Assembly: GCA_002104905.1 (NCBI GenBank)
Contig: MCFE01000559.1
Location: 1 to 57,947, forward strand
Direction: 5' to 3'
Source of the DNA: Basidiobolus meristosporus CBS 931.73
Taxonomy: Eukaryota; Basidiobolomycota; Basidiobolomycetes; Basidiobolales; Basidiobolaceae
DNA length: 57,947 nt
Within the stretch, counting starts at the first letter, position 1. The number at the start of each line of letters is the position of its first letter. A program made the position numbers and the translations under genes. This document shows positions 1 through 57,947 of this stretch, piece after piece. Under the pieces are notes generated by a model that saw nothing but the letters and a program-made list of their open reading frames with translations, was not told where the DNA came from and did no database searches.

Positions 1-45
1 ACCAAGTTAGGTGACTATCTAGGTGTAAATAAGAAATTTACAGTA
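1..45 (-). repeat. Copia LTR end fragment (family 1)
   Basis: The first bases match the promoter-distal end of the family-1 LTR in reverse orientation (AAGTTAGGTGA..TATNTAGGTG). They differ from the 143-492 copy at several positions and lack the terminal ACAACA. The rest of the LTR would lie outside the window. Confidence 0.55.
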
Positions 46-142
46 CCTCTGAAATAACTGTTCAAGTAGAAGCATATCTAGAGTCATCAAGGTGGCAGAC
101 TATACTTATCATGGGTATTGCTCTGGTACAACACCTTCTTGG

Positions 143-492
143 TGTTGTAAGAGTCTTGGAGATATTGGAAGTGATTGGGAGGACAAGTAGATTGTGTGGT
201 TTTCACTTAATGATCTATTGAATGTAGAAGTAGTATTTATACTTTCACCTGGTCTTGGCATAACAAACACGTAGAATAGGATAAGGAAGGTCCCAAGAAC
301 ATGTGTGCAAAGTTTGGGGCTGTTTGGACAACTTTGAGAATTTTCATGCTCTGGGTACCTGGTATTTTGGTGAAAATATTCCAAGTAAATCCCGACAAGG
401 AATTTTGGTCAGTATTCTCTAGGATTTGAAGGTGATGATCTAAGTGACTAAGTTAGGTGAATATTTAGGTGGAAATACGAATTTTTACGACA
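143..492 (-). mobile_element. Solo LTR of a Ty1/copia element (family 1)
   Basis: This is a 350-bp block that begins TGTTGTAAGAGTC and ends TTTTACGACA. It aligns along its length with the reverse complement of the LTR at 10696-11044. It is flanked on both sides by the same 5 bp, CTTGG (138-142 and 493-497), the target-site duplication size of copia integrases. No internal coding sequence adjoins it, so it is a solo LTR left by LTR-LTR recombination. The sense-strand TATA region lies near its middle. Confidence 0.9.
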
Positions 493-497
493 CTTGG

Positions 498-1850
498 ATG
501 TATGCCAAGTTGTCCCCAACAAGGCTGGAGCCTCTAGCAGCAGAAGTTGTAGCTTTAGGAGATATTTGAAATATGCAGGTATGATGCTGGCATTCAAAGT
601 GTCTTGAGTAAGTTCTTCTCTGCATAGGGCTTATAATTTAGAGTTTGCAATATCACTCTTTGTTAAATATGGGTAATAGAAGTCAGATTCGTGGAGAACT
701 GGCAAATTACCACAGAGTCTGAAGCTCTTTGAAGGGCCCCTACACCTTGAACACAGCTACCAAAAATCATTATATTGCTGCTGTCTGATAGGTCTAAGAA
801 TGGTACTGGAGTACTTAAGTAAAATAAAGCAATTGGTGAGAACTATACTTCCATCCAATCCCAGTTTAATTCAGACTGCTAAATATTTCTGGGTTTGCAA
901 CCGATAGGCTTACAACCAACAATGAAGCCAATGGAACAAGTTGCAGTATTGAGCTAGTAATTCGTGGAGAAAGTCGCGTATCCAGTGAATCGATAAAAAT
1001 CAAGGCGATTTATCTTTTGAAGAGCCAATTCTAGTGTGACATTGAATGCTACACTAATCCCTGTGGCATAGTGCAAAATTCAGCCCTCAGCAGAAGCGTG
1101 CCGCTTACCCATTTGCCCAATACCACCAGGCGTCTTAACATATTTTTGTTTGTCCAGTATACAGGTGGAAATCCGTCCACCATAACCACATTGCCTTTAT
1201 TTCAAGCAAATCAAAAATGGCTGCGTAGGAAATAGAGAGAAGATATTGGTCAGCCGTACTTTACGAGGCTGCAATTAGAACTCGGACAAGTGCCGCTATA
1301 GCATACAGCATTCCCGATGCAAATGACCATCACATTGGCAAACGGCTATAGGGGTGGTAGTGTACACTGCTACCCATGTCAAGCTCAATATGGGAACTAG
1401 ATCCATATACCCCTGCACATACCTTGATTCCCATCAGTTTTGGTAGACGAATACAAGCTGACCGGGCAACAATTCAAGGCCTGGGTTCCTGTGGCACAAC
1501 CAAACGTTTGTCCCAATATGATTTGTGCGAGGTGGAACAGCAGTGATACGATAGTCAAGATGTTATTGATTCAGCAACTGGTACAGCGGAGCATAAAGAA
1601 TAGAGATGGCACTTTCCTTCACCACAAGTAACTCCCCAATGATTGGCGGCCCCGACCAATCCGGTGTATTTCCCGAGCTCTTTGGAGCAAAATTCCAATA
1701 AACCCAACCCTCGTGTGAGTACTCCACACCCCATATCACCGAATCTCATTGGCCAGAGGTTTATTGAACAAGATACATAGATGTTTCACAGATAAAAGCG
1801 GATTGACAAACACGGAATATAGACGTTACAAATTGGGATAGAACAGATCG
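498..1850. other. Intergenic stretch, no gene recognised
   Basis: About 1.35 kb between the solo LTR and the 3' end of the SAM decarboxylase gene. Only short open frames on both strands occur (for example 1440-1631 + and 1555-1749 -), with no recognisable domain, splice structure or composition. I see no RNA gene here. Confidence 0.5.
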
Positions 1851-1873
1851 GATAAGATAAGATAAGATAAGAT
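1851..1873. repeat. GATAA pentanucleotide microsatellite
   Basis: Four perfect GATAA units followed by GAT, ending six bases from the stop codon of the minus-strand SAM decarboxylase gene, so it lies in its 3' UTR. GATAAG is also the core recognised by fungal GATA factors, but a 3' position makes a regulatory role speculative. Confidence 0.8.
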
Positions 1874-1878
1874 GGGAG

Positions 1879-3357
1879 CTAGTTTCGTTTGACGAAGTGG
1901 GCGAAGTTCAGATTATACCCGTCGAACTCGTAGAGAATTCGATCGGTCTTGCGGTACCCCTTGACATCATGGATGGTGACGCTCTTGGGCTGGGAAGATT
2001 CGAGCTCATGCTCTACCTTCGAACGGGGTCGACTCTGGTTGCCGCGACGATCGTGGTGGTACGGGGTGTACACATGTGAAGAGGTATGAACCGACTCTGG
2101 ATGGTGACGTTGGATATTCTCGAAATGAGTCTCCGTTTGTGAATTGAACACGGTGATGGTGAACTTCCCAGGCTGGAATACATCGGTCACTTGCTTGATG
2201 AGCTTGGACAGGGCCAACGATTCGGTCAGATCACTTCCCTTGGACAGAGAAACGTTGGTCTCGAAACTGGCATACGAGCAGGATTGCTCCGGGGTGACAT
2301 GGATGGTGTAGTAGTTGCTCTCGATGAGGCCATTCAAGGAGAATCCGCAAGGAGTGAACAGGAAAGAGTCGGTCAGGCAATTATCGTAGATGGATCCCAA
2401 TCCGGTAATTCTCTACAAAAAGTGGATAGAAGTGTGATTAAAACCATGCATATTGGTGCGCCACCGGTAGGATCCGCTTACCTCGACATCCTTGCCCCCT
2501 GGGCCAGCATCCGGCTGATCCTCCTCGGGATGGTGATAGAACTTTTCCATCGCCTTCGGACACAGCTCGGTCATCAAGATCTCGACGGTCACATCCTCGG
2601 CTTCGTCATCGTCATCGACAACATGCTGATGACTCTCTTCCTCAATTTCTCCTTCGATCTTCAGACAGTTCTCCTGTGGTGGCGTCAGGTACAGGAACCA
2701 ATGATCCCCGTTGGTCTTTCCGACGGTGTAGGCGGCGCCATTCTTGAACCAGCCGTCCAAAAAGGCCACCTCGTCGGGCCAATTCCGATGGGGGGCTTTC
2801 TGGAGGTCCGGGAACATGAAACTTTTCCGCGAGTAGAACACTCGCCACACTTTCTCCAGTCCCAGCGAGGCGGCGATTTCGATGATACGCGGCACGGCGG
2901 CAAGAAGGGTGGTGGTCCCACAAGTCTTCAGGATCAGCTTGTGGGGATAGACAAACATGGACGACTCGCTGAGCAGGTAGGAGTCGACTTGCTCGTTCTT
3001 GATCAGGTTCAACACCTGGCAGTGCACCAACTCGAGCATGTCTTCCCACACTTTGCGAGAGACAGTTCTTAAGCCATACCGAGGGTAGGTGTCGTTGAAT
3101 TCCCGCTCCAGGTCAATGACCGAGGTTCCATTCGGAGAGTAACAAACCTGTCGCTCGTCCAACGAGCTACCGTTCGGGGAACTCGAGAGAGAGGAGTCAG
3201 GGGAAGCAGGGCCGAATTGCTTGCGAACCGAGTTGGCGCTGGGGCTGAACCAAAGTTCTAGTAGTTTCTCGGGGCCCTCAAACTGGCCGGTGTAGTATTC
3301 TTCAGAGGTAGAGGCGGGCTGGAATTCGCCGGCGGAGTTGCTGCCCTCGGGTTTCAT
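1879..3357 (-). CDS. S-adenosylmethionine decarboxylase proenzyme (2 exons)
   Basis: Pyruvoyl-dependent enzyme that makes decarboxylated SAM, the aminopropyl donor for spermidine and spermine. Exon 1 is 3357-2482 and exon 2 is 2412-1879, joined across a 69-bp GT..AG intron (2413-2481, phase 0), giving about 469 aa. Key motifs from the ATG at 3357: FEGPEKLLELWF (26-37) with the conserved acidic residues; LLSESSMFVY, whose E131-S132 bond is the expected self-cleavage site creating the pyruvoyl group; KTCGTTT with the catalytic-acid Cys146; and a YSRK-FMFP segment. Exon 2 has FTPCGFSLNGL, YYTIHVTPE and a C-terminal DRILYEFDGYNL. The frame is open further upstream, but only from a TTG, so the first ATG is preferred. 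I found no upstream ATG in the ~285 bp before it, so the uORF control known in animals and plants is not evident. A poly-Asp/Glu insert lies near the exon 1 end. Confidence 0.93.
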
Positions 3358-6300
3358 TTGGGATCGGTGAGTGGGTGGTACGGGATGGAGCGGGGCGATG
3401 GTAATTTTTAGTATATTTTTAGACTGGGAAGGTGGAAGGAGGTTCTGCTTAGTCAAGCTACTGGAAGGTATGCTCAACGTGAAGGCAGATTAGTTAGTTA
3501 GTTAATTAAATTGAGGTGTGGATACTTTGGATTTGCGATGTCTGGGAGCGAAGGGGCGCTATCGCAGGAAGTTGGAGAAGTGAAGCCGGAATGGTAAGTC
3601 CAAGAGAAAACGTGCGGAGGAGTATCTCTGGTTAGGACCAGAATGCATAGCAGGTGGGGAGGAAGTTTTTGGTGTGTTCGGTTTAGAAAAACCCGGGAAT
3701 TCGAAGCAAGAGTTTGGAAGTCCCACTTGTCGAAGTGTCGAAGATTAGTTAATTCGTGGATCGGGATTGCACTCGTGAAGTACGATTGCGGTGGGTGTGA
3801 TTGGCGGTCTTTCGATGGTCGAGTTGCTTTAAAGGCGTACTATCATTTCTGACCCAAGGCCAGGGTGGAAATCGTGGAAAAGCTAAGGAATTCATATGAT
3901 ATCCGGGGTCTTTTATAGCGCCGCAGGATGTGTCATCAAGCAATGTATATCCCATGCTCATCGCCGCCCCCACTGGATTTTGGTTTCGTGGGAGTGACAT
4001 GGTGTTTTCTGTTGAGAAGTCAAGCGTCGAGTCTGCCCTATACTTTACCTGTTCAATAGATTCGTAATAAATTCCTGGCAGTCCACGGATTTTGCCGGGT
4101 ACAGTGTTGGGATAGAGCAGCTCCATCACCAGCCAATGGGAGCGGCCGAGAGGATCGAACATGTATAAGGGATTAATGTAGCCTTGGGGGAATTTTTTTT
4201 CACCTGCTATATTGGGCATTGTGTCACGGTGTAGCGTGAAGTACCTGCTTCTAATTATGCGAGTTACCGTTACCTGATCTCTGAAATCAACAATACATAT
4301 CTCAGGTGCCTCTACAAAACAATTAGGAAACCCTACGGTTTCGGGAACAACTGTCTACACCACACTCGGCTGGGCTTGAGACGCCAGTGAAAAGACCCTG
4401 CCCAACAAGATCTGCTGTTGCTGTGCGCCGACAGCTGTGGTTGCCTTGGACGGATATCGCGCTCCACGCCCCGGATTCTGCTTGATACAGGCAGATACTG
4501 GATTGCTTTACGTACTCGAAGGGTGTGTGCCGCAACCTGTTCAACTCGGAACAAACTCCTTAAATGCTGAGTGGAGGCTGGGATGGATCCAAAGGCACTG
4601 ATGGTACTACAGTGCAATACTACAGATAGATATACCCCAGCAATTCCAACTCCTTCGCCATGATTCCTTCCAAATTAGGCTGCGAGCCCCACGTATGACT
4701 GACGACCGGCATCACCCATCTAGCAGCGCCCATGGAATAGCCAAGCAGGCTCGGGGTGAGATTAGCTCACGGGCAAGCCAATTCCACTGGGATCCTCTGT
4801 GCTGGCACTGCTGAGTAGGATGAATGCTCAGTTTCGAGAGCACACGCAATAGGCCGCAACGTGCCATGAAACCCCTGATTACGCCCATCTTGCGAGCCGG
4901 TCAGGATAGGGAGACAACTTGCTTCCTGGTGCTTTGCAATCATATCACGACCACAGTCGTACAGCTGCCAGAGGGGAAGTTTGCTCCTAGAAATTGGACA
5001 CCTAACCGGCGATTAAACCTCAAACTCTAATCCATCCCGGAACAAGAGTGGCTTGATTTGGATGGTTTGAAGACCACCCTACATTTCTCGTCTGTGGTGG
5101 CACCGAGCGTTCACGCCGAGAGCGCTGGCATGGATGCAAACCAGAGCAACACTTGTTTTCATTTCACCCAATGGGTTCTGTTAGGATCACTATCCATCTG
5201 CGTTGGCATAAACCGGTGCCATGCAAAGTATCCCAGGTTTCAGTTTGGATCCCGAGGCAGAAAGACGCTCAATACAAGTTTCAGGGCCACTGTTGGGCTC
5301 TGCTGGAAGGCACCTAGCTAATGGACGGGAGGCGCATCAACCATTGCTAGATTATCAGCCGTGGACTGGGTGGAGCATCAGCTATCCAGTGAGTAGGTCG
5401 TATTGCTGAGTGTACACATCGGAATAAAGAACAGGAGTGTGTACTCGAAGCACTCACATGACAATGATCTGTTGATTTAGCTACTTTCATCGCTTCCTAT
5501 CATGTGAGAGTGGTCGCCAAGCCCAACCAATCAACCTGGTGCACTGACGGCCGATGTCGCCATCGCCACTGATGGTAAAGGTATAGATCAGTACTCTAAC
5601 GGGCATAACATGTATCATCCATTGCGGTGGTTAGCTTGCTATCAATGATTTACAGGGGCTGTTCGCCAAGTCCATACCAGTGGATTGGCGAATCGAGGGC
5701 ACTGAAGGGAGATACGATCCGAGGGATGGCACGTATTTGACAGGCGAGTTTATTTATTCTCTCCTGGTCAATTTTGGGGAGAGCATTCGTGCGGATAGCG
5801 ACAGAGTGCGCATCGAGCCATTTGTGCCACGCATGTGAACCCCACCAACCTTTGCACATCGAGCATTCGTGGTGAGCGCTATAAGGAAGCTCGGAGTACC
5901 TTAGGCAGAAAATTCGCGACGCTTGCTAATCATGGCACCAACATATAGTTCGCTTGCAAATCAATCAATTGAAAACGCCGCCATTGGCTACAGTAGGTTT
6001 GGGAGTTGTTGAATCCGGCTGGTATTCCGGTAGTATTACGCCACTGCACCAGACATACGGTCGGGTACACACTGGTTGAGGTGGTGAATGCAGCAGTGTC
6101 TACAGGAAACTATTTGCAATTACTACGGTGACAAACTTCATACCGGAATCAAATCCTGCAATGTTCACCAGGCATGCCCTGCTTAAGGATTTTGCAAAGT
6201 CTCAAGGGCGCTTGCTGAGTCTGGTGCTTAGCATTGCTAATAGCCAACACCATGTCCTACTCCACTGATGTTCGAGACACCTCATCTACATTGTTTTTTC

Positions 6301-7669
6301 GACTCTTTTCATGCTTCGGATGGTACTTGCTCAGAATGCCATATCTATATGGACACATGTCAGAATGTGTAATGTGACTTAATAATGATGATACCAGGAT
6401 TTGAGGTTCTAATTTTGAATGCGCCTACTCAGCAGATGCCGACCAGTCTCTGATACATGGTAATGGAGTGGAGAAGATCCATAGACTGGTGTTGATGGAC
6501 CGATTAGACGTCGACACAATGTAAAAAATAAAGCCCCAGTAAACGTAATAAGTACTCTACATATCATCCGCATTTCTAATTCCCATCAGAATCATGAGCC
6601 CGAATTGTTTCTGGTGCTAGTTGTGATACACGCAGTGCGTAATTAATCCCAGAGATTGTTGCCGTCATGTGTTCTTTGCTACCTAGCATACAGACATAGG
6701 CACGTGTCATTGCATGCTCACCTTGAAGCGATCCCTTGGGTGTCTTGCTGTTGGCTCACACCGCTATTAGAATGGTAAAAATCAAGTTGTGCCTCTTTGG
6801 AGTAAATTGCTACACTGCTAGCTTTCTAATCTCTCATACTTCACATCAGGGATCTGGAATAAAGCCAAAATGGTGCACATCAGTTCTTTACCCCTCCACT
6901 TTCTGAAGTAGCACTTTAGTCTTTTGATAACAATAATATGTACGTAATATGATAAGACATTTCCATGGGTTTCCAAAGCACCGTTGCCAGTGCATGTGGA
7001 TTGTAGTCTTCTCTATTTGCGTATTGCTTGGGTTTGCGTATTGAGAAAACTCAGCCGCGATGCAGTACTTATTAATGTGAAACTGAAACTTATCGATTTA
7101 GGATCAACTCAATGTATTTTCATGATTGTTATGTAATGGGGCAAATACCCAAGTGTTTACATAAACCTGACTTTGTATACAGTTATCAGCATCTTCTCTC
7201 TATATAATATTATTAGCTTGCCAAGAAACCTATTTATATGCATATCACTTTACTGCATCTTAATGTGTAAATAGATCACAGCCATTAATCTATACAGATT
7301 TCCTACTTCACTTCTCTGCCACTTTATTGTATCCTGACAGCTTTGTCACCCAGATCATAGCTCATTATCTTTGCTATTTCTTGCCCAGGCTCATTGTAGG
7401 GATTTAGGGTATCCTTACCCATGTATTTTGTAACTAGAGCACTAAGTTCTCAAGGTTGTCCCAAGGCCCCTGAAATCTACACACACTCTTGCAATCCCTC
7501 CCTCTCTCTGCCAGGTACTTGGCAAAGTTTGAATGTAAGCTTCAAGTTTATGACCTTATCAAGCCAGGCCTCAAGATACGCTTACTCTAATAGTCACCTC
7601 CAGAAAGCTATGCTCTCTATGCTTCACCACTTGCACTATGCATTTCAGCTGCTACTTGAGCTTTACCTT
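3358..7669. other. Long intergenic stretch, no convincing gene
   Basis: About 4.3 kb upstream of the SAM decarboxylase gene. The longest open frame is 3749-4219 (-, 156 codons, starting MPNIAGEKK), which has no domain I recognise and no visible partner exons. It could be a small gene or chance. From about 6900 the base composition becomes AT-rich as the copia region approaches. No tRNA, rRNA or terminal repeats were recognised. Confidence 0.4.
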
Positions 7670-10600
7670 GTATAGAACACTTGATGCAGTGGGAGAAGGA
7701 ACTATCCAAGTAAACCTTAGTAGCAGTGAAGGAAGCCATACACTGACCTTTAAAGAAGTACTCTATGTACCAGAAATAGCCAAGAACCTACTCTCTGTAA
7801 GCAAGGCCCCAGCAAAAGGACTCAGTTTCAGTTTTGACAATTCTGGATGCGGGATCACTGATCAAAATGGTGCCCATATTGCGTTGGGCATCAGAGATCA
7901 GAATCTATACAAGTTGACTTATATTCCATCATATTTGGAAGCCAATATAAGTAACTTAAATGAAGAAACACCAATGCTTTGGCACAGGAGATTTGGGCAC
8001 ATCAATATTGATTATTTGCACAAAATGATCAAAGATCAGCTAATTTCTGGAGTGAAAATTGATCCCCCAGCTAAATTGGAGCACTGTGAAGCCTGCATAT
8101 ATGGGAAACAAGCCAGACAACCGTTCAAGAGCTCTGGGTTAATCAAAACTAAGAAAACATTGGATCTAATTTGCTCAGTTCTGTGTGGACCTATGCAAAA
8201 TTTATCCTTAGGCAGGATGAAATATTTAATCACTTTTATTGATGATTATACAAGATACATGTGGGTCTACTTCATGGTGAGAAAGGAAGAAGCTCTGTCT
8301 AAGCTCAGGAAGCTTAAAGCCATGGTGGAGAGAGAAACTGGTGAAAAAATCAAGAAAATACGCTCTGACAATGGTGGAGAATATACCTCAAAACTCTTCA
8401 TCCACTTCTGCAAAATTTATGGGATAAAGCAAGAGACTACTGTACTATACTCCCCACAGCAAAATGAAGTAGCAGAACGTGCTAACAGACCAATAATTGA
8501 TATGGCAAGATCTATGATCCATGATGAAAAATTATCCTATGATTTTTGGGCGGAATCAGTTGCCACTGCTGTATACCTTAAAAATAGGAGTTATAACAGA
8601 ATACTTTGTGATTCTACTCCATTTGAAGCATGGTATGAATACATACCAAGTGCAGAACATCTAAGAATATTTGGGTGTACAGCATATGCCAAAAAACTGG
8701 CTGGAAATCAGTCAAAATTTGAGCCAAAAAGTGTAAAATGCATATTTTTGGGCTACCGCAATGAGAGTAAGGCATACATACTCTACAGTACCAAAGCAAA
8801 GAAGCTGATCAAGTCCAGGGATGTGTTGTTTGATGAAAATTCAAAATTTTCACAAAAAATGACATCTGATGATGACAAAAATCTGATTTCAGGTCCACCA
8901 ACTCACAGGATTGAATCAGAGCAAAACAATAAAAATCTTTTCACTCCAGAGAACTCTACAGCTGTGGTTCAGCCAGAATCAGTGCCCAGGAATATCCCAG
9001 AAGTGATCATTCTAGTATCAAATGCCCAGAGATCCAATTGGACAAGAAATAGCCCAAACTACTATATCAATGAGGGTACAAACTTAGCCTATGCCTATTC
9101 AGTCCATATTGATGAACCCCAGACTGTAAAAGAGGCCCTAAATAGCCCTCAGACAAAGTTTTGGAGATCTGTAATGACTGAGGAATATCAGGCCTGGATG
9201 GAAAATCAAACTTGGGACTTGGTCAAATTACCAGTCAACCAAAAATCAATTGGATGCAGATGGGTTTTCAAGACAAAATACAAGGCTGATGGTACAATTG
9301 AAAGATAAAATGCAAGACTTGTAGCCAAAGGATACTCTCAAACAAAAGGACTTGATTATACTGAGACCTTTGCACTGGTAGCCAAGTTCAATTCCATCAG
9401 ATTAATATTGGCTATTGCAGCCAAATATAAGATTTTATTCATCAAATGGATGTAAAAACTGCATACTTGAATGGAGAACTTGATGAGGACATGTATATGG
9501 ACCAGCCTGATGGGTTTGTTGACCAAGATAACCCCCATTTGGTCTGCAAGCTTAAAAAGTCACTATATGGTGTCAAACAATCACCAAGAGCCTGGAATTG
9601 CAAGATAGATTCTTATTTGGAATCTTTGAGTTTCAAAAGAAGTAATGCTGACTATAGTATATACTACAAGCCAGATAGAGCAAATCCAGTTCTATTAGCT
9701 CTATATGTGGATGATCTTATTATAGCAACCAATAACCTAGAAACATTGGAAGAGACTAAATCCAGCCTATCTAAGGAGTTCAAGATGTCCAATCTAGGAG
9801 AACTCAGTTACTACTTAGGGATTAAGTTCTCCATAGACAGAAGTACCCAGACTATCACCCTAAGCCAATCCAAGTATATTCAAGATATACTAAAGAAGTA
9901 CCAAATAGAAGACTGTAAACCAGCAGCTACCCCAATGGAGACAAACCTTTACTTGGTGAAAACTCAACCGGATCAAGAGAGCTTGGTGCCATCTGAAAGC
10001 CCTGACTTTCCTTATCAATCTATGGTTGGCAGTCTGATGTATATCATGCTTGGAACATGTCCAGATATCTCATATTCAGTGGGAGTTGTCAGCCAACATA
10101 ATCAGAACTATGGATCTGATCATATTACAGCAGTTAAGCGGATTTTTAGATACCTAGAAGGAACTGCTGATATCTGCTTAAGATACACTTATAAGGATTC
10201 AGAACAGGATCTTGTGGGATACTCTAATGCTGACTGGGGACAAAATTTATAAGACAGAAGATCCACCACCGGATACACCTTTCTTGACTGTAAAGGAGCA
10301 ATTTCATGGAATTCAAGAAAGCAACCAACCGTAGCACTTTCCACCACAGAGGCAGAGTATATGGCAGCCTGTGAAGCTACAAAAGAAGCAATGTGGTCAA
10401 GAAAGCTTTTTACAGATTTAGGCCTATGTCAAAAAACGCCTATTACTTTATTTCAGAATAATCAAGGATGTATACAATTAGGTAGAAATCCAACTTTTCA
10501 TGCTAGAACCAAGCACATAGATATTAGACATCATTTCATACATGAAGCTATAGAGAATAACTTTGTTAGCTTAGTTTACTGTCCTACAGATGAAATGATT

Positions 10601-10684
10601 GCAGACATATTTACCAAACCATTAGCTAGAGGCAAGTTTGAATATCATAGGTCAAAATTAGGACTAGTCAGTATGAACATTTAG
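7670..10684 (+). pseudogene. Copia pol polyprotein remnant (integrase-RT-RNase H), broken
   Basis: The first block (to 9308) has a GAG-pre-integrase zinc-binding region (WHRRFGH..CEAC), the integrase core (FIDDYTR, RSDNGGEY, QNEVAERAN) and the start of RT. The integrase segment that normally reads S-D-x-C-G-P is S-V-L-C-G-P here, so the first catalytic Asp seems lost. An in-frame TAA at about 9306 replaces a codon in the [12 protein letters not shown]-type motif. A frameshift near 9430-9445 then moves into the second block (9446-10252), with [11 protein letters not shown] as the RT active site and SPRAWN. A further TAA (about 10250) interrupts before RNase H ([24 protein letters not shown]), which ends at 10684. 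The element cannot encode an intact polyprotein. Confidence 0.92.
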
Positions 10685-10695
10685 CTGAGTGGGAG

Positions 10696-11044
10696 TGTTG
10701 TAAAAATTTGTATTTCCACTTAAATATTCACCTAACTTAGTCACTTATATCATTACCTTCAAATCCTAGAGAATACTGACCAAATTCCTTGTCGGGATTT
10801 ACTTAAAATATTTTCACCAAAATACCAGGTACCCACAACATGAAGATTCTCAAAGTTGTCCAAACAGCCCCAAACTTTGCACACATGTTCTTGGGACCTT
10901 CCTTAACCTATTCTATGTGTTTGTAATTTCAAGACCATGTAAAAGTATAAATACTACTTTTACATTCAATAAATCATTGAGTGAAAACTACATAATCTAC
11001 TTGTTCTCCCAATCACTTCCAATATCTCCAAGACTCTTACAACA
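10696..11044 (+). repeat. 3' LTR, copia family 1
   Basis: 349 bp bounded by TGTTGTAA and its perfect inverse TTACAACA, preceded by a polypurine tract. It holds a TATA element (TATAAATA, about 10946) nested in a perfect 9-bp inverted repeat (GTAAAAGTA at 10939-10947 and TACTTTTAC at 10955-10963), then ATTCAATAAA as a plausible poly(A) signal. Its right edge abuts inverted gag sequence with no ordinary flank. Confidence 0.92.
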
Positions 11045-11864
11045 GATATGAATAGTCTATCTTCAGTTGTTGCAGTATTTCCATATTTAGGCTTCTTTTG
11101 CTGATTATCTTTCTTTTTGAGACACCGGTCTGATGTGTGTCCTTTCCTTTTGCAGTAGTTACAAACCAGGTTGCTGTTGCCTTTGTAGGGTCTTGGGTAC
11201 CTCCTTTGTTGGTTATCATTGCTTATTATAGCATTTTCTTCTTCCTTCTTATTAACACTTGATTTTCTTAATTCTTCATCCAGGAGCCTTCCATATACGT
11301 AATTTGAGGTCAAACCTTCAGTTATGGACTCTAGGGCTGATACAAGGCCCTGAAACCTGTCTGTCAGGCTATTCAGGATGGTAACTAGCACATCCTCATC
11401 AGTAGTTGGTACACCCACAGATTGCATCTCATCTACCAGCCGGGTAACTCTATTATTAGATTTTTTATTTCTTCTCCTGGCAGCATCTTTGTAGTAAAGA
11501 ATTTTTGTCTCAGATACATTTTCTTGGCAGCTGAACATGACTGGTAGGTGTCTTCTAATGCTTTCCAGGCATTCTTTGCCGTTTTTGCTCTTGAGCATTG
11601 AATTAGCAATTTGTCCTTGACATTAAGGCAAATGCAGTTAAAGGCACTTTGTTCTTTCTTCTGGTACTTTAAGGCTTCATCTCCCATGTTTTTAGGAGGG
11701 CATTCTTCCCCCATGACAATATCCCAAAGGCCTCTTTCTTGTAGCAGCATCTTCATCTTCACCTACCACACTTGGTAGTTAGATCCATCCAACTTTTCAG
11801 CAGAGGGAAAAATTCCAGTAATAGCAGTAGTAGACATTGCAGAGAGTGACAGCTTGGGGCTCAT
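11045..11864 (-). pseudogene. Copia gag remnant, inverted relative to neighbouring pol
   Basis: Reading leftward from an ATG at 11864 (overlapping the primer-binding site) the product begins MSPKLSLS, continues through an AEKLDGSNYQVW-type N-terminus and LWDIVMGEECPP, then the helical UBN2/gag domain (AWKALEDTYQS). It ends with a retroviral zinc knuckle, C-x2-C-x4-H-x4-C (CNYCKRKGHTSDRC). An in-frame TAG follows the NYQVW segment near 11765, and a frameshift near 11450-11470 separates the two main blocks. Sequence stops at the LTR edge (11044/11045), shortly after the zinc knuckle and before any protease. Confidence 0.88.
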
Positions 11865-11869
11865 AACCA
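11853..11869 (-). promoter_or_regulatory. Copia primer-binding site, complementary to initiator tRNA-Met anticodon arm
   Basis: Two bases inside the 5' LTR the minus strand reads TGGTTATGAGCCCCAAG. Its first 13 bases complement GGGCTCATAACCA, the anticodon-stem sequence typical of eukaryotic initiator tRNA-Met, rather than a tRNA 3' end. That is the half-tRNA priming known for Drosophila copia. The same sequence recurs beside the LTRs at 18127 and, degenerated, at about 18920-18936. Confidence 0.7.
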
Positions 11870-11871
11870 GT

Positions 11872-12213
11872 TGTTAGAGTCTTGGAGATATTGGAAGTGA
11901 TTGGTAGGACAAGTAGATTATGTGGTTTTCACTTAATGATTTATTGAATGTAAAAGTAGTATTTATACTTTTACCTGGTCTTAGCATATCAAGCATGTAG
12001 AATAGGTTAAGGAAGGCCCCAAGAACATGTGTGCAAAGTTTGGGGCTGTTTGGGCAACTTTGAGAATTTTCATGTTCTGGATGCCTGGTATTTTGGTGAA
12101 AATATTCTAAGTCCCAACAAGGAATTTGGTCAGTATTCTCTAGGATTTGAAGGTGATGATCTAAGTGACCAAGTTAGGTGAATATTTAGGTGGAAATAAG
12201 AATTTTTACAACA
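11872..12213 (-). repeat. 5' LTR of the inverted copia half (family 1)
   Basis: 342 bp running from TGTTAGAGTC to TTTTTACAACA, the reverse complement of the 10696-11044 LTR with small indels. It is followed, in minus-strand sense, by the primer-binding site and gag, so it is a 5' LTR. Its outer edge meets a degenerate plus-strand gag remnant. Confidence 0.9.
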
Positions 12214-13239
12214 CAAAGTAGCTGCCAGGAGAAGAAATGAAAAACTTATTGAAGTGTTATACCCTGCTGGTTAATGAAAGAAATCTGTGGGCATATAAAC
12301 TACTGCTCATGATGTGATATTCACCCTCCTGAATGGCCTGGAAGATGGGGCTAAGGTCCTTGTATCAGCCTTGATGTTTATAACCAATGATTTGACCATA
12401 TATTACATATATGGAATGCTCTTGAATAAGAGATTATGATATCAAAGCATCAATAAGGAGGAAGAGAATACTTTTATAAGTATTCATAAACACCAAAGGA
12501 GATACTGAAGACCCTATGAGGGCTAAGGTAATTTTTCTTGCAGCTATTACAACAGCAATAGACATCATTAGATATGACTACTGAAAGAGAGATAGTCCAC
12601 AGAAAAGCATTAATATAGCAATACTGCAACTACTGAAGATAGATTGCTCATATCTGCACTAAACATGGCCACAAATAAGGATTCTCTAATGTGGTATACT
12701 AACAATTGAGCATTTCAATGTTCAACACTTTGAAAGGATCATTTCACAGAGTATAAAGAAATTTCAATAACCAGGGTTTTCATGGGAGATAACAGAGCAC
12801 TTGCTGAAATAGCCAGGAAGCTATTATCTGTAGACAAGACCACAGCAGAAGGACTTAGTTTACTCTTTATCAATTTGGAATGCAGGATCACTGATCAAAA
12901 TGGCTCATATCAATGGGCCTCAGACAGTAGATGAGGCCTTAAATAGCCCTCAGACAAAGTCTTGGAGTATGGTGTTGAAAAAGGAACACTAGGCAGTGAT
13001 GGAAAATCAGACACTGATAAACAATTGGAAATAGATGGGTCTTCATGACAAAACTTAAGGCTGATGGTACAACTGAAGAATACAAAGCAAGACTTGTAGC
13101 CAAAGGATACACTCAAACCAAAGGACTGGACTACCCTGAAATCTTTGCACCAGTAGCCAAGCATCATATGAATAATGTCTATTACAGCCAAATACAAGTT
13201 TTTAATTGATCAATTGGATGTATAGATTATTGCAAAGAA
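12214..13239 (+). pseudogene. Heavily decayed copia gag-pol remnant
   Basis: Plus-strand traces appear without a continuous frame: LPGEEMKNL (about 12230) and ILNGLEDGAKVLVSAL (about 12330) match gag; the protease/pre-integrase boundary is near 12780-12900 (KLLSVDK, ITDQNG); and [21 protein letters not shown] (about 13100-13160) is the start of RT. Most of integrase is deleted. An older insertion than the 7670-11044 element. Confidence 0.75.
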
Positions 13240-13576
13240 CTGTAATCCCACATAGTTATTCATGTAAATTAGTCACTTAAAATACCACCAACAATCTTAG
13301 AGAACACTGACCAAGTTATTTGTTACAACCTACTCATGATATCATTACCAGTCACATCATGTACCCTGCATACAAAAACTCTCAAAGCTGTCCAAACAGC
13401 ACCAATCTTTGCACACATGCTGTTAGGATCTTCCTGAGCATGTTCTTTGAGGCTTAGCTGCCAATATCATATAGTAGTAAGAATACTACATTTACATACA
13501 ATTAGTCATTAAGTGAAAACCACAAAACCTACATGTTCTTCCATTTACTTCCAATATTTCCAAGACTCTTGCAACA
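13240..13576 (+). repeat. Degenerate copia LTR
   Basis: Diverged LTR in plus orientation with recognisable blocks: TTAGTCACTTA, AGAGAACACTGACCAA, the CAAAGCTGTCCAAACAG and TTTGCACACATG segments, and the end CAAGACTCTTGCAACA. The left edge is approximate. Confidence 0.65.
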
Positions 13577-14392
13577 AAAATTGCATTTTTGTATGGGGAA
13601 CCTGCTGAGGATGTACATATAGACCAGCCTGGTGGGTGTGTTGACAATGATAACCCCCATTATATCTGCAGGCTTAAAAAACTTTTATTATTGCCTGCAA
13701 TTACAAAATAGATTCTTATTTAGAGTCTCAGCAATCCTAGAAGTACTGCTGACAGTAATATCTTCTACAAGTCAGATAGAGTAAGTGCAGCTCCATCAGC
13801 CCTATATACTGATCATCTTACTTTATCCATCAATAACCCAAATCATCTGAATAGACTAAGTCCATCCCATCTAAAGAGTGCAAATGTCCAATTCAGGAGA
13901 GATGTATCACCACTTAGGGATAGAGCTCTTCATAGACATAAGTACTTGAACCATCACCATAGGCTAGTCCAAGTATATTCACAATATACTTGAGCAGTTC
14001 TGTACAGATAACTTTAAAACAGCAGCTTCCCCAAATCTTAGCTTAGTTAAGTCCAACCAAACAAAGAGAACTTAGCACCATCTGAAAGCCCTGACTTTCC
14101 CTACCAATCTATGGCTTACAGCTTAATATATAGCAAGCTAGGAGCATGGTGAGATTCTCAAATTTTGTGGGAGTAAGCAGCCAGCACAATTTATGCAATG
14201 GATCAAATCATATTGCAGCAGTTGGGCAGATTTTAGATGCATAAAAGAAGCTGCTGATGTCTGCTTAAGGTGCACCAATAAGAATATACAGCAGGCTCTG
14301 TAGAAATACACTGATGCTGATTGACAACAATACTTAGATAGCAGAAGATCCACTACATAATACATCTTTTGGAACTATAAATGTGCAATATG
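13577..14392 (+). pseudogene. Decayed copia reverse transcriptase/RNase H remnant
   Basis: Plus-strand pieces of RT follow the degenerate LTR: a GEPAEDVHIDQPGG-like block (about 13600) and the equivalents of the MSNLGE, SKYI and TPMETN blocks near 13890-14040. Others follow (DFPYQSM at about 14095) toward an RNase H start at about 14330-14370. Many stops and frameshifts. The LTR before the RT suggests a nested or rearranged insertion. Confidence 0.65.
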
Positions 14393-14800
14393 TTTTGGTG
14401 AGAATATTTCAATTAATTCCCAACAAGAAACTTGGTCAAAATATGCCAAGATTTATAGATGATGATCTAGGCAACTAAGTTAGGTGAATATTTTGGTGCA
14501 AGTACAAATTTATACAACAACAACCTCTACACTGCTCTAAGAGTCTTGAAGATATTAGAAGCAATTAGGAGAGAAAGTATATCATGTGGCTTTTGCTTAA
14601 AGATTTATTAAAGGTAAAATTTGTTGTATACTTTATATAGTTGTAGCAATATACTTGGTGCACCTCATAATTTGGTGGGTTTATTCTAAGTAAGTCCCAA
14701 CAAGGCATTTTGCCAAAACTATTCAAGACTTGTTGACTATGATCTAAGTGACTTAGTTAGGTGAGTATCCAAGTGTTAATACAAAATTTTCAATATTCAC
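14393..14800 (-). repeat. Two copia LTR fragments
   Basis: 14393-14519 is the promoter-distal part of an LTR in minus orientation, ending TACAACA. 14535 to about 14800 is a second minus copy starting AGAGTCTTGAAGATATTAG, with an internal deletion that removes most of its middle. Both are diverged from the intact copies. Confidence 0.6.
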
Positions 14801-15049
14801 AGCATGTTGAAGCGCTACTAGCTGAGCTATACAAAGTGATTGCTTTAAGAAGTGGGGACAAGATGTGTATATCTCCAGGAATACTTTGCGCAGTGAAAGA
14901 GAATTGTGCTCTGAGACAGGGGCTGGGAAACCTTGGATGAAGTTTAGGGGCATTTGAATGAGTCTGATAATCTTGAAAATTTCTGGGTACTCAATGATTC
15001 TGAGAGCTAGATAATGTCCTATGTACTGAGTCTCAGATAGGCAGCTCAT

Positions 15050-15395
15050 GCTGCAATATTCTGAGGAGTATTTGAAGTGATATGGATAATTAGAGGATTC
15101 TAATGTTGCTCACTTGAGGACTTATTGATCAAAAGTGTGGTATATGTACTTTTGATAACATAAGGCAAAAATGTGTAGAGGTTGTTAAGGAAGGTCCCAA
15201 GAATACATCTGCAAGATTTGGAGTCGCTTGAATAACTTTGACTAAAGTCATCATTTGGGCACCTGATACTTTGGTGCAAATATCCCAACTAAATCCTGAC
15301 AAGAAATTGGGTCAGGACAGAATGCTGGTCTCAGTATAAAAGCTATGTCACTAAGTTAGCATGAATATTTAAGTGACAGTTTAATAATTGCAACA
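15050..15395 (-). repeat. Copia LTR, family 2 (3' LTR)
   Basis: 346 bp from TGCAATATTCTGAGG to AATAATTGCAACA. The terminal and body sequences define a second LTR family (GCATGAATATTTAAGTGACAG). To its right is CTCCCGCTCAAC, the complement of a polypurine tract, so it is the 3' LTR of a minus-strand element whose body lies at 15396-16642. Confidence 0.75.
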
Positions 15396-16642
15396 CTCCC
15401 GCTCAACAAAATATTCATTAGAAATATATATATATTGACAGTGTGCAATCTGTAATGAAGTGTACAAAATTTCACTATATTGCAAACTGGACTAACATAT
15501 TGTCCAATGGTATATGCTTTTGTTCTCAACTCAATTGAAAAAGTAACTTGTCATTCAGTGTAAATATCCACTTAATAATATGCCTATAAATCAGAATGAT
15601 CTGATCACAATACTGATTTATCATCTTTTGTCACTTGCATGAGCTTCAACAATGAAATGAGTCTGATTGTGAGATTATCCAGTTGAGATATTAATATGTA
15701 GCCTCTGAGGTATTGAATGCTACTTTTTTGAGCAATGTTGACCCACATTTGGTCAAGTTGAGGCAGTGTCATTTATGCCAGATCAGGAGTTTCCTTATTT
15801 GCATACAGCAGTCTAATTCATTTAAACCAGCCCACTGTGTATCCATATTAGGCATGGGGGCAGTTACTTCCATCATTTAGACTCTGTATGAGGTAGAGAA
15901 TACTGATGTATATTGGGCCAAGTTAAGATTTTGTGTGGTACATAAAACATGGCCAAAAAGGGCTTTTGCTCAGCTCTGAGCTGGGATGGCCTGCTCCCAC
16001 TTGAACTATGTCTGTTTAGTGAATCAGATCTACAAAACAACTATACAATGGACATCTTTGTCTTCCTCAAGTAGCAATTATTTTCTTTGGACTGCTTACT
16101 ATATTGATTGTAGGTTTGAAGTCCATTTGCTTCTTATTTTACTCAGTTTGGTATCTGACAAAGCTGTAGGTTGCTTAGTAGATATTTGCAGAGTCCTTGT
16201 ACTGATTTGGATTGATACAGCTGCTTTTGTCGTATCAGATTATACCTGTAGAGTGGAGATTGACACTTCTGCAGATGTGAGATTCACCTTAAAAAGGGAC
16301 TTGATTATCCATATTCTCCTGATAATTATTTTCAACTCTGAGCTGGATTTTCAAGGGTAACTGATCTTTTCAGTGTCTTCAGAGTCCATGAAAATCACTT
16401 GACTGATCATTGCACCTTTTTCTTTCAGCTCAATAGACAGCAAACATCAAGACTTCTGCACAAAACAATCTGCTCCAATATATACTACACTATATGACAG
16501 ATCCTGCTGAAGTCTCAAGACCCTTGCAAGGCTTCTAGCTTGTGGACTTTGTACAAGAAGCTCCATGGAGACATCGGTATAGCCAGACAGTCCAAACATA
16601 GCCAATATAAGTTTTGGCTCTATTAGGTGGTACCCTATTTTG
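15396..16642 (-). pseudogene. Decayed copia pol remnant (RNase H region)
   Basis: Minus-strand sequence beside the 15050-15395 LTR carries faint copia RNase H blocks, for example VAFNTSEATY at about 15700 (the usual [10 protein letters not shown] motif). No frame is intact. A plus-strand open frame at 15986-16360 crosses this region but has no recognisable domain and is taken as chance. Confidence 0.5.
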
Positions 16643-16990
16643 TGTTGTATTTATTAAGTTGTCACCAAAATGCTCATGCTAAATTAGTCACATAGATCTT
16701 ATTTGTTGATTAGCATTCTGTCCTGACCAAATTTCTTGTTGGGATTTACTTAGAATACTTTCACCAAATTGTCAAGTACCCAGATTATGATCTTGCTCAA
16801 AGTTGTCCAAAAGCCCCCAAACTTTGCACACATATTCTTGGGACCTTCCCTAACAAACTCTACACGTTTGTTTGCTCTACTTTGTCAAAAGTATAAATAC
16901 CATACTTTTGATCGATAAATCTACAAGTGAATAACATGAAAATCCTCTAGTTCTCCACATCACTTCCAATACTCCTCAGAATATTGCAAT
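16643..16990 (+). repeat. Copia LTR, family 2
   Basis: Plus-oriented LTR starting TGTTGTATTTATTAAG and running to ATATTGCAATATT. It contains CAAAAGTATAAATACCATACTTTTG, the same TATA-nested inverted repeat seen in family 1. No coding partner adjoins it. Confidence 0.75.
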
Positions 16991-17129
16991 ATTTTGCAGT
17001 AGTGGTATTTTGCATTTTTTCTTCTTTCACTTTTTCAGCAGCTGACCCAGGGCTGATAGCCTATGTGGGATGATTCTGAATTTCCTTGCAGGTAGGAACA
17101 TGGTGTGTTTGAGTACAGGAATCTTCATT

Positions 17130-18474
17130 ACATCATATTTGGAATTTTTGGAAGTGATGTGGAGAACTAGAGGATTTACATGTTATTTACTTGTAGATTT
17201 ATCAATCAAAAGTATGGTATTTATACTTTTGACAAAGTAGAGCAAACAAACGTGTAGAGATTGTTAAGCAAGGTCTCAAGAATAAGTGTGCAAAGTTTGG
17301 GGTCTTTTGGGCAACTTTGAGAAAAATAATAATCTGGGTACCTGACAATTTGGTGAAAATATTCTAAGTAAATCCCAAGAAATTTGGTCAGGACAGAATG
17401 CTAATCAAAGAATAAGATCTATGTGACAAAGTTAGCATGAATATTTTGGTGACAACTTAATAATTACAACAGGTTTCTGTACTAGACCACTTGATACAAT
17501 TTTAGCATACTTTCATTGGAATGTGTTGTACATTTCCATACTCCAGGTAGATATTTATGTAATACATTTCTGCAATCCCAAAGCTTGTCTCTAAGCTCTT
17601 CTTCCACTAACAAGTAGTCCAGAATGGTGGTTAGCTGCTCCACTATATGCACTCTGAGCCTTATTTTGAGTGGCAACATATTTTGGTAAAATATTCCTCT
17701 GCCAATCATTCAGTAATAACCTATTATTTTTTCAATTCTGAATATTTTCCAATCCAAAAGCTTGTTCAAACAGTTAGTTGAGGTCATATGAGTACATATA
17801 TCAATATGTTCTATTGTATATATGTACCCTTGATTGCTGAAATTATATGACTTTCTTCTGTAGTAGTAGAGCACCAACATACTGTAATTCCTGACATATT
17901 TACAAGTCATTTGATAGACTCTACAGTATGACTAACTTGAATAGTTACTAAGGGCATCTTTTGAAGGCAAGGCCTTCTTTTCCATTGCAATATTCTCATG
18001 AAAATAGTAGTTTGGCAGTAGTCCTCATCTATATCTTTAGCAGAACAATAGTACAGCAAGTCTTTTTCCAGACTAACAGACACCAATCCAAAGACAACAA
18101 GGACAGCAAGCTTGGGGCTCATAACCTGTTGCAATATTCTGAGGAGTATTGGAAGTGATATGGAGAACTAGAGGATTCACATGTTATTCACTTGTGTATT
18201 TATTAATCAAAAGTATGGTGTTTGCACTTTTGATGAAGTAAGGCAAAAAATGAGCAGAGTGTGCTAAGGAAGGTCCCAAGAGTACATGTGCAATGTTTGA
18301 GGTCTTTTGGACAACTATGAGAAAGGTCATAATCTGGGGACCTGATAATTTGGTGAAAATATTCCAGGTAAATCCCAACAAGAAATGTGGTCAGGAGAGA
18401 ATGCTAATCACAGAATAAGACCTATTTGACTAAGTTAGCATGAATATTTAGGTGACAGCTTAATAATTACAACA
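17130..18474 (-). mobile_element. Internally deleted copia element: LTR-gag-LTR, no pol
   Basis: In minus-strand sense there is a 348-bp 5' LTR (18474-18127, TGTT..AACA) and a primer-binding site like that at 11853. A decayed gag follows: MSPKLA start near 18120, and LLVEEELRDKLWD near 17600. A second LTR of the same family spans about 17471-17130. Integrase and RT are absent, so this is a short gag-only derivative. The gag has several frameshifts. Confidence 0.7.
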
Positions 18475-18759
18475 GCTCAACGCTGAACAATAAGCCTCAT
18501 ATATTCTTAACATATATAAGTGGTCTGGGTGAGTGCCTAAGATATACTACTTGCTTGATGTTAACAAAGCTAGAGAATAAAATATGATTGAAAAGATGTT
18601 AGGAGCATGCATGGAGATATTGGAGGCTTTTGCATGACTTTTTGAGTACTCATTTTTTGAATACTTGACATTTGATAAGAATAACTTGAGTAAACCCCAA
18701 CAACAAATGTGAACCATCACCTATGATATAAGTATATTATTTAAATGTGAATACAAAAC

Positions 18760-19229
18760 TTACAATACCTTCCAGAGACCATTGTTTTCCCATAATAATA
18801 TCTCAAAGGTTTCTCTGTCAAAATAACATCCTCATTTTCACACTCCAGACTTAGTAGTCGAATCAACTTGGCATTTTAGCAGAGTAATAGCAGTAGTGAG
18901 CATTCTCGAGAGGAATAGCTTGGAGCTCATAGCCCAATGGGAGAGCTAGTGTGGTAAGTCACTTTCACTGACAATTGATTGAATGTAAAAGTGGTATGTA
19001 TCCCTTTACAAAGGTCCGGTAGAATAGACTTATGAAACAAGTTTAGGAAGGCCTTGAAACCACGTATAAGGAGTTTAGAGTCATCCCGGGAAGAAATATC
19101 ATATTCTTAGTATTTGATATTTCAGTTGAGTATATCCATGCATATCCCAACAGAGTTTGGTCCAAGCTCATGGACTAGGAACCAAGCGACTCGATGTAAA
19201 TATTTAGCTGTAAATCCAAGACCGACAAC
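18760..19229 (-). mobile_element. Copia LTR plus gag start, degenerate
   Basis: The LTR at about 18936-19229 (minus, ending CCGACAACA) is followed by a degraded primer-binding site (AGCTTGGAGCTCATAGCC on plus, 18918-18935) and by gag N-terminal codons read from about 18915 down to 18760. On the other side of the LTR, CTCCCACGTAAC looks like the complement of a polypurine tract. The LTR is therefore shared between two former tandem elements. Confidence 0.6.
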
Positions 19230-22200
19230 ACTCCCACGTAACTTAACGTAGCCAAAGATTCTCGATTTCAATAATATACTGAATAGAAAGGCATGTTTCA
19301 CAAATGATTTTTGTACTAGGCGAGCCAACATCAACATATGCTAGAATGAAATTTCATCTTGAAGCATATGCTGGAGTTTACAAAAGGAGGTTATGGTTAT
19401 CACTGCAACCCCTAAGGGATAATGCTACAGTGGCGAGGAATTAGTACCGGGCAAGCAATCCACAGCTGGCAAATCAGAAGACCAAATACGAGCTATGTCA
19501 ATATTCATTCGGGTTAATTGATCGAGTCAAACTCAAGAATGGTTGGCCATCCCGTAGTATCAAGATTATATTAACCTTGCTGCCCAAATTGACGTTTATA
19601 AATGCCAAGCACTCGTACTTTTGGTAGAGTGTGGGAAGGTGTTTTCGGCGGAATTTATGCCAAGTTTGGAAGCTGGCGGACGACTTTGAAAATGAACAAC
19701 ATTTCGATGTATCCACGGCTCAAATGAATTGGCGTTAATATCATTCTACAGGATCGAAATCCAACCAAGTAAATCCGGACCATGAACAACTTGGAGCGAT
19801 ATATTATTATATTATCCTTGCTTTCCGATCCGGGTTCACTCCTTTGCTCTGCAACTTTCTCTTCCAGCCAAGGATCGGTTGGAATACCTGGCGCCCTGAG
19901 TTGACAGAGTAACATATTCATGGATTGATTTCGTGCCATGAGGTCATTATGGAGTGTGAAGTCATTTGAAAATGGCCTGTCGAGGTTCGGAATTTTGATC
20001 TTGTTCAAGTAGATGGATTTGCAGCAGTAATGTGATTGTATTGGATGCTAGCTTTCCTTATCACCAATAATAACTAATCCCAGCCCCAACCCCAACCCTC
20101 TCTCCCCTCCTGCCCTAATTAGAGCGGCCCATAGCGCTGGTATCCATTCCACATATTATGGTAAGCAAACAACTGGCCCGAAGCATGATGTCATCCGACT
20201 GGACTAAACACCCATTCCGATCATCATGACAAAATGAGCCACAACACTGCTGTAATATCGTCTCATATTATGATGAAATATGGGGATGGTGATGGATGTC
20301 ATTGGGCGACTTTTTGTAGAGCTCAACCAACATCTAAGCAAATCCCATTCAAAGGCGCCACGCAGGAAGAGCTCAAGAGATATGCGATTCGATTACAAGC
20401 TCCGTTGGAGTTCACCCGTCTGGAGCAAGTCTATAGGCAGGCTCGCTCGAGGATGGAGTGGAAACGGTTGGACGATTGATGGTGGATCGTTGGGATTTCT
20501 GGCTGATCGCTGGATGATATCACATACCTTACAGAAGTATCATTTCACAAACAGAAAATCCCACCACCAAAGCCCCCTTTACAAACAAGACATACAACCA
20601 TGTCCAATTTGACTACTTATGTGATAAAACTGCAAAGATAGCAACAGAAACAATCCACAGTGAATGGTCAGGGGGGGTGGAACTTCGTGGTGTTCACTTA
20701 CTAAAGTGACAGGCTCCGTCGATACACCCTGAGGTGCTACACCAACCAAACATAACCTACTCTTCTCACCACTACATCACGCTTACTAGCAGAAGTCTGT
20801 GTTTGTCACACCCACTTCGGGGATGGAATTTGGGGAAGCCTCTAAACACAGCCTGGAGGTACAGGCCTCAGCGCTATGCACTAGGTCCCACTCTTCACTT
20901 CAAAAACTTCAAAACCAACAAGCAGACTAAATCCAGGTACTCGGGACTTGAAGTGCAGCAGAGTGTCTACAACTTCTTCCAATATGCATATGGCTGACAA
21001 GAAACACCAGTACATCCAATGTTGGAATTTTTTCGGCTTGTCTTGGCGGGAGCCCTACGTTACAACATGAGATCGATGTTGAGCCCTAGGTCTTGATAAT
21101 CATCTGGTATATTAGTAATCCCGTCCGAACGAAATCTAGAATAACTGGTATAAACTTGCTCGGCTTGGATGTACAACAAATCACATGACATCCCTTCTGT
21201 CAACAGGATGATCCGGTATTGCAGCATCTCGAGCGCATGGGATTCATGTGATCGCGCCGAACCCCATCCATCCATTGCCAATCACGCTAGTGGTAGCGAT
21301 TCATAGAAACGCAGGCTGATAGCTGGAGGAACGAGGGGAAATAGAAACTGACAAGACCCTTACTACGCCGAACCTTTCGCCAATCTTCAATGGCGTATCA
21401 CAAGCACAAGCCAAATCCAAAGCAGGCAGGACAGAGTAGCCACTATGGAGAGCTGGCAAGGGATTGGCATGTAAACCTCCCACACATCTAAGGTAACATC
21501 CCGAGTCTAGGGCTTCGAGGATTCTCTCCAGAGATAACAAATAGATTATTTGCGATCTTTGTAATGGCTCAATCCACGCTGTTGTCCTGATTAGCATGCC
21601 CTTGATCAGGCCTGATTCAGTCAACATCTCCGAGGTTCCAACCATATCTTAGGATCAACCACAGGCGCCATCAGTGCTACTCGCAGTCGTTGCCGAAAGC
21701 GTGAAATGCATATCCTCATTCTCAAACACAGTGACCCGCTGCTGTCCTCCTAGGTAATCATATGATCAACTCTAAACCGAGTTATTGAGCCACGCCGGGT
21801 GCATTTAGGAGATAGACCAAGCGCTTGGGATACCGCCAAACCCGATGGTTTCAGTTAACGCTGAAAAGAGCCACCCGCTCGCTGCCATCACTCAAGATCT
21901 GATAAGGCCGAAGTTTGGTAGAGCGGAACTTTTCGAGACGACGCCAGCGGTGTCTGGAGTAAATTTCTGGACATCAGCAACCGACCTGATTCCGGAAAAC
22001 CCCTATACTCCCACCAAGCACTCTACACTCACCGTATTACCAGATTATCAAGGACAACCCTCACATTCCATATTAAGCAACCCTGCTTGATGCAGCGCTC
22101 CATCTCCTCCCTACCACCCAACTACACCGTGGCCCGGAGCTTGGGTATCTATTTCGAGCATTTGAGTTTCGGACCTGGCGATTCCGGAAACATCATGGCT

Positions 22201-23727
22201 TCTGCAGAGTAAACATGTCCATCGTGCAGGGTTAGAATCGCATTAGTCAGATGGCCATGAGGATTGCCATAGCTGGGAAATCAGCGATGGCAATATCTCT
22301 TAAAGCGGGTTAGGGTTGACTGGTGAGTATGTACAGAACGCCAATCAACACCTGAGAGCATCCATGGACTCCTGAGCATCGCGGTGCATTAGTAAGGACC
22401 TCTAAATGACTATATTGAGTAAGGAGATGGTTGTTGGGGAATAAGTCATCCATATTGCCCACTATGGATGGCCAGCACCATAGGCCACTCACCAGCAATC
22501 CAACCTTAACCAACCACATATGTCGGGATCTGGATGGCATCCCCAGTTGGATGATAAATTAAATGTGGGATCACGCTCAGATTAGCTCCGGTTGAGCTGC
22601 AATGTAGCCCCATAGGGAATTCCTGATTCCACGAACGAGAATTCCTTTCATCATCTCACCTACGATCTGATAACCAGATAATTTCGACGACTTTTTTTGG
22701 AACGTCTGACTAATATCAAAAAGAGAGATTATCCAAGTGTGATGATGTTACGTTACCCTCATGCCATATTCATTGGCAGTACAGCTAGAGCAGCCCTGGC
22801 CTTCTGCCAGCATCGTGCACTTGGGAAGCCATCTCCAGAAACTTGTTTAGGACAGCCTGCTGCTGGCCGACGGAGCCATGTAATGGGGGAGTCTCCACCA
22901 CGAATGCTCTAACTAGGTAGAGGGAATCCTATCCAGCAGCGCCGGTAGGGGAGCAGCTTGGCACAAAGGTGGCTCAATGGATGCAGGAGCACATGCTACC
23001 TGGCCCAGCAGTCGCAAACCCGATCAGTGCCCAAGATGATTATACAGTGATTGAAGGCGGCCATTAATAATCAAACCAGCCCAACTTGAGTGTGATGTAC
23101 CAACAACTGCGCCTAGTACCTATTGGTGAGCTGTTGCCGCAAGCGTAAACAGGGGTCGCCATCAATCCTATCACGATCAGACTACGACTAGCTGATTTCC
23201 TCACCATCCGCCATGATCGCACCACTCTTACTAGGCAGCTACCGCTGCAGCGCCTTTTCGCTAGGGATAGAAAAAGTACCCCCTATGGCGTGCGGTCAAA
23301 AACCGATGCCACCGCGAGCCTATGGTGGCCCAAAAATGAGCAAGTCCGTCGGGGGGATGTGCGGCGGCCATTGGTCAGAGGAATTCTCATCTTCGATGGA
23401 TAGTTTTGTCATACGAAAGGAAAACAAAGATTGCTGAATTCCATGATCACTTCAATCGAGATAATTCGCATCAGAGTGAATGATTACTAATGGACAAATC
23501 CTAATCAATTCCGGTACCTGACAATTAAGTGTGGCTTACCATATTTATTTCGCCGCCTGTCTATTGGCCTATCTCTCGTGTAAAACATTGGGTTCGACAA
23601 ATATCTTTTCATCATCTCGAAAATTTCATCAGCGCCTGCCTCTGCTGGCCCACATCCAGATCATTTATAAGCACGGCCTTCCCCTTCCTCTCCTCATCCA
23701 TTGATCCATTTCTCATTCTCTCGTAAA
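19230..23727. other. Intergenic stretch, no convincing gene
   Basis: About 4.5 kb between the copia cluster and thioredoxin reductase. Medium open frames occur on the minus strand at 19655-20008, 21060-21281 and 21301-21645, the last two adjacent in different frames, and on the plus strand at 20234-20479. None shows a family motif or a consistent splice pattern. They may be gene relics. A short GGGTTAGGGTT occurs at 22307-22317. A CT-rich leader and TTTATAAG (about 23664-23671) near the right end probably belong to the thioredoxin reductase promoter. Confidence 0.4.
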
Positions 23728-24761
23728 ATGCACGCTCGCGTTGTAAGTTTTGCTATCCACTGACATGCCACTTTCCGGATGTTTGTACTGATTGGTTGAT
23801 TTATTGCTAGATTATTATCGGTTCTGGACCTGCTGGTCACACTGCTGCCATCTACACCTCAAGAGCTAACTTGTCTCCAGTTATGTTCGAAGGTATGTTG
23901 GCCGGTGGCATTGCCCCTGGAGGTCAGTTGACCACCACCACCGAAGTCGAGAACTTCCCCGGTTTCCCCGAGGGTATCTCCGGCCCCGAAATGATGGACA
24001 ACTTCCGCAAGCAATCCGAGAAGTTCGGCACTGAAATCATCACCGAAACCATCACTCGTGTTGACTTCTCTGCCCGTCCATTCAAGATCTGGAGAGAGGG
24101 AGCCGACTCCGATAGCGATGAGCCCGATACCGCCGACTCCATCATCATCGCCACCGGAGCCACCGCCAAGCGTCTCTTCCTCCCCGGAGAAGACATCTAC
24201 TGGCAAAATGGTATCTCTGCCTGCGCTGTGTGCGACGGCGCCGTGCCCATTTTCAGAAACAAGCCTTTGGCCGTTGTTGGTGGTGGTGATTCCGCCGCCG
24301 AGGAAGCCATGTACTTGACCAAGTACGCCTCCAAGGTCTACGTCCTAGTCAGACGTGACAAACTCCGTGCCTCCACCATCATGGCCAACCGCCTTATGAA
24401 GCACCCCAAGGTCGAGATCCTCTGGAACACCCTTCCCGTCGAAGCCAAGGGTGACGGCAGCTTGTTGAGAAGCTTGACCCTCCAAGATACCAAGACCCAA
24501 GAAACCCGCGACCTTGAGGTCAACGGTCTCTTCTACGCCATCGGCCATACCCCCAACACCGATGCCTTCAAGGGAGTCATCGACCTCGATACCGACGGTT
24601 ACATCAAGGTAACCCCCGGCTCCACCCACACCAACGTCGAGGGAGTGTTCGCCGCTGGTGATGTGCAGGATCGTCGCTACAGACAGGCCATCACTGCTGC
24701 TGGATCCGGCTGCAAGGCTGCCCTTGACGCCATTGAATTTTTGGAATCCCAAGAAGATTAA
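23728..24761 (+). CDS. Thioredoxin reductase (NADPH), 2 exons
   Basis: Low-molecular-weight flavoenzyme that passes electrons from NADPH through FAD and a redox disulfide to thioredoxin; in fungi it is cytosolic and/or mitochondrial. Exon 1 is only 15 nt (23728-23742, MHARV). A 68-bp GTAAGT..TAG intron (23743-23810) precedes exon 2 (23811-24761), giving 321 aa, the usual fungal length. Motifs: FAD-binding [13 protein letters not shown] right after the intron; [16 protein letters not shown]; redox CAVC within [14 protein letters not shown]-binding [12 protein letters not shown]; and C-terminal [22 protein letters not shown]. The splice falls inside the first beta strand of the FAD fold, which fixes the ATG. 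Codon use is C-ending and GC-rich relative to the surroundings, as in highly expressed genes. TTTATAAG about 55 bp upstream could be a TATA element. Confidence 0.96.
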
Positions 24762-25514
24762 TTCCCCAATCCTAATCCTTAATCGCTTCCATGTCAGATA
24801 TCCACATTACATCCCATTCATCAGTTATTAGAAGTGAGCCCGATATCCCTCGCATATTTGATCATATCTAGTATTGTAATTAATAAAATCCCAACCGTCC
24901 GATTGGTCCCCCACCCGCCGCATCTCTCTTTTTTCGCGCCACCGCTGGCCTACACATGGGGATGGCCCCCTCTGTTGGTGAACCGCCTTCCCCAGTCTCC
25001 ACGAAATTGGCTAATCTGGTGGAAGATCGATTTGGCCTGATTAGGCCGGTGCCCAATGGATTTCGACGCCATCACCAACAAATCACTTCAAACCTTAATT
25101 CAGATTTGGCCGCTCCAATACAGGAAGCATTGCCCTGCCATCTGGTCGTGCGGGATTGGCTGGCCATCCAGGCTGGTTGTTGAAGACCAACCGCTCCTCT
25201 GTTGCCATCACTCCCGGCTAGGACGCCGCAGCGGGAGAGGCAATTCTGGAGCAAACGAGGCTGATTTGGATTAGGAGTGCCTCCTAACTGAGTTGTTATT
25301 CTTCCGAGAAGTTTGTACAAACAGTTGGGTGTTGGGGTGGTCACTGATGTCACATATTTTCAGATATCACTTCGCTAAGCTATCTCGGTAATGATCATCG
25401 TTGAGGAGCAGCCGACACTTTGTCAGCGAATGGTTGGGTTTAGTTTGCTAGAGGTTAGGGGTGGTGGAGGGGCATTTCGGGCGCGTCACATGATCCGCAT
25501 TGCAGCGCCACTAC
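24762..25514. other. Convergent intergenic region
   Basis: About 750 bp between the stops of the plus-strand thioredoxin reductase and the minus-strand Crt10-like gene. AATTAATAAAATCC at about 24878 is a plausible poly(A) signal for the former. Small open frames here have no recognisable features. Confidence 0.5.
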
Positions 25515-27988
25515 CTAGACCATTAGGTCATCCTTACGCAGTGGGTTGATCTCCTTCTTTCTCCTCAGCTCGTAGCATAGCATTGCCCCGTTGTAGTAGA
25601 GCAAGTATAGGTGGTAGAATTGCAGCGCTGGGTCTGGGTGATTTTGTGGATGGGTCTCTGGCGGGAAACGTGACACAAACATTCCTATCAATCGTGTGAA
25701 TAATACGTGAGTATACATGAGTTCCATAGTCCATTCAAATCGCTCTCGAGCCACTACCTAGCAACGGCGCGGATGGGGTGAACTCGAGTGGAAGATAGGT
25801 CTCCGAGTTGAGCATGAACGTCTCCTCCCCTGAGGCAGCGCATATTCTAGTCCATAGAATTGGGCGTAAGACACAAAGATCCGTGCGCTCTACTCCTCAT
25901 TAAAACCATACCTTAGGGCGCGAACGAGTGCAACCTTTCCTTTCTGGCTAGCCACCACCGCTAAGCCTAGCTCGGCGATCCACTACGGGGATAAGCATGT
26001 CATTTAGCCATTCAAGCAGGCCTTCACCAAGAAATAACTTGAATTACCTCAATCATGCAAAGTCGATCGAAGGAGTTGAGCATCCGAATCCGACGGCTGT
26101 CTACTTTGGAGATGACTCGTTTCTCACAATGTAGCGACGAAAGGTTTCTAGTTGGATCAAGGAGAAAGAGGTCATGCACAGTGCTGTACAGAATCAGCCA
26201 TGGAATCTTCTTCTGGGCGGCTTTGTGGGTAGAGGAATAGCAGTCGAAGGCGGAAGTGGACGACTCGATCGTGGTAGGTGGAGGCAGATTAAGATGGGCG
26301 CGCTGTTGTGCGGTGAACAGTGGACGAATTTGAGAGTAGGAGAAAGCGATGGGTCTGCTGTTGGGGTTGACACCATCACCATCTGGTTGCGGAGTAGATT
26401 GCGTGGGGGGTACTGCGAAGCCGGGGCGGTTGCGTTGTCTGGACGGGTTTCGCACCAAAGTAATTGGCTCTTCAGTGGGGTTTGCGTGTGGAACATCTGT
26501 CGAGCCTGTGTCCAATTCATCCGTGGTGATGGTATAGTGGTCGTCTGACTGAACTGTTGCTGCCGTGGTATCTACTTCCCACATAGCCTCGGTGGCATTG
26601 TCATCCAGACTTTCATCACCGGATATAGTATCACCGTCCTCTTCGTCGGCCAGTTCGTCAAATCCGTTCCAGTCGTCATACTCGTCCACTTCTCGCTCGC
26701 TCCAGCCATCCTGGTCGGCCAACTCGCTGCCATGATAGTATCCGTATTCAATATCATCGTCGCTCACTGAGTCTTCCGTCATTTCATCATTCATTAATAT
26801 CAATTCGGTGTTGGAGTGGATCTCATCGGACTCGGATCGGTGGGATCTCCGCCATTGATCAATTGCATATCGAAGCGAGAGTGGGTTGAGAGGGTTGGTC
26901 AGGTCTGTGATGTGTGTGCCAGAGTCCTGTGAAGTGTTCTCCCATCCCAAGGCAAAGCTTGAGATGTGCTTGAAGGAAGCAACGGAAACGAATAATGCTG
27001 TCCAGCCCCTGCAGACAACGAAACAACGATTACTAGATGTGCTCTATATAGGTAGTCATTGTGCGGACCTACCAAGCGTTTCCGATACTATTTTTGTAGA
27101 TCGTTTCTCCGTTGCGAAGGTTCCACACTCTGCAAGTTCCATCGATGCTGCACGAAACTAAGAATTCTCCACATGGGCTGATATCAATGCTGGGCACATT
27201 GTGCTTGTGTCCGGTTAAGGTTGTCGTCGAGCTATTGACATCTGGTGAATCAAGACTGGTGGTTGAATAAGTGGTATCCTCAAGTTCAGATAATGGTGTA
27301 TCTGATTCTATATCAGTTAGAGAAGATTCTGAGCGCCTTGAGCCACGGAGATTATACACAGTAATATTATGCGAATTTGCACTCACGGCTAAGAGATGGC
27401 GGGGCCCGTTTAATGCTATACCCCAAGTGGAAACATTATTGCTAGGAATGAAGGACTGGATTTAGCAATCGAGCACTCGTTAAGAAACACCAAGCTGGCT
27501 ACCTAAAGCAGAGAGGACTGCGATCGAGCTTTTCGGTGAACCAGACGCGGACTTCCCCGCTGTCGTCCACAGAAACAAGGACTTCTTCAGAACCCAACAT
27601 TCCAACTCTGATGGCGTTGATGGCACACCTCTTTTACATACGATGCAAACATTTGTTTGTGAGAGGGAAAACATCGAACGAAAAACTATTCTGAACATAC
27701 TGGCCAGCTTGGATCATCTTCCTCTATGATCACCGGGGGATTTGGATTGGCCGATTTTAGTTTCAGAATTGGCGTTTGCGGTTTATCGTACGGATCCAGC
27801 AACTGATATACATGGACTTCGTCGTGCAAGGCTACGTTGTACCGAAAAAATATTATTAAGGAATACTGGACCACAACGGTCTGTTGGGGTTGTCTGGTTA
27901 CCTACGAAAAATTTCAAGGGATCTTTGCGACTGACTGCCAACAGATTTAATCGCTTGAAAAACCAGGAAATATTAGCCTCTGAACAGG
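25515..27988 (-). CDS. Crt10-like WD40 protein (at least 8 exons, 5' end unresolved)
   Basis: Exons in transcript order: 27988-27902, 27831-27701, 27630-27503, 27441-27073, 27008-26048, 25982-25912, 25846-25758, 25684-25515. Each junction has GT..AG and a frame that stays open. Conserved blocks: RLNLLAVSRKDPLKFFVALHDEVHVY across the first junction; AIRVGMLGSEEVLVSVDDSGEVRVWF; STWGIALNGPRHLLAVSANSHNITVY; and a classic WD repeat (GHKHNVPSIDIS..CSIDGTCRVWNL). A long acidic low-complexity insert rich in Asp, Glu and Ser follows (about 26500-26850). The C-terminus has IEWIAELGLAVVASQKGKVALVRAL and QFYHLYLLYYNGAMLCYEL. This matches the fungal Crt10 family; yeast Crt10 affects ribonucleotide reductase gene transcription, but the role here is inferred. 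One or more N-terminal exons upstream of 27988 could not be fixed. Confidence 0.85.
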
Positions 27989-29037
27989 CTGGTAAGAAAG
28001 CTAGCGCATTACCCAGGGACGTGCTGCCTCTACCGAGAGTGCATGGTCGACAAATATGGGGTTTACCTAGAGAAAATGGTCTGTAAGGGACTCAAACTAC
28101 ATGGGCGGCTTGGCTAGTACAGGAGGTGGATTTCTGGACAGACTGAAGGAAAATATACCTCTAATGGGTGGTATTCTTTCATATGTACTGGGCAATACAA
28201 GTAAATTGCTTCTACCGAGTTATTTCTGGTTTAACATAGGTTGCCAAAATGAAAAGACGCCTTGTCATATTCTCATGAGATCCTCGAGGTCTAATATGGT
28301 GACTAGTCATCTTCAGTTTGGATTAATCGCAGGTATTCGTGATTAAATGGTGGCTTATTTGTGATTGTGGCATTAACATGTAAATTGGGATCTACCTGAT
28401 GGAGCTGATCAACTGACTAACAATCAGCTCAGAAAATCAAGCTAAACCCAAAGGCAGAAGACATAGGATAAGTGGAAACCGAAGAACACCGTGTTTTATT
28501 TGTGGCAAATAGACTGTGCAAGACAGGTCAATGAGCCCAAACTATAGATATATGATTGGCACATGAGTACAAACATTGCCAGTGGTTGTTTACCTCCTGA
28601 CGATAAGACATGCAATTAGGTCTTTAATTCGTTTGAAGTTTCAGACACAATGAAGGGGTTCCTCGCCATTAGCATCCCTGCCATTTACTGGCGTTTCACT
28701 CATGTCAAGGCCAAGAGGTGGATGGAGTGTGATGGGTTGGCAATGGAGGTAGAGCTAGCTATTCCGTGGCATGGCTAACCTGCCCCAATATTCGTACGGT
28801 GTATGAGTCAGTTGGAGTTGGGTTATGGATTGAGTATATTAGTCACAAAGCAAGGCGTATTTATGCTCGTGGGACCAATAGGATGTATGCTGGATGTCGA
28901 GATCATCAGGTAAAGAAAGAAATTGCCTTTTCTAGATTCGGTATATGACATGGCTTAGCAATTCAACTCCAATTCATCCAAGCCTATTCATTGAAATCTC
29001 TTCCTACTTTGTCAGTACACTCTCCTAGAAGCGTAAC
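27989..29037. other. Divergent intergenic region, includes unresolved 5' end of the Crt10-like gene
   Basis: About 1 kb between the Crt10-like gene (-) and the cystathionine beta-synthase-like gene (+). The missing first exon(s) of the former should lie within the first few hundred bases. A minus-strand ATG near 28303 opens a short frame but could not be joined with confidence. Plus-strand frames at 28101-28346 and 28766-28948 are not recognisable. Confidence 0.4.
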
Positions 29038-31084
29038 ATGTCAAGACTCCCCCCTATCGTTGATCATATCTCTGGTAAGTGCTTCCTGATATACGGGACT
29101 AGGTCCAACGTCTGTTCTTCCATAAATTTACGTCTATTTTCGCTTAGACCAGGTAGGCTGTACTCCCTTGGTCAGAATCCATCTCAAGGCTCAATCCTCT
29201 GCCATCAAGTGTGAGCTATGTAAAGTAAAAGCATGACTTAACTTAGCCTGTCAGCAGCTACTCACTCTAATGTTCGTTGTAGTGGGGAAATGCGAATTTT
29301 TGAATCCAGGAGGGTAAGAAACCTTCGGTCATCTGAGACAGCATTCAAGAGTTATTCATTGGACTTTCCAGTTCTCTTAAAGATCGGGTTGCCAAACGTG
29401 TGCTGGAAGATCTCGAAAGCCAGGAGAAAATCTCCAGCGACAGTACTTTAATTATTCCTACAAGTGGAAACCTAAGTTAGTGGCTACCATGGTTTGTAGC
29501 TTACCAAATCGGAGGCTAATCCCTTTCTAGGCATTGGTTTGGCTTTGTTCGCCGCTAGAAAAGGATATCACATAGTCGCCATTATCCCCGACAAAACAAG
29601 CATTGAGAAGGTTGCCCAATTTTGACCGGACTGTTTCCCTGCTGACACAGACTGACTTTCTGCTTTAAATTAGATTCAAGTGCTCAAGTCATTGGGTGTG
29701 GAGATTCTGCGTACTCCTGCAGATGCTCACCATGATTCGCCAGAGTCTCACGTTGGGGTTGCTAAGAAGCTGGCGGCGGATACCCCGAATTCTTTGGTTA
29801 TTGATGAGGTAAGCAGCGTCAACATCCTTTGACATTTTTCTTGCTTTTAACCTCCGTTACCCTCATTAGTATTCGAATCAATTCAGTGTAGCAGCTCATG
29901 AAGAGACGGCCGATGAAATCTTACAACAATGCAATGATAAGCTGGACATGATTGTCGTTGGCGTCGAGTCGGGTGGTTCTATAACAGCAATCGCTAACCG
30001 CTTGAGGGCAAAGCTACCAAACATCAGGGTATCAAATGGAGAGTAGATTACATTTGGGATGTGTCTGATTAGGATATTTTGGATATTTAGGTTATTGGCG
30101 TAGATGCCAAAGGATCCAGCATCACCAATCCTGACGAAAAGTTGGTTGGCAACTATAAGGTACGCTTCCATCTATGTCGCGGCGGAGCATCGCAGTTATT
30201 TATTCTCATTGGCATTGTAGACGCAAGGACTTGGGACCAACTTTACCCCACCACTATTGAATAAATCTCTAGTGGATGAGTGGGAGATAGTCTCTGATGC
30301 AGAGGCCTTTGGTATGGCTAGACGCCTAATTGCGGAAGAAGGCCTACTCTGTGGTAGATACTTGGTTTTTGTTGAGGATTCGATCCGCAACGGGCATTAA
30401 CCATTTGGTTATCCAGGAAGTAGTTCGGGAGCTGTCGTTGCAGCCGCATTTCGTGCTGCCGTCAACCTGGAAAGTACGCAGAGATGCGTAGTGCTCTTGA
30501 ACGATTCGGCTAGAAATTACGACTCGACCCTCTTAAAGTAGGTCTAGTTATTTCAAAGGACATATCTTGGTTCTCTCTGTTTAATCCATCTGGTCGCTAC
30601 CTCTAGTGAGAGCTGGCTAATTGAAAACGATCTTCTCGATAAGGGCTCGGCCGATAGAATCAAGCGCAAAGTCCAGAAATGGAGAGGGGCGGCCATCGCC
30701 GAGTTGAACCTGGCAATCCCCGTCAGCATCTCGAAGGATGCTACCATTGGCGAGGCCCTCACAACCATGGAGGAAAGAGATTTCGATCAACTACCGGTGA
30801 TCAATGCGAAGAAGAAGATGATTGGATTTGTCAGCAAGGGAAACCTCCGTCTGCAAGAAACTCTAAACCTCACGGATTCGGTCGAGAAGTGGATGTATAA
30901 ATTCTCCACCAAAAAGAAGTACATCCCCATCACATTGGATACGCCACTAGTCGAGTTGTGGGATTTCTTCGAGCATAATCCCGTCGCATTCGTAACTGAC
31001 ACCGAATTCAAATGGTGCTTAGGAGTGGTGACGAAATACGACCTCATTGATTTCCTGAACAAAAGGAACGGGTCTCTTCATTAA
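29038..31084 (+). CDS. Cystathionine beta-synthase-like enzyme (11 exons)
   Basis: PLP fold-type II enzyme that condenses serine with homocysteine in transsulfuration. Exons: 29038-29074, 29148-29210, 29283-29313, 29372-29475, 29531-29610, 29674-29808, 29870-30028, 30091-30159, 30221-30353, 30417-30537, 30607-31084; total 1410 nt, 469 aa. All ten introns are 54-73 bp with GT..AG. The N-terminus DQVGCTPLVRI aligns with the family start; there is no haem-binding extension. PLP lysine lies in LNPGGSLKDR. PTSGN, LLCGSSSGA and VIGVDAKGS are present. The last exon carries a pair of CBS (Bateman) repeats, from IPVSISKDATIGEAL to GVVTKYDLIDFL. Odd points: after PTSGN the predicted splice gives L-S where the family has T-G, and the phosphate loop reads VGVESGGS instead of a GTGGT-type loop. 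A diverged paralogue rather than the main enzyme is possible. Confidence 0.9.
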
Positions 31085-32283
31085 CGGCCAATACTTTGCC
31101 ATTGTAAAAATCCCCAGCTGGGATGTATGGATTCCTTACTTGCTGGCGGTGCTTATTTCCAATGTGCATTGTCCATGCATGTTCTTTTCTTCGACATGAT
31201 CAATAAATTGCTATACCAGTGTATCATCAAGTAGAATGTGATTAGCCAACACACACATTGTCAAGAGCCAATGAAGAGGCTTTTCACACCCAATTTCCGT
31301 CCAGTTTAGCTGGCTTGGCTGTATCTGAGCATGGTATCTAGATGGCTGCTGATTGGAGCACCGGTTAATCCTGCTGTATTTTTAGTTTTGATGTCGAATG
31401 GAGCTCCAAGGCCAATGGGCAACAGATGCAGAAGTGATGCAAATCACATGGCCGGGTGGCTCTACTGAATCCCAACTCGTCATTGAAGCGATATGTCGTA
31501 TTCCTTGGGAACTATCTAGTCATGTACTGCTGTCTGACGGCCAGGAAAACGATGGTCGATGAGGTCTTGTCCGAATGGCAGATTCAGCCCAGTAATCTTC
31601 AGATGGTTTGTCAAAGCGTGTAGATACCAAATCGTCACCGTTTGAGAGTAGCAGTCATATAATAAAGTGCACCAGGTACGGTTCCATGTCAAACCCATAA
31701 GGATCTGGCCAATCTTACTGGATGATGCCTGGTTCGGGGTATCTAAGATAGCTGTTACGTCAAATTGGTAGGGGGACTAAGTGATTGTCTGCTAAATCCA
31801 GCGGTGAAGGGTCTAGGTTTCCTAGATTGTGACCATAAATATAGCGAAGTAAATCGTATACATGACATACCTGGATCTTCACCCAGACTCTGATTTATAA
31901 ATCAAGCTCTAATCCTCGACTCTCCAATGAATCGAGCTTCAGTAGCAAGATCGGTATAGACCGTCTTGGCAATGATAGGCCCAGGATCCATACGCTAGTT
32001 ATACGTTTCGCCGACCTTACTATATCGGTAACATTTCCGGCTTATTTAAGGAATCAAGTGATGATTTCAATAAATAATCAATGGAAACACAATGTCAGCT
32101 ATTTTCCACATCAGCATGTGCATCATCAGGTGGTATCCAAACTGAACGATCAGGTCTCAAGTTTGGCTCAGGTGCACCACATAAAAAGGCTGCCGGCCCC
32201 TTCAAGGCTTGATGAACTATTGCTACTGAGCGTTGCAGAGAAACCCCAACTAATAATTTGTTCGTTCGTACATAGTATAAGTT
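31085..32283. other. Intergenic stretch, nothing recognised
   Basis: About 1.2 kb downstream of the cystathionine beta-synthase-like gene. CAATAAATTG at about 31200 may be its poly(A) signal. Short frames on both strands have no recognisable content. Confidence 0.5.
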
Positions 32284-32320
32284 ATGAAACGTCTCCCGAA
32301 AAAACCACATCCTGCTTCCT

Positions 32321-32791
32321 GTGATGAAGTGCATGTTACGCCCGCAAAGGCGGGGACAAGCTTCAAAAGGCAGGGAAACCCTCCAAAGCGGCTATCCAGG
32401 TCAGGCTCTTGCCTTTCTCTCTGCGTACGTATGCCTTCTCCTTAATACCTTAAATATCGCCCTAAAGCGAACCATTTGCCAGAAGCCAGGGCGAGTGAAA
32501 AACCCTGACACCTCTAACGAACAAGCCGTTGAGCTATTACGGAAAGAAGCGTATTCCGAGTTGCAGCGACAAATTCAGCACTATAACGACCAACTGGTTG
32601 CTCGCATGAGATTCATCGAATCCTTACCGTATGAGGAGCAGCAGTCCTGGCTTGAAGCGTTTGTTCAGCACGACCATCTCAGGGACCAAGACGAGGATAT
32701 TGAGCTGATCATTGGGGCCATGAACGATTCGGCTTCAATCAAGGATTACTCCCCTGTTATAGAATGGCAACAGAACCAGGTATACATCTAA
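32321..32791 (+). CDS. Hypothetical protein, probably spliced
   Basis: Not recognised. The last ~105 codons read like real protein: a charged helical stretch (EAYSELQRQIQHYNDQLVARMRFIESLPYEEQ broken here for length) and an acidic DQDEDIELI segment, ending at 32791. A 68-bp segment 32400-32467 (GTCAGG..CTAAAG) has the size and ends of the introns elsewhere in this window. Removing it joins DKLQKAGKPSKAAIQ in phase 0 to RTICQKPGRV. In that model the start lies upstream of 32340 and is unresolved. Without splicing, the frame opens at the ATG at 32321 for 156 aa. No membrane segment or signal peptide is clear. Confidence 0.45.
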   Translation: MMKCMLRPQRRGQASKGRETLQSGYPGQALAFLSAYVCLLLNTLNIALKRTICQKPGRVKNPDTSNEQAVELLRKEAYSELQRQIQHYNDQLVARMRFIESLPYEEQQSWLEAFVQHDHLRDQDEDIELIIGAMNDSASIKDYSPVIEWQQNQVYI

Positions 32792-33091
32792 ACGTTTGGC
32801 GTAGACCGGCTTGCTTCCTCGCGTACTAACCTCGAATGCTAGTTGCCGGACATTACAACTGAATGTATATATGCACATAATTTAGGTGACATGTGGTGAT
32901 TGAGCATTGCGCTGATCTTTTCCAAGACCAGGCGTGTATTTCACTAAGTCTGTCGAAAGCCGATGTCCACAATTCCCTCCATTCAAACAAGCATCACCAT
33001 GTACCCATGTTTATTCATTTTGAAACCCTATTCCATTACATAATTCGATTTGTACCCTTTTTGCACCCTGACTGTACGTACTCCACACTTC

Positions 33092-36000
33092 ACCAGAGGC
33101 GCGGCTAACGCCTAGAGCTGAAGTTCACTGAATATGACGAAGCGATTGGGAGAGTGCTAATGCACGATTAAACGATTGCTCCAGAATACTTTGTCCTTTG
33201 GCCAACACCTGGACACATTTATTGGTGTAACTCGTGCGATCGATGGGCCATAGCATCTCCTATGTAAATACTACATCGCCCTCTTACTAGATAAAGCCTA
33301 GATTAGAGCCTGCCTTGTTGCTGGGCATCAATGAGAAACTATTCGGGCTGTTTACGTTGGTTGGTGTTGGATGGATATAGGAGTCTCCTTCCTGGTCTTC
33401 ATGTGCCTCGTCATCAAAGCCTCGCCTGTTCGGTCCATGCGGATTCTTATATAAATTTACTGCTTGTGAGCATCTATCCTTAGCCGTAGTCATAAAATAA
33501 GGTTCATTAATGAAACATCCACATGAGGTTAGATCTTGTGCTGCTTCTGACTGGAGATAGAACAGCTTCTGTCGAGATTTAGTTTACAACCATGGTGGAA
33601 CGCGTATCTTCTGTGGGGTATCCGTTCTGATCCATTCCCTGAGTTCTGGTTAAAACGGATTTTTCTATTTCCATATGGTTGCGTTCACCACTGGACGGCC
33701 GGCTTAATTTGGCAATAGGGTCTAATATATGTGACGTCTGGCCGATTCCCATCCGTTCAGTGATAGCGCAACCGCTAGCCATTTTTGTCCAGGAGAGATC
33801 CACTCAATCGATATTATTCAACGGGCTCTCAGCAGCCAATCATTTGCGCAGAACTCTCGGTGAGCCAGCACACTCAGTGCGTAAGTTGTGAGCTTTAATT
33901 TGTCTCCTGTCACCTGATGCAAGAAACTCACTAGCTCAGCAGTTGCACATCCTATTTGACGTCGAAGGATCCAGATTGTTCCATTCATTTACAGGACGAT
34001 GAAGATGAATACTGATCGCAACATCGGTGCCTTAATTAATGTTTCCTTAATTCACATTCACTCTCCAATCCTTGTGTATGTCTATTACCTAACCTTTCAG
34101 TGCGGAATACATATGGGCGTTTCAGCATTTTCTGAAACATCAATATTCCTGGTATAAGGAGGGGACGGGCCAAGACTTTCACGGATTCAACCTCATCTAG
34201 GAACACAAAATCGTACTGCAGATCTGCCCTCACAAGAGATTGGTGTCAATGGTTTACTTCTGAAGCCGCCCACTAGCACGTATAGGAACGGTTTCCCCTT
34301 GAAACCGATGAAAAGAAGGAAATTAGCTGTCTGCCGAGATCTGCGCTGTCAAGGCCGTGCCTGAGCTTGATGCTTCTTGCATGCTCACCTATTTTACAAG
34401 ATCCAATTTGTGATCCTTTCGTCTATGAAATGCTAGTATATACGGCTTAATTCCCCGCGGTATATAACTATGCATTGGTAATACAAAGAGATGGTCACCG
34501 CCTGAACCTCACAAAAAGACAGACCCGTTGCATTCCAGTGCCAGGTTGAGTATTATCTCGTAGATTTCCCTTCAGCATCGCTGTTGCAAGCATATTCATC
34601 CATGTAGATATAGATTTACCCGAACACAGACCCTTCAATAGCAAATTAGCTCACCTAAGATTGAATTGTTCAGGAATCCAGACTAGTTTGATTCGGAAAC
34701 AAGATGCATTATCTTGACGAGTATGATCTGTGTGACACGCCCAGGCATGGGAAATGGACTACTATGAAAATCGTTGATATGGTTGAGTCAATATACCTTA
34801 GAAGGCAGGTGTCGAGTTACTGTTGCAGTGGCTCAGGATAATGTGACTTGCAGTCTCTAGCATAGAGTGTGATCCTGTATACTGCATGACTTGATGGGTA
34901 ACCAGTATCTTCTACACTTGGTTTGGTGAACGCTTGCTCCACAGTGTCAGCGTACTGGTTGTCGCGAACAAGTCACTTGCACAGTAAATATAGACTCAGA
35001 CATAGTCATGCCTCACTAGAGGATGTCAGATGAGCTGGATGGCATGGTGTCCATTAACTTGGGTGTTGCCAATCGCGCCCCACCTACTTAGAGTTGGGAG
35101 CCGACTTAAATCTTAATGCTGGCTAAGGAATTTGGGGAGAATGGTCAACGGCATTTGATCATTTCAATGGTGCCAACAATTGCTCGGATGCTGGTAATCC
35201 ATTGGATCACGGAAGTGCTTCACCAAGTCTCAACTGCGTGAAACACAACCCTACTTAGTGGAAGCTATGGACACTGACTTTGAGACCAAAGTGTTGCCCG
35301 ATCGAGAAAAAAAACTATTTAATAGTGCCACCTGCCCTGGCGTGTTTGATTCACTCTTGTATCGCATCTTATTTGCAGCCTAACTCAAGTCCCGGATAAA
35401 CCATATGGAGGGAAAAGATTGCAAAGCACAATTACATCACCCACGGGAGAAGCAACACTCCATCAAGTCATTCAAATGGTGGGAGAAGATGCTGCTTACC
35501 AAGAGTATAGAGCGCCTGCAAGCTGATGCTAAGAATACCACTCTGGAAAGAACGCACAGTGCGGCTGATCTTACAGCCATCGGGATTGGTGGCACTATTG
35601 GTATTGGCATCTTTGTACTGACCGGTTTGGCTGCGGCCAAAAATACGGGCCCGGCAGTTGTTCTTTCCTTTATTCTGGCTGGGCTCACCGCCAGCACTGC
35701 AGCATTCTCCCTTTCCGAGATGGCTTGCATAATTCCCGTCTCGGGTTCGACTTACACTTACGTCTACGCTACCCTTGGCGAGCTTGCTGGCTGGGTAATC
35801 GGTTGGGATCTGATTTTAGAGTACCTGGTTGGCGCCGCTACAGTCTCCGTAGGGTGGTCCAATTACTTTCGGTCGTTCCTAATGAATGCCTTTGGTATCC
35901 AAATCAGCGAACGCTACACCTCCGCCCCAGTCATCTTCGACACCGACACTCAGTCGTTCAATATGTCCGGTAGCATCATAAATGTGCCCGCCATCCTCAT

Positions 36001-37030
36001 CTCCCTAACAATCAGTACGCTTCTTTATACTGGTGTGCGCGAGTCGGCTAGGGTGAACACCGTGATTGTCATTACGAAACTACTCGTCATCGTGCTGTTT
36101 ATCACGGCTTGTCTCAAGTATGTTGATCCAAAGAACTACACGCCATTTCTTCCACCAAATCAAGGCTCGTTTGGTTTGTACGGCTTTTCCGGGTTATTGT
36201 CAGCTACCACCACCGTCTTTTTCTCATACATCGGCTTCGATTCGGTAACAACGGCGGCACAAGAAGCCAAGAACCCTGAAAGGGATGTGCCCATTGGAAT
36301 CTGGGCCTCGCTGATTATCTGCGCTGTGCTCTATATCGCCATGTGTATGATAATGACCGGCATTGTGCCGTACCACGAACTTAATTCCCCTTCACCTGTC
36401 TCAGTCGTGATTGCATACACAGGAATGAGTTGGCTCACAATTATAGTAGAGTTCGCCGCTATAATTGGCCTCACCTCAGTGATGATTGTATTATTGTTGG
36501 CACAATCCAGAATATTCTACACCATGGCCTGTGATGGCCTATTGCCATCGTCTGCTGCAAAAATCCACAAGAAATTCAAAACCCCGTGGGTGACAACGAT
36601 CGCCTCTGGAGCATTCTGTGCATTGCTAGGAGGAGTTCTTCCGGTAGATGTACTTGGTGAGATGAGCGCCGTTGGAACGCTGTTCGCATTTGCATTGGTA
36701 CATGTCGGGGTGATTATCCTGCGTTTTAGAAGACCTGAGCTACCGCGCAAGTTTAAGACTCCATTGGGACCATTTGCGATCCCTATCTTTGGTATTGCGA
36801 TGTCCGTTGTGTTAATATGTGGTGCAACTATCTCCACCATCTTACGACTATTCATCTGGATGGCGGTTGGATTGCTGGTATATATCTTGTATGGGCGTAC
36901 ACACTCGAAAATCTGCGAAACATTTGTAAGTCTTCATAATCACGAGATGGATAGCATGGGAAGAGCCAATGGGTCCGTTTAAGGCTGCTGATTCAAATCT
37001 TTTGGATAACTGGATTGCTTCAGGATCAGC
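33092..37030 (+). repeat. Left arm of a ~3.9-kb inverted duplication
   Basis: This segment is repeated in reverse orientation at about 46500-50388. Outer edges match at AGAGGCnCGGCTAnCGCC followed by TAGAGCTGAAGTTCAC. Homology runs through about 2.2 kb of non-coding DNA, then a near-identical amino-acid permease, and fades about 50 bp after its stop. The non-coding part has patches of high and low similarity (for example 34430-34530 differs greatly). No gene was recognised in 33092-35404 itself. Confidence 0.9.
35405..36982 (+). CDS. CAT-type amino-acid permease, left duplicate
   Basis: 525-aa APC-superfamily transporter of the cationic amino-acid transporter / bacterial YfnA-like type; uptake of amino acids across the plasma membrane is inferred. 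An N-terminal cytosolic stretch with WWEKMLLTKSIERLQAD precedes TM1, ADLTAIGIGGTIGIGIFVLTG, the unwound substrate-binding helix. Then come PAVVLSFILAG, EMACIIPVSGSTYTY, WDLILEYLVGAATVS, FFSYIGFDSVTTAAQEAKNPERDVPIGI (family signature around TM6) and about a dozen further hydrophobic helices. No intron. ATG at 35405 is chosen because an in-frame TAA lies about 20 bp upstream where the right copy has TAC. Differences from the right copy are few in the first 300 residues and cluster in the last 30. Confidence 0.92.
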   Translation: MEGKDCKAQLHHPREKQHSIKSFKWWEKMLLTKSIERLQADAKNTTLERTHSAADLTAIGIGGTIGIGIFVLTGLAAAKNTGPAVVLSFILAGLTASTAAFSLSEMACIIPVSGSTYTYVYATLGELAGWVIGWDLILEYLVGAATVSVGWSNYFRSFLMNAFGIQISERYTSAPVIFDTDTQSFNMSGSIINVPAILISLTISTLLYTGVRESARVNTVIVITKLLVIVLFITACLKYVDPKNYTPFLPPNQGSFGLYGFSGLLSATTTVFFSYIGFDSVTTAAQEAKNPERDVPIGIWASLIICAVLYIAMCMIMTGIVPYHELNSPSPVSVVIAYTGMSWLTIIVEFAAIIGLTSVMIVLLLAQSRIFYTMACDGLLPSSAAKIHKKFKTPWVTTIASGAFCALLGGVLPVDVLGEMSAVGTLFAFALVHVGVIILRFRRPELPRKFKTPLGPFAIPIFGIAMSVVLICGATISTILRLFIWMAVGLLVYILYGRTHSKICETFVSLHNHEMDSMGRANGSV

Positions 37031-40000
37031 ATCAATTCTTTCACCAGGCATGTTCCTCAAGGATACATTGGACCTGAAAAATACTAATATATATCCATTC
37101 AACTGAGCTCAGTGTTATATCACCTAACCCAAATAGTGCCATTCTACTTTCTCTCCCACTCTTATTGTCATCCCTCGAGAATCCACCAACTCTATAATTT
37201 CCAAGTCAACGATACAGCATTAACGGTCCGAATTCGCCCTTTTAAGTAGGTCTGGTGGATACTGTTCATTCCCTACTGCCAGGAGTTGGCACGCAAAGGC
37301 CCCCAACTTAAGGTCATAGATCAATCCAGCAAGTCTGATATCGATAATATCAGAAAAAGATATATTCACGTCTGTACGCCTGATGATCACAACGGGTAAA
37401 TGAAGAATTGGTTGCTGAATTTGGTGTGATGTGGAATGGTTACGGTATTTCGCTTATGGGAACTCGTCTTTCTAACCAACACGTGATAGGTTTAGTTCTG
37501 TGCTCACAAGTATCACTTGGTATGGAGGATGAGAATCAAGCCCTTGTTACAAATATACCCGAATGAATAGAGTCACCTATTGGTGCACTAAGTCGTATGA
37601 TACGCTGCCAATGATGTAAATAGCTTGGAATCAGGCTTCTCCAATCAACTGCAATGGGATCTTGTGGGCTCGCTTGTCCCTTAAGTTGGCCCCAATTTCT
37701 CCATATGGCTGCTTGTGAGTGCACACGAGCAGGTGACATTTAAGCCTAAATTGATATCGACTATTGGTACTTCCATCACAGAATATAGAACCGTAGTATA
37801 GCCGATCATGCGAAGCTGATGGATTAATATTTAATTTAATACCAGTCCAAATAGGCTGTTATCAAGTTGTACACAGCCTGTCCAACACCTGTGTGTTGAA
37901 TGATGGCTTTTATATCACACGATAGAATTGATATTTATGGAACAATATGCATATCACAATTTGCAGGCGTGGTGAGGACAAATAAGAGTTTCGTGTATTT
38001 CGAGGCCTGCTCACGTTGAACATTTATATGCGGGAAACACTTGCCTCGAATCTACTCTATTTGGCAATGACTTTATGGACGAAGTCCATACATTATTTGC
38101 AGACAAGCGACTATCTCATGAATGATTTGGTACAAATTGCGTTAGCCTTGAATTCTTTCGGCTATATTTGTCTACTTTGCATTGCCAGCTGGTAGGTAAT
38201 ACAAGAACAAACCGTACCAACGTAAGTCTTCAAGTGGTTGCCTTCATTGGTGGGCACAGCTATACCCCGTTATGTGCTGGGCCGATATTTCACATCCTGT
38301 TGCTTCTAAAAGAAAGCAGGTTACATATGTAGGGTTATCGTCAATTACCCCACACTGCTTTTTAAATTAGCTTGATTTCATCCGTCACAAGTGGGATTTT
38401 ACAAAGCCACGACTGTGGGGCATACCAACCAGAACTTTCATATCCTAACGCATTTTGTATTTGCCCATGGTCCTGCGACAAGCTTAAGCAAATAATGCAC
38501 CCGCATGATCATGGTTCGGGCAAATATATCGTGGAAACCAATTGGCTTAATGACTCCGTGTTGCTCTCGATATCTGTGATTCTGATATCGATTTCCCGTA
38601 TACGACCGTGCCATTCTTGCTGCAACGGTTAGTAAGTCTGTCCAAGATAAAGTGGGTTATCGCCATCATCGCTAGCTATGGCTTGGAATTGCAGTGAGGA
38701 TGAATGGCTCCCCCACTTCCACGTTCCAAGCATTCTGCTGGCCTGCGCCTGGGTAAGAAACCGTGAGTAGAATGCCAAGTTGAGACCATGTATGGACTAT
38801 CAGTAGAAGCCGTCCTCATTCTTCACTTGATGGTTTAAGCAAAATATCGGGGCCCACCAATTGCTCTTGTTGTGAATCAGCACTAGCCTCCATCAGCATG
38901 TTTCATTAGCCGTTAATTGCTTGTTACTGCATCAGACTACACTGCAGAGTTCGAATTGGATCATGGCTGAGGAAAGTGATTTATGGGCCAATGGGCGCAG
39001 CTACCGATACAATCAGCGTATTCATTTGTCACCCTTTGACTTGTTTTCAGAGCGGATTCCGGTGTGATCCTTTCTATTGGGCTGATGCGTAGGATAGGAC
39101 CAGCCAAACAGGACCAACATTGCCAGTTGACAGCCCTGCTAATATATTCACCGGAATCCAATCAGGGGTCGATTCTCCTATGGCTCTCAATTGAAGCATT
39201 CTAACAGCAACATCCACATCCACATCCTCTAAACCTTAAAACGGTATCAGACACAAGCCATTAGTTGCGTTTAAAACAGAGGTTCAGGTGCTGCTGTGAT
39301 GTTCATATGGAGGCCCGGCCGAGACGGGACTCCATTCGATGCGGGCTCAGGTCAGATTAGCTCTGAATACGCATTACTCTCTATAAGACACAACCAGTTA
39401 CAGGGAATCTCACCCCTCGCTGAACCAGAAGCATTGGTGGGCCTGGGCTGTGGCCTATCCTCCGATCCACCCAGAACTGAGTCCGTGCTACTTGAGGAGA
39501 TGTACAGTTCCCTTGCACACTTGACGATAGGGGCCTCTAGGAGCCCATCTCTGAAACCTTTTTCCATCAGAATCAATGGTCGAATTGTGACATATGCAAT
39601 TTCTCAAAAAGGCGTTTTCTGCTTCAATCAAACGGATCCGGGCCTGAATAGGTGGCTAAGGCACATTCACGACAAGTTCATCTGTCTACAACCTAGTCAC
39701 CATGGTCAGCAAGGCTATTTCCTCTTTTTAGCAGCCAAGTCGTTCGGATCAGACATCATTAGTTCTCAGCTCTTAGGATCGAGTATTTTCAGTGGCCAAT
39801 TATGTTCCTGCTGGTTCCAAACGCTCCATTAGTCATTCCAACAAGCAATCCATGACAGGCTTGGGATTCGATAGGTTTTGGTGTTCCTTCTTAATGCTAT
39901 TAACTTTACTATAGGATACCAAATCTACAACCGGGTATCAATGGCGCGTTGTAAGCTGCATGCCACCTAAAGTATAAATATAACGCAGAAGCGGGTAGTC

Positions 40001-40096
40001 TACCCTCAAAACAACCATCCTTCTAACCCCCTGATTTGACTTATTACGCCATCTTGAGGAGATACGCGGAATTATCCTATTTGAGGTCTTTCTTTG
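37031..40096. other. Intergenic spacer left of the third permease
   Basis: About 3 kb. One open frame of 178 codons (39296-39832 +) has no recognisable motif and may be chance. AGTATAAATA at 39971-39980, about 120 bp before the permease ATG, is a plausible TATA element. Nothing else is identified. Confidence 0.45.
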
Positions 40097-41632
40097 ATGA
40101 AACCGCAGGTAACAAATTACGAGGTACCGAAGAAAAGCTGGTGGAGAAAGCTCTTTACGGTCAAGAGTATTGACCAGCTACAGGCGGACGCCGAGGAGTC
40201 GATACTAAGGCGCTCATTGAACTTTGTGGATCTGACTGCCATTGGAATCGGGGCCATCATCGGGACTGGCATCTTCGTGCTGACCGGCATTGCTGCTGCG
40301 AAGAATGCCGGACCGGCGGTTGTATTGTCATTCGTCGTGTCTGGAATTGCTGCCGGGACAGCTGCTGTATCATATTCCGAGATGGCCTGCATGCTTCCAG
40401 TCGCCGGTTCCGCTTATACGTATACATATGCAACCATGGGGGAGCTGGTAGGCTGGATCATCGGCTGGGATTTGATATTGGAATACCTGGTTGGCGCAGC
40501 AACCGTCTCTGTTGGTTGGTCTGGGTATTTCAAGTCATTTTTTAAGAGCGCCTTTGGTCTGAACATGAGTGCAAAGTGGACGGAGGCGCCGTTCCTGTTT
40601 GATACCAAAACTCAATCGTTCCATATTTCCGGTAATATCCTCAATATCCCAGCTATTGTAATCTCCTTGGCGATCACCGCATTGCTCTGCTTTGGTGTTC
40701 GTGAATCCGCTAGGTTGAATACTGTCATTGTTATCGTGAAGATCCTGGTGATTCTATTGTTTGTCTTTGCCTGCATCAAAGACGTAGATCCCAAGAATTA
40801 CACCCCTTTCTTCCCACCAAACGAGGGAAACTTCAACCAATTCGGCGTCTCAGGTATGTTTTCAGCCGCCACCACGGTCTTCTTTTCGTATATTGGCTTC
40901 GATGCCATATCCACTGCCGCACAGGAGTCCAAGAATCCACAAAGAGACCTTCCGATTGGTATTTGCGGCTCGTTGCTGATATGTACCGTACTCTATATCG
41001 CTGTCTGCTTCATAATGACTGGCGTGGTTCCGTACACAGAATTGAACGTCCCTGCACCCATCTCGGTTGTCATCGCTCATACTGGTATGAGCTGGTTGGG
41101 GGTTATTGTGGACTTTGGTGCGCTGATCGGCCTAACCTCGGTGATTTTGGTCCTTCTTTTGGGTCAACCACGGATTTTCTATGCTATGGCACGTGATGGC
41201 CTCTTCCCTGCTGTTGCCGCGAAAATTCACCCTCGCTTCAAAACGCCGTGGGTAACTACACTGGTGTCAGGTACTGCTTGTGCCGTCTTAGGCGGCATCC
41301 TTCCGGTTGATGTTCTTGGAGAAATGACATCAGTCGGAACATTGTTTGCTTTTGTTCTGGTAAACATCGGTGTCATTATTCTTCGGTTCAAGCGACCCGA
41401 TCTCCCACGCAAATTCAAGGTCCCACTTGGGCCATTTGTCATCCCGGTAATTGGTGCAGCCCTGGCGATTCTGTTGATCTGTACGGCAACCGTCTCCACT
41501 ATCATTCGACTTTTCGTATGGATGGGGATTGGGCTCCTGATCTATTTCTTGTATGGACGCACCCACTCAAAAATCAATAATCCTCATTTGAATCCTGGAG
41601 TACATGAGCATTCTGATAAGGAAGACATATAG
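40097..41632 (+). CDS. CAT-type amino-acid permease, third paralogue
   Basis: 511-aa APC/CAT-family transporter, intronless, clearly related to the two duplicates but diverged along its whole length. The ATG at 40097 is used; the frame opens one codon earlier only at a TTG. TM1 reads VDLTAIGIGAIIGTGIFVLTG, the canonical GIGAIIGTGIF form, whereas the duplicates have GIGGTIGIGIF. The signature FFSYIGFDAISTAAQESKNPQRDLPIGI is present, as are PVAGSAYTYTYATMGELVGW and the C-terminal LLIYFLYGRTHSKI. It sits inside the spacer of the inverted duplication in plus orientation, with its own TATA-like element upstream. It probably represents the older locus from which the duplicated copies diverged. Substrate is not determinable from sequence alone. 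Confidence 0.93.
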   Translation: MKPQVTNYEVPKKSWWRKLFTVKSIDQLQADAEESILRRSLNFVDLTAIGIGAIIGTGIFVLTGIAAAKNAGPAVVLSFVVSGIAAGTAAVSYSEMACMLPVAGSAYTYTYATMGELVGWIIGWDLILEYLVGAATVSVGWSGYFKSFFKSAFGLNMSAKWTEAPFLFDTKTQSFHISGNILNIPAIVISLAITALLCFGVRESARLNTVIVIVKILVILLFVFACIKDVDPKNYTPFFPPNEGNFNQFGVSGMFSAATTVFFSYIGFDAISTAAQESKNPQRDLPIGICGSLLICTVLYIAVCFIMTGVVPYTELNVPAPISVVIAHTGMSWLGVIVDFGALIGLTSVILVLLLGQPRIFYAMARDGLFPAVAAKIHPRFKTPWVTTLVSGTACAVLGGILPVDVLGEMTSVGTLFAFVLVNIGVIILRFKRPDLPRKFKVPLGPFVIPVIGAALAILLICTATVSTIIRLFVWMGIGLLIYFLYGRTHSKINNPHLNPGVHEHSDKEDI

Positions 41633-42511
41633 GCGATGTAAATATGTGTGTTACTGAAGTGCACGATATCATAGTTTAACTGACAGTGCGGGATAGTAAA
41701 CTTTTCAAAATTTTGGTATTTCTTCACAAACTACGCTGACAAAATGATATAAACTATGGCCCAAAGTGAAGCAAATCTTGATATACTTTCCAATGAGAAA
41801 CATCCATGTGTATGTTTGTCTTTACTGAAATACAACAAATTTGGATATCAAATAGTTCTTTAAAGCAGTTGATATTTGGGCATGTGGATGAGTCAAAAGA
41901 AGAGCTTTTGGTATATATACCGTATATCATCCACAACCAGATATCAAACGTCGCAGAAATGATGATTTTGCAAGTAATTGCCATATTATCAGGGACGATT
42001 ATAAGCTACAGCTTAGGGCTTTCTAGACTCGCCACGAGTACTGTATGGTGCATTGCTCAATGAAAGGATCTGAGTTTAATTGCCATCAATTTCTTCTGTA
42101 TAATCGTCCAATTTGAGTATTTGCACCTACCACATTTTCGGTTCTTCTGCCCATAAAATGGTCCCCCAAGTTGCGCACCCGTACTTCCAAAAGATCCAAT
42201 TACTATGCCTACAGGTTCGCTAGGAAAATCTACCGATGCCAATGATCAATATCGTACTGAGCTGGGTTCGTAAGAATTGATGAACACTTACAGTACTATT
42301 CGATTTACAGATGGCGAAAATACTGCCGTACAAATGCTAGATTGCATATGTCACCATTATCATACTTAATATATAGACTATCGAAGCCATCATTTATTCA
42401 TTCATCACATAGTAACTTCATAAACATGCGTCTTCCCGGAAGACTGCTGTACAGGATACAATGCATGTAAACGCAAAATTTCATTATTCAATGGCTAGGT
42501 TGATAACGACT
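41633..42511. other. Intergenic, nothing recognised
   Basis: About 880 bp between convergent genes (permease + and 3D-domain protein -). AT-rich, with only short frames. Confidence 0.5.
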
Positions 42512-43102
42512 CTATTTTGGATGACAGCTGGAGCGAACAATGTTTACTCTGTCCAGTCGTTTGCCATATTTACGGTCAATCTGGCTGTAGTGCTTCTTGC
42601 TTCCAACCAAGAAATCAATCTGATTTTTCCCAAAGCTCCAACCGTTGTCGTCTACTCGAACGCAGCCACTATGCGTTTGTCCATTAGGCATCTTGAGTCC
42701 TTTTAGCTGTTCAACCATCAATGTGGTGCCGATAGGAATGTCGTTAGCTGAGATGCTCACATAGGGCTTCAATGCATTGTCCTTGGCGCCAATTCCGTAT
42801 GGATACCGCTTCTGGTTAATGGTGGTAAAGCAACTGTAACCACCATGGCAATCACAGTCCAGGTTTACTACTTTCCCGTTATTCAAACGGGCGGTACCCT
42901 CCATTCGTGCAGCTTGAGCGAACGATCTTGAAACCTTGGCGATGTACTTTCCGGAGCAGGTCTTGATGGTCACTGACTTGGATCCAGAATGCTCGCTCTC
43001 TTCAGCAACCCAGTAGTATGTCATCTTGACACTCTTGGCCAAAACGGATGTCTGCAATAGAGCTAAGCACAATACAACAAGGAGAACAACTTTTGAAAGC
43101 AT
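42512..43102 (-). CDS. Secreted 3D-type double-psi beta-barrel protein
   Basis: 196 aa. Residues 1-22 (MLSKVVLLVVLCLALLQTSVLA) form a clear signal peptide. The mature protein starts KSVKMTYYW and carries MEGTARLNNGKVVNLDCDC and an RYPYGIGAKDNAL segment. A C-terminal barrel follows: YVSISANDIPIGTTL, GCVRVDDNGWSF and NQIDFLVG. This pattern (IPIGT..V-x-D..G..I-D) is that of the 3D domain found in MltA-type lytic transglycosylases and bacterial cell-wall proteins, related to the barwin/expansin barrel. The DD of VDDNG occupies the place of the catalytic Asp. Six Cys in the mature part suggest disulfides. A role on cell wall or host polysaccharide is inferred. It is a single exon starting at the ATG at 43102, in the spacer of the permease inverted duplication. 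Confidence 0.8.
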   Translation of the reverse strand: MLSKVVLLVVLCLALLQTSVLAKSVKMTYYWVAEESEHSGSKSVTIKTCSGKYIAKVSRSFAQAARMEGTARLNNGKVVNLDCDCHGGYSCFTTINQKRYPYGIGAKDNALKPYVSISANDIPIGTTLMVEQLKGLKMPNGQTHSGCVRVDDNGWSFGKNQIDFLVGSKKHYSQIDRKYGKRLDRVNIVRSSCHPK

Positions 43103-46100
43103 TCTGTTTACTTCAATCGAAGGGATTTTCGATGAAAACCACGAGGAAAAACAACCTCAATTTATAGGAGTAGCCTTCGAACTCTTTGGAATTACTATTT
43201 TCATCTCATAAACAAATCCAGGTATTCGCGCGCCCAACAAGTAAGCGGCCTGGGACACCTTCCTAAACCCGTATTCAGCTGAAGTTTTTCGGAGTACAAA
43301 CTACATATGTTGTGGTGGGTAACCTAACTTCGGACTAATTGATCTGCCACGGCGACTATGGAAGAGTTGGCGGTTCACATTTGGTGTGCAGCCCTTTTGA
43401 GAATTTCTTCATGCAAGTCAACGAAGGCCGAATTGCCAAGAAAGGTAGGGCTCTGGAAGCCCCTTGTTCGGTATTCATGAGGAATGACCAAATATAACCG
43501 ACATGAAGGCAGTAAAAACCGTAAAAATGGTCTCTTTTCGGTAAAAAATTGTGAGTTGTGGTAGTAACACAGAGAAACACCCTAGAGGTGCATGGGTACT
43601 AGATTGCTTATTCAGCAAAAGCCACGTTTATTTCCTTTGTCGTCCATATGAATCTCAACAACAGCAATTTCGATAAGGTTTATGGAGGTTTGGATCGTTG
43701 TGACACTCAACAACCGCCGCACGAACTCATCCATTCAAGCAGAATACTCTACCTCAGAGTAGGTTACTCATTCAACAAGGGTTACCCATTTACGGGAGTT
43801 ACGATGACAGGTTACCTGTATATTCTATGGAGAATAAAGAGTTACCAATGCTGGTAGAGGTGGTTGTTTGAGAGGTGGCACACTATCAACACTTCCATCT
43901 TAGTTGATGCGGTGGGAATATCTTACATTCTTCAAGTGGAAGGCAAGATCGGATATAGGTATACGCCCATCATAACTGGGCCTTTTCACCAAATTCACCT
44001 TTTTGTCCTTTGACCTTGTCAATATTCTTTCTAAAATTGGCTTCGTAACCCTAACCCATCCTTAATCCAGATATTGTGTTTTGGTGAAGAAAATCTTGGA
44101 AAATCAAATTTGAGGAGGGATCGAGGTGCACTACTTTCCTTAATCATACATGTGCAGCAGCAAAAATTGCTATATACGATATAATGCATTTGTAGATCAT
44201 GAAGTCATTCTGAAATTGAGTTTGGCGGTCGCGCGGCACTTCTAAATTATCGCAATACTCAACTTTCAATGCATATATATATATATATATCGATACTAAA
44301 ATATGCTCAATTCATTTATCCTGAGCAATATTATAGTATTGTTCTAAATTGTTTTTTACTTGATTCAATCCTTGATGTTCGGGGTTTGGATTGTTAACAG
44401 CCGGAGGAGCTATAATACTCTACACATTGTCAGATGAGTTGCGTTGTGCTATTGTTAAATATCGATTCCCATAATAAACCCCTGAAGCAATTGATGAAGG
44501 ATTCTGAAGGGTGAATGGTGAGGAAGCCAACAAGCTGGTGAAATCTTTAGGCTGGGGAAGGGGAGACAATCACAAACAGGGGATGTATTTAAAACAAGCC
44601 ATAGCAACACCAACTTCGTAGAGTGGCCGGCAGCCAACGATGAGTCTCCCTTTTAAAGCTTAGTAATTCTTACCCCAATGCTCTGTGAGTAATTCAACCT
44701 TGGGCTACAGTGCTTGACCTTTCACAATTACATCTTTTATACATCTGTTATGAAAGTAGCATTTTAATGCTCAATACTATTGTACAGAGCAACCCTTAAT
44801 TCAGATTCAGCAACGACTTGAACGGGCATGGTATTGATTATAGCCACAATGTGGTGGAGGGCCATTATTATACTTGATCATTCTAGTCGGCTATAGATGC
44901 AAGCAAGTTGGAGCCAAGCCATCATATGTAATTATAAATACATACACAAGGTTGATTTGACTTCCTGCGCTACATTTTCAATAACATAATTAGAAACATT
45001 ATCCTCTGTTGCTGTTCCAATCGGGTGACCAGCTGAAATAGCCATAGTTGACCACTTAAAACAAGTAACAAGTGTTGGGGATTATCAGCAGAAAAAATCT
45101 TATATGCTAGCTGATCGTTTTTCTACGGTAAAATCAAAAGCTGTGGGGTTCTGAACCAATTAATTATAGTGAAGCAATTAATCACAACTCTTGCTGGTCA
45201 AATTGAATAACCACTATAACAGCAATATTGGCGATTACTATAATCAAATCCATTCAATGGGGATGGCTGAGAACTTAGGATTAAGCATTATCAATATTTG
45301 TAGCTTAAGTGCCGGTTACGTTACGCTATTCAAATAAGAGCAATGAGGATTAGTAGCTTACTAGTACAGTCCCTCCAAAATAGAGATATACTACAGTCGT
45401 GTTAGAGTATAATTTGCGTTGAGGTAATACGGAGAGTCTCAGTGTGGTACACGTTTGATACACATCATATCCATTGTTCAGCATTGAATCTCCTGTCTTG
45501 CAATGAAACCAGTGTGGATGCCGTATTTAGCTATGTATGGGCTTGCTCATTCTAGCTTGGTGTGAATGCCACGAATTCGACACCTTCAGTAAAGTTTACC
45601 AAGATGCAGTAGTCCTTGTTTGGTCGCTGACCGTTGATGTGGGCATGAACTCGAACCCATTCAACCAGTATATTTCCAAGTCACCAGCCGTGCCTAAAGG
45701 GTTCCTGTCAGGCTCCAACGAGTCAAATGCATTTTGTAATGAAGGCTGAATATTCAAAGCGGCAGGGATTCCAAGAGGTCATGGTTAGGATATGACAAAT
45801 GGCCTAGTCAGGATTAAGAAACCAGGAGGCACATGGGGAGACCTTTGTGGGGGATCTGCAGTAGCTACATCTAATCGTTCGTACAGGGTTAGACAATCTG
45901 TACCAAGTGCAAAAATGAGGTGGATACATTTGAGCACAATACTGTTGGTGCTATTTAAGAGTTTTCACTTCCGAGAAATTTTGCTATCTTGACGTCAGGA
46001 GTTCACTGTATAGAATAAGTATTCATTGCTACTATATGTCAATATGCTAGAACATAGCATTGGCATGCTATAATAGAGATTAGCCCTGATTTGCATCATT

Positions 46101-46499
46101 CTTAATAGTTAGTATTACATCAAATTCCAGAGTAGATCTAATCACCAAATGGATAGCGCCATTTCCACATTAATGGTTGGAATATCTATACTTTGTGGGA
46201 CTGAGTATAACTAATCCTATCATTAGCCCTAACTGCCACGGTGGGAAGTAGCCATATTCTTAGATTAATTAGTTTATTAACATTTCCATATTATCTGGTA
46301 ATATATACTTGTGAAATTTCAGAGTCCATGAATTCTCACAAGACGTGACAATAGAGGCGAGAGTGAAAGCTCAATAATGTTGTTTGGGTGGATGAAAAAT
46401 AAACTGAATTCAGTTGAGTAGCTGCCAATGAATATTGTACAGCTCGGAGGTATCATTAGCGGAACTTACTTGTTGTAAGACTTAGGGTTTGTAAATTTC
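43103..46499. other. AT-rich intergenic spacer, no gene recognised
   Basis: About 3.4 kb. Short frames only. It holds an (AT)9 run at 44273-44290, an interstitial AACCCTAACCC at 44047-44057, and a possible relic of a subtelomeric LINE tail (44525-44605, listed separately). Confidence 0.5.
44525..44605 (-). repeat. Possible decayed LINE tail relic
   Basis: CCAACAAGCTGGTGAAATCT matches the stem-loop tail of the subtelomeric LINEs (CACCAACAGGTGAAATCTTT). It is followed by a second partial copy: AGGGGAGACAATCAC, AAACAGG and later TTTAAAACAAGCCA, against GGGGAGACAGTCACCAACAGG..TTGAAACAAAGAAGCCA of LINE-B. It lies about 13 kb inside the telomere. Short and diverged, so tentative. Confidence 0.35.
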
Positions 46500-49400
46500 A
46501 ATCCTGATGTACTCGAGTTGTCCAAAAATTTTGAACCAGCCGCCCTAGACGGACTCATTGACACCTCCTATGCTTTCCATCTCATGATTATGAAGGCCTA
46601 CAAATGTTTTGCCGATTTTCGAGTGTATACGCCCGTACAAGATATATACCAGCAATCCGACCGCCAACCAGATGAATAATCGTATGATGGTAGAGATAGT
46701 TGCACCACATATTAACACAACGGACATCGCAATACCAAAGATAGGGATCGCAAATGGCTCCAATGGAGTCTTAAACTTGCGCGGTAGCTCAGGTCTTCTA
46801 AAACGCAGGATAATCACCCCGACATGTACCAATGCAAATGCGAACAGCGTTCCAACGGCGCTCATCTCACCAAGTACATCTACCGGAAGAACTCCTCCTA
46901 GCAATGCACAGAATGCTCCAGAGGCGATCGTTGTCACCCACGGGGTTTTGAATTTCTTGTGGATTTTTGCAGCAGACGATGGCAATAGGCCATCACAGGC
47001 CATGGTGTAGAATATTCTGGATTGTGCCAATAAAAATACAAGCATTACCGATGTGAGGCCAATTATAGCGGCGAACTCTACTATAATTGTGAGCCAACTC
47101 ATTCCTGTGTATGCAATCACGACTGAGACAGGTGAAGGGGAATTAAGTTCGTGGTACGGCACAATGCCGGTCATTATCATACACATGGCGATATAGAGCA
47201 CAGTGCAGATAATCAGCGAGGCCCAGATTCCAATGGGCACATCCCTTTCAGGGTTCTTGGCTTCTTGTGCCGCCGTTGTTACCGAATCGAAGCCGATGTA
47301 TGAGAAAAAGACGGTGGTGGTAGCTGACAATAACCCGGAAAAGCCGTATAAACCAAACGAGCCTTGATTTGGTGGAAGAAATGGCGTGTAGTTCTTTGGA
47401 TCAACATACTTGAGACAAGCCGTAATAAACAGCACGATGACGAGTAGTTTCGTAATGACAATCACGGTGTTCACCCTAGCCGACTCGCGCACACCAGTAT
47501 AAAGAAGCGTACTGATTGTTAGGGAGATGAGGATGGCGGGCACATTTATGATGCTACCGGACATATTGAACGACTGAGTGTCGGTGTCGAAGATGACTGG
47601 GGCGGAGGTGTAGCGTTCGCTGATTTGGATACCAAAGGCATTCATTAGGAACGACCGAAAGTAATTGGACCACCCTACGGAGACTGTAGCGGCGCCAACC
47701 AGGTACTCTAAAATCAGATCCCAACCGATTACCCAGCCAGCAAGCTCGCCAAGGGTAGCGTAGACGTAAGTGTAAGTCGAACCCGAGACGGGAATTATGC
47801 AAGCCATCTCGGAAAGGGAGAATGCTGCAGTGCTGGCGGTGAGCCCAGCCAGAATAAAGGAAAGAACAACTGCCGGGCCCGTATTTTTGGCCGCAGCCAA
47901 ACCGGTCAGTACAAAGATGCCAATACCAATAGTGCCACCAATCCCGATGGCTGTAAGATCAGCCGCACTGTGCGTTCTTTCCAGAGTGGTATTCTTAGCA
48001 TCAGCTTGCAGGCGCTCTATACTCTTGGTAAGCAGCATCTTCTCCCACCATTTGAATGACTTGGTGGAGTGTTGCTTCTCCCGCGGGTGATGTAATTGTG
48101 CTTTGCAATCTTTTCCCTCCATATGGTTTATCCGGGACTTGAGGTAGGCTGCAAATAAGAAGCGATACAAGAGTGAATCAAACACGCCAGGGCAGGTGGC
48201 ACTATTAAATAGTTTTTTTTCTCGATCGGGCAACACTTTGGTCTCAAAGTCAGTGTCCATAGCTTCCACTAAGTAGGGTTGTGTTTCACGCAGTTGAGAC
48301 TTGGTGAAGCACTTCCGTGATCCAATGGATTACCAGCATCCGAGCAATTGTTGGCACCATTGAAATGATCAGATGCTGTTGACCATTCTCCCCAAATTCC
48401 TTAGCCAGCATTAAGATTTAAGTCGGCTCCCAACTCTAAGTAGGTGGGGCGCGATTGGCAACACCCAAGTTAATGGACACCATGCCATCCAGCTCATCTG
48501 ACATCCTCTAGTGAGGCATGACTATGTCTGAGTCTATATTTACTGTGCAAGTGACTTGTTCGCGAAAACCAGTACGCTGACACTGTGGAGCAAGCGTTCA
48601 CCAAACCAAGTGTAGAAGATACTGGTTACCCATCAAGTCATGCAGTATACAGGATCACACTCTATGCTAGAGACTGCAAGTCACATTATCCTGAGCCACT
48701 GCAACAGTAACTCGACACCTGCCTTCTAAGGTATATTGACTCAACCCTGTCAATGATTTTCGAGGTGGTCAAATCTTATGCCTGGGCGTGTCACACAGAT
48801 CATACTCGTCAAAATAATGCATCTTGTTTCCAGATCGAACTAGTCTGGATTCCTGAACAATTCAATCTTAGGTGAGCTAATTTGCTATTGAAGGGTCTGT
48901 GTTCGGGTAAATCTATATCTACACGGATGAATATGCTTGCAACAGCGATACTGAGGTAAAATCCACGAGATAACAAGACGCTGGAATGTAATGGATCTGT
49001 CTGCTTGTGAAGCTTCAGTGATAATCATATCTTCGCGTTACGAATGTATCCTCGTTTACCACTGGAATTAGACCGTATATACTAGCATTTCATAGACGAA
49101 AGGATCACAAATTGGATCTTGTAAAATAGGTGAGCACACAAGAAGCATCAAGCTCAGGCACGGCCTTGACAGCACAGATCTCGGCAGACAGCTGATTTCC
49201 TTCTTCACATAGGTTGTAGAGTGAAGCCTTCCTTATGCTTAATAGTGACTGGCATCAAACGCAAGCCGTCGATACCAATCTCTTTTGAGGGCATTTCTTC
49301 GGTACAATTTTGCATTCATAGACGCGCTGAGTCTGTAGAAATCTTTAGCTCATCCCATGCTTTCACCAAGAATATCAGTAATTTAGAAGATGCTCCACCG

Positions 49401-50388
49401 AAAGTTTAGGTAATGGACATACACAAGGATCAGAGAGTGGATGTGAATTAAGGAAACGTTAATTAAGGCACCGATTTTGCGATCAGTATTCATCTTCATT
49501 GTCCTGTAAATGAATGGAACAATCTGGATCCTTCGACGTCAAATAGGAGGTGCAGCTGCTGAGCTAGTGGGTTTCTTACATCAGATGACAGAAGACAAAT
49601 TAAAGCTCACAACTTACGCACTGAGTGTGCTGGCTCACCGAGAGTTCTGCGCAAATGATTGGTTACTGAGAGCTCGCCGAATACACCAACGGTTTAATAG
49701 AGCACCTCGGGATAAAAATGGTTAGCTGCTGTGCCATCAGCGAATGGAAGGGACACAGTCAGACATCACATACATTAGAGTTAATCGCCAAATCAAGGCC
49801 GTTGTCCAGTGGTGAACGCACCCATATGGAAATAGAAAAAGCCGTTCTAATCAGAACGCATGAAATGGATCTGAACTGATACCCCCATGTATGATATGGG
49901 TTCTATGATGGCTGGCAACCTAGATAAATCTCGGCAAAAGTTGGTTTATCTTCACCAGAAACAGCACAAGTTTTCTATTCGCATCTGAAGGTTTCAATTG
50001 TGAATCCTACTTACTACAGATACCCACGCAACTAGTGAATGAATGGACAAACCTGATGGTTCGACTGTAAAATGCATGAAAGTTAGTAATGTGACATCGG
50101 AATCCGTCCAACACCAACCAATGTCGATAGGCCAAGTCGCATCTCGATGACGCCCAGCAACACGGTGGGCTCTGATCTAGGCTTTATCTAGTAAGAGAAC
50201 GATGTTGCATTTCCATAGGAGATAGTATGACCCATCGATCGCCCGAGTAACATCAACAGATGCGTCCAGGTGTTGCCCAAAGGACAAAGTATTCAGGTGT
50301 AACCGCTTAATCGTGCATTAGCACTCTCCCAATCGCTTTGTCATGTTCAGTGAACTTCAGCTCTAGGCGGTAGCCGTGCCTCTAAACT
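46500..50388 (-). repeat. Right arm of the inverted duplication
   Basis: Reverse-oriented copy of 33092-37030. Its outer edge (about 50388) is immediately followed by sequence resembling LINE tails, so the duplication breakpoint coincides with the start of the subtelomeric retroelement zone. No gene other than the permease is recognised; open frames at 49221-49409 and 49510-49725 are not conserved in the left arm. Confidence 0.9.
46545..48122 (-). CDS. CAT-type amino-acid permease, right duplicate
   Basis: 525 aa from the ATG at 48122, near-identical to the left duplicate, with the same TM1 variant GIGGTIGIGIF and the FFSYIGFDSVTTAAQEAKNPE signature. In this copy the frame stays open 49 codons further upstream to 48269 (starting MEAMDTDF). 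The left copy has a stop in that stretch and the third paralogue has no counterpart, so the upstream part is more likely 5' leader. Protein differences from the left copy concentrate at the C-terminus (for example GKTFVGLHNHEMESIGGVNESV is split here by substitutions at about ten sites). Expression and substrate are unknown. Confidence 0.92.
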   Translation of the reverse strand: MEGKDCKAQLHHPREKQHSTKSFKWWEKMLLTKSIERLQADAKNTTLERTHSAADLTAIGIGGTIGIGIFVLTGLAAAKNTGPAVVLSFILAGLTASTAAFSLSEMACIIPVSGSTYTYVYATLGELAGWVIGWDLILEYLVGAATVSVGWSNYFRSFLMNAFGIQISERYTSAPVIFDTDTQSFNMSGSIINVPAILISLTISTLLYTGVRESARVNTVIVITKLLVIVLFITACLKYVDPKNYTPFLPPNQGSFGLYGFSGLLSATTTVFFSYIGFDSVTTAAQEAKNPERDVPIGIWASLIICTVLYIAMCMIMTGIVPYHELNSPSPVSVVIAYTGMSWLTIIVEFAAIIGLTSVMLVFLLAQSRIFYTMACDGLLPSSAAKIHKKFKTPWVTTIASGAFCALLGGVLPVDVLGEMSAVGTLFAFALVHVGVIILRFRRPELPRKFKTPLEPFAIPIFGIAMSVVLICGATISTIIRLFIWLAVGLLVYILYGRIHSKIGKTFVGLHNHEMESIGGVNESV

Positions 50389-50556
50389 ACAAATAAATAA
50401 GCCAGCTGCAAATCTAAAGTTCCCATAGTAAGATCCTAGTTGAGTACAAATAAATCTAAGCTAAAGTTAAGGCAGTATTCCAGAGTACATCCGAGTTCAG
50501 GTTCATGGGAGAGTGAAGTAGAAAAGCCTGAGAAATGTAATAATCTCTTAGGAAGT
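50389..50556 (-). repeat. Fragment of a LINE 3' region
   Basis: Contains ACAAATAAATAAGCCAGC and GTACAAATAAATCTAAGC, resembling the LINE-A tail AGTACAAATAAAGAAGCCA. Probably the remnant of another subtelomeric element lying centromere-proximal to LINE-A. Boundaries are approximate. Confidence 0.4.
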
Positions 50557-50574
50557 GGATTAGGGGTTAGGGGA
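50557..50574 (+). repeat. Telomere-like repeats at the 3' end of LINE-A
   Basis: GGATTAGGGGTTAGGGG: two degenerate TTAGGGG units abutting the last base of the LINE-A tail. The G-rich strand is the plus strand, the same as in the chromosome-terminal telomere. Confidence 0.75.
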
Positions 50575-50654
50575 GGGAAAGTCACCAAGTTGGTGAAATC
50601 TTTATTTGAGTTAAGAGCTAATCTAAGTACAAATAAAGAAGCCAATTCAGAGGT

Positions 50655-52853
50655 CTAGAACCTCTCTAATAAGTAATCTAATATATGTTTTGTTTCTTCT
50701 CTAATGTTTGTTTCAATAAAGTAAAGCTCATCAGGGGTAAATATAAAATTCAGGGGTTTTGGGGGAAGTACAAATTGTAGATGTTTCTGATCAATATAAT
50801 CCAAGACTGGAACCCAGCCTGGGATTAAGTGCAGTAGGAAAGGTGTGTGGACTTGTAAGTAGCTCTGCCACATAGATCTTAGATGGTCCTGAGCCAGTAG
50901 TCTTGGTTTCTCAGCTTTTTGAAGTTTTGAAGCAAGCTCTGTTACTACAGCAGAGCCAACCAGGGTGTGCCAGCAAGAAGATTTCAGGGAGGAGTTAGAT
51001 TGAAGCCATTGTTTAATGGAGGGGTTATGTGATTTCTGAAGTTTGACTAGGAAGGAAGCACGGAGATAGATCATTCGGATTTGGTATGGGTAGAACCCAA
51101 AGGCTCCATTAGTTGCATGGATATAGGGAGATACTGGAAGATAAGGTACCAAGGATCTGATACACTGATGGAGAAATTTATCCAGGCGGTGAAGTTCTCT
51201 GGAGGTTAGGGGTATAATGTGGAGACCAAATTCAAGTACTGGCAGCACATACTGCTTCAGAAGTATAGGGATCTTTTGAATTGGAGTGTCTGGAGTGACT
51301 ACTACCAGAAGCTTTTTGAGAGCCTGTTGGGCAAGACGGATCCTATTATTCAGGTGGAGCTTGGAGTCAATCCCATGTTGACAAAACGGCAGACCTAGAT
51401 ATATTGCAGTTTGTTGTGGCAGAATGCTAGTGTTTTGTATAGTTGTAGTGCATCCAATTGGGACTGTCTTGGAAATTGAGAGTGAGAGGTTGTTGGCAGC
51501 CAAGTACTTCTCAATGATGGCAGTGTCTGCTATGGGATTAGGAGTAGCAATCTTGATATCATCTGCATAGAGAGTTAGTAGTGGATAGGGAGAGTCTGGT
51601 GAGGGGCCTTTTGGAAATAAAGGAAAGTCATGTAGGAATATCACAAATAATAAGGGACCTAGTACAGATCCTTGGACTACTCCATTTGGAACCTCATAAG
51701 TCTCTGATGTACAACTTGGATGCAAAATTTTGGCTGAGTTCTCACAAAATAGAGAACATACAAGAAGGGTCATTGGTAGTGTGGTAACTGCTAATAGCTT
51801 TCTCCAAAGCAGAGCTCTGTCCACAGAGTCAAAGGCTTTAGTAATGTCAAACAGAATGGTTGGCAATGAGAATTGAAGTGAATGATCATGGCTTAGCACT
51901 ACAGCCATATCCAAGGAGAGTTTGGGCAAGAAGCCAAACTGAGAAGGATGGAATGGATATAGTTGAGATTGCAAGGATTTTGCTATTATAAGCTCAAAGA
52001 TTTTCCGGCAGGTTGGTAGGAGTGAAACTGGCCGGTAAGAACCTGGGAGTGAGTGTTTCCCCTTCCCTTTGTATAAGGGTATTACATTTGCCTGTGACCA
52101 GGCCTTTGGGGTAGTCAATTGTTGGGCACAGATAGAGTAGAATGGGAGAAGTAAGTGACTCATTTTGGAGTAGCACACCCGGAGTAGATTGTAGGTAATC
52201 AAGTCATGTCCAGGTGCAGTATTTGCAGGAAGCTTCTTTAAAATTTTCTCCAGAAGCTTTGCTGAAACCAAAATTGGAGATGTTGTACTGCTAGATATGT
52301 CACCAGTATGGTAGAAAGGAGGAGTGGGATGCACGGTTGAATCAAAGAATATAGGGGCCAGTTTGTCTGGTGATGGTATACTCCTTGCTTGGGGTCTCAT
52401 GGCTTTGTATACTCTTGATATGGACCTTGTGGTGGCATTCATATTTACTAAGGGCAAGGTATCCATGATATGAGCCCATAATCTAGTATGCTCAGTGATC
52501 TGTAGTGACTTGGAGTAGGAGATTGCGCTTTCCAGGAGGTTGTGTGTTTTTGGGTTAGGGAAACATAGGTAGCTGGAATTTAAGGCAGAAATGATGGATT
52601 TCCATTTAAGTTGGTTTGCAGATGGCTTTTGGTAGGACTTGGTGGGCAGGGCCAGACAGCCAGTGATTATGATGAAATGCTGGTAAAATAGCCATAATGC
52701 ATTTACATCATCACAAATCCATGCAGGTAAGCTGGGAAATGCATATTCTGTAAGCAAGGATAGGTAGTTGGCAAAGTCCTGTGTCTGTGATACTGAAGCT
52801 TTGGCTGGCAGGATTGTAAATGGCTGAAGAAGGGTGCCAATTGGTAGGGTTTT
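50655..52853 (-). CDS. LINE-A reverse transcriptase region of ORF2
   Basis: Continues in the same frame as the endonuclease after a UGA at 52856-52854, with no obligatory Met. Counting from the TTG codon at 52757 as residue 1: fingers motif SYRPVSLLPTCRKIFE near 240; motif A FDITKAFD (303-310); motif B NGVVQGSVLGP (358-368); motif C LYADD (396-400). A thumb and C-terminal region of about 300 residues follow, with no zinc knuckle recognised. The protein aligns end to end with the LINE-B ORF, at roughly half identity by eye. Makes cDNA from the element RNA in the nucleus. Intact apart from the UGA separating it from the endonuclease. Confidence 0.9.
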   Translation of the reverse strand, partial: KTLPIGTLLQPFTILPAKASVSQTQDFANYLSLLTEYAFPSLPAWICDDVNALWLFYQHFIIITGCLALPTKSYQKPSANQLKWKSIISALNSSYLCFPNPKTHNLLESAISYSKSLQITEHTRLWAHIMDTLPLVNMNATTRSISRVYKAMRPQARSIPSPDKLAPIFFDSTVHPTPPFYHTGDISSSTTSPILVSAKLLEKILKKLPANTAPGHDLITYNLLRVCYSKMSHLLLPFYSICAQQLTTPKAWSQANVIPLYKGKGKHSLPGSYRPVSLLPTCRKIFELIIAKSLQSQLYPFHPSQFGFLPKLSLDMAVVLSHDHSLQFSLPTILFDITKAFDSVDRALLWRKLLAVTTLPMTLLVCSLFCENSAKILHPSCTSETYEVPNGVVQGSVLGPLLFVIFLHDFPLFPKGPSPDSPYPLLTLYADDIKIATPNPIADTAIIEKYLAANNLSLSISKTVPIGCTTTIQNTSILPQQTAIYLGLPFCQHGIDSKLHLNNRIRLAQQALKKLLVVVTPDTPIQKIPILLKQYVLPVLEFGLHIIPLTSRELHRLDKFLHQCIRSLVPYLPVSPYIHATNGAFGFYPYQIRMIYLRASFLVKLQKSHNPSIKQWLQSNSSLKSSCWHTLVGSAVVTELASKLQKAEKPRLLAQDHLRSMWQSYLQVHTPFLLHLIPGWVPVLDYIDQKHLQFVLPPKPLNFIFTPDELYFIETNIREETKHILDYLLERF

Positions 52854-53504
52854 TCAGGCAGAAATGATAATATGTATTGGCTTGTGATCAGATTTCTCTA
52901 GTGAACCACAGCTGAAATCCTCTGGCATGCTTGTAACCTGGTGGATGTACTGTAAGGCAGCTGGAGTGGCTGTTACCCAGTCAACACAACGTTGAGCTTG
53001 CTGAGTGTTTACAGTGACCAGATGGTTTTGTTGGAGGAACTTTGTAAAGTGCTCCTCTTGGGTTCTAAGTCTGGATGAAATAGTGGTGATATTTTCAGGG
53101 TGGGGAATATTTATATCTCCCACTACCATACAAGGGATTGATGAGCTGTTAATGAATTCTGATGTGGCCAAGAAAATTGCCAGTGTTATGGAGATAGACA
53201 GAGATGGAGGGAGATAGATAATAATGGCTACTATAGTTGGAAGTGTTAGAGCATAGCAGTAATACTCATAGATGATGGATACATTTGTTGAGGGTGCAAG
53301 CTTAGAAGATGAAAGAGCAACAAGTGCCATTGAGTGAGCTGGAAATTTTGGGTGAGCAGATGAATATGCATTCAGTCTAGAGGGAAGTTTTGGCAACTTA
53401 ACATCAATTAGTAGGAGCAAGGAATATTCCTTTTTCAGTAAGTTTTCTAATTCAGCTACAGTTGGAGTGATGGAGTTGCAATTGAGTAAGAGTATGTTCT
53501 GTAG
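52854..53504 (-). CDS. LINE-A AP-like endonuclease region of ORF2
   Basis: Begins directly after the ORF1 UGA with LQNILLLNCNSITPTVAELE, the usual first strand of LINE endonucleases (N residue), and contains VVGDINIPHP (the GD-x-N-x-x-H motif), VDWVTATPAA and a terminal KSDHKPIHI (catalytic SDH). It would nick target DNA to prime reverse transcription; telomeric repeats are the likely target given the insertion sites. The first Met is 29 codons in, at 53420, so translation presumably arrives from ORF1. It ends at UGA 52856-52854. The equivalent position in LINE-B is open. Confidence 0.82.
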   Translation of the reverse strand, partial: LQNILLLNCNSITPTVAELENLLKKEYSLLLLIDVKLPKLPSRLNAYSSAHPKFPAHSMALVALSSSKLAPSTNVSIIYEYYCYALTLPTIVAIIIYLPPSLSISITLAIFLATSEFINSSSIPCMVVGDINIPHPENITTISSRLRTQEEHFTKFLQQNHLVTVNTQQAQRCVDWVTATPAALQYIHQVTSMPEDFSCGSLEKSDHKPIHIIISA

Positions 53505-54302
53505 TCAGGCAGACTCTGAGGTTGCCTGTTCCTGCTGAAACTCTTGCACTGCCCTTTGTAAATTTCCAGAATTATTCCACAACTCTTCAAATGGAGCTTG
53601 CGTAATGTCTTTCAGGATTCTAATTGCTTCCTCTTTCAAGAAGTAGGCCACATCATAGGTTGGAGCCTGTTTCTTAATGGCAGCAAAGAAAGCCATAATT
53701 GCCATGTGAGCTGGGGGCTTGTTGAATATTCCTGGCTCAGTGTCCATTGACTCTGGTGGAATGATTGTGAATTTGGTAGGCACCCAGTTTAGATTTTTTG
53801 CCAGATACTTAGTCAATGCAGTGGAGAAGTTTCTGTCTACAATCATTTCTAGGATCTTTCCTCTTCTCCAAGCTAGGTTAACAATTTTTGAAGTGTCAAT
53901 ATTTAGAGAGCGGAATGTATGTCTGATGTTTGATATAGTAGTCCATGGAACATTGGCAAAGTATAGCAAGGACCAATTCTGGAGCTGAGGTAAGTTTGCT
54001 GGAGGCTTATAGGTAGACTTCCTGGCAGGTTGTGTGGTAGGCTTTAGTGTTCCCAAGGTAGCAAGTTGTGGTTGAGACTTTTTGGAATTACGTATGACTT
54101 TGGAAAGAATTCTGCCAGCAACTGTGTCAGGAATGTTAGTACTCATTGATGGTGCAGGGCCTGGCTCCTGGTACTGCTTTTGTAGAATACTTGAGTATGT
54201 CTCTTTTTGTTTTCCTTTATCCAATGTGCTATGCCTTGGAATGGGATTTTGGGGAATAGAGACTTCAGGTATCAACTCTGTGGTCTGGTGATTGTCCAAC
54301 AT
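53505..54302 (-). CDS. LINE-A ORF1 protein (RNA-binding, gag-like)
   Basis: 265 aa from the ATG at 54302. The N-terminal 110 residues are Pro/Lys/Gln-rich and probably disordered. The middle (LQNWSLLYFANVPWTTISNI through VDRNFSTALTKYLAKN) has the spacing of an RRM-type beta-alpha fold, as in ORF1p of many LINEs. The C-terminus is helical and acidic. No CCHC zinc knuckle. It presumably coats the element RNA. The ORF ends GCC-UGA-CUA, and endonuclease codons follow in the same frame. UGA-CUA is the best-known leaky stop context in eukaryotes, so an ORF1-ORF2 fusion by readthrough is plausible. Confidence 0.75.
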   Translation of the reverse strand: MLDNHQTTELIPEVSIPQNPIPRHSTLDKGKQKETYSSILQKQYQEPGPAPSMSTNIPDTVAGRILSKVIRNSKKSQPQLATLGTLKPTTQPARKSTYKPPANLPQLQNWSLLYFANVPWTTISNIRHTFRSLNIDTSKIVNLAWRRGKILEMIVDRNFSTALTKYLAKNLNWVPTKFTIIPPESMDTEPGIFNKPPAHMAIMAFFAAIKKQAPTYDVAYFLKEEAIRILKDITQAPFEELWNNSGNLQRAVQEFQQEQATSESA

Positions 54303-54343
54303 TGTTGCTTGAGCATCCAGCTTTTCCTCTAAGATTTGAACTC

Positions 54344-54360
54344 AGGGTTTAGGGTTAGGG
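54344..54360 (+). repeat. Telomere-like repeats at the 5' end of LINE-A
   Basis: AGGGTTTAGGGTTAGGG: nearly three telomere repeats, one with an extra T, immediately outside the LINE-A 5' UTR. They then run into another element tail (54361). They look like the chromosome end that existed after LINE-A was added. Confidence 0.85.
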
Positions 54361-54380
54361 GGAGGAAAGTCACCAAGGTA
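54361..54380 (-). repeat. Truncated element tail
   Basis: GGAGGAAAGTCACCAAGG is the last ~18 bp of the shared tail. The sequence then restarts as a full tail at 54381. Either an extremely 5'-truncated insertion or a slippage duplication of the tail end. Confidence 0.6.
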
Positions 54381-54463
54381 GGGGGGAGGAAAGTCACCAA
54401 GTGGTGAAATCTTTATTTACTTATGACAAGTATCTAAAGAAGCCAAGTTAATCTGATGTTATT

Positions 54464-54582
54464 CCTAGAAAGCTAGGTCTGAGAGATATCTTCCTGGTAA
54501 GCCAGGTCTGAGAGTTGAGAAGCTGAGTGGTACTATATTTCCTAGTTAGCTAGGTCTGAGAGTGGTTTCCTGGAAAGCCAGG
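54464..54582 (-). repeat. Array of four covarying stem-loops (copy 1)
   Basis: Four perfect 5-bp stems with 4-nt loops at 54464-54477 (CCTAG AAAG CTAGG), 54493-54506 (CCTGG TAAG CCAGG), 54541-54554 (CCTAG TTAG CTAGG) and 54569-54582 (CCTGG AAAG CCAGG), each followed on plus by a TCTGAGAG-type motif. The fourth stem position alternates A-T and G-C with both partners changed, which keeps pairing intact. Confidence 0.85.
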
Positions 54583-54840
54583 CCTGAGAAGTGAGAATCT
54601 GAATATATCTGAGCTAAGTTATACTGGTTTGCGGTAGCTGAATTGTGGCCGGAATGGCCAGTAGACTGGGGGAGCTGAGATGAATATCTGGGCGATCACT
54701 GGCCAAATTTACTAGGCAAATCTGGCCAAGTAGCATTTCAAGGATTTCAGCCAATCAGAGCCTTTACTTTGCCCAATGGTTGATCAAGCCATCTCCCAAT
54801 GAGCACACATCAATTTATTGATCAAATTTTGCTGGATCCA

Positions 54841-54894
54841 GGATTTGAACCCACAACCATGGGTATGGAAGGGTTAGGGATAACCACAAGGCTA
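54841..54894 (-). promoter_or_regulatory. Predicted internal Pol III promoter (A and B boxes), copy 1
   Basis: A box TAGCCTTGTGG (54894-54884) fits TRGYNNARNGG at 10 of 11 positions. B box GGTTCAAATCC (54851-54841) fits GGTTCRANTCC. The 32-nt spacing is that of a tRNA gene. A full cloverleaf does not fold, as expected for a SINE head. Confidence 0.65.
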
Positions 54895-54983
54895 AGTGTT
54901 AGGGGGAGGAAAGTCACCAAGTGGTGAAATCTTTATTTACTTATGACAAGTATCTAAAGAAGCCAAGTTAATCTGAAGTAATT

Positions 54984-55102
54984 CCTAGAAAGCTAGGTCT
55001 GAGAGATATCTTCCTGGTAAGCCAGGTCTGAGAGTTGAGAAGCTGAGTGGTACTATATTTCCTAGTTAGCTAGGTCTGAGAGAGGTTTCCTGGAAAGCCA
55101 GG
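54984..55102 (-). repeat. Array of four covarying stem-loops (copy 2)
   Basis: Stem-loops at 54984-54997, 55013-55026, 55061-55074 and 55089-55102, identical in sequence and spacing to copy 1 although neighbouring bases have changed (for example AGTGG to AGAGG before the fourth). Confidence 0.85.
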
Positions 55103-55358
55103 CCTGAGAAGTGAGAATCTGAATATATCTGAGCTAAGTTATACTGGTTTGCGGTAGCTGGATTGTGGCTGGAAAGGCCAGTAGACTGGGGGAACTGAGA
55201 TGAATTTCTGGGCGATCACTGGCCAAATTTACTAGGCAAATCTGGCCATTAGCATTTCAAGGATTTCAGCCAATCAGAGCCTTTACTTTGCCCATGGTTG
55301 ATCAAGCCATCTCCCAATGAGCACACATCAATTTATTGATCAAATTTTGTTGGATCCA

Positions 55359-55412
55359 GGATTTGAACCCACAACCATGGGTATGGAAGGGTTAGGGATA
55401 ACCACAAGGCTA
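55359..55412 (-). promoter_or_regulatory. Predicted internal Pol III promoter (A and B boxes), copy 2
   Basis: Same A box (55412-55402) and B box (55369-55359) with the same spacing as copy 1; unchanged between copies. Confidence 0.65.
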
Positions 55413-55423
55413 AGTGTTCTTGG

Positions 55424-57741
55424 TTAGGGGGGGAGACAGTCACCAACAGGTGAAATCTTTATTTCAGTTGAAACAAAGAAGCCAGCGCTACTGTTGTAGC
55501 TTTGATACAAGAGTGTGTAGCTGAGGGGAATTTGTAGGTAAGTTAATAAGAAGTGATGATAGTTCTTCAGTGCTCAAGACACTGTTCAGTGGGAAGGGGG
55601 GTAGCAAGAGAGGTAAGAATGACTTGTGAACAACATTAATGAGGGGAATGTGATAAGGGTTGATATTCATCATAAAGGGAGTGTGCTGCTGCAGATATTG
55701 CTGCCAAAGGTCTGTCAAGTACTTCAGGTAGGCCAGCTTGGGTTTTTCTGACTGCAGAATAAATTCAGCAAACTTCTTGACTGCAGGATCTCCAAGTATA
55801 GTTCTCCAGCAGGAGCCAGGTGTTGTGTGGTGTGTTCTCTTCCAGGCCTTAATCAGTGGGTTGTTGCAGTTGTGAAGTCTGAGGTATAATCTGGTTCTAA
55901 GGTAGAGAAGTCTGATCTTATAGGGCATAAACCCAAAAGCACCAAGAATAGCATGTCTGTAGGGGCATTCAGGCAAATGAGGCACCAAGGAGGTAATGCA
56001 CCATACTGCAAACTTGTCAAGCTTAGTGCAGTCTCTAGAAGTAAGAGAGAGAAGTGGTAAGCCAAATTCCAGGACAGGGAAGACAAACTGCTTGAGTAGA
56101 AGGAGGCAGCTGGGAGCTGAAGTTGTAGGAGGAGTAACAGCCAGTAGCTTGTGGAGTGCCTGTCTTGCCAGGATAATTCTCTTCTTCAGGTGTGCTGCAG
56201 AGTCTAGTCCAGTAGGAAGGAAAGGAAAGCCAAGATATGTAGCAGAAACCTGAGCAGGTAGAGTGGAGTTCTCCAAGTTGATGGGAGAGCCCAAAGGTAC
56301 TGTCTTTGCAATGGAAAGCTGGAGATTATTCTTCTGCAGATACTGGTGGATGGTCTGGGAGTCTTGTTGCACATTGGAGGAGGATATTCTGATGTCATCA
56401 GCAAAGAGAGTAACCAGGCAGTCAGCTGAGAGTCTTGGGAAATCATTCAGGAAGATGGCAAACAGTATAGGACCAAGCACAGAGCCTTGAACCACTCCAT
56501 TAGGAACTGAGAACACAGCTGATTGCTCACTTGGGTGCAGAATTCTTGCTTGTGGATCCAGAAACAGTGACCTGACAAGGAGGGTGAGAGAGGTACTGGA
56601 GAAGCATTGCAACTTGGACCAAAGCAGATTTCTGTCAACTGAATCAAAGGCCTTAGTAATATCAAACAGAACAGAGGGATACTTGCACTGGAGAGAGTGA
56701 TCTTGGCTAAGTATGACTGCATATTCCAAGGAGAGGCCAGGAACAAAGCCAAACTGTGCAGGATGAAACTTGAGTGAGTCAGAGTAGAGCTCCTGAGCAA
56801 GCAGAAGCTCAAACACCTTTCTGCAGGTGGGCAGCAGAGATATTGGCCTGTAGGAGCTAGGATCCAGGTGCTTTCCTTTACCCTTGTACAGTGGCAGAAC
56901 ATTTGCAAAGGACCATTCCTCAGGAGTAGAAAGCTGGGCTGAGCATTGTTGAAACAGTGGAAGCAGAAGTGCAGACATGGCCTTGGTACTAGTCTTCAGA
57001 AGTTCATAAGAGATTGTGTCCACACCTGGAGCAGTAGAGTTGGGAAGCCTCTTGAGCACATTATGGATTCTCCTTTGATCAAGTGCAAGTGGGATGGGCA
57101 GAGTCTTGAAGTCAGGATGAAAGCCAGGAGTTGAGTACTGCTTTGTAGAGAAGAAGATGTTAGCCAGCTGTTCTGTTGAAGGTAACTTCCTGGAAGAGGG
57201 CCTCATTGCCCTGTAGAGTCTTGATACTGTTCTTGTTATAGAGTTGGAAGATTGCAGAGGCAAAGAACTCATAATATGATCCCAGAGCTGAGTATGCAGA
57301 GTGTGGTGAATTGCCTTGGAGTGATGTATTGCTGTCAGGAGGAGTTTCTCTGTTTTTGGGTTAGGGAAACTCAGGTAGCTTTGTTGCAGGGCTGAAACAA
57401 TGGATTCCCATTTTCTTGAGGTAACAGCAGTAGTCTTGCATGGCAGTGAGAGGGAGGCAGACACCAGAATCAGATGCTTCACAAACAGCCAGGCATAGTT
57501 GAGATCATCTGGCAGAGAAAGTAGCAAACTGGCAAGCTTCAAGTAGTTCCCAAAGTCTTTCTTCTGATTCTTGGTAGCTTTGTGGGTGAGCACAGTAAGT
57601 TTTGGCAGCTTCTTCTTCACAACTGGTTGCATAGAAAGGGACCAGGCTGGGTGGTCAGAGGCTCTCAAGGATCCTAGCTCAGCTCCAGAGAATTGCTTAA
57701 CTTCATTCACAAAGTAGAGGGCAGCTGCAGAAGGGCAGATC
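55424..57741 (-). mobile_element. LINE-B: second telomeric LINE, 5'-truncated and capped by the telomere
   Basis: About 2.3 kb, same orientation as LINE-A. Its tail (55424-55484) has the shared stem-loop (CACCAACAGGTG on plus) and GGGGGGAGACAGTCACC next to GGTTAGGGGG. Its 5' side stops inside the endonuclease domain, where terminal TTAGGG repeats begin at 57742 without intervening sequence. A different family from LINE-A: same architecture but strongly diverged coding sequence. Confidence 0.88.
55488..57741 (-). CDS. LINE-B endonuclease C-terminus and reverse transcriptase (5' truncated)
   Basis: The frame is open without interruption from the telomere junction to 55488; there is no native start. 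The first codons beyond the telomere (ICPSAAALYFVNEV) lead into LGSLRASDHPAWSL, whose SDH matches the last catalytic motif of the LINE-A endonuclease. No stop separates it from the RT. Counting the GTG codon at 57710 as residue 1: SYRPISLLPTCRKVFE near 287; motif A FDITKAFDSVD (349-359); motif B NGVVQGSVLGP (404-414); motif C LFADD (435-439). All catalytic residues are present, so the RT could be functional if expressed, but the promoter, ORF1 and most of the endonuclease are gone. Confidence 0.9.
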
Positions 57742-57947
57742 TTAGGGTTAGGGTTAGGGTTAGGGTTAGGGTTAGGGTTAGGGTTAGGGTTAGGGTTAGG
57801 GTTAGGGTTAGGGTTAGGGTTAGGGTTAGGGTTAGGGTTAGGGTTAGGGTTAGGGTTAGGGTTAGGGTTAGGGTTAGGGTTAGGGTTAGGGTTAGGGTTA
57901 GGGTTAGGGTTAGGGTTAGGGTTAGGGTTAGGGTTAGGGTTAGGGTT
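57742..57947 (+). repeat. Chromosome-terminal telomere, (TTAGGG)n
   Basis: 206 bp of perfect TTAGGG (34 units plus TT) to the end of the window, G-rich strand running 5' to 3' outward, as expected for a right chromosome end. No variant repeats occur in it, in contrast to the degenerate TTAGGGG tracts between the inner retroelements. Confidence 0.98.

Follow-up and report, generated by a model that had tools for sequence, protein, structure and literature searches.

The chromosome ends of the early-diverging fungus Basidiobolus meristosporus CBS 931.73 carry what is probably a telomere-restricted guild of non-LTR retroelements that grows by end-primed addition beside telomerase, an outcome like that of HeT-A/TART. 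We describe the anatomy, position, polarity and junctions of these elements, together with a telomerase-domain match in the same genome (89.0 Mb in 1,311 contigs). The window, the whole stretch of 57,947 nucleotides that was analysed, is contig C823. From the centromere side, its features follow in the order TTAGGGGTTAGGGG, LINE-A, a tail remnant, SINE copy 1, SINE copy 2, LINE-B and (TTAGGG)34 up to the contig end (Table 1). The initial annotation had placed these elements in one orientation, with their 3' tails inward and telomere-like junctions, and this held: all of them are on the minus strand, and the outermost is cut by (TTAGGG)34.3. Because of this strand their 3' ends point inward, and the plus strand, which is G-rich and has the telomere at its 3' end, is equivalent to the first cDNA strand. 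The tail on the centromere side of each element reads TTAGGGG...TCACC-loop-GGTGA-AATCTTTATT. The two SINE units are 98% alike and copy 2 is complete at its 5' end (CCAAGAACAC when read as RNA). The LINE-A copy has one in-frame stop between its endonuclease (EN) and reverse transcriptase (RT) parts, and its RT is 49% identical to that of LINE-B over 706 columns.

Table 1. Features at the telomeric end of the window (positions in the window).
Feature	Position	Strand	Remarks
Telomere-like junction TTAGGGGTTAGGGG	50560..50573	+	centromere side of LINE-A
LINE-A, APE-type LINE, 5'-truncated copy	50574..54343	-	3' tail ~50574-50660, tail hairpin at 50582
LINE-A ORF2, RT part, 732 aa	50655..52853	-	RVT_1 E 1.1e-20
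LINE-A ORF2, APE-type EN part, 216-aa frame	52854..53504	-	Exo_endo_phos_2 E 1e-4, below cut-off
LINE-A ORF1, C-terminal part	53505..54341	-	in-frame UGA-CUA, then ORF2
SINE-type tail remnant, 20 bases	54358..54377	-	family D17
SINE copy 1 including tail junction	~54379..54898	-	
SINE copy 2 including tail junction	~54899..55423	-	A/B boxes near 5' end
Telomere-like junction TTAGGGGGGG	55424..55433	+	SINE 2/LINE-B boundary
LINE-B, 5' part cut off by telomere array	55434..57741	-	RT frame 55488-57741, RVT_1 E 2.3e-25
Terminal telomere array (TTAGGG)34	57742..57947	+	34.3 units, 100% matches

The elements fall into three classes, namely autonomous LINEs (A and B), ORF1-only elements (D and E) and a SINE, and make up five or six families. 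LINE-A and LINE-B encode an ORF1 protein, an in-frame UGA-CUA stop and then an ORF2 with an APE-type endonuclease and RT. In a fuller LINE-A copy (L092) the ORF2 frame has 949 aa and the ORF1 frame 556 aa, and the whole 949-aa frame was free of stops in 14 of the 61 scored LINE-A places, at 93-99% identity. The assignment to APE-type LINEs made in the initial annotation was borne out by RVT_1 matches, a YADD/FADD motif in the RT alignment, an N-terminal APE-type EN and frequent 5' truncation with a constant 3' end; 77 junction rows of A, B and D stopped over 30 bases before the 5' end of the reference was reached, while their tails were constant. ORF2p of L092 models as an N-terminal APE-type endonuclease joined to a LINE-1-like RT. 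The RT part of the model fits the LINE-1 ORF2p fold (522 residues at 3.6 A) and the EN part fits the TRAS1, R1Bm and APE1 endonucleases, with TRAS1 EN among the best-scoring folds. In the alignment, the EN fold and most catalytic motifs are retained in A, B and their relatives, and the metal-binding Glu is Asp in all four aligned family members that cover the position. Pfam scans of the elements reported no restriction-like endonuclease, residues 880-949, at the C-terminal end of the model, being barely probed. In both LINEs the stop that separates ORF1 from ORF2 lies in a conserved TCTGCCTGACTAC context (L092:2934-3014 and L093:2830-2910), and from its sequence this UGA-CUA context is likely a programmed readthrough site. 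The deposited gene model P0010 (GenBank K493DRAFT_348252) looks chimeric, with LINE-A-like and LINE-B-like pieces.

An ORF1-like protein is the sole coding content of families D and E, and none of D, E or the SINE showed an RT. D elements with one common 5' end vary in length from 1,011 to 1,415 bases (L084, L071, L063, L021 and L050); this variation and a 5' motif that recurs internally suggest tandem repeats in the 5' UTR. The SINE shares its 3' tail with the partner LINEs and has an A box with one mismatch and an exact B box 32 nt apart, a match to the Pol III consensus boxes that was reached by 1 of 20,000 shuffles. The tRNA head proposed in the initial annotation is a candidate supported by these boxes; neither ARAGORN at default settings nor Rfam, to E 10, called a tRNA there. 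Telomere-like sequence also occurs inside elements, as CCCTAACCCTAA in the LINE-B 5' UTR (L093) and as CCCTAACCC in the stretch that separates the A box of the SINE from its B box.

What joins the families is the tail, which in RNA sense runs GGCUUC-UUURUUU...AAAUAAAGA-UU-UCACC...GGUGA, followed by a pyrimidine tract, a C-run and the telomeric junction. The module comprises hairpin I (CUUURUUU...AAAUAAAG), hairpin II (UCACC...GGUGA) and then the pyrimidine tract with its C-run; a poly(A) 3' tail is absent and tails end in the C-run at the telomeric junction. The two hairpins were the minimum-energy fold in A (z = -4.1), B (-3.8), D (-4.1), E (-3.7) and the SINE (-2.6), whereas F, of which one copy is known, folds differently (z = -1.8). 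Hairpin I closes with an A-U, C-G, G-C or G-U pair depending on the family, with one mismatch in F. The shared structure paired 95.2% of cells, compared with 35-60% when slid. Covariation was weak: in a test on seven rows with loops replaced by N, one pair had changed on both sides, which 268 of 500 shuffles also reached. Genome-wide, the tail pattern, whose spacing fits mainly LINE-A, had 275 matches (233 plus, 42 minus) versus 3 for the reversed control. Family-specific patterns, with up to 3 mismatches allowed, gave the following forward and reverse matches: A, 179 + 20 = 199; B, 758 + 74 = 832; SINE, 428 + 35 = 463; D, 215 + 28 = 243; and E, 77 + 9 = 86. Together the five families had 1,823 tail matches genome-wide, and the controls 0.

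Insertion of these elements is restricted to telomeres. We measured the distance to contig ends for the tail pattern, LINE-A, LINE-B, the SINE and D, taking the telomere start plus 200 bases as the contig end where length was lacking; for the tail pattern, 100 of the 275 matches were listed, in contig order and independent of position. The initial annotation had proposed comparing copies near ends with internal copies. Among the matches listed, 80 of the 81 tails on contigs of at least 50 kb lay within 20 kb of the end faced by their 5' side (uniform expectation, 15.7%), with a median distance of 3.8 kb; the remaining one lay at 21.8 kb and none faced the wrong way. On contigs of this size the same was true of 46/46 SINE and 42/43 LINE-A places, of 45/45 D places among the matches listed (57 of the 100 listed had usable length, 45 of them on such contigs), and of 40/41 LINE-B places (14 of 65 places without usable length were omitted), with one LINE-B copy inverted at C726:58442. 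On contigs below 50 kb, 16 of 19 tails among the matches listed, 11/11 SINE, 18/18 LINE-A and 9/10 LINE-B places were within 10 kb of the end that they face, one LINE-B copy, on C217, being inverted. As a control we used the RT of the Copia-type element in the same window, which occurred at 141 places (67 plus, 74 minus). Of its 33 places on usable contigs of at least 50 kb, 16 were within 20 kb of an end, split equally between the two ends, and 17 were internal, which shows no end polarity. The Copia-type element lies in 144-18945 of the window, with frames at 7554-10252 and, in either orientation, several repeats that are possibly LTRs.

By manual reading, elements sit directly under the telomere array at 20 of 28 contig ends; one end (L056) was uncertain, and 7 had no element within 1.5 kb. 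The 28 ends derive from 30 telomere loci, since L032 is interstitial and L051 and L052 are one contig. At the end of contig C249 (L046), the telomere array lies directly on a tRNA gene cluster in which ARAGORN calls six, and the last of these (tRNA-Lys, 1434-1506) reaches the array, which starts at 1502; this arrangement would suit the healing of a broken end.

We scored 3' junctions in 169 of the 176 tails in the analysed loci, dropping four that were unclassified and three with fewer than 60 bases upstream. In the 130 bases towards the centromere, 142 tails had at most two TTAGGG units and 27 had at least three, the largest number being 15. An earlier regex count had found 101 tails with one unit and 34 with two, its zero class of 15 being mostly pattern failure. 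TAGGG was present within about 30 bases of the tail in 162 of 169; the 7 junctions that lack it, some of which have degenerate repeats, suggest that priming is possible on non-telomeric 3' ends. Terminal arrays, found in 29 of 31 sequences, had a median of 207 bp (range 143-297, about 34 units), lengths that the assembly may have trimmed. The 3' junction was usually TTA followed by a G-run of 1 to 10, its register being fixed for the most part. Among 66 internal rows for the 5' junctions of A, B and D copies that are truncated, 26 had 2-8 nt of microhomology. After removal of 9 rows (at least 2 inserted bases, or outlier), 57 remained, 53 of them without an inserted base, with a mean microhomology of 1.45 nt, compared with a mean of 0.75 nt and 19.6% with at least 2 nt in random junctions (n = 20,000). 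SINE rows were excluded from this test because the SINE reference is short. The first telomeric base at 5' junctions occurred in all six phases. The analysed loci held 122 distinct 5' junction sequences, and the full SINE 5' end was followed by 30 distinct sequences, 23 of which begin as telomere repeat by pattern match.

We compared these elements with known telomeric systems. MoTeR1 and MoTeR2 of Magnaporthe/Pyricularia oryzae have their 5' ends outward and form head-to-tail arrays with half a (TTAGGG) unit to more than 20 between them (PMC7367193). The Basidiobolus elements resemble them in fungal host, in 5' ends toward the chromosome end, in head-to-tail arrays and in combining RT-bearing with RT-less partners; MoTeR2 shares both ends with MoTeR1, whereas D, E and the SINE share the tail only (D and E also the ORF1 domain). 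FoTeR of Fusarium oxysporum lies only at chromosome ends, 5' outward and with asymmetric junctions, as do the elements here, and has typically 3-7 telomere units at its 3' junction (PMC12857005). MoTeR and FoTeR group with CRE/SLACS and have a restriction-like endonuclease, and neither the word SINE nor non-autonomous was found in the main text on FoTeR (PMC12857005). Unlike both, the Basidiobolus LINEs have an N-terminal, APE-type EN, and their partners include ORF1-only elements as well as a SINE that has Pol III boxes.

An RT-bearing element with a gag-only partner recalls HeT-A/TART/TAHRE, the ORF1-only D and E carrying the shared tail; the likeness is one of organisation. In Drosophila, which lacks telomerase, these elements are assumed to be added at the chromosome 3' OH, with EN dispensable (PMC4700185). 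Here, unlike in Drosophila, there is a SINE, the ends bear terminal TTAGGG arrays and telomerase RBD matches were found on contig C880 (40.5 and 34.7 bits, above cut-off), so that the elements do not by themselves constitute the telomere. An APE-type EN and telomere targeting are shared with TRAS1/SART1 of the R1 clade. TRAS1 and SART1 are not known to have a gag-only or SINE partner. Among other systems, Zepp belongs with the LINE-like elements and Athena with the Penelope-like ones. Both are telomere-associated retroelements, of Chlorella and rotifers respectively (PMC10088271). Bombyx SART1 copies end in a poly(A) of about 20 (PMC7265360), unlike the C-run ending seen here. The initial annotation had not recognised an APE-type LINE with a SINE at fungal chromosome ends as described, and in the literature searched we did not find APE LINEs, ORF1-only elements and a SINE together at telomeres.

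The initial annotation had explained the polarity by priming from the chromosome end, and our analysis supports this. We propose that the LINE RT would bind the tail hairpins and that the C-run of the RNA, perhaps together with CCCUAA, would pair with the GGG-3' at a chromosome end that is short or eroded. That end would prime reverse transcription, often incomplete, and the new 3' end would then be extended by telomerase through 0-4 nt of microhomology or would prime the next element. Repeated cycles would build head-to-tail arrays with every 3' tail inward. D, E and SINE RNAs may be mobilised in trans, and ORF2 may be expressed by UGA-CUA readthrough. A fixed 3' register and a free 5' register with microhomology fit one picture, C-run priming followed by telomerase healing. 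Several observations count against end-priming: the conserved EN would be superfluous if priming were purely terminal, 27 of 169 tails have at least three units, covariation is weak, F folds differently, and the copies at C726:58442 and on C217 face the wrong way. Short centromere-side tracts could also come from EN cuts at the array base or from later shrinkage of interstitial arrays. A bolder form of the proposal, to which we give not quite even credence, is that an independent Drosophila-like guild has arisen in a telomerase-bearing fungus, in which readthrough-expressed LINE RTs would extend eroded ends in cis and in trans from their own, gag-only and Pol III-transcribed RNAs via one hairpin tail, telomerase and element RT being interchangeable as enzymes of end extension.

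The main competitor, which we consider unlikely although it deserves serious weight, is that the elements behave like TRAS/SART or MoTeR: the APE-type EN would nick the G-rich strand of the double-stranded array after GGG near its base, target-primed reverse transcription would follow, and the remaining array would stay outside. EN conservation and its fold match to TRAS1 EN speak for nicking, as do the mostly fixed TTA-GGG register, expected of a sequence-specific nick, and the same polarity and short tracts in MoTeR and FoTeR. After a random cut in an array of about 34 units, however, many units should remain on the centromere side, whereas most tails have two or fewer; the 7 tails lacking TAGGG, 5' junctions in all six phases with microhomology where one ligation phase would be expected, and the Asp in place of the metal-binding Glu also argue against it. 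We think it very improbable that subtelomeric recombination or break-induced copying is the main route by which the arrays spread, with transposition contributing little in recent times. Chromosome ends bearing MoTeR do rearrange in this way (PMC7367193), and some local tandem blocks recur here (C324:150731, 151014 and 151297), but the 5' junctions are mostly distinct and the intact LINE-A frames noted above are closely similar. An artefact, in which polarity stems from contig orientation or from the choice of end loci, is hardly credible. The assembly does have an unusual bias in the direction of its array starts (108 forward, 3 reverse; forward starts on contigs of known size are at or near right ends); yet 8 of the 81 listed tails on large contigs face the left end with unchanged relative polarity, Copia has none, and the listing order of tails does not depend on position.

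Beyond the initial annotation, the analysis adds the ORF1-only families D and E, the two-hairpin tail shared by all but F, and the in-frame UGA-CUA between ORF1 and ORF2. The published fungal telomeric elements that we found, MoTeR and FoTeR, rely on a restriction-like endonuclease; in this genome one niche and one tail are common to five or six families of three classes. Since tail and niche are shared in a telomerase-encoding genome, a single organism allows two questions to be tested: which features an RT has to recognise before it can prime from a chromosome end, and whether life at telomeres repeatedly gives rise to gag-only partners like those of flies. The shared tail is short enough for direct biochemistry.

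Further inside the window, about 13 kb from the telomere and between amino-acid permease genes, lies a decayed tail pair (44513-44605), by eye LINE-A-like and then LINE-B-like, which is possibly a relic of a former chromosome end. The window also contains an inverted duplication (34757-37026 and 46501-48770) whose copies agree at 98% across 2,270 bases; each has a frame for an amino-acid permease, and a third permease frame (40085-41632) lies between them.
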